Virus record (IMG/VR): IMGVR_UViG_3300025133_000236
Location: 1-42,604 of that record
Length of the DNA stretch: 42,604 bases
Source of the DNA: a virus
Direction: 5' to 3' (one strand)
The notes beneath the pieces are model-generated. The model did not search any database. It was not told the DNA's origin and worked only from the letters and a program-made list of their open reading frames with translations. The position numbers were made by a program, and so were the translations under genes. Below are positions 1 to 42,604 of the stretch, piece by piece (position 1 is the first letter of the stretch; the number at the start of each line of letters is the position of its first letter).

Positions 1-64
1 TATGAGTCTGTTGACGGCCAGCTTTGTTGCTGAACCTGAAGTCAAGGAAAAAACTGGCGGGTAA
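1..64 (+). CDS. 3' end of a gene cut by the left edge
   Basis: A reading frame is open from the left edge to a TAA at 62-64; its last residues read EVKEKTGG. It lies just upstream of the lysis-type cassette in the same direction. It could be the C-terminus of a long gene, perhaps in the fibre region, or a short gene starting at the ATG at position 2. Too little remains to assign a product. Confidence 0.4.
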   Translation, partial: MSLLTASFVAEPEVKEKTGG

Positions 65-67
65 AAT

Positions 68-361
68 GTGGGTACGGACACAGCCAATCTTATACAAACG
101 TTGGGATTCCCTGTTGTTGCAGCAGCGGCGGCGGGAATATTCGGCTACAAGATTGTCTTCTATGTCCTCCGCAATTTATCGGGCGAAATCAAGGAACTTT
201 ATACGATAATTGTCAAACTGATTGACAGATTGAATGGACATGACAAAGAAACGAACAAGCTCGCCAAAGAAGTCGCAATGCTACGGGTAGAGGTATCGTC
301 TCTCTACAAGTGCATGGGTGTAACAAAGAAACCTGTAAATGAAAAGCGTAACAATGAGTAA
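68..361 (+). CDS. Small membrane protein with coiled coil, holin-like
   Basis: A 97-aa protein with a GTG start four bases after the preceding stop. Residues about 10-32 form one hydrophobic segment rich in Ala, Val, Phe and Ile. Residues about 35-80 are a charged helix with heptad-like spacing (many Lys, Glu, Leu, Ile). One membrane span plus a cytoplasmic or periplasmic coil is a common layout in phage holin and antiholin-like proteins, and the neighbours are lysis-type genes. The stop overlaps the next start (ATG at 354), so the two are probably translationally coupled. The holin role is inferred from context only. Confidence 0.65.
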   Translation: MGTDTANLIQTLGFPVVAAAAAGIFGYKIVFYVLRNLSGEIKELYTIIVKLIDRLNGHDKETNKLAKEVAMLRVEVSSLYKCMGVTKKPVNEKRNNE

Positions 362-509
362 AGAAGCAAAAGATGTTATCTATATACTAGCAATTACTAC
401 GGGAATTTTGTTGATTGCCTTGTTGGTTGGTTGCAAGTCGTTGCCGGGAAATCTGGAAATCGACACGCCCTTTATTGATATAGAATACGAAGGTAAAACG
501 ACTGAATGA
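354..509 (+). CDS. Small lipoprotein (51 aa), lysis cassette
   Basis: A 51-aa gene whose ATG overlaps the stop of the previous gene. It has a short charged N-terminus, a hydrophobic core (about residues 9-25) and a lipobox LVGC with Cys27, so signal peptidase II processing and lipid attachment are likely. The remaining 24 residues are acidic. Small phage lipoproteins next to holin-like genes are often outer-membrane spanin subunits, but a clearer spanin pair lies 500 bp downstream. This may be a second, unrelated lipoprotein. Confidence 0.65.
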   Translation: MSKEAKDVIYILAITTGILLIALLVGCKSLPGNLEIDTPFIDIEYEGKTTE

Positions 510-658
510 GTTTAGATGACTTAAAAGTTGGCTTTGCGTCTGTTACAGGTCTTGGAAACTGGATGCTTGAGATTGACATACTACTGAAGGCTGGAATCAG
601 TCTGGCCACTTTAGTCTATATCGTATTGAAGATACGTGAACAAATAAGGAATACATAA
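506..658 (+). CDS. Small single-span membrane protein (50 aa)
   Basis: A 50-aa gene whose ATG overlaps the previous TGA (ATGA). The first 25 residues are amphipathic. Residues about 26-42 are hydrophobic (Leu, Ala, Val, Ile, Tyr), followed by a basic tail (KIREQIRN). This is the size and layout of a small holin or other membrane effector. Tight overlaps on both sides support its being translated as part of the cassette. There is no recognisable family signature. Confidence 0.55.
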   Translation: MSLDDLKVGFASVTGLGNWMLEIDILLKAGISLATLVYIVLKIREQIRNT

Positions 659-659
659 T

Positions 660-779
660 ATGCCAACGGTAGCAGGAAAACATTTTGCGTATACCCCAGC
701 GGGTATAAGGGCTGCGAACGCGGCAAAGAAGCGTGAGGATAAAAAGAAACAAAAAGGAGCGAAGGGAAGAAAGAAATAG
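660..779 (+). CDS. Short lysine-rich protein (39 aa)
   Basis: A 39-aa gene starting at ATG 660, two bases after the previous stop. The N-terminal half reads as a compact motif (PTVAGKHFAYTPAGI). The C-terminal half is almost entirely Lys, Arg, Ala and Gly. Short phage proteins with a 'GK.F.YT..G...A' start and a lysine-rich tail are common among marine and freshwater phages, and their function is unknown. The basic tail suggests nucleic-acid or membrane-surface binding, but this is inference. Confidence 0.6.
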   Translation: MPTVAGKHFAYTPAGIRAANAAKKREDKKKQKGAKGRKK

Positions 780-781
780 AT

Positions 782-970
782 ATGCTTGAAGGCAAGAAGA
801 CATACATGACGGCTGCGGGAGGAATCTTGGCAGCAGTAGGTGCGTACCTTAGCGGTGATATGGAACTTGGTATGATGATTAACCTTGTCATTACCTCGTT
901 GTTGGCCGTTTTCTTACGCAAGGGCATTCAATCAGACGCAGGTGCTGAGTCTGGTAACAGCGATTCTTAA
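782..970 (+). CDS. Two-span membrane protein, holin-like
   Basis: A 62-aa protein with ATG at 782. A basic start (LEGKKTY) is followed by two hydrophobic segments, about residues 9-24 and 29-45, separated by a short GDMEL turn, then FLRKGI and a hydrophilic tail. This layout is common in small phage and prophage holin-type proteins. The gene precedes and slightly overlaps the spanin-like genes, as expected for a lysis operon. No endolysin is recognisable beside it. Confidence 0.65.
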   Translation: MLEGKKTYMTAAGGILAAVGAYLSGDMELGMMINLVITSLLAVFLRKGIQSDAGAESGNSDS

Positions 971-1169
971 AGCGTTTCCCGCGCTTGCGGATTTAATCGG
1001 CAATGCGATTGATATGCTTAGAGAACAAGAAGCGCAACAGCGGCATTCCCAAAAAGATGCTGCTGTTGATGCTTCTGTTGATGAGTGGGTGCGTAAGCGT
1101 GAAGCTGGAAAACAGCGGGAGGCTGATGAGTCATCCAGAGTTTCCAGCGGCGGCGCAAGCGGCTCCTGA
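942..1169 (+). CDS. Inner-membrane spanin-like protein (Rz-type)
   Basis: The most plausible start is GTG at 942, giving 75 aa and overlapping the holin-like gene by 29 bp; an ATG lies further up at 885. The N-terminus has a hydrophobic stretch (about residues 2-20), followed by a long charged helix rich in Arg, Glu, Gln and Lys. An out-of-frame lipoprotein gene starts inside it and runs past its end, which is the classic nested Rz/Rz1 layout. Spanins fuse inner and outer membranes at lysis. The membrane anchor is weak, so the assignment rests mainly on gene architecture. Confidence 0.55.
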   Translation: MLSLVTAILKAFPALADLIGNAIDMLREQEAQQRHSQKDAAVDASVDEWVRKREAGKQREADESSRVSSGGASGS

Positions 1170-1233
1170 GTTTACGAGGGAAGCACTCAAGACGATAAAT
1201 AGTCTTGAGTATGAGTTAGAAAGGCGCAGGTAA
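1003..1233 (+). CDS. Outer-membrane spanin-like lipoprotein (Rz1-type)
   Basis: A 76-aa protein in the +1 frame relative to the Rz-like gene. It has a basic n-region (residues 8-18), a hydrophobic core of Leu and Met (19-27) and a strong lipobox MSGC with Cys30. The mature part contains a Pro/Ala-rich stretch (about 44-54), typical of Rz1 proteins, and a helical C-terminus. An ATG at 1057 would give a shorter signal peptide and is also possible. It would be lipid-anchored in the outer membrane and pair with the product of the overlapping gene. The nesting and lipobox are seen directly; the spanin role is family knowledge. Confidence 0.7.
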   Translation: MRLICLENKKRNSGIPKKMLLLMLLLMSGCVSVKLENSGRLMSHPEFPAAAQAAPEFTREALKTINSLEYELERRR

Positions 1234-1361
1234 TGGCTACGGCAGCAGTAACGGCAAGGACGCAGGCCTCGGTGAGTGAGAAGACCGCTCGCTCCAAGGG
1301 GTCTAAGGTCGCAGTGACGGCGCGTAGCAAAGGTTCAGTAAGTGCTGTAACAGCAAGATGA
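1233..1361 (+). CDS. AVTAR-repeat basic micro-protein (42 aa)
   Basis: A 42-aa gene whose ATG overlaps the previous stop (TAATG) and whose TGA overlaps the next ATG (ATGA), so it is coupled on both sides. The product contains three copies of AVTAR and two SKGS segments, and consists almost only of Ala, Val, Thr, Ser, Lys and Arg. No domain is recognisable. Its composition resembles short basic structural peptides or a nucleic-acid-binding tail. It sits exactly between the lysis cassette and the virion adaptor gene. Confidence 0.5.
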   Translation: MATAAVTARTQASVSEKTARSKGSKVAVTARSKGSVSAVTAR

Positions 1362-2326
1362 GTGTAGAATACATACTGGATAGAGCAGGGAAGAAGCTGG
1401 GGATTAACCCGAACGATAATCACCAGCGTTCCATTATGCTGGACTATCTCAACGAGGGGGCGCAGGAACTCTACGAGGAATCTGATATGGTCGGGAGTCT
1501 TGTGGAGGACTCCTTCTACGTCCAAGGTAACAAGACTATAGCCCTCCCCAGTAACGTAAGTTCTGTACGGGCCATACGGGAAAAGGAAAGCAAGTACCCT
1601 TGGAACCTGTCCAACCTTACCGAACGCTACTCCCGCAATAATATATCGCAGGAGGACAGAACGTGGCGCATCAAGGGCTACGAGCCGTTCAAGGTAACTC
1701 CCACCAGCTTTTCGGGTATGAAAGCCGTGGCTACTGCTGCCATGTCGTCCATAACTCTGACTGTTGTCGGGTCAGCTTCTGGTATAACAAAGGCTTTTGA
1801 GGATGTTGCTTTGAGTAGCACCAGCAATGCGTTCTCGACTACATTTACGTCGATAGAATCCATTATCAAGTCGGATGTCTGCACCTACGACATCAGCATA
1901 AAACAGTCGGACGACACCGTGGTTGCGGTCATACCCAACAACGAAAAGGAATCTCGCTATCTTATCGTGGATGTCAGCAAGTACCCATGGGAATCTGACG
2001 CGGCAGCGGACGACGAGCATACGCTGGAGGTACTCTATAAGGAGAAGCTTCCCTACCTCAGCAAGGACAGCGACGAGTTCCCGGCAGATGGTTACGATAA
2101 CATCATCGTGAACAAGGTGATGCAGCTTTATATGGAGGAGCAGGGCAAGATCGAGGAGGCCATGCTGTACGACAAGAAAGCCTCTCGGAGTATGGGCAGG
2201 CGCAATGCAGACCTCGAACGTGGGCAGTTGCAGAAGGTCAGGTTCGACAAGCATCCGCACGACAAACTTAGTGTGTCCCTTCTTAACAAGTATACGAAAT
2301 CATCCAGAGCAACGGGGCTTTTCTGA
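1358..2326 (+). CDS. Head-tail adaptor-like virion protein
   Basis: A 322-aa protein. The N-terminal ~70 residues are helical (ILDRAGKKLGI, YLNEGAQELYEE), a pattern seen in adaptor proteins that bind beneath the portal of short-tailed phages. A beta-rich middle of about residues 100-200 is unusual, and a helical C-terminal segment follows (YMEEQGKIEEAMLYDKKASR). It directly precedes the nozzle gene with an ATGA overlap. That order, adaptor then nozzle, is the standard order in T7-like and related podoviruses. The exact family is not certain. Confidence 0.6.
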   Translation: MSVEYILDRAGKKLGINPNDNHQRSIMLDYLNEGAQELYEESDMVGSLVEDSFYVQGNKTIALPSNVSSVRAIREKESKYPWNLSNLTERYSRNNISQEDRTWRIKGYEPFKVTPTSFSGMKAVATAAMSSITLTVVGSASGITKAFEDVALSSTSNAFSTTFTSIESIIKSDVCTYDISIKQSDDTVVAVIPNNEKESRYLIVDVSKYPWESDAAADDEHTLEVLYKEKLPYLSKDSDEFPADGYDNIIVNKVMQLYMEEQGKIEEAMLYDKKASRSMGRRNADLERGQLQKVRFDKHPHDKLSVSLLNKYTKSSRATGLF

Positions 2327-4713
2327 TGGCGGATTTTATACAACGGTCTTTTGGTGGCGGAATGAATCTAGGTGTCGATGACACACGGGTTCCTGAAGAT
2401 GCCTACAGGCTGGCGTTTAATGTTAGAAACCGGCACGATGCGCTGGAGGCCGTCAAAATGTCGAAGGCGTATGATACTGACCTGCTCTTTCCTGTGATAG
2501 CTAATCCTGGGGGTTACACATCTACAGACCCAAAGGTACAGGGGATAATCTTTGTAGACCCGTACTTCTTTATCTTTGTGGATGGCGTCTGTCTCAAGAA
2601 GTCCAAAGACGCAGAGGCTCTCTCGGTAGTCTGGAGTACCACAAGCACACACGTAAAACCTGCGACATACTCCAACGGCGTTACCACGGGGACAGGCACG
2701 ATAAGACTTTCGACTACGGCAGAATTTGTCTTTACCGCAGTAGTCCCGCCCTCGTACGACAACTTTGCAGCCAAGTCTACCTCATCGGACAACCCCAACG
2801 TGGGCGCACAGTCAGACTACACCAAGCGGATACCCCCAACAGTCGCGGGTATCGTCGTACAGGATGGCACTAACCAACCCAATTTGATCGAGATAGCCGC
2901 AGATGCCACGGTTACAGCCAGACAGTTGATGGGCTATGACCAGTGGAGGCCGAATTTCGTTGTTATAAACAATGCCAGCGGATACGCTACAGGTACAGAA
3001 ACGTATACTGTGGACGCACTGCCTGTTCAGGTTAACTCCGGTGCGGTGATTAAGTTTACTGGCGGGGGTATACTTACGGTTAGTGACACCAACGCTGCTA
3101 GTGATACTGCAATACAGGGTACGCTTGCTGGTGTTAGGGTTGAGGACGACGAGATAGGAATAGTTGGTTTCCGTGAGTACGTGCCGATAGGCAAGCAGAT
3201 GGCTTTTCATGGTGGCAAGCTGTATGTGGCCTCTGCAGATGGGACGAAACTCTACCATAGTGTTAGTGGGCGTCCTCTGGATTTCATGATTCCGCTGAAC
3301 GAGGACGGTGCTAAGATACATGATAAGGAGGCCATAGGCGGTGTCGAGGCCGTAGCCTACACGGTAAGCAACGATCCCATAACCTGCCTGCGCTCCCTGA
3401 ACACAGAGGAACTCTTTGTTGGTGCGGCAAACTCAAGCTACGCCATTAAGCCCGACATAACGAACACGATCTTCGGTGAGCCGACCTTCACCAAGAAGTA
3501 TCTGTTTAGCACGGGGCCGGTGAATCAGAACTCGTTTGTGGACTTGCTGGGTGACTTTGCCTTCATAGACCAGCACGGGATACGCTCTTTCAACGCGGTA
3601 CAGCAGGCTGAAGCCTTGGCCAGAAACGACATCTTCTCTCGTCCGATCTCTGATATATTCAAGGGCGTTCTACAGGACGGCACTTTCCAGTGTGCAATAA
3701 TCCACGATGGTTACGCGCTATTCCACCTGCTGACCAATCTCCCGCAGCAGCAGGTAACTGTGGTCTACGATATGGCCACCAAGAAGTTTGTGAGTCTGGA
3801 TATGCACGATGACTCAGGGAATGGAATAGAAAGCTGGGACGGAGATAGTGCTTCTAATATTGCCACACACAAGAGTGTATTATGCAAGCCGATTCGTGAC
3901 ATGGCTGTGGGTGTCACGACAGCAGGTGTTCAGGCTTTGTATGCTGTAACCGATGATCCAGACTCGCAGGGCTTTTGGTTGAAGCAGCTTTATGGTGCTG
4001 AAGAGTATGATCTTGCCATCGTGGAGACTAAAAGTTTCTGTTCGCAAGACCCTAAGATTGAGATAAAGCCTTTGAGCATCAATGTTTTGTTCAACAAGCC
4101 TTTTAACATATTCAACAATTTCAAGATAAACAACGCAAGTGGATACCCACCCGGTAAGTATCCTACGGGTTTGTCTTCTGCTGCATCCAACTACATAACC
4201 GTAGATGATTTCAAGGAGGGTAGCACGAGTGTTACCTCAAGCAGTTTTCCGCCACATGATTCAACACTTTTCTTTGATAACGGAGCAACTTTTACAGTTA
4301 AGCGGTTTGCAGAGGTTGGTACAGTAGGCAAAGGTCTTAATATGTCTAGTGGGGACGCAACAGGAATCTTGTCAAACAAGGGCGTGGACGATGACGCACT
4401 AGGCTATAACGCTGGATTTTTTGCTGTCTCTCAGTATGTGGATGACGCGAGAACTGCCGGTGTAAACGGTGGTTTTCAGGTAAGAAGCATTCCGCTGATA
4501 AGGTCAGGGCTGAAGTATCCTGTCACTTACCCCTCCGAAATCAACACAAATACACACGCAAACATGACTTTTAACTATCAATCTAGTAGCCAAGGCTGGA
4601 AGGTCTCTTTCAAATTGTACTTGAAGGGTTCGCCTAAAATGTCTACGTTACGCATACAAACCAAGGATGTGACGCTGAAGTCGTCACTCATTAACCAAGC
4701 ATACTCAGCATGA
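2326..4713 (+). CDS. Tail nozzle-like protein (T7 gp12-like)
   Basis: A 795-aa, mostly beta-rich protein that begins by describing a 'GG.N' platform (FGGGMNLGVDD) and includes a segment around residues 290-330 reading MAFHGGKLYVASADGTKLYHS followed by GRPLDF. That pattern is typical of tail tubular protein B / nozzle proteins, which form the distal beta-propeller ring of a short tail. Length agrees with T7 gp12 (about 790 aa). It overlaps the adaptor by one base and is followed by small virion genes. Function is assigned from motif, length and gene order. Confidence 0.7.
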   Translation: MADFIQRSFGGGMNLGVDDTRVPEDAYRLAFNVRNRHDALEAVKMSKAYDTDLLFPVIANPGGYTSTDPKVQGIIFVDPYFFIFVDGVCLKKSKDAEALSVVWSTTSTHVKPATYSNGVTTGTGTIRLSTTAEFVFTAVVPPSYDNFAAKSTSSDNPNVGAQSDYTKRIPPTVAGIVVQDGTNQPNLIEIAADATVTARQLMGYDQWRPNFVVINNASGYATGTETYTVDALPVQVNSGAVIKFTGGGILTVSDTNAASDTAIQGTLAGVRVEDDEIGIVGFREYVPIGKQMAFHGGKLYVASADGTKLYHSVSGRPLDFMIPLNEDGAKIHDKEAIGGVEAVAYTVSNDPITCLRSLNTEELFVGAANSSYAIKPDITNTIFGEPTFTKKYLFSTGPVNQNSFVDLLGDFAFIDQHGIRSFNAVQQAEALARNDIFSRPISDIFKGVLQDGTFQCAIIHDGYALFHLLTNLPQQQVTVVYDMATKKFVSLDMHDDSGNGIESWDGDSASNIATHKSVLCKPIRDMAVGVTTAGVQALYAVTDDPDSQGFWLKQLYGAEEYDLAIVETKSFCSQDPKIEIKPLSINVLFNKPFNIFNNFKINNASGYPPGKYPTGLSSAASNYITVDDFKEGSTSVTSSSFPPHDSTLFFDNGATFTVKRFAEVGTVGKGLNMSSGDATGILSNKGVDDDALGYNAGFFAVSQYVDDARTAGVNGGFQVRSIPLIRSGLKYPVTYPSEINTNTHANMTFNYQSSSQGWKVSFKLYLKGSPKMSTLRIQTKDVTLKSSLINQAYSA

Positions 4714-4714
4714 T

Positions 4715-4957
4715 ATGCCAATAGCAGTAACAAGTGCGATAAGTAAGACGGACACTGTGACTTTGTTCACTAGCAAGGATGACTTTGACAGTTGGTTAGA
4801 CGGGATTGCCGTGCCAGATGCGACGACCTCGGCAAGGGGTGTGGTACTTAAAGGCGTGGCTGTAACAAACCCGTCAGGGGATAGTGCAGCAAATAATCAA
4901 ACGGCAATTATAGCGTTGCTGGCGAGTTTGAGAACGGCAGGGGTAATAACATCATAA
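4715..4957 (+). CDS. Small virion protein, head-fibre-like motif
   Basis: An 80-aa protein starting two bases after the nozzle stop. The second half, with TTSARGVVLKG, then AVTNPSG and a final helix (QTAIIALLASLRTAGVI), resembles short segments found in phage head-fibre and decoration proteins: a beta strand, a short loop and a hydrophobic helix of the 'LLA.LR.AG' type. It could form a small trimeric spike or attach to the tail. No longer domain is present, and the assignment is tentative. Confidence 0.5.
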   Translation: MPIAVTSAISKTDTVTLFTSKDDFDSWLDGIAVPDATTSARGVVLKGVAVTNPSGDSAANNQTAIIALLASLRTAGVITS

Positions 4958-4969
4958 GGAGATAGAGCT

Positions 4970-6097
4970 ATGGGAAGAGGTACTACACAAGCGGAAAGAT
5001 CAATGCCATTGCAACCGGGAACCCCTGAGTACGCCGCGCAAATTGAGCAGCAGCGTTTAAAGCAGGTGGAAATGGATAGGGCTTTTTCTGAGCAGATGAA
5101 CGCAGCGCAACAGCAAGCGGGTGGTGGTGCTGCTGGTGGTAATCGTCCCGGTTATAAGTTGTTAGGTGATGACTCTGGTGGAATATTTGGTATACCGGGT
5201 CTCCCCGGCTGGGAAGATGTAGCAAAGATAGGCATTGATTACGGTATAGGTAAGGCAACAGAGACATCCCCCAAAGATGTAGGCGAGGACTACGGTAAGG
5301 CTTACGCAGAATCTTATCCTAGGATAATGGGGGCGCATCGTGACGAGGTGGAAGCCATGCTGCAGAAAGACCTCGATATGCAGAGGCAGTTTACCCCTCA
5401 ACAACAACGTCTAGCCTATGAGGGTTATGTCGGTAGCGAGGCAGCCAAAATGCTACCAGAGGGTTACGTGCCGGGAGTTCGTGAGTACGCACAGCTTGGT
5501 GCAGACGTTGACAATATAACACGTAGAGGGGCCGCTGGTACAGACTTGGATATCATGCGTCAGCAAGGGCCGTATATGGCTGAGTCTACTATGGATCAGT
5601 TGGCTGTAACTGACCAACCGTGGATGCAAACCAGAGACGCTGGAGCGCAGAAGGTACAAGAACTTTTAGGTAGTATAAACATGGGTGGTCTTTCTGGTAG
5701 CGAACGTGCTGAGGTAGAGCGTATGAATGCACGACGGAATATGCAGAGGGGTTCAGCCGGTGGCGGTGGAAATCTCACAGCCATAGAGAACGCCATGCAG
5801 TTTGGCTCTGCACTAGATCGCAAGAGGGCTGCGTTGGGTAATGCCCTGCAGACAGCAACCAGTTTTATGGCAGGCTCGCGATCAGGCTTCGATCCTGTAC
5901 AGGCTACCCTAGGCAGGGGCAGCGGCACTAACCAGATAGCCGCAGGATTCCAAGGCGTACAGCCGGTGAAAGACTACTCGAATCAGATGTCGAGTTTACC
6001 TAGTAATATAATGACAGGTGTAGACTCTGGTAATTTTTTCGACACAGTGGCCAGAGGCGGAAAATCCAGAACTGACTGGCTTAACCCCGGAAACTAA
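4970..6097 (+). CDS. Putative internal virion (ejection) protein A
   Basis: A 375-aa protein with a good Shine-Dalgarno (aaggag) eight to nine bases before its ATG. It is rich in Gln, Ala, Gly and Met, with a Gly/Ala-rich segment near residues 45-55 and long helical stretches (about 100-160 and 240-300). Position after the nozzle and before two other low-complexity helical proteins matches the internal core or ejection proteins of podoviruses, which travel into the cell with the DNA. No enzymatic motif is visible. Confidence 0.55.
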   Translation: MGRGTTQAERSMPLQPGTPEYAAQIEQQRLKQVEMDRAFSEQMNAAQQQAGGGAAGGNRPGYKLLGDDSGGIFGIPGLPGWEDVAKIGIDYGIGKATETSPKDVGEDYGKAYAESYPRIMGAHRDEVEAMLQKDLDMQRQFTPQQQRLAYEGYVGSEAAKMLPEGYVPGVREYAQLGADVDNITRRGAAGTDLDIMRQQGPYMAESTMDQLAVTDQPWMQTRDAGAQKVQELLGSINMGGLSGSERAEVERMNARRNMQRGSAGGGGNLTAIENAMQFGSALDRKRAALGNALQTATSFMAGSRSGFDPVQATLGRGSGTNQIAAGFQGVQPVKDYSNQMSSLPSNIMTGVDSGNFFDTVARGGKSRTDWLNPGN

Positions 6098-6102
6098 TTA
6101 TT

Positions 6103-7212
6103 ATGCCAAATCTTAGCGATATATTAAGCGGTGCGCTCGGTGGCGAGTACAGCATGGGCAGACCTCTCGACGAAGAGGAGCGCAGAAGGATAGAAGAGCT
6201 ACGCGCTAAGGGTATTTATGTACCGCAGGAACGCAAGATGTCTCCATTTAGTTATGGTGCAGGTACGGTAAACAAGCAGAACTTGGCGGATATGCGTGCA
6301 GCGATGCAGCCCGACCAGCAGCGTAGGATGAACGAGCTGATGTTTCAACGTGGCAGGGGTGCAAGACGGGCTGCTGCTGTAGAGAAGTTTAACCAAGAAC
6401 AAGACTTTGCTAATCAGCTTATACGGCAGAATAGGGCGAGGCAGATTGCAGACGAAGAAACTCGGCAGCGTTTGGGAGGTTTGCCTACAACTACGCCACA
6501 GCAAAGATTCCGTAAATCGACAGCTTTTGGCGAGTCACCAATGATATCAAAAGAAGACTTTGTTGCAGGTGCTACACCACAGATAACTGATCGTCAAAGG
6601 GCAGAACACGCTGTGTTGCAGCGTGAGATAACCCCGTCTTTGACACAGGCTGAGGCGTTGAAGCAGGCGCAACAAAAGACTGTAACAGGCCAAATAGATG
6701 TGGAGACCAAAAGACGCGCTGACGATTTAGCCAAGCAGGTACACAGTTATTTACCTTCTGACTACGCAAAGAGTGTGGCTGACAGTCAAGTTTTGGGTTT
6801 GGAGCTTAAAACATTGTTGGATACACAACGCTTAGCTGTGTCCAGACAGTATGGTAAACAACTGTTAGAGACCGAAGCTGATGCGAGTTTAGCTGCCAAG
6901 AAACAGGAAATCAGAGCGATTGAAGCTCTTGAAGAGTGGCTTGGTACACCAGAGGGGATAGAGTTTCTGCGTTTGGGTGGGCCTCAGCGGGAAGAGCAGC
7001 GGATGAAACTTACTGCTTTGAGGATTCAGTTAATGGAAGCTGAGAATAGGCAGAAAAGTCTCAGAGGAAGTAACTGGTGGGATCAACCTAATAGCAGCGG
7101 TGGAAGCAGCGGTGGAGGAGGAAGCAGCTCAGGCTGGAATCCCGACAGGCCAACTATTAACTGGGGTAACACAAACGCACCGCCAGTTAATCCAAGCAGA
7201 AGATTTCCATAA
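6103..7212 (+). CDS. Putative internal virion (ejection) protein B
   Basis: A 369-aa, almost wholly helical, Arg/Gln/Glu-rich protein. Residues about 20-110 and 160-320 have coiled-coil character. The C-terminus (about 325-369) is a flexible Gly/Ser-rich tail ending in Pro and Asn. It lies between two other ejection-type genes with gaps of five and three bases. The start region (aattattatg) has no clear Shine-Dalgarno. No catalytic motif is seen. An internal virion role is inferred from composition and neighbours. Confidence 0.55.
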   Translation: MPNLSDILSGALGGEYSMGRPLDEEERRRIEELRAKGIYVPQERKMSPFSYGAGTVNKQNLADMRAAMQPDQQRRMNELMFQRGRGARRAAAVEKFNQEQDFANQLIRQNRARQIADEETRQRLGGLPTTTPQQRFRKSTAFGESPMISKEDFVAGATPQITDRQRAEHAVLQREITPSLTQAEALKQAQQKTVTGQIDVETKRRADDLAKQVHSYLPSDYAKSVADSQVLGLELKTLLDTQRLAVSRQYGKQLLETEADASLAAKKQEIRAIEALEEWLGTPEGIEFLRLGGPQREEQRMKLTALRIQLMEAENRQKSLRGSNWWDQPNSSGGSSGGGGSSSGWNPDRPTINWGNTNAPPVNPSRRFP

Positions 7213-7215
7213 ACG

Positions 7216-10200
7216 ATGCCTCAACTACACATAGTTGATAGGAGGCCAAGCGCACTTCTTGAACGCCGTTACCAAACGGGATCTAATTTACTTCTGGATG
7301 CCAAGCTACGTGATATGGGCTACGATCCTAATTCGTATGCCGCAATACCTGAAGAGGATCTTGAAGAGTATCTAAACGAGCATATAAGTGGCCGTGAATC
7401 AATGTTGACAGCCGCTGGGGAACACGCAGGTTCCGGTGTAGGAGCAGCCGCAGCTATGATGACTGCTGGTGGTTATCTGGCAAGCACTGGCGTAGGCTTC
7501 TGGCCCGGATTAGCTCTTATGGGCGGCGCAGGCATTCTTGGTTCTGTGATTGGTGGTGGAATACAGGATAAAGGTGAGGAAGTTTTTCTTACTGACGAGC
7601 AGCAGGCCGCGCTGGACAGGAAACGGCAAGAGGCGTATATGGCAAATCCCAACTACGCCTTTGCTGGTTCGATGCTTCCATCGACGTTAGCTTTCAGGCC
7701 TTCGCCAACGCAACTGGTCAAAGGTGTAAAAGGGCTAGGGCAGGCAGCAACAGGTAGACTTGGCTGGGGCAAGGGGCTTCATAAGGCAGATGTTCCAACA
7801 CCATTTACAACTCGTTCTGGGTTAGGTTGGACACGGCGGGTAAGCGCGCCAACACAGTCTAAGCTTCGTTTTGAATCACCATTGGGAAGAGTTGCACCGG
7901 GAGAAAGCCAAGCACTAAAAGAGATGGCACTCGGCGCGACTTTTGACACAGCCATCGAGGGAGGGTTTCAGGCTTATCACGGAGACTTCGATCCTAGTAG
8001 ACTAGCTATCGCAGCGGGTGTCGGCACAGCCTTACAACGACCCACGTTTAAGCCACCCGGACTAGCCAAGCTTGTTGAAAGAGGTGAAAAAAGAGCCATA
8101 GCCAAAGGTCGCGATCCTAACACAATGTTCAACCCGTGGCGTGAACCTATACCAGCTTACTCCACACTCAAAGACCAGATAGGTGACGTAGGCTACACAA
8201 GCGTATTCAGCCGGGGCAAGATTTACGAAAGCGACATAGGGCGTAAGGTTGGCGCGATAGAGGACGCATCAACTCCTACAGATACAGACCTTGTTGCCGC
8301 TATTGAAGCACAAGTTACAAGAGGTACTGGTTTTCTAGACCCGGCTGAACCGGGGCCAGCCGCTAGGTCTATGGAGCGACCAGATATAGGAGCTGTGCCT
8401 CTGACAGCAGACGAGGTTGCTGCTGCACAAAAGGTATCCCCAGAGAGGTATCGTGAAGTTTATGGTGCATCGGAAGCTGCCAAGACAACTGCTAGTCTCT
8501 CACGCGCAGAGGGTGTACAGGAATTAGCAGTTGCCAAGCGCAAGCTTGCTGCAACGAGAGACGAAGGTGTTACCTACTCAGCCAGAGAAAAGAAGCAGGC
8601 ACAGACTGCGGTAAATAGAGCGCAGAAAAAGATAGATAAAGCAGACAAGGTGCTGGACGCAGATGTTAGCAAGGGGCATGAGAGAGCCATACTAAAGCTG
8701 TTCTCTAGTGCAGCTAAGCCTGCGAAGATTACAGACCCTGTTACTGGCAAACCCAGGACTGTCAAGGCAGCCGAGGTTCCAAGAGAAGCCAGCAAGAATG
8801 TTGTAGATAGTGAAGGCGAGCCGTTGATAGACAGGTTGGGTGTTTGGCTCACCGATCCTGTAAGAGTCTTGGCAAATGGCCGCGTGCAAAAAGCCGTACC
8901 ACACAAAGATGGTAGTGTAGGTTGGCAATTTGTAAGTAAGCCTGAAGCCGCTAAAATACAAAAGGCATTCCACGATCATGCCGTAGGTATGCGGAAGAAG
9001 ATTGGTGAAGCTAGAAGAGAGCTGGAAAAAGAAAGGCGCATGGCTACGGGTAAACCAGTAAGAAAGCTAAAACCACTAGACCCGGAAGTTGTAGATATAC
9101 TGAATAGGCTTGCCTTGGTCAGGGGTTTCAACTTGGCAGCCGCTCTCAAACACACAAGCATCGGCCATCCAGATGGCGGACTAGCCGGTGGGTTTGCTGC
9201 TTACGACAGACGAACCGTAACCGTCGATCCTCGGCGTATGTCGAAAGACACCATAGCTCACGAAGGGTTCCACAACTGGTTGGATGATTTACAGTATTCG
9301 TCTAATCCGAGAGATCAGAAACTACGCCAAGATTTTCTGGAACTTTTTGCTGAAGAAGAAAGAGCTGTCGAGTTCTTGGGCAGAGCGATGACCCAAAAAG
9401 TCGAAACCCGTAATCAGCACAAGTTTTCAAAGCTAGTGGGAGAACTCAAGACACGCTGGAAAGACAGGTTCGGTTTCAAGCTGACAGATAAGCAGCTAAA
9501 GAACTATATGCTTCTCAAGTACGAGCATGATATGCCGTTCTTGTACAATGACGACATGGTTGCAGGTTTTGCCAAACATCTTTATGGTACGCAAGATACG
9601 GCAGAGCTAAAGCGTGGAGTGTTGGAGGATGTAAGGGCCGGGAGACCTATCAGAAGGGACGATGCTTATTATGAGAAACGTGCTGGTGATGATCCGTGGA
9701 AAGAGTTGGAATTTCAAAAAGAGAAGAGACGCTATAACTCAAGGGGTGAGGAAGCGGCCACAGAGAAGGAGGTAGAAGAGGGCTTCAGTATGGTTAAGAA
9801 GTCTCTGGGTATGCCAGAAGACACACCACCGCCAAAGGGGTCAGGCCTCGGCGGTATGCTTAACAAAGTTGAGCAGGACACAGGACAGAAATTCCAAGCA
9901 GCCAGAGGGGAACGCAAGGTTGGTTCTTGGGAAAGTAAATATACGAATCCTGACGATGTTCCACTAGCTAAGTTTAGGCTTGGTGGTGAGTTAGTTAATC
10001 CAGCAACCGAAGCGAGAATCAGAGGCCTTGCTGACGATACTCTTTATGTTGAAGTGCCTCGCCAACGTAGGACAGACAACAAACAGTTTGGCACAACTGG
10101 CGTTAGCAAATCGTGGGAAACTGTAGCTTACTTCAACGATCAAGCTAGTGCAGAGGCTTATGTCAAGGCTTTACAGAGTCGCGATATTCAGGGTTTGAAA

Positions 10201-13101
10201 TTCCAAGCAGCCAGAGGTGGCGAGCGTACTCTTTCTGCTGACGAGGCCGCACTCTTTGCTTCTAGCCGTGATCGAGCCAAGCACATGGCGGAAACCTTCG
10301 ACAAGTTTCTCACGGACGTAGGAGCTTTCGATCCTGAGCGGCGCATACTTTCACCTTTCGAGGGCAAAGAGTACAAGATGCTTGTTGATCCCCGCTGGTG
10401 GTTTCAGAAGCTTCAATACTCCATAGCAGAGACAGATCAACTGTTGGTAAGGCCGTTCAAAGGTTTGGTGAATGCTGATATTACAGATGCCACCAAGAAG
10501 CAGGCTTTGTATATTAGGGACGCACACAACAGGTTAGAAATGGTGGAGAAGCGTTATATCGGCAGGTTCGCAGAACCTCTGATTATGGAGATGCAGACTC
10601 TAGGTTTAAACAAAGCAGATGTGCTGTTACTTGGAGAATACAGAACTCTGCGTCGTATGGTCAAAGGACGAGAAAGGCGCGACTTTGCCGACACTCCAGA
10701 ATTTGCTAAGCTAAAGGAAAAACTCGACAAGCTTGAGCCGCAAATTAAGGACAAGCTTCACGCAGCCAACGAGTCACTTGATAGGTTCTTCTCGGAGACG
10801 CGCTTGGAACACGCAGCCAACGGGCCGTTAGTTTGGAGAAAAAAGCGTTGGGTAAAAGTTAGTGACGATCCAGATCATGTGGATAAGAACTATGATCCGT
10901 ATATGCTAAGTCGTGATGCCTCATCAATTCTTCGGAAAAAGTCTCACACAAAAGAGGGAAAGGACTTACAGGAAAAAATCATCAAACATTGGGGAGAAGA
11001 GTCTACGGCTACCGAGAATGAGTTGCGTGATATGCTTTCTGAGTATGTCGCAGTTATCAGCAACAAGGACAGTTATACGACAGTTGGTGGAGAAACTAAA
11101 AGCCTTGCTGGTGCGTCAAAATTCCAAGCGTTAAGAAAGGCAGAGGGTTTGAGTATGCCTTTAGACTTGGTAGACCCTGACCCGTTCATACGGGCGCAAA
11201 GGTATGCTGGGCGTTTTGCCAAGGATATGGCGTGGTATACTCAGATAGAGAGTGACAACATCGTAAGAGCGATACGCGATCTTCCCGATCAGATGGGTAC
11301 GTATACACACCGCAAGGTTGGAGAGAGGGAAGCAACGACACCAACGCTAAAGGAAATTTTTGGTGATGACGTAGATGTAGACTACGCCAACCGCGCTCAG
11401 AAAACCTTTAACAACTTGGACGAGGTTCACGCCGGTTTTCATAGCGATATGGATTTGTTTGTTATGAGAGCCAATCGGATGGTAACTGCAAACTGGCTTG
11501 GTTTGTACTCTGGTGCGCGTGATTTTGTTACCGCTTTCGAGAAAGCTTCCCATTACATGAGGCTACAGGACTATCCTTTAATGCTCAAGGCGGTAACGCA
11601 CTTTGGGGATGCGTGGAAACAAAGCCATCGAGCTGGTGCAAACCGTAACAAGTTTTCCTCTATCGAGTTCGCAATGGACAGCGCAGATCGTGTAGCAGAT
11701 TCCTTTTCTACCGTGGCCGATTTCTCGCAGAAGTGGTCAGGTCGTGAGTTATTCGAAAAAGGCACACGGGCAATACAGTTTAGCTTAGGAAAGTTGTTGA
11801 TGCGTAGCTACCTTAACAGCTCGTCCAAAGACCCTCATGTGCAGCGTATACTTACAACGATGGGGCGGTTTGCAGATGTTGATACCATTAAGCTTAGGAA
11901 GAATCCCACGGAAGTTACGGAAGGCGATCTTCATAAACTTGCGACAGCTTGGGTAGAGATCAATCAAGGGACGTACGGTGTTCGTGGTGTGCCGTCTACG
12001 ATGATCCGAGGCAAAGGTAGCTACGTCTTGTCTTTGTCCAGATGGTCTGTGGAGAAATACAACCGTTATATGAAGGATGTAATACTCCCTATCATTGACA
12101 AGAAAACCTACGGCAAAAGAGACTTTAGGCCGCTCATCAAGGCTACGCTTGGCGGTGCTGTTACCGGCGTTGCGCTCAACGAGGTTGGCAAGATGATGAA
12201 TGCCAAAGAAAGCTACGAGCCATCGCTTGAAGAAGTTCTGGAGTCACCATCTGGCGCGGAAGACTTCATCTATCACGCAATGCACCTAGCTAACCTGAGT
12301 GGTTACTTTGGTATACTGTCTGCGCTGGGCAACGATGCTGTCAGGATGTATACAGGCAAGAGCGGCGCGGAAGACTTCTCTCTTGTGACTTTCCCAGCTT
12401 TGGAGGCTCTCGTTTTTGACAAGGGTTTCGGGATGTCAACACTGGCCTACATGAGATCGGGAAATGTATGGCCTCTTCCGGGAACTGACTCATCTTCCGC
12501 GCTACGCTATCTGGAAGACATAATGACCAATCTTAACCAGACGCTACGTATTGCCCGTAATCAAGCTTTGGCCCACACAGAGGTTGCGCAGACCTTAGAT
12601 AAGGCTTTGAGTACAGGCACGTTTAGGGGCAGGGCTTCTGAGTTTGAGCGCGAAAAAATGAATCGTGACCTCAAAGTTTTTAACCGTCTCTATCGTGGAG
12701 ATCACGGCTCGCGGTTTATGGCGAACCTTGACAGGTACGAAAAAACACCTGCGTCTGCTTTCCGTAACTCTGAAACTGTGGAGCAACTGCAAGATACCTT
12801 AAAGCCGTTCCTAGAGAGTGCGTGGAAACGCTCACAAACCAAGGAGGGCGTAGACCCGAACAAGTTCAAACGCCTACTCCAACAGGGCTACGTCAAGCAC
12901 AAAAAGCTCTCTCCCAACGTAACTGATGCCTACTCACTGAGGGAAGCTCGTAGGTTCGCAGACTTTATTGCGCGGACGAAGAGCGAAGAAGCCGTGCGTG
13001 ACATTATGCTACGTGAGTATAGGGACGAAGGCTTCTCGCAAGTTCGTAAGAAGTTGATTCAAGATAGTGTTCAAGCCTTTCTGGCGACCAAGGGTTACTG
13101 A
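7216..13101 (+). CDS. Giant ejection polyprotein-like protein with zincin motif
   Basis: A 1961-aa protein, the largest in the window. Residues about 71-115 form a Gly/Ala-rich hydrophobic segment. A Lys/Arg-rich helical region covers about 430-490. At 682-686 is HEGFH, matching the HExxH zinc-metallopeptidase motif, followed by a helical segment. Two hydrophobic stretches lie near 1640-1660 and 1685-1705. Size and place at the end of the virion block fit T7 gp16-like ejected proteins or the 'polyvalent' proteins some phages inject with their DNA. No transglycosylase motif was found by eye. It may help cross the envelope and act on host proteins. Confidence 0.65.
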   Translation: MPQLHIVDRRPSALLERRYQTGSNLLLDAKLRDMGYDPNSYAAIPEEDLEEYLNEHISGRESMLTAAGEHAGSGVGAAAAMMTAGGYLASTGVGFWPGLALMGGAGILGSVIGGGIQDKGEEVFLTDEQQAALDRKRQEAYMANPNYAFAGSMLPSTLAFRPSPTQLVKGVKGLGQAATGRLGWGKGLHKADVPTPFTTRSGLGWTRRVSAPTQSKLRFESPLGRVAPGESQALKEMALGATFDTAIEGGFQAYHGDFDPSRLAIAAGVGTALQRPTFKPPGLAKLVERGEKRAIAKGRDPNTMFNPWREPIPAYSTLKDQIGDVGYTSVFSRGKIYESDIGRKVGAIEDASTPTDTDLVAAIEAQVTRGTGFLDPAEPGPAARSMERPDIGAVPLTADEVAAAQKVSPERYREVYGASEAAKTTASLSRAEGVQELAVAKRKLAATRDEGVTYSAREKKQAQTAVNRAQKKIDKADKVLDADVSKGHERAILKLFSSAAKPAKITDPVTGKPRTVKAAEVPREASKNVVDSEGEPLIDRLGVWLTDPVRVLANGRVQKAVPHKDGSVGWQFVSKPEAAKIQKAFHDHAVGMRKKIGEARRELEKERRMATGKPVRKLKPLDPEVVDILNRLALVRGFNLAAALKHTSIGHPDGGLAGGFAAYDRRTVTVDPRRMSKDTIAHEGFHNWLDDLQYSSNPRDQKLRQDFLELFAEEERAVEFLGRAMTQKVETRNQHKFSKLVGELKTRWKDRFGFKLTDKQLKNYMLLKYEHDMPFLYNDDMVAGFAKHLYGTQDTAELKRGVLEDVRAGRPIRRDDAYYEKRAGDDPWKELEFQKEKRRYNSRGEEAATEKEVEEGFSMVKKSLGMPEDTPPPKGSGLGGMLNKVEQDTGQKFQAARGERKVGSWESKYTNPDDVPLAKFRLGGELVNPATEARIRGLADDTLYVEVPRQRRTDNKQFGTTGVSKSWETVAYFNDQASAEAYVKALQSRDIQGLKFQAARGGERTLSADEAALFASSRDRAKHMAETFDKFLTDVGAFDPERRILSPFEGKEYKMLVDPRWWFQKLQYSIAETDQLLVRPFKGLVNADITDATKKQALYIRDAHNRLEMVEKRYIGRFAEPLIMEMQTLGLNKADVLLLGEYRTLRRMVKGRERRDFADTPEFAKLKEKLDKLEPQIKDKLHAANESLDRFFSETRLEHAANGPLVWRKKRWVKVSDDPDHVDKNYDPYMLSRDASSILRKKSHTKEGKDLQEKIIKHWGEESTATENELRDMLSEYVAVISNKDSYTTVGGETKSLAGASKFQALRKAEGLSMPLDLVDPDPFIRAQRYAGRFAKDMAWYTQIESDNIVRAIRDLPDQMGTYTHRKVGEREATTPTLKEIFGDDVDVDYANRAQKTFNNLDEVHAGFHSDMDLFVMRANRMVTANWLGLYSGARDFVTAFEKASHYMRLQDYPLMLKAVTHFGDAWKQSHRAGANRNKFSSIEFAMDSADRVADSFSTVADFSQKWSGRELFEKGTRAIQFSLGKLLMRSYLNSSSKDPHVQRILTTMGRFADVDTIKLRKNPTEVTEGDLHKLATAWVEINQGTYGVRGVPSTMIRGKGSYVLSLSRWSVEKYNRYMKDVILPIIDKKTYGKRDFRPLIKATLGGAVTGVALNEVGKMMNAKESYEPSLEEVLESPSGAEDFIYHAMHLANLSGYFGILSALGNDAVRMYTGKSGAEDFSLVTFPALEALVFDKGFGMSTLAYMRSGNVWPLPGTDSSSALRYLEDIMTNLNQTLRIARNQALAHTEVAQTLDKALSTGTFRGRASEFEREKMNRDLKVFNRLYRGDHGSRFMANLDRYEKTPASAFRNSETVEQLQDTLKPFLESAWKRSQTKEGVDPNKFKRLLQQGYVKHKKLSPNVTDAYSLREARRFADFIARTKSEEAVRDIMLREYRDEGFSQVRKKLIQDSVQAFLATKGY

Positions 13102-13165
13102 GAGATAAACCTTGACACAGTAGTAGTTAAAGTAGAAAAAGAATGAAACGACAAAACCTTAGCCT

Positions 13166-13603
13166 TTGCCAGAATCAGATCCAACAAAGAATCGCAGAAC
13201 CATTGGACAGCGAGGGGAGCTTCTGGTTGCAGAAAAACTTCTCGAACACGGGTGGGATATAGCTCACCCACTAAGTGCCAGCTCTTCTTTCGATCTCCTA
13301 GCCAGTAAGGGTGATAAGATCTGGCGGATACAAATAAAGACCACGCAGGGTTTGGTCTTACACGCAAACTCCTCTACCCCAAACTTTCAATTTCAAACCA
13401 ACCACGGTTGCAAAACGAAATCCAAGTACGACAAATCCACAGTAGACTACTTTATCTGCTGTGCCTTGGACTGCCTCAAGTTCTGGGTGATGCCCTTCGA
13501 CATAGTTAACTGCATAACCACAAAGATTTACGGTGGTAAAAAGTGCAAGTACGCAGTCTACGAGAACGCTTGGGACTTACTAGATACAGACAAAACTTCT
13601 TGA
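13166..13603 (+). CDS. PD-(D/E)XK family nuclease
   Basis: A 145-aa protein. The start is set by a stop at 13160-13162 in the same frame, and TTG at 13166 is the first plausible initiator. Motifs in order are GQRGE (Glu18), Asp43 after a Ser-rich strand (SFDLLAS), and Q-x-K at 56-58 (RIQIKT), then a strand containing YFICC and FWVM. This is the core of small PD-(D/E)XK endonucleases related to group I intron homing nucleases and resolvases. It needs Mg2+ in the family. It sits alone between the ejection protein and the prepilin gene, suggesting either a resolvase role or an inserted mobile gene. Confidence 0.7.
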   Translation: MPESDPTKNRRTIGQRGELLVAEKLLEHGWDIAHPLSASSSFDLLASKGDKIWRIQIKTTQGLVLHANSSTPNFQFQTNHGCKTKSKYDKSTVDYFICCALDCLKFWVMPFDIVNCITTKIYGGKKCKYAVYENAWDLLDTDKTS

Positions 13604-13634
13604 CTGTAGGTTTTTACTCCGTAGCTTTGCTAAC

Positions 13635-14612
13635 GTGTCTGTTAGCAAAAAGCGCGGCTTTACGTTGATCGAACTGCTGGTTGTAATTGCAATCATTGCG
13701 ATACTTGCCGCCTTACTGTTACCGGCACTGGCTTCTGCTAAGCAGACGGGGTGGCAGGCAGCTTGTTTATCCAACCATAAGCAGTTGAACATGGCTGTTA
13801 GAGAGTTTGCTGGCGACCATGATGATCGTTTCCCTTACGCAAGTGCGTGGCACAATGAGCCATCAGCACGTTGGGCGTGGGTTGCTGACTCGATGAGCGG
13901 CTCGTCAAGTTGGTCAACATGGGCGCAGACAGACAGGGCTTTATTCTGGTCTCCGCTGAAACCCTACACGGGGATGCGGATATTCCGCTGTCCCGGTGAC
14001 AAGTCAATAGTTAAGTGGACAGGTCGCTGGGAGGCTGTTGGTGGGGGCGGTGGTACGAACGTACAGCAGCAGCTTCGCCCTCGCAGTTATTCCATGAATG
14101 TTTTCGTAGGTGGGTGGTCAGGCTGGCCGTTTATGCACGACACACAGTATAAGACGTACCATAAGTACGCAGATGTGGCGTCTCCCTCACAGATATTCAC
14201 GTTTATCGAGATGCCAGCCGCCTCTATAAACAGCGGTAACTTCAGGGTTGTGCCTCTGAAGTCAGGGGATAAGGAAATCTTCTCGCAAGACTGGCCCGGT
14301 GTTTACCACAACGGCGGGTCTGTAGTCTCCTTCATCGACGGCCACGTAGAGTTCAAGCGTTGGCTGGAGGAAGATACCAAGAACATCCCACTGGCTGCGG
14401 GAAGCCCAACTTCTATGAACTCACGCTTAGTCTCGCAAAACAACCGTGACCTGGCATGGCTTCGTTACCGATCAACCATAGAAGAACCCAACAACCACAA
14501 CTGGTACGTCATAATGGGTGGGATAGGTCGTTACAACAGAGAGTGGAACACTAGAAACATTAACGATAAGCTGTACGAGTCATGGGGTTGGTACTGGAAT
14601 GATAGCTGGTAG
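13635..14612 (+). CDS. Prepilin-like protein with H-X9-DG motif
   Basis: A 325-aa protein with GTG start. Residues 1-8 are a short basic leader ending in Gly8. Phe9 begins the mature protein, with TLIE and the conserved Glu at +5 (Glu13), followed by a long hydrophobic helix (to about residue 33), so host prepilin peptidase should cleave and methylate it. A Cys-Pro pair (FRCPGD, Cys119) and His225-X9-Asp235-Gly236 match the prepilin-like families expanded in Verrucomicrobia, Lentisphaerae and Planctomycetes. The C-terminus is rich in Trp, Tyr and Asn. It is the last gene of the rightward block. A phage carrying this is unusual; it may be host-derived. Confidence 0.85.
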   Translation: MSVSKKRGFTLIELLVVIAIIAILAALLLPALASAKQTGWQAACLSNHKQLNMAVREFAGDHDDRFPYASAWHNEPSARWAWVADSMSGSSSWSTWAQTDRALFWSPLKPYTGMRIFRCPGDKSIVKWTGRWEAVGGGGGTNVQQQLRPRSYSMNVFVGGWSGWPFMHDTQYKTYHKYADVASPSQIFTFIEMPAASINSGNFRVVPLKSGDKEIFSQDWPGVYHNGGSVVSFIDGHVEFKRWLEEDTKNIPLAAGSPTSMNSRLVSQNNRDLAWLRYRSTIEEPNNHNWYVIMGGIGRYNREWNTRNINDKLYESWGWYWNDSW

Positions 14613-14614
14613 GC

Positions 14615-14785
14615 CTAGATTTTCAGCTTCTTCCTTAACTCCTCGGTCTGCTTTTGCTTTATACTGAAGGGCGCACATTTAACTTTCGGCAACTTCATCC
14701 CATCTAGAGCCACTAGTAGTTCGTCTAGCTCGCCCCGCATAAGTTTTCGCTCTTTCTCCCACCATGTTAGATTAGTTTTTGCCAC
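14615..14785 (-). CDS. Small helical protein (56 aa), end of middle operon
   Basis: A frame of 56 codons read from GTG at 14785 (a second GTG is at 14788; an internal ATG would give 41 aa) to TAG at 14615-14617. The product has a Trp-Trp pair, then charged amphipathic helices (GELDELLVAL; KQTEELRKKLKI). The start overlaps the end of the metallopeptidase gene. It stops three bases from the convergent stop of the prepilin-like gene, so leaving it out would give an unexplained 150-bp gap. No family is recognised. Confidence 0.5.
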   Translation of the reverse strand: MAKTNLTWWEKERKLMRGELDELLVALDGMKLPKVKCAPFSIKQKQTEELRKKLKI

Positions 14786-15183
14786 CACTCGAATACTTTC
14801 TTATTATCTTTCCACACCATGCACAAACCTGTGGCGAGTCTACGTGTCATCTGCTCGTCACCCTCTTCCATCTTAACAGACATGACGTAACAGATAGCGT
14901 GAATCACCTCATGGAGAAATGTATCATGCAAGGCCTCGGCTGACTGTTCCGGGTTTAATGCGATAAGCTCTCTGTTAAAATCTACCCACCCATGACTGTC
15001 ACAAATCTCCTTGCTGTCAGAGTTGATGAACTTTAACTTGAAGTTGAGGTTGGCTATCTTTATTTTGGCAGGTAGACTAACTTGCCGCCCTTCTTTGCGG
15101 CTACGATCTGATCGGTTTGCATTAGAAACTCTAGTGCTGCTTCTAGCTCGTCCTTTTTTAGATCGCTGTGCCAGTCTAGCCAT
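14767..15183 (-). CDS. HExxH metallopeptidase-like protein
   Basis: The conserved part (from about residue 40) holds HEVIH at 91-95 in the context FLHEVIHAI, typical of phage SprT-like or related zincins, then a helical C-terminus with a Trp pair. The only ATG is at 15183, which puts 124 bp inside the upstream ATPase gene and gives a basic, low-complexity N-terminus. After the upstream stop there is no ATG, GTG or TTG before the conserved domain. The real start may be at the overlap, or translation may enter otherwise. Zinc-dependent proteolysis is family knowledge; the target is unknown. Confidence 0.6.
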   Translation of the reverse strand: MARLAQRSKKGRARSSTRVSNANRSDRSRKEGRQVSLPAKIKIANLNFKLKFINSDSKEICDSHGWVDFNRELIALNPEQSAEALHDTFLHEVIHAICYVMSVKMEEGDEQMTRRLATGLCMVWKDNKKVFEWWQKLI

Positions 15184-16262
15184 AGTTTTTTGTGGGATAC
15201 ACCGTCCTCTTTATCGTTCACATACTCACTAAGCTTCCGTGTGAACTCGTGGATCACATTTCTGCCCGTTAGGTCATAGCTACGGTGCATGAAAAGCTCG
15301 GTCTCTGCAATGAATTTCTCTGCGTACTTAAATGCCTCCAGCGTAACCTCTTTAGATTCGGCTGAATTGCCCATTTGCACCGCGAGGGCCAGCTTTTGTA
15401 GGTGGATGTTCTTCCGGGCGTAGTATAGATCCAGCTTGGGACTGCTGTTGATTCTGTTGTTTATGTATGAGCCGCTTTCGTAGCGTTTCTTGTGGTAGGC
15501 AGCGCACTCTTTGGACATGGGTACTGGGCCACAGCGTTTGGACAGCTTCTTTACGTGCTGGACAACGTCTGCCCTAGCTTGGATGTGCTTGTCCGTGAAG
15601 CCGGTGAACTGTCGGAGGAATCGAGGTTCGTCTTGGTAGACTACAATGAAGCGGGAGGTGAAGCCTTGGGATATGAGGTTCTCGTTGAAGCACTCACGGA
15701 TGAACGCCGGGGTAGTGCCTGCTATCATCGACACGCACACGTTTTGTACGTTGTCTTTACCCTGCTTCTTTGTGTAGTAGCGGTAGTTGCGAGCATCGTA
15801 GAGTTGGTTGAGCATATTCACGGTGTCCTCGGTACGCTTCTTTAGGAAGACTCCGAGTTCCTCTATCAACATGGTACAGGACGCATGAACGTAGTCACTA
15901 CCATCCTCTAGGGTAAAAGCCTTGGTGCATTCTTCAGCCAAGTATCTGCTGAGAGCTTCTGCTGTTATGCTGTCAGCGGTGTAGGGGAAGAGGGGAGCAG
16001 TTTGTTTCTTGTCCTTGCTCATTATCTTTAGCTCGTTGTCCTCGATGATGTCAGAGATCATGGAGATCAAACGACTCTTGCCACAAGCGGGTGGCCCAAC
16101 CAGCAGCATGAACAGGTTCGGGTAGATTGCGTTGATACCCTGCGAAGTCCATATCCTACGCTGAAGACAACTGCTTATCAGAAAGTAGAATCCCCAGTCT
16201 AGGTAGAGGTCGGGTGACTCAAGGTCTTCCAGATAGAAACGCCACTTCTCCAAGATCGTCAC
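15060..16262 (-). CDS. Replicative helicase-type P-loop ATPase
   Basis: A GTG start at 16262 is preferred: it overlaps the polymerase stop as GTGA and is preceded by GGGGAGG. An ATG at 16277 would add five residues. Counting from that ATG, Walker A is GPPACGKS at 61-68 and the Walker B-like strand is MLIEE at 136-140. A sensor-like SMIAGTTPAF and an arginine-rich segment follow. This resembles the ATPase half of phage primase-helicases (DUF3987/D5-like). It lies next to the DNA polymerase gene, so unwinding at the replication fork is the likely role. No separate primase domain is visible. Confidence 0.65.
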   Translation of the reverse strand: MTILEKWRFYLEDLESPDLYLDWGFYFLISSCLQRRIWTSQGINAIYPNLFMLLVGPPACGKSRLISMISDIIEDNELKIMSKDKKQTAPLFPYTADSITAEALSRYLAEECTKAFTLEDGSDYVHASCTMLIEELGVFLKKRTEDTVNMLNQLYDARNYRYYTKKQGKDNVQNVCVSMIAGTTPAFIRECFNENLISQGFTSRFIVVYQDEPRFLRQFTGFTDKHIQARADVVQHVKKLSKRCGPVPMSKECAAYHKKRYESGSYINNRINSSPKLDLYYARKNIHLQKLALAVQMGNSAESKEVTLEAFKYAEKFIAETELFMHRSYDLTGRNVIHEFTRKLSEYVNDKEDGVSHKKLWLDWHSDLKKDELEAALEFLMQTDQIVAAKKGGKLVYLPK

Positions 16263-18646
16263 GCGACACCTCCCCATGTATCACCGACGCAGGCTTCGCT
16301 CTTCATCGAGAACTTCTCACCGCGTGGCGAAACTAGATCACAGTTCATTATGGTCATGGTTTCCTTGGCCACATGGTCTGCGTGTTCGGGTGGACATTGT
16401 ATCAGAACGCTGTCGTGATTGTTCTGTAGGATATCCACATTCATGGAGGATAGTGGATCTTGGGGATTCTCTATTTTCTGTTGCATTTTGGTAAATGTAA
16501 TATTCGTTATTGTGCCTACAGTTGATTGCGGTACGAAGGCGTAGGCTTCCTTGTACATGGATTCATCTACGTTGGCTGTGAATACACGGGGGTAGCCAAA
16601 CAGATTTCTTAGGATACCCTCACGCCGTAATGTACTGATAGTTTCCATGTGCCACAAGCGTATTTCTGGAAAGAGATCGTGGTAGGTGTTAAGGAATCGC
16701 TTGGCCTCGGCCATTGAGATGGAGACCTTGCCCTCTGATTTCTGGAGTAGGTTTACCCTAAAGGTGGGAGGCTTCATGCCGTAGTTGCTGGCATGGCAAA
16801 CCATCTTGGCAATGAAGTAGTAGCGTTTCTCTGCGCTCCAGTTGTCGCTAGACTTTATTAAGCGGTCGAGTTCGCCCCATCCTCGCAGCCTGCTAACTTG
16901 GGCAATTGGCGAAGTACAGAACTCATCGACTGAACGGCCCAGTTCTGTAGACCACACTTCGGCAAACAAACGAAGGGCAACATACACATGACTTTTAATC
17001 CCATGAAGAAAGAGACTGCGAAAGTTACCTTTAGTACAGAGGTAAGAAACAACGAGTGCCTCTGCACCCGACTGGTCAACTTGGATAAAGATTCTGTTTT
17101 CATCTGGAAGGAATAATTTACGTAAATCCTTGGGAAAGTTTTGCACGTTCGTACCCCATCTGCCAAGCAATCTTTTGGAAGCCAGTCGGAAAGTGGTAGT
17201 ACCGGCCAGATTGTAGGCTGTGGTTATTCTCTCCTTGGTTGTTCCACGTGGAACATAGGGCGGGAACTTCAACTGGCCAGACTGCTTCGCTACTCCCCTG
17301 TACTTTAGTATAAGCGTAAGCACAGGGTTCGGATGCTTGAGTCGTAGCTGCAACAAGGTCTTCTCATTCGTTAGGTCTTTGGCTGGTTTCTTGTACAGCA
17401 TACAGTTGTAGAGATAGTTGGAAACCTGCTTGGGACTGTTCGGGTTGAGTTCGTAGCCGACGAGCAGCCGCAGCATACGGGAGAGTTGGGCGCAGTAGCG
17501 GTTGTTGTAGACTATCTTGTCCTCTAGGGTTTTCTTGTCGTAGTTGATGCCTTGGCACATGGCAGTCAGGTACGGTATGATGCTGTCGTTTACTTGCTGG
17601 ATGCTTTCCTTGGCGTAGAGTTGGGCTGCGTGTAGTTCGAGCTTGGGTTTGAGTAGGGCTAGGCTGATGACATCCTTGGCGTTGTAGTGGTAGAGGGAGA
17701 GGATTTGCTGCTGGTTGCGGGGTTCAAAGACACCCTCGTTCTTGTGGTACTCCCGGTCTATGTAGAGGGAGATGCAGTGGCCTAGGGATTTCTCGACTTC
17801 GGGGTACAGTCGATGGTGCGAAAGCATAGTGTCATAGACTTTGCGGGGGAAGGGAATCCCGTACTTGTAGGCCATGACAAAGAGGTCGAACATAGCGTTG
17901 TGGATTACCACCGTATTGTCCCGAAATGCCACCGCCAAGGCTCTTAAAACTTCCGCTGTACCCTGACCACCATAGTAGTATGCCTGACGCGGTATCTCAT
18001 ACATAGGAACACAGATAGCCTCCGCATCTGACCACCCATAACCTAGGCAAGTGAGCGTCAAATCGCTCATGGTCTCGACATCGAAGAACAGGTCTTTACC
18101 CTTGGTCTCCGTGAGGTCTCCGACCACATCCGCAAGCTTAGGATAGATTACCTCACCTATCTCCCGTATCCTTGGCTTTACCAACAGATACCGACAGGCC
18201 TTGCGGATATCCTTACGCAACCAGAATCTCCAGTTCTGTCGCTTAGTTCTCCCGTGTGTTACCTTGTCGTCATCGCTACCCCCTGCGTATTCTTCGTTAG
18301 GGTTGAAATAGTTCTTACGATCAAAGGCATCCTGCGGCATGTACGACGCAAGGTAGGTTACGCCATCCTCTACCCACGGATTTCCCCTCTGTTCATCAAG
18401 GCCTACTCCGGGTTTATGTTGGCGCAAAGACTTACGACCAAGCAACAAGACTACCTTCGTCCCCGGCAGTAGCCCAGCACCCAACGTAGGCAGGGTACGC
18501 AGATCGCAAGAGTCCCGACCAACTGCAACTGTAGAGTCAAAAAACGCCCCCGCGTAACCGCTCAAAAGAACGTGTCGGTCGAACCGCGAGGGCGTGTCTA
18601 TTACAACAGTTAAGCCTGAGTATGTCTCGGTAGGCTTATGACGCAT
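16259..18646 (-). CDS. Family A DNA polymerase with 3'-5' exonuclease
   Basis: 795 aa. Exonuclease motifs are Asp189-Val-Glu191, Asn250-x3-Asp254 and Tyr321-x3-Asp325. Polymerase motif A is Asp524 (VDQSGAE), motif B has Lys614 and Tyr622-Gly623, and motif C is His744-Asp745-Ser746. The thumb/palm signature (TTTFRLASKR and GTNVQNFPK) precedes motif A. Residues 10-125 look like a uracil-DNA-glycosylase-type fold (KVVLLLGRKSL, then a 'YLASYMPQ' strand), giving a three-part protein. It replicates the phage genome. ATG at 18646 overlaps the previous gene by 11 bp. Motif C carries Ser where many family members have Glu. Confidence 0.93.
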   Translation of the reverse strand: MRHKPTETYSGLTVVIDTPSRFDRHVLLSGYAGAFFDSTVAVGRDSCDLRTLPTLGAGLLPGTKVVLLLGRKSLRQHKPGVGLDEQRGNPWVEDGVTYLASYMPQDAFDRKNYFNPNEEYAGGSDDDKVTHGRTKRQNWRFWLRKDIRKACRYLLVKPRIREIGEVIYPKLADVVGDLTETKGKDLFFDVETMSDLTLTCLGYGWSDAEAICVPMYEIPRQAYYYGGQGTAEVLRALAVAFRDNTVVIHNAMFDLFVMAYKYGIPFPRKVYDTMLSHHRLYPEVEKSLGHCISLYIDREYHKNEGVFEPRNQQQILSLYHYNAKDVISLALLKPKLELHAAQLYAKESIQQVNDSIIPYLTAMCQGINYDKKTLEDKIVYNNRYCAQLSRMLRLLVGYELNPNSPKQVSNYLYNCMLYKKPAKDLTNEKTLLQLRLKHPNPVLTLILKYRGVAKQSGQLKFPPYVPRGTTKERITTAYNLAGTTTFRLASKRLLGRWGTNVQNFPKDLRKLFLPDENRIFIQVDQSGAEALVVSYLCTKGNFRSLFLHGIKSHVYVALRLFAEVWSTELGRSVDEFCTSPIAQVSRLRGWGELDRLIKSSDNWSAEKRYYFIAKMVCHASNYGMKPPTFRVNLLQKSEGKVSISMAEAKRFLNTYHDLFPEIRLWHMETISTLRREGILRNLFGYPRVFTANVDESMYKEAYAFVPQSTVGTITNITFTKMQQKIENPQDPLSSMNVDILQNNHDSVLIQCPPEHADHVAKETMTIMNCDLVSPRGEKFSMKSEACVGDTWGGVA

Positions 18647-18902
18647 CTGTTGGAAACTCTAAGTCCATGAGTTTCTCCGTTGCGATCTCCTCGGATTCCT
18701 TGGCGAACTCCTTGTTGTCCTTGAAGTGACCGTCAACGTAGGATACAACCAATGATGCCGCGTCTTGGAAGCCGGACTTATACCCGACGACCAAAACCTT
18801 AGCCATTAGTTCCTTAAACCTGTGGGCTACCGCCTCACAGTCTTGTGCTTTTTTGGGAGCCAAGCTCTCTAGCTCTTGCTTTACTTGTTCAATAACTGTC
18901 AT
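18636..18902 (-). CDS. Unknown small protein in replication operon
   Basis: An 88-aa, predominantly helical protein (Glu, Lys and Ala-rich). A helix with GYKSGFQDAASLVVSYV in the middle is the most hydrophobic part. Its start overlaps the end of the ribbon-helix-helix gene and its stop overlaps the DNA polymerase start, so all three are translated from one message. No motif or family is recognised. A role with the polymerase is possible only by position. Confidence 0.7.
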   Translation of the reverse strand: MTVIEQVKQELESLAPKKAQDCEAVAHRFKELMAKVLVVGYKSGFQDAASLVVSYVDGHFKDNKEFAKESEEIATEKLMDLEFPTDAS

Positions 18903-19071
18903 TGTCGTTTCGTAGTGCTTTGGCCAGTAGGCGCGGCCCGTATTGATTGAGTCGCATACACTTGTCTCTGGCCCTTGTCTTTAGTTTGCGGTGTAGGGTT
19001 TCGGGTATCATCAGAGGGATATACCGCTTCACCCTGCTGTCCGACTTAGGTTTAGTTTTGTTCATAATCAT
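18889..19071 (-). CDS. Ribbon-helix-helix DNA-binding protein
   Basis: 60 aa. After a basic lead there is a beta strand (RYIPLMI), then PETLHRKLKTRARDK and a second helix with NQYGPRLLAKAL. This strand-helix-turn-helix layout is the Arc/MetJ ribbon-helix-helix fold, which binds DNA as dimers through the strand. Two ATGs (19071 and 19065) are possible starts. The gene directly follows the structured RNA element and precedes polymerase genes. It may repress its own operon or another phage promoter; the operator is not identified. Confidence 0.7.
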   Translation of the reverse strand: MIMNKTKPKSDSRVKRYIPLMIPETLHRKLKTRARDKCMRLNQYGPRLLAKALRNDNDSY

Positions 19072-19082
19072 TTTCTGTAAGT

Positions 19083-19166
19083 GAGGCTTGCGTTTGTTTC
19101 AGAGGGGAATGACAGAATGTCATAAACCCGCCGCAGAATCTCTCTGCGTACCATACCGCAAGCCTC
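19083..19166 (-). ncRNA. Structured RNA element, multi-branch junction
   Basis: The 102-bp gap between the SSB-like and ribbon-helix-helix genes is almost filled by one foldable unit. A 10-bp perfect outer stem pairs 19083-19092 with 19157-19166. Inside it are two 6-bp hairpins: CGCAGA/TCTGCG with a 5-base loop (about 19132-19148) and ATGACA/TGTCAT with a 3-base loop (about 19109-19123). No T-run follows on the minus strand, so it is not a simple terminator. It ends about 11 bases before the next start codon, so it could control translation or mRNA stability. It is seen by base complementarity only. Confidence 0.55.
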
Positions 19167-19174
19167 GTTAGAGA

Positions 19175-19657
19175 CTAGAACCCAGACATATCGTGGTCTT
19201 CAGCAGCTTCTAATCTGCGTTCCACGTTGTAGCGATAACTCGCTAACGGTTGCCCAGTTATGGGGTCGATCATAGGATCACCTGTGATCTCGTCCATTCT
19301 AGACTCAGACTTCGTGTAGAGTACAGCCTTAAATGCTTTACCCTTGAGACCCTCGGCGATCTCATCGTAATCTTCTAGCTCGAACTCATCGGGCAGGTCG
19401 AAGATTTTGTGGTACTCCTTCAGACTCCGAGACGGAATCAGAGGGTAGTCCCTAACTTGAACACCGCTGATCTCAACAAAGCCACTAGGCCCGTTAACTT
19501 CTGCGGGTTCTACAACTTCAGTTACAATAGCAACCATGTCGTTGCCCTTGCTACTGACCTTGCGCTCTGCCTCGACAATGCGAAGCGTGTATGTACCATT
19601 CGGGAGGTAAGGCCTACCCGAACTTTCCGTAATACCTTTTAGACTTATCTTAGCCAT
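19175..19657 (-). CDS. Single-stranded DNA-binding-like protein
   Basis: 160 aa. The N-terminal two thirds are beta-rich (GTYTLRIVEAERKVS, VAIVTEVVEP), with a helix in the middle (SLKEYHKIFDLP), as in phage ssDNA-binding proteins of the DUF669 or gp2.5-like type. The last residues (EAAEDHDMSGF) are acidic and end in Phe, the hallmark of SSB tails that dock replication partners. A Sak4-like recombinase and an exonuclease follow in the same operon, a common association. The OB fold itself is inferred. Confidence 0.65.
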   Translation of the reverse strand: MAKISLKGITESSGRPYLPNGTYTLRIVEAERKVSSKGNDMVAIVTEVVEPAEVNGPSGFVEISGVQVRDYPLIPSRSLKEYHKIFDLPDEFELEDYDEIAEGLKGKAFKAVLYTKSESRMDEITGDPMIDPITGQPLASYRYNVERRLEAAEDHDMSGF

Positions 19658-19683
19658 TTGTTATTATGTATTGTAGTTTATGT

Positions 19684-19770
19684 TTATTGTAGTGTATCGT
19701 ACACGTATCCCCTACACTCATAGGGAAAGTAATCTTGAGGTGTCTGGTAGTCTTCGGTTGTTAGTTTCAT
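19684..19770 (-). CDS. Possible 28-aa micro-protein
   Basis: A 28-codon frame starts at ATG 19770, overlapping the stop of the winged-helix gene as ATGA, and ends at TAA 19684-19686. The product is acidic with several Tyr residues (TTEDYQTPQDYFPYE). The four-base overlap is the same coupling used throughout this operon, which supports translation. The remaining 26 bases before the SSB-like start hold no obvious ribosome-binding site. There is no further evidence; it could also be a simple leader region. Confidence 0.3.
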   Translation of the reverse strand: MKLTTEDYQTPQDYFPYECRGYVYDTLQ

Positions 19771-20114
19771 TTATCTGTTGCCTCCATAACTCTCTGCTTT
19801 CTACCGCTGTTGCCTTTACGGCGTTTACCCGTGTCTTTGATAAGACCTTTATCCAGCAATGCTCTGTAACGCGCTATTACGCTGCTGTAACTCCAGTTTG
19901 GAAACTGTTCTCGAACTTCGTCGCTAGTACAAAGGCCAAGCTTCCTTATACAAACCAGAACCACATATTCTAATCTTGTAAGCCTTGTATTACTCTTCCA
20001 CAAAACTACATGATCGGTGTTTAATTCTAGTGCAGCCTGTACAGAGGTATCAACAGCATCTTTACGGTGTAGATGCTTTACTGGGGTAGCCTCTTTGTGG
20101 CGGACGTTAGGCAT
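19767..20114 (-). CDS. Winged helix-turn-helix DNA-binding protein
   Basis: 115 aa. After a basic N-terminal tail, a helical domain from about residue 47 contains LTRLEYVVLVCIRKLG, TSDEVREQFP, SYSSVIARYRALLDKGLI and a basic wing (KDTGKRRKGNSGRKQRV). This order is a winged HTH of the kind found in phage replication or regulatory proteins. It lies between the Sak4-like and SSB-like genes and overlaps the former. It could recognise an origin or regulate transcription; the target is unknown. Confidence 0.65.
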   Translation of the reverse strand: MPNVRHKEATPVKHLHRKDAVDTSVQAALELNTDHVVLWKSNTRLTRLEYVVLVCIRKLGLCTSDEVREQFPNWSYSSVIARYRALLDKGLIKDTGKRRKGNSGRKQRVMEATDK

Positions 20115-20763
20115 AGTATTCCTCCGCTTTCTTCAGCACCGTAACGATGTCATTGGGGATGAGTTGTTCGTCGAACATACCCATTGGGGTCTTGGCTGAC
20201 GTAACCCCATCCGTGTTAGTCTGGAAGAAGTATTCCATCTCCTCGGTCTTCTCGTTCTTGCGTACCTCGGTGAACAACACCATGAGAAACTCCTTCTCTA
20301 TCGCGCCTTCGTGAACTTTACCTTGCACCTTGACCCTGCGGTGCGAGGACTCGCCGCCTGTAATCTGCGGAATCTTCACGATGTCGTCTACGGCGGTGAA
20401 AATAATTGTAGCCTTATCGTTCTTGATGGAGTCTAGCATATTGCGGATAGTCCTGTTGTAGAACGACCAGATATCGTAGCCCTTGAACGAGTTGGTAGCC
20501 AACGTGTGAACCTGTTCCACGTACTTGGTGAACGACTCGACCACTATGGTCTCGCAGTCATCTTTCTTTAGAACCTTCTCAAGTTCCCTAGGGAAAGCGT
20601 TGGCGTTCTCCACGGGAATGATGTTGAACCTACTAGCCTTGGGAAAAGGAAATCCCTTACGCTCCAAGTCTAGAATGTAGGTTGTCTTCGGGTCTAGGTT
20701 ACGCAACGCTGTACTCTTACCGCTGCCGCTGTGACCTACGATTGCTATTAGTGGTTTATACAT
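20107..20763 (-). CDS. Sak4-like RecA-fold ATPase
   Basis: 218 aa. Walker A is GHSGSGKST at 10-18, a Walker B-type strand is ETIVVES at 71-77, and a third strand (ATIIFTAV) follows near residue 120. This is the minimal RecA/AAA_24-type fold of phage Sak4 ATPases, which act with an SSB in strand annealing. An SSB-like protein and a RecB-type nuclease are in the same operon. Start and stop overlap both neighbours by a few bases. Annealase role is inferred from family and neighbours. Confidence 0.72.
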   Translation of the reverse strand: MYKPLIAIVGHSGSGKSTALRNLDPKTTYILDLERKGFPFPKASRFNIIPVENANAFPRELEKVLKKDDCETIVVESFTKYVEQVHTLATNSFKGYDIWSFYNRTIRNMLDSIKNDKATIIFTAVDDIVKIPQITGGESSHRRVKVQGKVHEGAIEKEFLMVLFTEVRKNEKTEEMEYFFQTNTDGVTSAKTPMGMFDEQLIPNDIVTVLKKAEEYYA

Positions 20764-21145
20764 TTTCTTTTTCTTCTTCCGTTTTTGTTCCTGTTGTTAT
20801 TTCTATCTTAGTCTCTGGTTCAATAACACCGTAGAAGGTGTCGAATTCTAATTGTTCTTCGTTAGGCCATTGGTCACGCAGTAGCATAAGCCCAATGAGT
20901 CCGTAGTTTGCTATGTCCTTGAAGGTATCCTCCAACGATTCGTTCTTGGGAGACTCCTCCTTGTCCATCAACAAGTTTGCGAGTCGTTCTACCTTGTCGT
21001 ACAAGCGTACGCTAAGACCCTTGACCCCAAACCGGCTAATGTTTCCCGGCCCGTAGTCTTTCTGCTTTGCATCCAGCAGGCTAACACACTCCGCTGCCAA
21101 GAATAGCGCACGCTTGCCTGCAAGGGTGTCAAGTTGTATTTTCAT
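20756..21145 (-). CDS. DUF1599-like, nucleotide-related helical protein
   Basis: 129 aa. The core has KQKDYGPGNI, then a helix with RLYDKVERLANLL and SLEDTFKDIANYGLIGLMLL. The 'KDYG..N' start and the D-x-A-Y/N-x-G helix match DUF1599 proteins, thought to belong near MazG/dUTPase-like nucleotide enzymes. The C-terminus is acidic and threonine-rich. A role in the phage nucleotide pool or DNA modification is plausible; no catalytic test is possible here. Confidence 0.6.
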   Translation of the reverse strand: MKIQLDTLAGKRALFLAAECVSLLDAKQKDYGPGNISRFGVKGLSVRLYDKVERLANLLMDKEESPKNESLEDTFKDIANYGLIGLMLLRDQWPNEEQLEFDTFYGVIEPETKIEITTGTKTEEEKENV

Positions 21146-21504
21146 GTGTCGAGGTTTGCACCAATTGACTCTAAGCGATCACTGACCTCTTCTAAGACGT
21201 TAGCCACAGTCTGTACAGAATTGTCAATTGCAGCTACCCTCCCCACTAATACAGACATATTCTGTATAGACTTATCTATTGCGGTTAGCTTACTTCCAAG
21301 CATATCTGCTGCTGCAAGTATCGCTGAGGTATGGCTGACACAGTCGGCGGTCAGCATACCTGTCATCTCGTTATCCTGTAGCGTAGCTTCAAGAGTTTTG
21401 TTAAGGGACTCCATAGCTGCCGTGTAGCGTAGCATGGTAAAGTTATCCATGCCGTCTTTGTAGGCGTCGTGCCTAGCCGTTAATGTTTTCTGTTGTACTT
21501 CCAT
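21142..21504 (-). CDS. Unknown helical protein
   Basis: 120 aa, almost wholly alpha-helical, with heptad-like spacing of Leu, Val, Ile and Met in residues about 70-118. No catalytic or metal-binding motif is seen. ATG at 21504 lies inside the end of the preceding small gene (overlap about 32 bp), and a GGAGAAAG lies just upstream. It resembles coiled-coil adaptor or chaperone-like phage proteins, but no family is recognised. Confidence 0.6.
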   Translation of the reverse strand: MEVQQKTLTARHDAYKDGMDNFTMLRYTAAMESLNKTLEATLQDNEMTGMLTADCVSHTSAILAAADMLGSKLTAIDKSIQNMSVLVGRVAAIDNSVQTVANVLEEVSDRLESIGANLDT

Positions 21505-21658
21505 GTTCTTTCTCCAATTCTTCTAGTCTTTCTTCTAACTCATGTACCCTACCCCATGCGAAGGCCAGCGAGCTGTACGACATCTCATGGGCTGCCTCCA
21601 ACTTACGAGTCAGGTCTACTACTTGATCTACTGCGCTTATGTAGTATTCTTGTGTCAT
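21473..21658 (-). CDS. Unknown small coiled-coil protein
   Basis: 61 aa. It starts with ATG at 21658, overlapping the stop of the RecB-type nuclease. The second half (VHELEERLEELEKEHG) is a clear short coiled coil. The final residues overlap the start of the next gene in another frame. No family is recognised. It may associate with the nuclease or with the following coiled-coil protein. Confidence 0.55.
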   Translation of the reverse strand: MTQEYYISAVDQVVDLTRKLEAAHEMSYSSLAFAWGRVHELEERLEELEKEHGSTTENING

Positions 21659-22572
21659 AGTTGAAACTGTAGGGGATCGTAGACCTTGTGTACGTAATCC
21701 ATGTTGACGATGGATTCTCTATCGTTGCCTGAGTTCGCCGTACATAGGGCCGTGAACGAGCAGAGACCAAAGCGAGTCTCGCAACAGGCGAAGTTGCTAA
21801 GGAAGATATCCTCGCCGTCTTTCTCGTCCCATGTCTCGAAGTAAAACTCAAGCTTGCGAGTTATCCTATTGACAAGGTCATCTATGTAGGCTTGGAATTT
21901 ATCCAGCCTATCCTTGCTGAACTCGAATATCTCGCTACGCTCAAACTTGTTCTTGTTGGAGCGACCAAGGAACAGACCGTTAATCATACAGCCTACCTCC
22001 TCGTCTGGGAATAGTCTATGCCAGATGAGGTTGTAGAACATTAGCTGGGGTGAGACCTTGTAGGATGCGAAGTAGGCAGCGGGACTATAGGCTGCCGTGG
22101 ATTTGTGGTCTACGATAACGGGACGACCAAAGTAGGTTCCGACAAAGTCTATTGTGCCACAAAAAAGTATGTCCAGCTCTGGCGTTTGTAAGTACGGGTA
22201 GGCGAAGCGCATTTCCAGCAGGGGGTCGGGGTCTTTGCGTACCTCCAACCCTGTATCCTGCTTGAAGTATTGGCTGAGCAGGTTGACTAGATGAGCTAAG
22301 TCACGGAAGTCCTTGTCGGGTACAAGCACATCTGCGTAGTGGTCTATCGCTGCGTTAACAGCTTTCTCCTCGTCACCATCTGCGTAGTACGACTCCAAGG
22401 CTTTGTGTACTGCCGTGCCGTACTCCATCTTATGATTCGAGTTCCGTTTGCGTAGGCCACGGCATAACATATACCATAGTCTACGTTCGCAAGCTGACTC
22501 CTTTATTAAGGATGCGTCTATCTTTATGATGAGCTTGCCCTCTTCAGTTTTTTCTAGGTTAAGTAATTCCAT
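21655..22572 (-). CDS. Fe-S cluster RecB/Cas4-type exonuclease
   Basis: 305 aa. The nuclease core has His56 (GTAVHKALE), Glu120, Asp142 (GTIDFVG), Asp155-x-Lys157 (IVDHKS) and the QLMFY helix at 176-180, the PD-(D/E)XK RecB-type set. Cys28 and a C-terminal group Cys264, Cys271 and Cys277 have the spacing used in AddB/Cas4-like enzymes to bind a 4Fe-4S cluster. It would resect DNA ends for recombination with the Sak4-like and SSB-like proteins of this operon. All active-site residues expected are visible. Confidence 0.85.
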   Translation of the reverse strand: MELLNLEKTEEGKLIIKIDASLIKESACERRLWYMLCRGLRKRNSNHKMEYGTAVHKALESYYADGDEEKAVNAAIDHYADVLVPDKDFRDLAHLVNLLSQYFKQDTGLEVRKDPDPLLEMRFAYPYLQTPELDILFCGTIDFVGTYFGRPVIVDHKSTAAYSPAAYFASYKVSPQLMFYNLIWHRLFPDEEVGCMINGLFLGRSNKNKFERSEIFEFSKDRLDKFQAYIDDLVNRITRKLEFYFETWDEKDGEDIFLSNFACCETRFGLCSFTALCTANSGNDRESIVNMDYVHKVYDPLQFQL

Positions 22573-22774
22573 AGGTTTTCTTCAGTAGTTTTGCTTTATC
22601 TAACAGCGTTGGTTTCTCCTTTGGCACACGTTTCTTTCGTGCCGTCTTCGGCTTGGCTAACTCTACCTTCGGCTCGGTTAGCTTTAAGTAACTGTCGAAA
22701 TGTTGGAGTAGTTCCTCATCCGACATGGACTCTAGTTGTTCTACCGTGCAGTCTAGTAGTTCCTCAATGGTCAT
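22559..22774 (-). CDS. Unknown small charged protein
   Basis: 71 aa. The N-terminus is acidic (TIEELLDCTVEQLESMSDEELL) and the C-terminus basic (KTARKKRVPKEKPTLLDKAKLLKKTYGI). It overlaps the RecB-type nuclease start by 14 bp. The pattern resembles short linker or adaptor proteins with a basic nucleic-acid-binding tail. No family is recognised. Confidence 0.6.
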   Translation of the reverse strand: MTIEELLDCTVEQLESMSDEELLQHFDSYLKLTEPKVELAKPKTARKKRVPKEKPTLLDKAKLLKKTYGIT

Positions 22775-22853
22775 TTAGATCTATGATAATGAGGGCTATA
22801 AATAGCAGGGTAAAAAATATAGAGGCTGCGGCTATGACTATCAGCGGCATCAT
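22764..22853 (-). CDS. Tiny one-span membrane protein (29 aa)
   Basis: A 29-codon frame starts at ATG 22853 (a second ATG follows), overlapping the stop of the preceding gene as ATGA, and ends at TGA 22764. Its product is almost entirely one hydrophobic helix (Ile, Leu, Val, Ala, Phe) with a DLNDH tail. The stop lies inside the next gene. The 75-bp gap would otherwise be empty. It is a typical phage membrane micro-protein; function unknown. Confidence 0.5.
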   Translation of the reverse strand: MMPLIVIAAASIFFTLLFIALIIIDLNDH

Positions 22854-23401
22854 CTTACGACACTAAGCGTGTCCTTGGCCGTGTCGAACTCGAAGTCTAC
22901 AAGTTTCTGCTGTTCTTCCAGCCACTTGATGTCTTCGTGCTTTACTATAATACGATCTCGCTTAAAGGTATCCATTTCCTTTGCGTCCTGTAACCAAGCA
23001 AGCAGTTCTGCCTTCCAGACTTTAGAGTCTGCAAATTCATACTGTAGTTCCTTGGCGTTAATCTGATTGCGTAGTGTGTCCTTGAAGTAAATCAAGACAC
23101 CCGTGTCTGTCTTACGGAACGCAACCTGAGTGCGTAGCTCTGCATAGATTGGCCCGTATTCTGTGGAGTTGTCAACGAGAAACTTTAGACCATCGGTTAA
23201 CTTTACATAGAGAGTGTTAACCGTGTAGCCTGTTTCCTCAGCAGTAACTAGAATATCCGACTTGCCATCGAGTAGCTTATCTATGATAGGCTTGATCTTG
23301 TGAGCATTAGTTGGACTGTATGTTGACCGTCTGGCAGAACCCTTTGAGCGCATCTTACGCAAAAGTTCTGAGTGATTCTGTAAACTTGTATTGTTATCCA
23401 T
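22850..23401 (-). CDS. Unknown protein, possible DNA-binding N-terminus
   Basis: 183 aa. A basic N-terminus (residues 14-35) is followed by a helical segment that resembles an HTH (about 50-75: ILVTAEETGYTVNTLYVKLTDGL). The C-terminal half is charged and helical. An A-rich stretch precedes the ATG. It is the second gene after the sigma-54-type promoter region. No family is recognised with confidence, and DNA binding is a suggestion. Confidence 0.55.
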   Translation of the reverse strand: MDNNTSLQNHSELLRKMRSKGSARRSTYSPTNAHKIKPIIDKLLDGKSDILVTAEETGYTVNTLYVKLTDGLKFLVDNSTEYGPIYAELRTQVAFRKTDTGVLIYFKDTLRNQINAKELQYEFADSKVWKAELLAWLQDAKEMDTFKRDRIIVKHEDIKWLEEQQKLVDFEFDTAKDTLSVVR

Positions 23402-23516
23402 AGAAATTAAAAAAGATAGCGCAGTGTTTCACCAAAGTATAAACGCTAGTAATTACTCTGTTCGCGGGTCTCCCACGACACCATGCTACGCTACCTTTGT
23501 GTTTGGATGGCCTACA
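23402..23516 (-). other. 115-bp gap between leftward genes
   Basis: Between the stop at 23517 and the start at 23401 there is no frame longer than about 12 codons on the minus strand, and no clear promoter or terminator. It may contain a leader for the next gene. Confidence 0.4.
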
Positions 23517-23930
23517 CTAGGCAGCCATCAGTTCCTCCATACGAGCAAGGTATTCTTTACCCTGCTCAATTTCGCCAGCGGCAAAAGCTGCCTTGGCCCT
23601 CTTGAAGAGCTTGCCGGGAGTCTCCCCTCCGCCGCTCTCTGGAGTCCACTTGTCAGCATCCTCCTTGGTGTAGATTACCAAGTCAGGGTACTTCTCAGTC
23701 AACTCGGCCCTCAGTTCTTCAGTCGTCTTGCCGTTAGGCTTCAACGAATTCTTTACCGTTGACCTTATCCGTGCGCTGATCTGCTGATTCAGTAGACCAA
23801 GCGTTTTCTCTTCTCCATACCTAGAGACTACGTCAGACGTAGCTTTGAACTCTGGTACGTTAAACTTGAAGTCTTTCCAATCACCAGACTGGAAATGCTC
23901 CACCTCGTAGGTTGTATCTATCGTTTGCAT
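23517..23930 (-). CDS. Unknown protein, first gene after the leftward sigma-54-type promoter
   Basis: 137 aa, soluble and mixed alpha/beta. The N-terminal part (EVEHFQSGDWKDFKF) is followed by a helical domain, with a Gly-rich linker (ESGGGETPGK) and a final helical segment. It is the first gene of the leftward replication block; its ATG is about 80 bp downstream of the predicted start from the -24/-12 promoter. No catalytic motif or family is recognised. As the first middle gene it could be abundant and may act early in replication. Confidence 0.65.
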   Translation of the reverse strand: MQTIDTTYEVEHFQSGDWKDFKFNVPEFKATSDVVSRYGEEKTLGLLNQQISARIRSTVKNSLKPNGKTTEELRAELTEKYPDLVIYTKEDADKWTPESGGGETPGKLFKRAKAAFAAGEIEQGKEYLARMEELMAA

Positions 23931-23961
23931 TGTATTATCTATCTACTAGTTTCGCGCCGTG

Positions 23962-23970
23962 TAACTGTTA
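23962..23970. promoter_or_regulatory. TAACTGTTA palindromic-type motif
   Basis: TAACTGTTA lies between the leftward -24/-12 promoter and the first gene. The same nine-base motif (TAACAGTTA on the other strand) appears at 24046-24054 and 31982-31990, all within about 100 bp of a sigma-54-type promoter. It may be a protein-binding site. No count over the whole window was done. Confidence 0.3.
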
Positions 23971-24022
23971 GCGCAAATTTTTATCTGTGTTAAGAGGGAA
24001 AAAATCTTAACGATTACTATAG

Positions 24023-24039
24023 AGCAGGAATCGTGCCAA
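24023..24039 (-). promoter_or_regulatory. Sigma-54-type promoter for the leftward replication block
   Basis: Read on the minus strand, the sequence is TTGGCACGATTCCTGCT. It has the consensus -24 block TGGCACG and a -12 block (CTGCT, one change from TTGCT). GG (24037-24036) and GC (24025-24024) are separated by exactly ten bases. Transcription would start near 24012, about 80 bp before the ATG at 23930. AACTGTT lies directly upstream. Host sigma-54 RNA polymerase would need an AAA+ activator, and such a gene lies just upstream in the early operon. Recognised by sequence only. Confidence 0.72.
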
Positions 24040-24045
24040 CTCAGT

Positions 24046-24054
24046 TAACAGTTA
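24046..24054. promoter_or_regulatory. TAACAGTTA motif upstream of the -24 element
   Basis: TAACAGTTA on the plus strand lies about ten bases upstream of the leftward -24 element (reading leftward, AACTGTT then AACTGAGT then TGGC). The rightward sigma-54-type promoter has AACTGTT at the same position. It is a candidate site for an accessory protein at both promoters. Confidence 0.35.
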
Positions 24055-24068
24055 AAAGTTTTTTTCTT

Positions 24069-24101
24069 AGCCTATAGGCTCTAAGGAATTTCCTTACAGG
24101 G
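24069..24101. repeat. Two adjacent palindromes upstream of the leftward promoter
   Basis: AGCCTATAGGCT is a perfect 12-bp palindrome, followed within four bases by TAAGGAA-T-TTCCTTA. They lie about 60-90 bp upstream of the predicted leftward transcription start. No T-run follows in either direction that would make an intrinsic terminator. An upstream binding site or a processing hairpin is possible. Confidence 0.4.
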
Positions 24102-24111
24102 AAAGACACGT

Positions 24112-24295
24112 TTACTTTAACTTTGGGCTGTAACAGGTCTGCTTATAGACCAAGTCGGAGCGAGTTGCACAAGATGCACAGTACACAAGGATTCCGTTTT
24201 GACCTGCATCTTTACCAATCGCCACATTGTAGTTACCAGTTGTAAGTCATGCTAGGGTTGTAACCAATCGCTACGTTACGTGTACCTGTGGTTAG
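24112..24295 (-). pseudogene. Decayed tail-fibre (YadA-like repeat) fragment
   Basis: Between the sigma-54-activator-type gene and its downstream region, the minus strand encodes LTTGTRNVAIGYN, then after a frameshift TTGNYNVAIGKDAGQNG and a Cys-containing tail to a stop at 24112. NVAIG repeats are the signature of YadA-like head/collar repeats and also occur in the fibre gene at 42301 (SVAIG, NNVAIG). There is no start codon or ribosome site, and the two repeat units are in different frames. It looks like the remains of a copied or recombined fibre end. Confidence 0.7.
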
Positions 24296-25074
24296 TGGTC
24301 TCCCTGCCAATGAAAGTCTAGGCTGTCCGGGCCTAGGACTTTATATTGCTTGGCCAGTCGGAGTAGCTCACGGACGTTGCCTGCCAGTATGGTGGGGCGT
24401 GGGTCCCAAGAACTATCTTTCGCCGCGTCATACACCGACTTGATGAGGTCTTCGTACTCTGGCTCAGTCAGGGTGTCCTTGAGGATAAGCCTTGCGTCGT
24501 CCATACGCTGCCTCAATGGCTTTAACTTTAACCTGAAGGCGGCTATCCTTTGGTATAAGTCGTTACGAAACTGAGAGTCTATGCTGTTCGTGGCAAAGAT
24601 AAACCTACCTGTGAACTCTGTGTCCTCGTTCTCTCCTATCCTACGAAACCTGCGTGTCTCTACAAGACGCAGGAGTAGAACCTGCAGAGAAGGGGATATC
24701 TCTCCGATCTCATCGAGGAACAACGTACCCTTGGCAGCGGCTATCAGTAGCCCCATACGATTGCTTACGGCTCCGCTGTAGCTTCCCCTTACATGGCCGA
24801 AGAGTTCCGCCTGTATCATGGAGTCAGGGATGGACGCTAGGTTAAGCGCAATGAATCTACCATCCCGTCTACCATGTAGCCTACGCGCAACAAGCTCCTT
24901 ACCCGTACCGCTCTCGCCTGTGATTAGGACAGCATCGTCTAGCGGCGCAAGCTTATCGGCTTGCTTTAGCATACGAATACAATCCTCGTCTTGCGTTAGG
25001 AACTCGTACTCTTTTGGAACCTCGTATGCTTTGAGTAGCTTAGCGGCTGCTTCCCTTAAGTCTACGTCAGGCAT
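24292..25074 (-). CDS. Sigma-54 activator-type AAA+ ATPase without DNA-binding domain
   Basis: 260 aa. Walker A GESGTGKE is at 53-60, and the sigma-54 contact loop is GSYSGA at 97-102 within ELFGHVRGSYSGA (family consensus GAFTGA). Walker B is TLFLDE (117-122), sensor I ATN (161-163), arginine finger region FRNDLYQR (169-176) and sensor II GNVREL (232-237). Only about 45 residues precede Walker A and about 23 follow sensor II, so there is no receiver and no HTH. It would remodel sigma-54 RNA polymerase at -24/-12 promoters. It is the last gene of the early operon. F-to-Y and T-to-S in the loop are conservative. Confidence 0.82.
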   Translation of the reverse strand: MPDVDLREAAAKLLKAYEVPKEYEFLTQDEDCIRMLKQADKLAPLDDAVLITGESGTGKELVARRLHGRRDGRFIALNLASIPDSMIQAELFGHVRGSYSGAVSNRMGLLIAAAKGTLFLDEIGEISPSLQVLLLRLVETRRFRRIGENEDTEFTGRFIFATNSIDSQFRNDLYQRIAAFRLKLKPLRQRMDDARLILKDTLTEPEYEDLIKSVYDAAKDSSWDPRPTILAGNVRELLRLAKQYKVLGPDSLDFHWQGDH

Positions 25075-25954
25075 CTCTGTCCACCTCCTTGAACTTTCTC
25101 TTGACTAGCTTCTTGAAGGACTTCTCTATACTCTCGACGGTAGTAAGACCAGAGACATCATACCAGAACACTAGCTCAGAACTGTCCTGTTGTATCATAA
25201 CTTCGGAGTCATCGAGAGTACCCATTAGGATCTGCGTACCGTAGCCACCGGCCTCGTAGTAACCGTACTGTAGTCTGACCTTGTCGGACTCTAGTTCTTG
25301 GAGATGGAATAGGAATCGGCGCATCATAAACGTAGCGCACATGGAGATACACAGCCTATCTGCGTCGATCATTTCTTGGAAGTCCTTGATCTTAACGTAG
25401 GTTGCGTGTGCTTCTCCGCTACCCCGACAGGGAAAGACTGCGATGACTTCGCAACCGTAGCCCAAAGACTCCAAGCGGTCTACCGCCTTGTATATCAAGG
25501 CTCCCCTACGGAAGTAACACTCCTCTGGTATACCGTTATGATTCCAACAGTTCACGTAGATCGTGAGCAGACGCTTGCCTGCAGCTATTATCGTGTCGGT
25601 TTCCTCTTCCTCTAGGAAGTGTTCGGGGCTGGCGTCTGTCGTTGCTGCCTCTATGTTTACTATACCACCTGCTATGGTGGGTACGTACTCGGTGAGGTAC
25701 TGTTCGAGCGGGGCTATAGACTCCATGATGGTGTCGTCTAGCTCAGTTTTCTCCAGCCTGTTGAGACCCCAGCCTCCAGCGTCGAGCAAGAATACAGCCT
25801 CCGTCCATGACTTCGTACCGTACCAATCGTCGTTGTCTACGTCCTTATGACTGGCGTAGCTTCGTAGCTTTTTGATGTCGCTACGCTTCGGGTCTTTGTC
25901 TAGGGCAGAGCGGAACTCTTCCCATGAGTATATGGTTTTGTGTGCTATTTTCAT
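25067..25954 (-). CDS. Unknown protein, partner of the AAA+ genes
   Basis: 295 aa. An N-terminal helical part is followed by alternating hydrophobic strands and helices (LLTIYVNCWN, CEVIAVFPCRG, DRLCISMCATFMMRRFLF), a Rossmann- or von Willebrand-like pattern. It starts between a MoxR-type ATPase and the sigma-54 activator-type gene, overlapping the latter by 8 bp. MoxR ATPases usually work with a vWA-type partner, so this is the natural candidate. No MIDAS metal motif (DxSxS) is visible, which argues against an active vWA domain. Confidence 0.5.
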   Translation of the reverse strand: MKIAHKTIYSWEEFRSALDKDPKRSDIKKLRSYASHKDVDNDDWYGTKSWTEAVFLLDAGGWGLNRLEKTELDDTIMESIAPLEQYLTEYVPTIAGGIVNIEAATTDASPEHFLEEEETDTIIAAGKRLLTIYVNCWNHNGIPEECYFRRGALIYKAVDRLESLGYGCEVIAVFPCRGSGEAHATYVKIKDFQEMIDADRLCISMCATFMMRRFLFHLQELESDKVRLQYGYYEAGGYGTQILMGTLDDSEVMIQQDSSELVFWYDVSGLTTVESIEKSFKKLVKRKFKEVDRDA

Positions 25955-25959
25955 GTTTC

Positions 25960-27006
25960 TTAGAATGGAGTTTTCTCGTCGTCGTTGTCTAGGATAGTCT
26001 TGATGTCGTCGGGTACAGTAGAGGACTTGTCGGCCTCTTCCTTCTTAGGAGCTATCGGCTTACGCTTCTCGCTGTAGACTTCGAGCAGCCTACGGCGTTG
26101 CTCTCCCTTGACTGACCTGAATACCGTAGCGTCCAAGGCATCGAACTCATCCCAACCTGCCTTGGACATTAGGTTAATGCACTGGCGTAGGTTACGAGTG
26201 GCAAAGATTACCCGTATCTTGTTGGCCTCGGCGTACTCTCGCATCGCTTGGAACCGTTCGATAAACTTATAGAACTGAGTCTCGGTTATCTTTGGCTCAT
26301 CGACTACCTTATACAGGGAGAGAGTCCACAGCTTCTCTGCATTCTTATCGTACGGCCACTCGACACATACGAACTCGTTAAGGAGGGCTACGTCTAAGGC
26401 GTTGCGGCCTACATACTCACGGTCTGGCCCTAGCCCCCACGTGTTTGCGGTACACATAAGGTGGCACTTGGGGTTGACTTCCTGCATACCGTACGGCATA
26501 TAGATATGACCGGAGAGTATGCCCTTGATAATCATAAGCACATTCGAGTTGCCGTTGTCTATCTCGTCGATCACGGCTAGTCCACCTTCTTGGATTATCT
26601 TGGTGAACACACCGGGAACGTAGTTGCCCGTGGCATTGTTGAAGCCTATCAAGTCGTGGGTTGCCGTCTGCTTGTTGACTGCGCGTATAGCGTAGTGCTT
26701 TGCATCCAAGGCTTTCTTGACTGCGTGAGTTACCCTAGTCTTGCCGCTGCCCGTAGGCCCAATAATCATTGCGGGTTCTCCAGACCCCATGACCTCTAGC
26801 AAAGGCTTTAGCTGCTGGTGCTGGCCCTTGATGTCGGTGTAGTTTATCACGTTATGGCTAACGTGCTGCTTGATCTCCAAGACTACGTTCTGTTGTGTAG
26901 TCTCAGCGATTCGTTTGTCTAGCTCGCTGAATTTTGTAGCGAACTCGTCCTTGACGGAGGATATAATTTCCTCGGTCATACCTTTCATCCAATTATGTTC
27001 TGTCAT
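25960..27006 (-). CDS. MoxR/CobS-type AAA+ ATPase
   Basis: 348 aa. Helical N-terminus to about residue 60, Walker A GPTGSGKT at 83-90, Walker B LAVIDE (143-148), sensor I region CTANTWG near 186-191, then a helical lid and an acidic C-terminal tail. This matches the AAA_5/MoxR-CobS type, often a chaperone-like ATPase that remodels a partner. A clear AAGGAG precedes the ATG. The stop lies five bases before the next gene. The substrate is unknown; phages use related ATPases, but the role here is not established. Confidence 0.78.
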   Translation of the reverse strand: MTEHNWMKGMTEEIISSVKDEFATKFSELDKRIAETTQQNVVLEIKQHVSHNVINYTDIKGQHQQLKPLLEVMGSGEPAMIIGPTGSGKTRVTHAVKKALDAKHYAIRAVNKQTATHDLIGFNNATGNYVPGVFTKIIQEGGLAVIDEIDNGNSNVLMIIKGILSGHIYMPYGMQEVNPKCHLMCTANTWGLGPDREYVGRNALDVALLNEFVCVEWPYDKNAEKLWTLSLYKVVDEPKITETQFYKFIERFQAMREYAEANKIRVIFATRNLRQCINLMSKAGWDEFDALDATVFRSVKGEQRRRLLEVYSEKRKPIAPKKEEADKSSTVPDDIKTILDNDDEKTPF

Positions 27007-27292
27007 TGTTATTTTCTCCTTCTTGGTCTTGGTCTTGTAAGCTGGAGATTACCCAGCCTACGTCTATGTATCTATCTAGCTTGAACGCTATGCGTCCTTT
27101 AACGAAGCCATCTTTTTTGCTGCCTAGGGCAGCACAGTTATCCAGAGTGTAGCCTTTGATTTCATTGTTGTCCTGTAGGAATTCGAATATTATAGGCAGG
27201 TTATGCTTATAGGTCTCGAATATATCTTCCTTGTCTGTCTCTAGCACGAACCTATGGTTCAAGTCTGTGTAGTCGTTGTCTATAGGGTTCAT
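26993..27292 (-). CDS. Unknown small acidic protein
   Basis: 99 aa, acidic (many Asp and Glu), mixed alpha/beta. It starts at ATG 27292, one base after the TAG region of the membrane protein, and overlaps the MoxR gene by 14 bp. The C-terminus is Gln/Asp/Glu/Asn-rich. There is no recognisable family. It belongs to the early operon by its tight spacing. Confidence 0.6.
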   Translation of the reverse strand: MNPIDNDYTDLNHRFVLETDKEDIFETYKHNLPIIFEFLQDNNEIKGYTLDNCAALGSKKDGFVKGRIAFKLDRYIDVGWVISSLQDQDQEGENNNDRT

Positions 27293-27293
27293 G

Positions 27294-27452
27294 CTAGTAG
27301 AACAGTATGTAACCTAGGCCTAGGCCAGCGAGCCAGCTTACAGCGTACAGCGTGAGCCAGCCTAGCCATATCAACAAATACACAGGTAGTCTGCGTAGGT
27401 TGAAGCGTATTATTGCGTACATTATCTCTATGTTTCGTTCGTGTTTGTTCAT
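27294..27452 (-). CDS. Small membrane protein (52 aa)
   Basis: A 52-codon gene whose ATG overlaps the previous stop as ATGA (27452) and that ends with TAG at 27294, one base before the next ATG. The N-terminus is charged; residues about 22-51 are a long hydrophobic segment with Trp, Leu, Gly and Tyr that can form one long or two short spans. It fits the early operon spacing and fills a stretch that otherwise has no gene. Inner-membrane location is likely; function is unknown. Confidence 0.6.
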   Translation of the reverse strand: MNKHERNIEIMYAIIRFNLRRLPVYLLIWLGWLTLYAVSWLAGLGLGYILFY

Positions 27453-27604
27453 TGTTCTTCGTGGTCTATCATTTCATTTATGTGCATCATATCCTCGACA
27501 TCTGCCTCGGATAGATATTTACAGAAGGCCGTGATTACTGTGTCCTTGTCCAGTAGTCCATCCTCTATCATTTCATACAGTAGGTTTGTGTATTTTCTAG
27601 TCAT
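27449..27604 (-). CDS. Small acidic helical protein (51 aa)
   Basis: A 51-codon gene with a perfect AGGAGG four bases before ATG 27604. The sequence has a helical start (NLLYEMIEDGLLD), a middle with VITAFCKYLSEADV and an acidic, Met-rich end (DMMHINEMIDHEEQ). Similar short acidic proteins with 'EDGLLD...L.YLSE..V' occur in many phages, without known function. Start and stop overlap both neighbours, which supports expression. Confidence 0.65.
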   Translation of the reverse strand: MTRKYTNLLYEMIEDGLLDKDTVITAFCKYLSEADVEDMMHINEMIDHEEQ

Positions 27605-27815
27605 CTTCCCTCCTTATAGTGTTGTCTTTGGGGGTTTCTAGGGATTCAATCCAGAGGTACTCTAGCACTAGCCAATTAAGGTTAATCGGACAGGGTTCTT
27701 CTACTACACCCCAAGTGCCTTGGCCTGCAGTTCTTTGCAAACATTCTACACTTGATAGGCGTACCAACTCTCGGCTGCTTTCGGTATACTCTACGCAATG
27801 TTTTAGGCTATTCAT
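27597..27815 (-). CDS. Unknown small protein
   Basis: 72 aa. A Cys pair (Cys7, Cys25) and a Trp-rich middle (TWGVVEEPCPINLNWLVLEYLWIE) are the most marked features. It overlaps the helicase gene by 8 bp at its start and the next small gene by 8 bp at its end. No family is recognised. It is accepted mainly for the continuous overlap pattern in the operon. Confidence 0.5.
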   Translation of the reverse strand: MNSLKHCVEYTESSRELVRLSSVECLQRTAGQGTWGVVEEPCPINLNWLVLEYLWIESLETPKDNTIRREDD

Positions 27816-29370
27816 TTGTTTCGTCTTTCTCTATGATGGTTAGGTTTTCTTCCTCTTGTTCTTCGTACTCCTTATCGGTAGCTATGTCCTGCTGTACTGT
27901 ACCATTAGTGAACACGTTGACCCAGTTCTCACGTGAGCCTACGGAAGCGTTGATGCAGTCTAGCTTAGCCTCCACTCTGGAACATACTGTTTCCTCGATG
28001 GTGTCTCTGTACCATACGACCTCTTGGGTTGTGTCGGAGATAGAGGTGATGCGGTGGCCTCGGCCTAGTGCTTGGACTAAGTCTATGGCCGACCACGTTG
28101 GGGGTATGATTATATGCCGTGGCCTAGCCTCCTTGCGATCATGGTGCAGGCTGAGACCTACGCCACCAGAGCGCATGGTGAAGAGTAGGATATCGGCCTC
28201 GCCCTCTTGGAACTTCTGTCGCTGGGCCTCACGCTTGGTAGGAGTCTGGCCTCCGACGATGTGGGATATCTTATCCTCGTCCAAGCCTAGCCTCTTGAGT
28301 TCCCTGTAGACCATACGCATGGGTTCAACAAAGTTACAGACCACTATAGTCTGCCGCCCCTGCTCAACTGTGTCTATCGCACGCTTAGCCATGCGTCCTG
28401 CCCTAACTTCCTCGGCGCCTTCGCGGAACTTCTGCATGGCGACTAGCATTTCGTTGCGGCCAAAGTTAGCGTTACGGTTCTGCTCTTCGCATTTCTTTTT
28501 GAAGGCTTGGAAATAGCCATCGTAGTGTTCGCGCTCGGCCTCAGTCTCGAAGTCGATGAGACGGCAGCGTGTGTGGGTCTTGTGCTTGTAGCGTACCTTG
28601 GGTACGAACACAGCGTAAGGCTGCATTGCTTTACGTAGCCTTTCCATCTGCGCTTGGCAGAGTTGAGTCGGCCTACCCCATCGGGCTATCCTTTGGAGTA
28701 GGTTGGGTACGGTGTCTGTAGTGCAGGGTTCGTCATGGATAGTCATACCTACACCAAGGACTACGCTACGCGCCTCGCTGACTTTCTGGTAGGGCGTAGC
28801 TGAGATAAAGATACGCTTGACCCCTTGTGGGATAGACCACGAGAGTTGAGTCTGCGAGGAAGTGTCGTTCTTTAGGCCTTGGCACTCGTCGAAGACTACC
28901 ATAGATGGCATCGACATAGGTTTCCAGTTGTAGAGGTAGGTCTCGTAGTACGGGTGCTTAGTCTTGTCCCAGTATATCTTCTCGGCTAGGTTGCCTCGGA
29001 AACTAGCGTAGGATATGGGGAAGATCGTACCGATGAGGCCGAACTGGTTTATAACCTCTAGAGTCTGGGGTATGACAGCAGCCGGGGCTACCCATAGGAT
29101 AGGCATCGGCCAGTCAGACTTCAGGTCTAGGAGTTTGTTGTCTAGCAGGTACTTGATTACAGGGAGTACCATATAGGTTTTACCTAGGCCAGCATGGGCC
29201 TGTAGGAGTATCCCCTGTTGGGACTGTAGCTTAGAGACTGCGTCAACGGCAGCCTTGATTTGGAAGGGCATCTTCTCTACCCCTGCTTCATCGACTATCT
29301 TCTCGATAGCTTCTTGGACTATGTCCGTACTCTTAGATACGGTAGTCTCCGTGTTTGTTGTTGTTGTCAT
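27808..29370 (-). CDS. SNF2/DEAD-like superfamily 2 helicase
   Basis: 520 aa. Walker A is HAGLGKTY at 59-66, motif II is DECQ at 161-164, motif III SATP at 190-193, and the C-terminal half has LLFTMRSGGVGLSL (about 395-408) and motif VI QALGRGHR (433-440). These are the motifs of SF2 helicases of the SNF2/DEAD type. It would move on or unwind nucleic acid in an ATP-driven way, typical of phage replication or repair helicases. It starts at ATG 29370 with an A-rich leader. It is the largest early gene. Confidence 0.85.
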   Translation of the reverse strand: MTTTTNTETTVSKSTDIVQEAIEKIVDEAGVEKMPFQIKAAVDAVSKLQSQQGILLQAHAGLGKTYMVLPVIKYLLDNKLLDLKSDWPMPILWVAPAAVIPQTLEVINQFGLIGTIFPISYASFRGNLAEKIYWDKTKHPYYETYLYNWKPMSMPSMVVFDECQGLKNDTSSQTQLSWSIPQGVKRIFISATPYQKVSEARSVVLGVGMTIHDEPCTTDTVPNLLQRIARWGRPTQLCQAQMERLRKAMQPYAVFVPKVRYKHKTHTRCRLIDFETEAEREHYDGYFQAFKKKCEEQNRNANFGRNEMLVAMQKFREGAEEVRAGRMAKRAIDTVEQGRQTIVVCNFVEPMRMVYRELKRLGLDEDKISHIVGGQTPTKREAQRQKFQEGEADILLFTMRSGGVGLSLHHDRKEARPRHIIIPPTWSAIDLVQALGRGHRITSISDTTQEVVWYRDTIEETVCSRVEAKLDCINASVGSRENWVNVFTNGTVQQDIATDKEYEEQEEENLTIIEKDETNE

Positions 29371-29376
29371 TTTCTC

Positions 29377-29769
29377 TCATGGTTTGTAGTTTATACTTTC
29401 GTCTAATCTGTAGGGATGGAACTCGTGTAGACCAAGGCCTAGTTTGATAGGGCCATAGTATTGTACGCCCTCTTTCTGACGTAGCCTATGACCTGCCTCT
29501 ACCAGCTCTAGTATACCATTGAGTCTTTCTCTCGTTAACTTTGTAGGCTTACCGGCAAACTCTAGTCGTAACATACGAAACTTCTGATAGTTACTGTATG
29601 TTTTGCCTATTGTGTCTAGCGTAGCTATCCTTCTACCGTGAAGGTACATATAGGTACGACCACAGTTTTCTCTGTTTTTGTGGACTACTGTGTTTCCTAG
29701 GCTGTGGATTTGTTCTTTTGTGAAACATTCTAGGAATACGGATGCTGCTTTGTAGGTTATTTTTTTCAT
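29377..29769 (-). CDS. Unknown basic protein
   Basis: 130 aa, rich in Lys, Arg, His and Tyr. It has a mostly mixed structure with short strands (RTYMYLHGRRIATLD) and a helix near KLTRERLNGILELVEAGHRL. It is placed between the helicase and small genes of the early operon; its start overlaps the previous stop (4 bp). A basic protein expressed early could bind nucleic acid or interact with host RNA polymerase. No family is recognised. Confidence 0.6.
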   Translation of the reverse strand: MKKITYKAASVFLECFTKEQIHSLGNTVVHKNRENCGRTYMYLHGRRIATLDTIGKTYSNYQKFRMLRLEFAGKPTKLTRERLNGILELVEAGHRLRQKEGVQYYGPIKLGLGLHEFHPYRLDESINYKP

Positions 29770-29993
29770 CGTACTAGCACACCTCCTTCGTTTAGCTTAT
29801 TGGTTATATCCACTACGAATGATTCGTAGTCTCCGATGTCATAGGTAGGTCTCATTATATCAATAGACCACCTTGCTGCGTTCTCTACGTATTCTTTTCG
29901 TAGTTCGTTTAGGTACGGTGGTAACGTAACAAAACGTGCGTGGCATAGCTCTACCACATTATCTATACTAGCGTTTCTTAGTCCTTTGTTCAT
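29766..29993 (-). CDS. Unknown small protein
   Basis: 75 aa, helical with a Tyr/Asp-rich second half (MRPTYDIGDYESFVVDITNKLNEGG). CACAGAAA precedes the ATG. It overlaps the next gene by four bases. The role is unknown; early, small and host-directed functions are common for such genes. Confidence 0.55.
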   Translation of the reverse strand: MNKGLRNASIDNVVELCHARFVTLPPYLNELRKEYVENAARWSIDIMRPTYDIGDYESFVVDITNKLNEGGVLVR

Positions 29994-30004
29994 TTTCTGT
30001 GTAG

Positions 30005-30029
30005 TAGCCTAGGTTACTGGCCTAGGCTA
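30005..30029. repeat. Perfect 9-bp hairpin between early genes
   Basis: TAGCCTAGG and CCTAGGCTA form a perfect 9-bp stem around a 7-base loop, spanning the stop codon of the upstream gene (30022-30024). No T-run follows in the leftward direction, so it is probably an mRNA stability or processing element rather than a full terminator. Confidence 0.45.
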
Positions 30030-30486
30030 AAGTCTTTGCGGCCATCTTCGCTAGGGAGTCTACGCTTTTGGTAGGTAGCTCGTAAGCTGCAGCACGGGAT
30101 TCTTCTGGACTCTGGCCTAGGGTCTCGATGAAGTATCGTATGATAAGTTCGAGCCGCCGGGTACGTTCCGCGATCTTCGCAGACTCCATCTCTCGCCGCT
30201 GATTCATTACGGCCCACGCTTGGCTATTCCACATCCGAACTTTGGTAGACTCTAACTCTGGCATCCGTTTGTCGTTCCAATCTAACGTGTAGTCTTTGCC
30301 GGGGAACTCAAGTACTACAGAGTTGCACTTGGCAGAGGCTATCTTGCTGGCTTGTTCTAGGGTAATCTCTACGCTATCGTACCGTAGGTAGTCATCGTGC
30401 ATAGGATTAGTCTTGCAGATCTTGAAGTCTACCCACACTTGGCAGGTAGCAGGATCATCCAAAAGGTAGTCTAGGTTTGTTTTCAC
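30022..30486 (-). CDS. Unknown early protein
   Basis: 154 aa. The first half is mixed with strands (VWVDFKICK, SVVLEFPG), the second half is helical and ends in an Ala/Lys-rich helix. It starts with MKTNL, the same five residues that begin the next upstream gene, and both starts share the surrounding bases. The ATG overlaps the preceding stop. No motif is recognised. Confidence 0.6.
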   Translation of the reverse strand: MKTNLDYLLDDPATCQVWVDFKICKTNPMHDDYLRYDSVEITLEQASKIASAKCNSVVLEFPGKDYTLDWNDKRMPELESTKVRMWNSQAWAVMNQRREMESAKIAERTRRLELIIRYFIETLGQSPEESRAAAYELPTKSVDSLAKMAAKTLA

Positions 30487-30821
30487 GATTCTATTTTAGG
30501 GTAAAGATTCCTTTGGCCTAACTGCCAACCTAACGTACTGCGGAGTCCTTCGTAGGCGAAGCGTAGCTTGCGTATGTTATCTTGATGATCCAGAACGTCA
30601 CGGTCAGCATAAAGTTTTTCTACGATACCGTGAAGGGCTGCCATAGGATTCTCCATACGCTCCCGTATATCATCTTGTACGATAGGTGCGATTGCATTTT
30701 GTACAACTTTTCTAGTCTCGTGATCCCATTTCTTAACGTCGTCGGTTGAGAGTTCGGTATGCCACGTAGACAGTAGTGGTAGTCTAGGTTTGTTATTTTG
30801 TTTTTCTAGGTTTGTTTTCAT
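30483..30821 (-). CDS. Unknown first gene of the early operon
   Basis: 112 aa, charged and helical. It starts at ATG 30821, about 16 bases downstream of the predicted start of the strong sigma-70 promoter, so it would be the first message from that promoter. It begins with MKTNL, as does the next gene. First early genes in phages often act on the host, but no family or motif is recognisable here. Confidence 0.65.
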   Translation of the reverse strand: MKTNLEKQNNKPRLPLLSTWHTELSTDDVKKWDHETRKVVQNAIAPIVQDDIRERMENPMAALHGIVEKLYADRDVLDHQDNIRKLRFAYEGLRSTLGWQLGQRNLYPKIES

Positions 30822-30843
30822 AGCTATTTTCTAAGCAACCGTC

Positions 30844-30871
30844 ATTATACCACAGTCTACGCAAATGTCAA
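30844..30871 (-). promoter_or_regulatory. Consensus sigma-70 promoter for the early operon
   Basis: On the minus strand the sequence has an exact TTGACA (-35, 30871-30866), a 16-base spacer and an exact TATAAT (-10, 30849-30844). Transcription should start near 30837. It drives the leftward early operon from 30821 towards the sigma-54 activator-type gene. Both hexamers match consensus, which is rare by chance. Confidence 0.85.
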
Positions 30872-30981
30872 CAACTTTCTACGTGTTAGTTTTACCTAAC
30901 CTACTGATAATACTTGCTTTACTTTATCATTCGCGTGGGTATGTGGTGGGAGTGAGAGAGGGTAGTCTAGGTGGGGAAGAG

Positions 30982-31010
30982 TGTAGGCTAGGGATTCTGT
31001 AGGCTAGGGA
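30982..31010. repeat. Two exact 13-bp direct repeats
   Basis: TGTAGGCTAGGGA occurs at 30982-30994 and again at 30998-31010, separated by three bases (16-bp period). The position upstream of the rightward gene suggests regulatory protein sites or short iterons. Confidence 0.45.
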
Positions 31011-31039
31011 AAGCGACAGAAAATAATTGAAAGTATTTA

Positions 31040-31068
31040 TTGACATTCGGGAGCTAACTGTCAAAATC
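31040..31068 (+). promoter_or_regulatory. Candidate promoter for the 31117 gene
   Basis: TTGACA at 31040-31045 is a perfect -35 sequence; 17 bases later is a poor -10 (AAAATC, 31063-31068). TGTCAA at 31059-31064 makes an inverted repeat with the -35. The promoter may be weak or activated, or the inverted repeat may be an operator. Confidence 0.35.
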
Positions 31069-31073
31069 TCCGA

Positions 31074-31092
31074 ACTGGCCAACGTGGTCAGT
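31074..31092 (+). promoter_or_regulatory. Inverted repeat, possible operator
   Basis: ACTGGCCA and TGGTCAGT are separated by three bases (7 of 8 positions pair). The site lies between the candidate promoter and the 31117 gene. It is a possible binding site for a phage repressor such as the ribbon-helix-helix protein. Confidence 0.35.
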
Positions 31093-31116
31093 CTAGTAAT
31101 AAAGTAAATAAAGAAA

Positions 31117-31554
31117 ATGAAAAACATACTGGAACACGTGGCAGCATTTGTTGCCAAGTTTGCTGTACTGCCAAATCGTCGTAATAATGATCAATGGCAG
31201 ATTGACCCCAACACAAGTCTTGGTGCTATTGCTGATTTTTTTCAGGAGCAGCAAGATCGCGAGACCACAGACAAAGAGCACAAGCCCTTAGAGGGTATGG
31301 AGTGCGTCCGCCGGTACATGATCAATTACTTGAACAGCAAGGTTCAAGACTTGGCTACGGCGGACACAGACAAAGAGAAGGCCAAAGATTTGCTGGCTAA
31401 GCGAGTTAATGGCTGGTGGAAACCTACGGAGCAATCGTCGAGTGTTGCTGACTTGAAAGATAAGGTCGAAGTCTTGCAAGCTTTGGCGGATGCTTATGAC
31501 GAAGGCGATCTAAAACGAGTCGCAGAGCTAAAAGAGAAACTTGCAACCATGTAG
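31117..31554 (+). CDS. Unknown helical protein in its own transcription unit
   Basis: 145 aa. The N-terminus has a hydrophobic helix (NILEHVAAFVAKFAVLP), then charged helices and a coiled-coil-like end (LKRVAELKEKLATM). It stands alone between the divergent control region and a strong intrinsic terminator, and points the opposite way from the early operon. Such isolated, separately controlled genes in phages may encode host-takeover or regulatory functions. No family is recognised. The ATG is preceded by an A-rich leader without a strong Shine-Dalgarno. Confidence 0.72.
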   Translation: MKNILEHVAAFVAKFAVLPNRRNNDQWQIDPNTSLGAIADFFQEQQDRETTDKEHKPLEGMECVRRYMINYLNSKVQDLATADTDKEKAKDLLAKRVNGWWKPTEQSSSVADLKDKVEVLQALADAYDEGDLKRVAELKEKLATM

Positions 31555-31574
31555 CCTTTCGATCCATTGAGCGC

Positions 31575-31606
31575 AACCCGTAGCATTTACTTGCTACGGG
31601 TTTTTT
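31575..31606 (+). terminator. Strong intrinsic terminator
   Basis: AACCCGTAGCA (31575-31585) pairs perfectly with TGCTACGGGTT (31592-31602) across a 6-base loop, and a T-run extends to 31606. It ends the transcript of the single gene at 31117 and isolates it from the late promoter. Confidence 0.9.
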
Positions 31607-31621
31607 GTGTCTGGTGGTTAA

Positions 31622-31799
31622 GGTTAACTAAAAACTTAGCTAACGGGGAAAAGCGAAAAGGGGCAGAGGGGAAAGAAGGAAGTCTCTCACGTGTATATTA
31701 AATATATATATAAGATCATATAATATATTCAAAGTCTTAACTCCTTTTAACCTTCCCCCTCTCTTTTCTACCTACAGTTAACTAATTTTTTAGTCAACC
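31622..31799. repeat. Large inverted repeat around an AT-rich core
   Basis: The 25-base arms 31622-31646 and 31775-31799 match at 21 of 25 positions in inverted orientation. Inside, a purine-rich strand (about 31645-31681) is mirrored by a pyrimidine-rich one (about 31741-31770), and the centre (31693-31730) is nearly all A and T. It is a good candidate for a DNA-unwinding/origin region or a large cruciform. Confidence 0.6.
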
Positions 31800-31981
31800 A
31801 TAACCATCTGTTACAATCTACAAGCCATAGTCTAAAGACTATTTTACCCCTAGACTGTCAATAAGCGTAGACTAAAACCAGTAAATACCGTAATCTAGAA
31901 AGAGGGGGAGGGGGGCCAGAAAGAAGTCGCTTACAGAACTATCACCCATTCTGGCAAAATGACCAAAATAACAACTTGACC

Positions 31982-31990
31982 TAACAGTTA
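31982..31990. promoter_or_regulatory. TAACAGTTA motif upstream of the late promoter
   Basis: The same nine-base motif as at 24046-24054. It lies about 30 bp upstream of the rightward -24 element. A partial copy, AACTGTT (32003-32009), is about 10 bp from that element, the same place as in the leftward promoter. Confidence 0.35.
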
Positions 31991-32017
31991 AAAAATACTA
32001 CCAACTGTTGAGCGGGT

Positions 32018-32034
32018 TTGGCATCAAAGTTGCT
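32018..32034 (+). promoter_or_regulatory. Sigma-54-type promoter for the late block
   Basis: TTGGCATCAAAGTTGCT contains TGGCAT (-24) and an exact TTGCT (-12), with GG (32020-32021) and GC (32032-32033) separated by exactly ten bases. Transcription would start near 32045, about 105 bp before the ATG at 32150. It heads the rightward packaging and capsid genes. With the leftward site it forms a pair of promoters that only an activator-driven sigma-54 polymerase should use. Confidence 0.75.
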
Positions 32035-32045
32035 TTCGTCAAGGT

Positions 32046-32165
32046 GTGGACGTTAAAGTCAAGGTTAGGTTTGAGGGGTTCTCGAAGAGGGCCGAGGAGA
32101 TTTGTCGGGGTACAGCCTTGATGAGGTACTACTTTAGGAGACAGAGGCAATGGCAAGAAGACTAG
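32046..32165 (+). CDS. Possible 39-aa basic micro-protein in the late leader
   Basis: A frame from GTG 32046 to TAG 32163-32165 encodes a 39-aa peptide with a strand of alternating Val and Lys (DVKVKVRFEG), then a basic helix (YYFRRQRQWQED). It begins almost exactly at the predicted transcription start and overlaps the next gene by 16 bp. The start lacks a proper leader, so it may be only an open stretch; the amino-acid pattern is nonetheless protein-like. Confidence 0.25.
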   Translation: MDVKVKVRFEGFSKRAEEICRGTALMRYYFRRQRQWQED

Positions 32166-35100
32166 TACGGCAGTTTAAGACACAGGCGGCCCCGGCGGAT
32201 GCCAGAGGCTACACACCGCAGGCGGTGGCCCAAGTGATAGCTCCCGCTGCGGTTGATGACCCTACAGTACCAAGGCCAGCAGCGCACTACGGCACGTTAG
32301 AGACCCCTGTGGCGCGACCCGCAGTTGCTGCCGCAGTTGACGCATACATACCGCCGCCAGCGGTGGCCCAGACTCCCAGAACTATGGGAACTCCAGCCCT
32401 ACCCCCTGACTGGTATCCAGAAACACCCAATCGAATCTGGTCTCCAGACGCAACCACCGGAACACGAAGAAACACCGGCGCAGACGACATCTACGACATA
32501 CCCCCGGTACAAAGACCCACGGTAACCACGACAAACGCGCCCATAAATGAAACAGGGGTTTTTCCTCAGACAGAGCCAGAATTTGTGGAGGCCACGCTTA
32601 CACCAAACGTCCCGCAGCAACCTTGGTTCGTACCCCCTACAGCAACGGCAGCAACCGTACAGCTTCCCCCGCAAAGACCTGTCGCTCCCCCTGACTACGG
32701 GCAGCCACCTGTACCTGTCGATATAACCCCTGAACAATTTACTCTACCCTCACCTACGGTTTATCCGGGTGAAAACATACCTCTACCAGCCTACGACAGA
32801 GGTATTATCCCTGAAGTACCCCCAATAACGACCCCTATAGAACGCCCCACCCCTATAGACATAGGCTACATCGAACCTGAACAACCTATCGACCTTACTC
32901 CCGGCCCCCAAGTAACCGCAACCGAACAATCCTTCTACAACCCCCAACCCGTCGAAACTGCATACGCTGCCCCTATCGAAGTACCCTACCCCCAACCTCA
33001 ACTAACAGAATCAAGCCCAGCGGCACATTACGGAGAACTCCCAGTACCCCAAGACGAGATAACAAACCTCATAGACACCATCATACCAAAAACCATAGAC
33101 ATCCCACAAAAAGGCCCACAATGGGTAGAAGACCCCCACGGTCTGGCAACCCAAGAACTCATAGACCAATCTGGCTTTACCCAAACAGACCCCTCTATCT
33201 ACTCTCCACCACTCCCAGCTCAACCAGTAGACCAAGCACCCGAAATAGACGAAACCGTTCTACAAGTACAACCTCGTTACGAGGAAACCGTCGTACCAGA
33301 AACCATTCAACCACTCTACACACCCCCAGTGGAGACCATACAACAGCTACCCATAACTCAAACCCCAGAGCTGCCGATGCCAGAAATCCCCCCTTACGAG
33401 GGATCGGAAGATATAATAGAATTGTCTACTGATATACAACCTATTGTAGATGACCAAGCACACTCAAGAGTGGGTACAGGTAACTATAATATTGTAGACG
33501 ACTCAGAAATCCCGGTAGAACAAGCTACAGGTGGCACAGTAACGGGTATGGAGAATTTACCCCCCGGCGCACAGTTTGAAGACTTCCACAGAAAAACAGC
33601 CCAAGAATCTCCACGTAAAGGTATAGACTATGCAACACCCGACCAAGAATTTACAAAAGATCCCAACGCAGCAGTTATCGCAGAAATCCTAGAAGAAGGC
33701 ACAACGTCACCCGCAAGTGAGCCAACAGTTACAGCAGACATCGCAGGTGAGGCAGATACAGGTGAGGTAGATACAAGTTATCCGGGTGTGGACGCAGGGG
33801 AGACTTTACCGGCTGGAACAACACTATTTCCAGATGTAGATACAGGTGAAGACGAGGGTGGTCATGGCCTCGGCGAGGATAGTCTGCGAGCCTTGGCCGA
33901 GGATGAGCAACCAGAGCCACGCAAAGAACCCACGCTTGGCGGTCAAGCAGCCCCCGATCCGACTGTTACCCAACCCCCAGTCGGTCAGGGTGGTCAGGGT
34001 GGTTGGCTATACACAGGCCCACAAGGCTACGCACAAACACGCTGGTCTACCTCTGGCGCAGCCCAAGGGCCACCTGTCGTAAGTCACACACCCTCTGTAA
34101 CCGGCCCACAAGTAAACAGGGAGACCGGCGAAATAACAGAAGCCCCACTCTCTTGGTGGTCTAACCGCGCTGGTTACGACTTTATGCAACCCGGTGCATC
34201 GCTGCCTACAGGTAAGCCGGGAGGGAATACAGACGACACAGGCAGCACAGGCAGCATAGGCAGCAAAGACAAGAGTGGTGGTTTAGGAGGTAGTTTCACC
34301 GCTGAGCAGGTTGCAGAGATGGCAGGCGGCAGCATAACCCCTGTCCTAGACCACCTACATCCCGGTGCGACTAGTGATGGCCAGACAGTAACCTTTGGAG
34401 ATATAGGTAACTACGATGATTGGGTAGATGGAGTGCTTGATCTTCGGCCAGACCTCAAAAGCATAAACGACCTAGGCTATGAAAAGAGAGATGCTGAAGG
34501 TAATCGTGTAGGCTGGGGAAACCACGCTCTAGACGGATTCAACCAGATAACAGGTACAATCAATAAGGTATTCGACTTTATGGGCGATCCAAGTAAGAAG
34601 TTTACCGCAGCCATTCTTGAAGACTTCGGAATGAAACCCACAGAAGGTAGTAACCTGAAAGAACTGGCAAAAAACCTAAACAAGTGGCACGAAGAATCTA
34701 GCCAGATGTGGGAAACCAGCGAAGACAAGGCTTGGGGAAGAAAGTGGAACGATCTTACAAAAACCCAAGAGTACGGTGATATGCAGCCTCTCGGCATCTT
34801 TGCTCTACTAACAAACCCACCAGCAGCAGTGGCCATGACAGCCAACAGCCTACTCTACGACATCAAGAATGCTGCAGCGGGAATGTTCAATGACAACCCC
34901 AACTACAAGGGAAACATGGCACAAGATATACTCAATGGTGCTTTCCACTTCCTAGGTAAAGGAGCAAAAAGCGTAGGTTCCCTCTTCGGTAAGCTGGGTA
35001 AAGCCATCGGCGGTAAACTCAACTTCACAAGCAAGGACATGAAGAACGACCCAATGGAGGTCTCTAGACAGCTTCTCTACACGAGCAAGTACGGCCCTTC

Positions 35101-35416
35101 AGGTAAAGAAGGAGATAGCCCCTCCACTATGGAAGAGTGGATGGGCTACCGTGAGACAGGAGACGTTAGATACGAGCTAGTCAAGACTCTTCTAGATAAC
35201 GGTGTAGATGTAAGATTCCACAACAACGCCGTAACATTCGACAAGGGTATTGCAAAAGCGCGTATAGAGGATATAAAGAAAGGTATCAGTGATATGGGAC
35301 TCGATGCTTCTATGATAGAGATAATGGCCGGTACAGAAGGTCTTGACGATTTCCCAGAACTTAAAGCATGGCTAGAGGCCAGAGCAGAGCAGATTAGAGA
35401 AATGGCTAAAAGCTAA
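32150..35416 (+). CDS. Proline-rich disordered protein, first major late gene
   Basis: 1088 aa. Residues 1 to about 450 are dominated by Pro, Thr, Gln and Val without a stable fold, and include two copies of PAAHYG (43-48 and about 289). Residues about 480-710 are acidic and Gly-rich linkers. The last 370 residues look folded, with helical segments (GYEKRDAEGNRVGWGNHALDG; LKELAKNLNKWHEESSQMWE) and a Gly-rich hydrophobic stretch near 950. AGGAGA precedes the ATG. It lies between the late promoter and the terminase genes. It may be a virion or maturation protein; no family is recognised. Confidence 0.7.
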   Translation: MARRLVRQFKTQAAPADARGYTPQAVAQVIAPAAVDDPTVPRPAAHYGTLETPVARPAVAAAVDAYIPPPAVAQTPRTMGTPALPPDWYPETPNRIWSPDATTGTRRNTGADDIYDIPPVQRPTVTTTNAPINETGVFPQTEPEFVEATLTPNVPQQPWFVPPTATAATVQLPPQRPVAPPDYGQPPVPVDITPEQFTLPSPTVYPGENIPLPAYDRGIIPEVPPITTPIERPTPIDIGYIEPEQPIDLTPGPQVTATEQSFYNPQPVETAYAAPIEVPYPQPQLTESSPAAHYGELPVPQDEITNLIDTIIPKTIDIPQKGPQWVEDPHGLATQELIDQSGFTQTDPSIYSPPLPAQPVDQAPEIDETVLQVQPRYEETVVPETIQPLYTPPVETIQQLPITQTPELPMPEIPPYEGSEDIIELSTDIQPIVDDQAHSRVGTGNYNIVDDSEIPVEQATGGTVTGMENLPPGAQFEDFHRKTAQESPRKGIDYATPDQEFTKDPNAAVIAEILEEGTTSPASEPTVTADIAGEADTGEVDTSYPGVDAGETLPAGTTLFPDVDTGEDEGGHGLGEDSLRALAEDEQPEPRKEPTLGGQAAPDPTVTQPPVGQGGQGGWLYTGPQGYAQTRWSTSGAAQGPPVVSHTPSVTGPQVNRETGEITEAPLSWWSNRAGYDFMQPGASLPTGKPGGNTDDTGSTGSIGSKDKSGGLGGSFTAEQVAEMAGGSITPVLDHLHPGATSDGQTVTFGDIGNYDDWVDGVLDLRPDLKSINDLGYEKRDAEGNRVGWGNHALDGFNQITGTINKVFDFMGDPSKKFTAAILEDFGMKPTEGSNLKELAKNLNKWHEESSQMWETSEDKAWGRKWNDLTKTQEYGDMQPLGIFALLTNPPAAVAMTANSLLYDIKNAAAGMFNDNPNYKGNMAQDILNGAFHFLGKGAKSVGSLFGKLGKAIGGKLNFTSKDMKNDPMEVSRQLLYTSKYGPSGKEGDSPSTMEEWMGYRETGDVRYELVKTLLDNGVDVRFHNNAVTFDKGIAKARIEDIKKGISDMGLDASMIEIMAGTEGLDDFPELKAWLEARAEQIREMAKS

Positions 35417-35419
35417 CCC

Positions 35420-35848
35420 GTGAAAAACCACGACCTTCAAGCGATAGCCCTCGTACGCCAAGGGGTAAACCCTGCAAAGGTTGCCGAAATCCTTGAGCGA
35501 GAGGACGAGACTGCCTTCAGGGTAACCTTCGACTCAACCTTCAAAGGCACGCTACAACGCGCAAACGGCAAGCACGAAAAAGATCTAGAGTACAACTCAG
35601 AAGAGCCGGAGTTCGACTTCAACGAAGAGGTGGACAAGCTGCTCCCTCTAGCCTTCCAGACTGCCAGAGAAATTATGGAGTACGGCGAAAACGAGGCAGT
35701 ACGCGCAGGCTTATTCAAATGGTTCGGAGACCAGAAGAGCGAGAAGAACTCCAAGGGAATATCCTTCAATGTCAACGATCTAAACCTCCGCCTAGAAACA
35801 GCCCAAAAACGCGCAGAGGAAAACTTCATAACCATTGACAGCTACTAA
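35420..35848 (+). CDS. Putative small terminase subunit
   Basis: 142 aa, GTG start four bases after the previous stop. The N-terminus (LQAIALVRQGVNPAKVAEILERE) resembles a helix-turn-helix for DNA binding, and the middle is acidic and helical. It overlaps the large terminase start by 14 bp. Small terminase subunits recognise phage DNA for packaging and are usually encoded directly before the large one. Position and the HTH-like start support the call. Confidence 0.6.
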   Translation: MKNHDLQAIALVRQGVNPAKVAEILEREDETAFRVTFDSTFKGTLQRANGKHEKDLEYNSEEPEFDFNEEVDKLLPLAFQTAREIMEYGENEAVRAGLFKWFGDQKSEKNSKGISFNVNDLNLRLETAQKRAEENFITIDSY

Positions 35849-37361
35849 ACAGGACAACAGCCTTAAGTTTAAGTCTCCGCTGGAGCTGGTCTCGTTCGTG
35901 GATGACGAGATACTTGACGGTTCGATGAAGCTCCACAAGTGGCAAGCTCAGATCATGGTGGACTTTGCCAAGCCTACAAACGATCAAGCCCCCTACCGCT
36001 CGGTGGTACGTGCAGCCAACGGTTCAGGCAAAGACAAATACATCATAGCACCCTGCGCCGTCTGGCTAGGCACAGTCTACGACGACACTCTCTGCATCAT
36101 AACCTCTGCCTCTGGTAATCAGCTAGACCGTCAGACAGACCGTTATATCCAGCAACTCCTGAACGGTATCAACCGAATTTTCGATAAGCAGATATGGAAG
36201 CTGAACTATCGACACTATACGAACCTGTTGAACGGTTCGACCATAGAGCTGTTCGCCACGGACGAACCGGGTAGGGCAGAGGGCTGGCATCCGGCTACGG
36301 CCAACGGCCAGTTCGGGGTCTTCGTTTCGGAGGCCAAGTCCATAGGAGACGACATCTTCACAGCCTTGGCTCGTTGCACAGGCTTCACCAAGCGCGTGGA
36401 CGTTAGCTCTCCCGGTATCCCCGATGGCCACTTCTACAACGCCTGTGTTGGTAACAAGTGGAAACAGTACCACGTAACGGCGTTCGACTGCCCCCACCTT
36501 AGCAAAGAGTACATAGAGGACGTGAAGAACTCCTACGGGGAAAACTCCACCCTCTACCGTTCTATGATCTTGGCAGACTTCGGTGGTCTCGAAGAGCAGG
36601 TCGTCATAAACTTTCAGCAACTTATAGACCTAGACGGTGTTGAGGTTGATCGCCTAGAGTCCGACTACAACATTGCTGGCCTAGACCTCTCAGCCGGTGG
36701 TGACGAGCAAGTCCTCGCTGTACGTAACGGGAACGAACTTATAGCCTTGGAGAGTTTCAAATTCACAGACACCGTTGTCCTTATCGAGCATCTTGAAAAA
36801 CTGTTCTACAAGCACAGCCTAGATAGCCCAAACGCCATAATCTACGGGGACGCTGGTGGTCTGGGCAAACCCATCCTCGACACTCTGCGTGCAAACAAGT
36901 GGCCGGTTAGGTACGTACTCAACCAAGCCAAGCCTCGGAATGAACTAGCCTACCTCAACCGGGGTGCGGAGACCTGGTTTAACATGGCTAAACTCGTGGA
37001 GAACAAGGAGATAATCGTACCCAAGTACAACACTCTACGAAAGCAACTTGCCTCCCGCTACTACACCGTAACCCCCCAAAACAAGCTACAACTCGAAAGC
37101 AAGAAGGTAGCCAAGGCCAAAGGCCGCAAGTCTCCTGACCAAGCAGACGCTTTTGTGCTTGCATTTTGCGACTACACCCCTACAAAAAAGCGGGGTCAGC
37201 GTGTAAAGTACAAACTGAACAAGTGCGAAGTCAAGACAGAAAGCAAAGTATTTACCTTGAATCAAGCCAGACGTAGCCAGAAGTTGCGTCACTTGCTCCC
37301 AAGGCGTGACCCCATAGCGCAGGAATTTTTACTGGAAGAGATTAGGGCATTACGACAATGA
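35835..37361 (+). CDS. terL: Large terminase subunit (packaging motor)
   Basis: 508 aa, TTG start overlapping the small subunit. Walker A-like loop is AANGSGKD at 60-67. The Walker B strand is FGVFVSEA (160-167), with Ser where terminases usually have Asp. Nuclease residues lie at Asp284 (AGLDLSAGG), Asp339 (IIYGDAGG) and Asp435/Asp438 (SPDQADAF). These are the ATPase and RNase H-type nuclease domains of a terminase that pumps DNA into the capsid and cuts it. It is followed by the portal gene with a 4-bp overlap. Confidence 0.88.
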   Translation: MTATKQDNSLKFKSPLELVSFVDDEILDGSMKLHKWQAQIMVDFAKPTNDQAPYRSVVRAANGSGKDKYIIAPCAVWLGTVYDDTLCIITSASGNQLDRQTDRYIQQLLNGINRIFDKQIWKLNYRHYTNLLNGSTIELFATDEPGRAEGWHPATANGQFGVFVSEAKSIGDDIFTALARCTGFTKRVDVSSPGIPDGHFYNACVGNKWKQYHVTAFDCPHLSKEYIEDVKNSYGENSTLYRSMILADFGGLEEQVVINFQQLIDLDGVEVDRLESDYNIAGLDLSAGGDEQVLAVRNGNELIALESFKFTDTVVLIEHLEKLFYKHSLDSPNAIIYGDAGGLGKPILDTLRANKWPVRYVLNQAKPRNELAYLNRGAETWFNMAKLVENKEIIVPKYNTLRKQLASRYYTVTPQNKLQLESKKVAKAKGRKSPDQADAFVLAFCDYTPTKKRGQRVKYKLNKCEVKTESKVFTLNQARRSQKLRHLLPRRDPIAQEFLLEEIRALRQ

Positions 37362-39046
37362 CCAAACAGACTTACAACTACATGGATTATGACGATGCGG
37401 CCAAGGAAATCCATCGTCTTAACAGTCACTTACAGACGCAGACTACCAAGGCAGACGAGCATCGACTACTGAGGCATCCGACAATAGACATAGATGCCGA
37501 GCAGCGTAGTGGGCATCTTGCCCCCGATGAACTCTATATCCCCCTGCACCTTGTGGACATGAACATCCGTAGGGAACAGGCACGCTACGTCTCTTACATT
37601 AGTTCGTCTCGCAGGGTGGCCATCTTCAAGAGCCTGAACGACGTTACCTTTGACTCGACCGTGCTTGAGGAGGACTTCACGGACAAGGCCAGATACACAG
37701 GATGGCAAACCTCCCTGTTCCGTATCATAGACTCCATGCAGCTACATGGATATGGTGTGGCAGAAGTCTCCCTCGACGTTACAAAACCCGGTCATTTTGC
37801 CGTAACTGACGTAAACTTTGAAGACCTCGGCCTACCAGAGGACGCAAGAGATGTCCAAGCCTGTGAAATGCTTGTACACCGTCACTACTTCACAGACCTC
37901 CAGCTTCGCAGGATGGCAGAGTCGGACGACTTCAACAAGAGCCAGATGAAAGAGCTAGACTTCGAGAGCCTCTCTGAAAACTACTCGCTGATGGAAGTCC
38001 AGAAGGTTCTCTTCAAGAAGGACAATCTGGTGTATGTTGGTTGGGCCTGTCTGGGGCGTTGTAACGACTGGATACGCAAGCCGAGACCGTTGTTCTTGGG
38101 CAAGAAGGAACAAGGTGAAGACCTGTTTGAGACCCAGTACCCCTACGTTGTCTTCCCCTACAACATAAACGAGGACACCACCATCTCCCTAATGAAGGGC
38201 AGGGCAGAACTTGACGAGTACGCGCAGGAGTCAGCAACCTCCCTTCTCTCCTCTTTCGTCACGGCACATCGTCGCGCCTCTGGCTTGTACTTTGCCAAGG
38301 ACAGCAACGACCCGAATAACACGAACGTCCAAACAAGCGTGTTCTTCACGCCGAACGCCCTCATCGACTCTAACATAAAGCAGTTCCAGCTAACTCCCCC
38401 CGACTCATCCATCATGGGGGCCATACAACAGATTTTAAGCCAGAACACACAGGAGACCTCCCAAGTGAACTACGCTGCGATGAACCGCAAGGACAGCCGC
38501 AAGACTGCCACGGAAGTTCAAGCGGCCACCACAGAAGCCCAGTCACTCTCTGCCTCACAGGTCGCACTCTTCAGTATAGCTCTCAAGAAAGTCTACTCGC
38601 AGTGCTGGAACATATACAGATCTCGGATACTCTCAGGCCTAATACAGCCTACGATACCGCCCAACTTTTTCACAGACCACGAATACGCGGTAAGACCCGC
38701 AGGCGACACGGACGTAATTGAGCGGCAAGAGAAGATAAACAAGATGATGCAAGCGTGGCCGGTAGTCCAGCAAACCGGGGCGGCCTCCCTCTTCCTCAAG
38801 CGTTTTGTCTCCATGCTTTTCCCGGAAGACGGTCAAGCCTACGTACAAGCTATCCAAGACGACAACACCAAGACCCAGCTCCTTATGCAGTTAAACACAA
38901 TTCTACAGTCGTTGATCGTAGACCCAGAAACAGGCCAGCTAACCGAGGAGGCCCAGCCTCACGAACAGCAACTAACCCAGATAATGCAGCAGGTGCAGCA
39001 AGTATTAAACCCCGGTGGACAGCAACAGCAACAACCAGCAGGCTGA
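37358..39046 (+). CDS. Portal protein
   Basis: 562 aa. It has mixed alpha/beta structure, with a long helical part around residues 330-430 and a Gln-rich C-terminus (from about residue 535) that may be disordered. Length, position between terminase and scaffold, and sequence pattern (YIPLHLVDMNIRREQARYVSYI) agree with podovirus portals, the dodecameric ring at the capsid vertex. It overlaps the terminase by four bases and the next small gene by 32 bp. Confidence 0.78.
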   Translation: MTKQTYNYMDYDDAAKEIHRLNSHLQTQTTKADEHRLLRHPTIDIDAEQRSGHLAPDELYIPLHLVDMNIRREQARYVSYISSSRRVAIFKSLNDVTFDSTVLEEDFTDKARYTGWQTSLFRIIDSMQLHGYGVAEVSLDVTKPGHFAVTDVNFEDLGLPEDARDVQACEMLVHRHYFTDLQLRRMAESDDFNKSQMKELDFESLSENYSLMEVQKVLFKKDNLVYVGWACLGRCNDWIRKPRPLFLGKKEQGEDLFETQYPYVVFPYNINEDTTISLMKGRAELDEYAQESATSLLSSFVTAHRRASGLYFAKDSNDPNNTNVQTSVFFTPNALIDSNIKQFQLTPPDSSIMGAIQQILSQNTQETSQVNYAAMNRKDSRKTATEVQAATTEAQSLSASQVALFSIALKKVYSQCWNIYRSRILSGLIQPTIPPNFFTDHEYAVRPAGDTDVIERQEKINKMMQAWPVVQQTGAASLFLKRFVSMLFPEDGQAYVQAIQDDNTKTQLLMQLNTILQSLIVDPETGQLTEEAQPHEQQLTQIMQQVQQVLNPGGQQQQQPAG

Positions 39047-39332
39047 GTTAGCTTACCTGCAATGGCGTGACTCCACGTGTACACAACTGCTCAAGCAAAA
39101 GCTTGACGAGTACAAGGAGCAGGTTCTCAACGAGATCAAATTTAAGTCTGTGGATGCAGCTTCCCCGGACAATCTTATAAGGTACAGGGCTGCACAGTTA
39201 AAAACAGTAGATGACATATTGAGTATTATCAATGAGCGTGGAAACATTATTCGAGCAGAAGGTAACAGTCCAAGATCAGAGGGCTGGGACGGCGACAGAG
39301 GTAGAGTCGGCAGACGCGGACGAAACCGCTGA
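39015..39332 (+). CDS. Small helical protein between portal and scaffold
   Basis: 105 aa. The central part (about 10-78) is helical (AYLQWRDSTCTQLLKQKLDEYKEQ). The last third is basic and overlaps the beginning of the scaffold gene in another frame. The portion from 39047 to 39231 is used by no other gene, which supports it. Small proteins at this place in podoviruses are common, without a known function. Confidence 0.6.
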   Translation: MDSNSNNQQAELAYLQWRDSTCTQLLKQKLDEYKEQVLNEIKFKSVDAASPDNLIRYRAAQLKTVDDILSIINERGNIIRAEGNSPRSEGWDGDRGRVGRRGRNR

Positions 39333-40359
39333 GAACTCGGAAGAGAGTCAGTTGGATATGTTTGACGACATATTCGACGGTGATCTTTTGGAAGACACGG
39401 AGGACGCTGAGACAAAGGATGTCCCACCCGATGACGACGAGCAGACTCCCCTGCCAGAAGGCGAGTTGGAGGAAGACCGTGAGGTTGTAGAAGAACCTCA
39501 GACGAAGTCGGAGGCTAGAAACTACGACGACTTCGATGAGTCGGAGCGGTCTCTGTTGAAGCAGATGTCAAATGCGGCCTTTGACAAATACTCCAAGAAT
39601 CGCAAGGAGATGGTTGAGGCCAAGCAGCAACTCGAAGAACTTCGTGACAAAGCCTCTGAGTCAAAGTCTCCAGAAAACCTACACGAACACCCTGAAGCCT
39701 ACACACTCTCCCCAGAGTACCGTGAAGCCGCCAACAACTACGGCAAGGCCCAAACCGAGTACGGCCATTGGAAACAACAGTTGATAAGCGTACGCAACGG
39801 AGAGCCTTGGCGCGGTATAGATGGTTACGATGCGAACGGGCAGATGGTGCCCAGTAAGCAGGCGTACAAGGCTACGCAGTCGTCGGAGATAGACATAGAA
39901 TCCGCATTGCAGGAGGCCAAGAACTTCATGAATCAGTTCGGGCAGCAAGCCTCGCATATTCAGGACAACTATTCCCAGATATACAGCAATGCACAGAATA
40001 TGCTGACGGAGGAGCAGAAGAAATACTTTGAGTGGGAGGAAAACTCTGAGAAGTTGAAGACTTCGGTGGAAACTCCGGAGGGAAAATCTGCTACGATAGG
40101 CGATTTGAAGAAAGGTTTTTTCGACGCTATGCCGGGAAATTTTCAGAAGCATCCCGTAACTAACTTAGCCTCAAACCTTTACGTGACGCTACAACTTTAC
40201 GCTTCTGAGCTTGGAAAGTTGAAAAAACAGCTTGACATCTCAGAGACTAACAAGAAAGATTCTCGACGAGTCGAACCTCGTTCTGGGAGAAAGTCCGAGT
40301 CAGCCAGTTCTGATGACGAAATCTTCTCCGTGGACGACTTCGAAAAGCTACTAGGGTAA
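39232..40359 (+). CDS. Scaffolding protein
   Basis: 375 aa. Strongly acidic N-terminus (about residues 20-110), long Gln/Glu/Lys-rich coiled segments and a Lys/Ser-rich end. This composition and the place directly before the major capsid gene are those of podovirus scaffolds, which guide capsid assembly and are then released. It begins inside the previous gene (101-bp overlap). Confidence 0.75.
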   Translation: MSVETLFEQKVTVQDQRAGTATEVESADADETAENSEESQLDMFDDIFDGDLLEDTEDAETKDVPPDDDEQTPLPEGELEEDREVVEEPQTKSEARNYDDFDESERSLLKQMSNAAFDKYSKNRKEMVEAKQQLEELRDKASESKSPENLHEHPEAYTLSPEYREAANNYGKAQTEYGHWKQQLISVRNGEPWRGIDGYDANGQMVPSKQAYKATQSSEIDIESALQEAKNFMNQFGQQASHIQDNYSQIYSNAQNMLTEEQKKYFEWEENSEKLKTSVETPEGKSATIGDLKKGFFDAMPGNFQKHPVTNLASNLYVTLQLYASELGKLKKQLDISETNKKDSRRVEPRSGRKSESASSDDEIFSVDDFEKLLG

Positions 40360-40402
40360 GGGCATACCATTGCTACTATGTGCGAAGGGCATCGCGGCGT
40401 AA

Positions 40403-40448
40403 GGGAGTGCGTTCTAGAACTCCCAATATAACTGGAGTCTACGGACTC
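40403..40448 (+). promoter_or_regulatory. Paired hairpins upstream of the capsid gene
   Basis: A first hairpin pairs GGGAGT (40403-40408) with ACTCCC (40419-40424). A second pairs GAGTC (40435-40439) with GACTC (40444-40448) around a TACG tetraloop of the very stable UNCG type, followed by TTTAAC. They lie 26-72 bases before the capsid ATG. They could stabilise or process the capsid message, or act as a weak terminator. No clear promoter is visible here. Confidence 0.5.
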
Positions 40449-40474
40449 TTTAACTTGTAATATAATAAAACATT

Positions 40475-41875
40475 ATGCCTAGTTCAGTCCTCGCTGATAG
40501 TGTAAGTCATGCTGCTAATAATGCGGCTACACCATTTCAGCCCGAGTTTAAGAAGCTTGGCTTCTATCTCGCACGAAACGAGGTTGCCCAGTTCCCGAAA
40601 TGGAATACCTACGATAGCCTTTTTGGCTCTATCAAGTGGCAACCTAACATGGGTGATACCCTTAACGGCCTTGTCGCAGTGCCTAGCCCTGTGGAAAGGA
40701 TAACATTCGCTCCCAATACTCTGGATTCTTTCCCTGCGAAAGATCAATTCACGATTGGTGAACGATACGAAACTGCAAAGCTTGGAGCGCATCGCTTCGA
40801 GAGTTCTCGTTTTCGCTTCCTAAGCAACTTCGAGTCTTTCTGGAGAGATCAGCTTCAGTACGCGCACAAGGACATCGTTCGTCAGATTGCTCTGGCCAAC
40901 AACGTCTTCACACGTACGCTTATGTACTACCAGACCCCAGACCTCTATGTCTGTAACAAAGGTCTGAGTTCTCAGCTAACGCTGCCCGGTAGTGTTGATA
41001 AACGTGCGTTTACTCAAGTTGACGTTCGCTTAGTTGACAATGGTGCTGACAGTGTTACGACAGCCCTTGAGGTTGGCGGCGGTGCTACCGTTGCGAACAG
41101 CGCTGGCATAGAGTACAGGGACGAGTTCTGTTTTGGTGCAACTAACGTAGCAGGGCCACTAACCTTGAAGGATATCTACAAGGCTATGTTGCATCTGCAG
41201 GAAGATGTTCAAGCACCTACGTTTGAGCGTCAGCAGAATTCACCAAAGACATCCGAGATGCTGAAGGGCAAGTATGTACTTATTTGCTCCACAGAAGCTT
41301 GGTCGTCCTTGTTGTGGGATGCTGACCTTAAAGCTGGTGACGATGGCAACAGCCGTCTTGCTCCTGCCAACATGAACCTCGTTAATGACGGTTTTGCTGG
41401 CGATCTTTGGGGTAAGGTTACTGCAAGATTCGACCCGTACCCGCTTCGGTTTACCGATAACGGTACGTTCTTGGCTCCGCAGACAGTTGATGCCACAAGC
41501 CACAAGCTTGTTCCCAACAGCAACTATACTAGCATATCAGCAACTTCTTCTGATACTGTAGCTAGTAGTGAGGTTGCATTCCTTGTTGGTGCGGACGCAT
41601 TCAAGACGATCTCTGTCGGCCCACCGCCGAAAGAGTTTGCCTCGAAGAGCATGAGCGCGAAGAAGTTCTACTCTATGAAGTGGAACGGCGAAGTTACGCT
41701 AACGGATCAGTTCTTGATTCCGAACAGCGGTACTGCGTTGTCTGACACAGGTACTCAGGACTTAAACGTCTATGGTGATTACCTGAAGTTCATCTCACAG
41801 GCTGTCTTTGGCGGTATCCCCGGTGATGCCCGTCATTGTCTGCCTATTTTCTATCGTCGTCGTCGCACGTCGTAA
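40475..41875 (+). CDS. Major capsid protein
   Basis: 466 aa, mixed alpha/beta, following the scaffold and preceding a decoration-like gene. It begins with an Ala/Ser-rich N-arm and has long strands (VAVPSPVERITFAP) and an extended helix region (FWRDQLQYAHKDIVRQIALANNVF), consistent with HK97-fold capsid proteins of podoviruses. A strong terminator-like hairpin follows. The start has an A/T-rich leader without a Shine-Dalgarno. Assignment is from order, length and sequence pattern. Confidence 0.8.
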   Translation: MPSSVLADSVSHAANNAATPFQPEFKKLGFYLARNEVAQFPKWNTYDSLFGSIKWQPNMGDTLNGLVAVPSPVERITFAPNTLDSFPAKDQFTIGERYETAKLGAHRFESSRFRFLSNFESFWRDQLQYAHKDIVRQIALANNVFTRTLMYYQTPDLYVCNKGLSSQLTLPGSVDKRAFTQVDVRLVDNGADSVTTALEVGGGATVANSAGIEYRDEFCFGATNVAGPLTLKDIYKAMLHLQEDVQAPTFERQQNSPKTSEMLKGKYVLICSTEAWSSLLWDADLKAGDDGNSRLAPANMNLVNDGFAGDLWGKVTARFDPYPLRFTDNGTFLAPQTVDATSHKLVPNSNYTSISATSSDTVASSEVAFLVGADAFKTISVGPPPKEFASKSMSAKKFYSMKWNGEVTLTDQFLIPNSGTALSDTGTQDLNVYGDYLKFISQAVFGGIPGDARHCLPIFYRRRRTS

Positions 41876-41883
41876 TATCAATA

Positions 41884-41932
41884 GTGGGGTAGGTGGTTTG
41901 CATTTGAGCCACCTACCCTACATTTTCTTTTA
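41884..41932 (+). terminator. Intrinsic terminator after the capsid gene
   Basis: A 13-bp stem with one G-T pair joins 41884-41896 and 41909-41921 around a 12-base loop, followed by CATTTTCTTTT. It probably reduces, rather than stops, transcription so that capsid protein is made in excess over the following genes. Confidence 0.85.
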
Positions 41933-41939
41933 AAATATC

Positions 41940-42296
41940 ATGGCTACAGTTAAACTACAATTAGGTCTTACTGAGGGCGGTGCAGTTAACACACCCTCAT
42001 TGGTTACTGTGCCTGTAACCGGCTCGTCAGTCACTTTGCTGGATGGTCGTTATAGATACAGTTCTGCGCTTGTGCAAAATGTTGGTAGCAATAATATCTG
42101 CATTCGTGTAGGTGGAACAGCTACGTCTTCTGTTTATCATATAAAACTTTCTCCTATGTCTCAGGCAGAGATTAACGATGCTTCTTACGTGGATGTGACC
42201 GCTTGCGGTGACGGTGCAGTAACGTCTACTGCGGTTGTCTTTAGTGTACAGGTTAACGATAGCGCACACACGGCTGGAACAGCTTACGGAGCATAA
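41940..42296 (+). CDS. Decoration-like virion protein
   Basis: 118 aa, beta-rich with many Thr, Val, Ser and Gly (VTVPVTGSSVTLLDGRYRYSS; NICIRVGGTATS). Such small beta proteins next to the capsid gene are often decoration or head-stabilising proteins. It starts 18 bases after the terminator-like hairpin's tract region. No named family is recognised. Confidence 0.6.
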   Translation: MATVKLQLGLTEGGAVNTPSLVTVPVTGSSVTLLDGRYRYSSALVQNVGSNNICIRVGGTATSSVYHIKLSPMSQAEINDASYVDVTACGDGAVTSTAVVFSVQVNDSAHTAGTAYGA

Positions 42297-42300
42297 GTCA

Positions 42301-42604
42301 TGGCAAGAATTACACAACAGAGTTCGATTCACACATCGGGTACGTCCTACGAGAACGAACCCATCATCAAGTCGGATGGTACTGGTGAGGTGATGCAATG
42401 GCTTGCGTCCACCGGCAGCAGCAAGGTTACGATTGATGAGGATTCGTCCAATGTGATGTCCATATCTGTACCGACGATGACTGTCGGCTCGCTGGACATT
42501 GGCCACGGTTTGGGAGGCAACGGTGATTCAGTTGCGATTGGTTCTAGTGCATTAGATGGCAGTTTGTCTGGTGCGGGAAATAATGTCGCAATTGGTTCTA
42601 ATTC
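42301..42604 (+). CDS. Tail-fibre protein, start only (cut by right edge)
   Basis: The first 101 aa of a longer gene beginning at ATG 42301. After an N-terminal adapter-like segment there are repeats with SVAIGSSALDG and NNVAIGSN, the YadA/collagen-type head repeat that forms trimeric beta-rolls. Such fibres bind host receptors. Its missing 3' part is expected just beyond the window. The related fragment at 24112-24295 carries NVAIG repeats as well. Confidence 0.8.

Follow-up and report, generated by a model that had tools for sequence, protein, structure and literature searches.

A virus recorded in IMG/VR (IMGVR_UViG_3300025133_000236) very probably switches on the genes for replication and for the virion by driving the host sigma-54 RNA polymerase with an activator of its own, as judged from the 42,604 nucleotides analyzed here (the window). 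Known phage switches employ phage polymerases, phage sigma factors, antiterminators or activators of the sigma-70 polymerase. The second main class of bacterial sigma factor, sigma-54, requires an ATP-driven activator for promoter opening and is usually associated with the control of nutrients, pili, and the envelope. An earlier note on this DNA had proposed that a sigma-70 promoter drives an early operon whose activator then fires sigma-54 promoters, a model that is supported here, with its predictions on activator, sites, and polymerase holding in relatives. That proposal was confined to one phage; the layout of activator and promoters recurs across a broad group of uncultured phages. Tailed phages of this group, with one ancient clan of activators, probably use host sigma-54 for their lytic program (the promoters for replication and late genes and, in some lineages, for the capsid gene), with a clade-specific layer of TAACNGTTA palindromes, and would constitute an undescribed class of ATP-driven switch. 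Within full-text literature, a coverage that leaves most subscription journals outside, neither a phage-encoded sigma-54 activator nor a phage of this kind was found, in line with the earlier remark that no well-described phage is known to run its replication and late genes in this way.

The IMG/VR record is linear and the window is a linear fragment, incomplete since, compared with G030, it lacks some of the DNA that separates the capsid genes from tailA. A leftward block (30821-14767) comprises an early part ending with the activator gene and then a replication part, and a rightward block runs from 32150 to the window end with virion genes including TerL (Table 1). If the genome is circularly permuted, positions 1358-14612 probably continue the late block, as the gene order of G030 indicates. 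The sigma-70 promoter previously placed at the head of the early operon was confirmed as a perfect match. It is not generally conserved, most other near relatives having no site of at least 10/12; G005 has an 11/12 site near its early operon.

Table 1. Features of the proposed sigma-54 switch and of the gene blocks in the window
Feature	Positions	Strand	Description
Early sigma-70 promoter	30844..30871	-	TTGACA-16-TATAAT, TG extended -10, 12/12 matches
Early operon	24292..30821	-	From ORFs, Pfam, PHROGs; small ORFs, DNA helicase (27808-29370), MoxR-like AAA (25960-27006), DUF7192 (25067-25954); activator is the final gene
Sigma-54 activator gene	24292-25074	-	PF00158, E=1.5e-46
TAACNGTTA site	24046..24054	.	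Upstream of promoter 1
Promoter 1, TTGGCACGATTCCTGCT	24023..24039	-	GG-N10-GC; 19.1 bits, best in window; kept in all near relatives
TAACNGTTA site	23962..23970	.	Downstream of promoter 1, in leader
Replication/recombination operon	14767..23930	-	Placed behind promoter 1; w23517, w22850, PDDEXK nuclease, DUF1599, Sak4, SSB-like, PolA, DUF3987 primase/helicase, SprT-like
TAACNGTTA site	31982..31990	.	Upstream of promoter 2
Promoter 2, TTGGCATCAAAGTTGCT	32018..32034	+	14.7 bits, second best in window
39-aa basic ORF	32046..32165	+	Directly behind predicted late start; relatives have similar sequence
Late block	32150..42296	+	From TerL match and gene order in relatives; 1088-aa protein, TerS (?), TerL, portal, scaffold (?), capsid

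Sigma-54 sites were scored with a matrix that approximates the published consensus, and -24/-12 promoters were taken as YTGGCACG-N4-TTGCW with GG-N10-GC, above chance and ahead of genes, which is what was found at the phage sites of the window and its relatives. The two best sites of the window are those that the earlier note had assigned to the heads of the replication operon (promoter 1) and the late block (promoter 2). Both are intergenic and co-oriented with the called genes, which begin 93 nt and 116 nt further on, and transcription from them is predicted to start near 24012 and 32045, respectively. The score of promoter 1 was reached anywhere in only 1% of order-2 Markov shuffles. That of promoter 2 was reached somewhere in 45%, so that on its own this site proves little and, from the window alone, is not significant genome-wide. 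Shuffled sequence gave 1.0 site of at least 14 bits per window on both strands, and chance expectation on the right strand of the 597-nt intergenic stretch concerned is ∼0.007 such sites. The 39-aa ORF begins at about the predicted late start and would thus be nearly leaderless. From the activator stop to promoter 1 (24060-24291, -), imperfect 48-49-nt repeats with broken frames encode TGNYNVAIGNDAG-like peptides in the style of YadA heads, and vary in number and length among relatives.

A layer missing from the earlier account of the promoters, whose sites otherwise stood, is the palindrome TAACNGTTA, present in the window as three copies, all close to promoters 1 and 2. Of the 19 copies in six near-clade contigs, 17 are no more than 120 bp from a sigma-54 promoter, a zone that makes up 1.2% of the sequence, and this association is the strongest among all 256 palindromes of the same form. 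Distances from the promoter centre are regular (∼19, 40, and 64 bp), roughly two helical turns apart. The palindrome is a putative operator, at which a phage or host DNA-binding protein may repress or recruit; a binder was not found, the near-clade gene w31117 giving no HTH signal, and no comparable shared palindrome was seen near the promoters of distant lineages. In the w23517 leader (23930-24020, -), short complementary arms (GCGC/GCGC and TGCAC/GTGCA) flank the downstream copy TAACAGTTA; by eye these arms covary in relatives, and the whole may represent either an RNA hairpin or an extended operator.

The modest score of promoter 2 leaves room for a scheme in which sigma-54 acts only at promoter 1, for the replication operon, and the late block is transcribed in some other way. 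Consistent with this, the capsid gene of the window has no sigma-54 site ahead of it, unlike distant relatives, in which a third site precedes that gene. However, promoter 2 recurs at the corresponding position in G001, G002, G005, G010, and G012 with GG and GC intact, several of these five near relatives having different spacers, and TAACNGTTA also lies upstream of it, which makes a single sigma-54 switch unlikely, if the best of the alternatives to control of both blocks.

Almost every IMG/VR relative confirmed by tblastn has a sigma-54 site immediately behind the activator stop. Downstream of the activator, on its strand and no more than 500 bp away, 25 of 35 clusters (90% identity) had a site of at least 15 bits, as compared to none of the 35 with a reversed matrix or on the opposite strand (Wilcoxon p ∼3e-7); at 60% identity the figures were 7 of 14 clusters and 0. 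These activator-linked sites include lineages only ∼38% identical, with different spacers, which differ at the free promoter positions yet retain GG-N10-GC. In L029, L030, L047, L063, and L064, the first 500 bp behind the activator contained no strong site; in G016 (L029) and G020 (L030 cluster), a 17.7-19.6-bit site lies farther on, before w23517. The pattern TGGCAYN6TGCT occurred at ∼87 sites in 34 records versus 2 for the reversed pattern, and whole-contig scans of 16 genomes placed sites before the w23517 ortholog and before the late block. Twenty-nine of the 46 sites of at least 15 bits in 16 contigs were intergenic, intergenic DNA being 6% of the sequence (p=7e-24). Chance origin of the -24/-12 sites was rejected by the reversed matrix and pattern, the opposite strand, shuffles, and activator-less phages. 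Because the first relatives had been chosen by their activator, others were also chosen by TerL and PolA; all longer ones covering the locus (eight records) possess the activator, followed by a site of 18.6-21.1 bits.

These data also bear on the idea that host activators for nitrogen, pili, or stress fire the phage promoters, with the phage protein aimed mainly at host sigma-54 targets such as surface structures. In favor of this idea, host promoters might also be reached by an activator that lacks a DNA-binding domain, and sigma-54 is widespread in the host phylum. However, the activator adjoins promoter 1 across lineages having little else of the early region in common, and strong sites are 4.7 times denser than in five phages that lack the activator (6.6 versus 1.4 per 100 kb), where -24/-12 sites are few. 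Firing by host activators is accordingly improbable, and somewhat more so than restriction of sigma-54 to promoter 1.

By sequence and predicted fold, the gene at the end of the early operon encodes a single-domain sigma-54 activator, as the earlier note had recognized in describing an AAA+ protein with the sigma-54 contact loop. The 260-aa protein is one AAA+ domain, with a PF00158 score of 158.6 bits against a curated cut-off of 20.2, and matches FleQ/NtrC-type structures in the PDB by sequence (8.8e-43). Its predicted structure (pLDDT 88) retrieved sigma-54 activators as all of the top 50 Foldseek matches, with FleQ the best structural match (Z 24.1, rmsd 2.7, 222 aligned). Walker A (GESGTGKE), Walker B (FLDE), the arginine fingers (FRNDLYQR), and sensor II (GNVRE) are intact and retained across 24 aligned phage sequences. 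The contact loop, LFGHVRGSYSGA, reads GSYSGA; relative to GAFTGA it carries three conservative changes (A to S, F to Y, and T to S), with loop length and the G and A positions unchanged, and most relatives have GSYTGA, GAYTGA, GSFTGA, or GAFTGA. Single changes at F and T of the loop often reduce activity (PMC3162934), which makes the loop the softest point of the model.

Overlooked by the earlier note, the protein has no DNA-binding domain: a Fis-type HTH was sought in the activator and is absent, the chain stopping right behind sensor II, and an N-terminal sensor domain is likewise lacking. Absence of the HTH does not exclude membership among bEBPs, since FlgR, CtcC, and FleT, classed as type Ic by Francke et al., also lack it, and type Ic activators including PspF do without a sensor and/or DNA-binding domain (PMC3162934). 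The phage protein resembles type Ic activators in its AAA+ domain with a GAFTGA-type loop, and FleT in lacking both other domains; unlike them, it is phage-encoded, falls in its own clan, and would drive viral replication and virion genes. Least probable of the alternatives is that the protein serves replication or packaging after losing contact with sigma-54, the sites being kept for other reasons, as the GSYSGA variant of the window lineage and TyrR-like proteins that retained the fold and lost the loop (PMC3162934; compare VpsR) might suggest, because loop length, G/A positions, and all catalytic motifs are retained, most sister lineages have GSFTGA or GAFTGA, and linked -24/-12 sites exceed chance.

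A maximum-likelihood tree (78 sequences) placed all 33 phage activators on one side of a branch with 100/98 support and the 45 cellular and host-like activators on the other. A single origin of the phage activators is likely on this tree, short of proven because its cellular sequences are the nearest found and not an exhaustive set. GenBank matches labeled as phage were left out, being mostly host DNA inside phage records. A close cellular donor was rejected (best cellular matches only ∼34-47% over the domain), as was contamination by host activator genes, the phage clan standing apart from cellular proteins. Structural relatives sought in BFVD were limited to weak MoxR/AAA matches (∼17% identity). 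The PHROG 7998 profile (339 positions) matches the activator (E=4.7e-35); this family, to which no function is assigned, already contains relatives, so the protein had been unexplained rather than unseen.

Neither the window nor any of 12 relatives gave a match to T7-type RNA polymerase (PF00940), as the earlier note had held for phage polymerase in general (phage T7 control, 1e-109), and a search of the same genomes for the sigma-54 gene rpoN, with a working positive control, found none. The host phylum is likely Verrucomicrobiota, as inferred from the best GenBank relatives of TerL, which are Akkermansia phages (191 bits), and from a prepilin-like H-X9-DG protein resembling Verrucomicrobiota proteins. 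The gene for the latter (13635-14612, +) occurs in the window only, is absent from relatives, and is probably host-derived. RpoN is carried by 144 of 145 Verrucomicrobiota genomes. The virus appears to infect marine bacteria.

Read together, the genes, motifs, and sites seen in the DNA, with their statistics, conservation, and placement, suggest a sequence of events in which the phage activator serves both blocks. Upon entry, host sigma-70 polymerase would start at the perfect promoter (30871) and transcribe the early operon, the last gene of which would yield a minimal activator, an AAA+ ring that should be active once made, since it has neither a sensor nor a DNA-binding domain. Host sigma-54 polymerase could already sit closed at the phage -24/-12 promoters; acting from solution, the ring with ATP would remodel it, whereupon leftward transcription of the replication operon would begin at promoter 1 and rightward transcription of the virion genes at promoter 2. 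In the near clade, both promoters are probably adjusted by another DNA-binding protein that acts at TAACNGTTA.

Mu Mor/C, P2 Ogr, and T4 MotA/AsiA are phage activators of host sigma-70 polymerase, which the proposed switch resembles in that a phage protein made early turns the host polymerase toward middle or late promoters; it differs in the sigma factor, the need for ATP hydrolysis, and an activator without a DNA-binding domain. The sharp early-to-late transition recalls T4 gp55, SPO1 gp28, and T7 gp1, which are phage sigma factors or RNA polymerases, unlike the window phage, for which the searches revealed neither a sigma-54 of its own nor a T7-type polymerase. The human-gut phage DP SC_2_H4_2017 (MT121960.1; L251, 21038-24502) encodes a PF00158 protein with GAFTGA and, unlike the window phage, has no good -24/-12 site near the gene, perhaps an independent case. 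If the model is true, phages supplying the activator alone gain a tight off/on switch from one small gene, infection would depend on host rpoN, and natural minimal activators with strong promoters would be available for study and engineering. The layout of activator and site is a marker for such phages that can be read from genomes, and predicts sigma-54 in their hosts.

Other features of the window include a winged-helix protein (19767-20114, -), present in the window only, that weakly matches Penicillinase_R and the activation domain of T4 MotA. Scanned for Rfam families and tRNAs, the window gave no matches. The gene at 31117-31554 (within 31040-31602, +) has its own promoter-like site, TTGACA-16-CAAAAT, and a strong terminator-like hairpin lies by it at 31575-31602.
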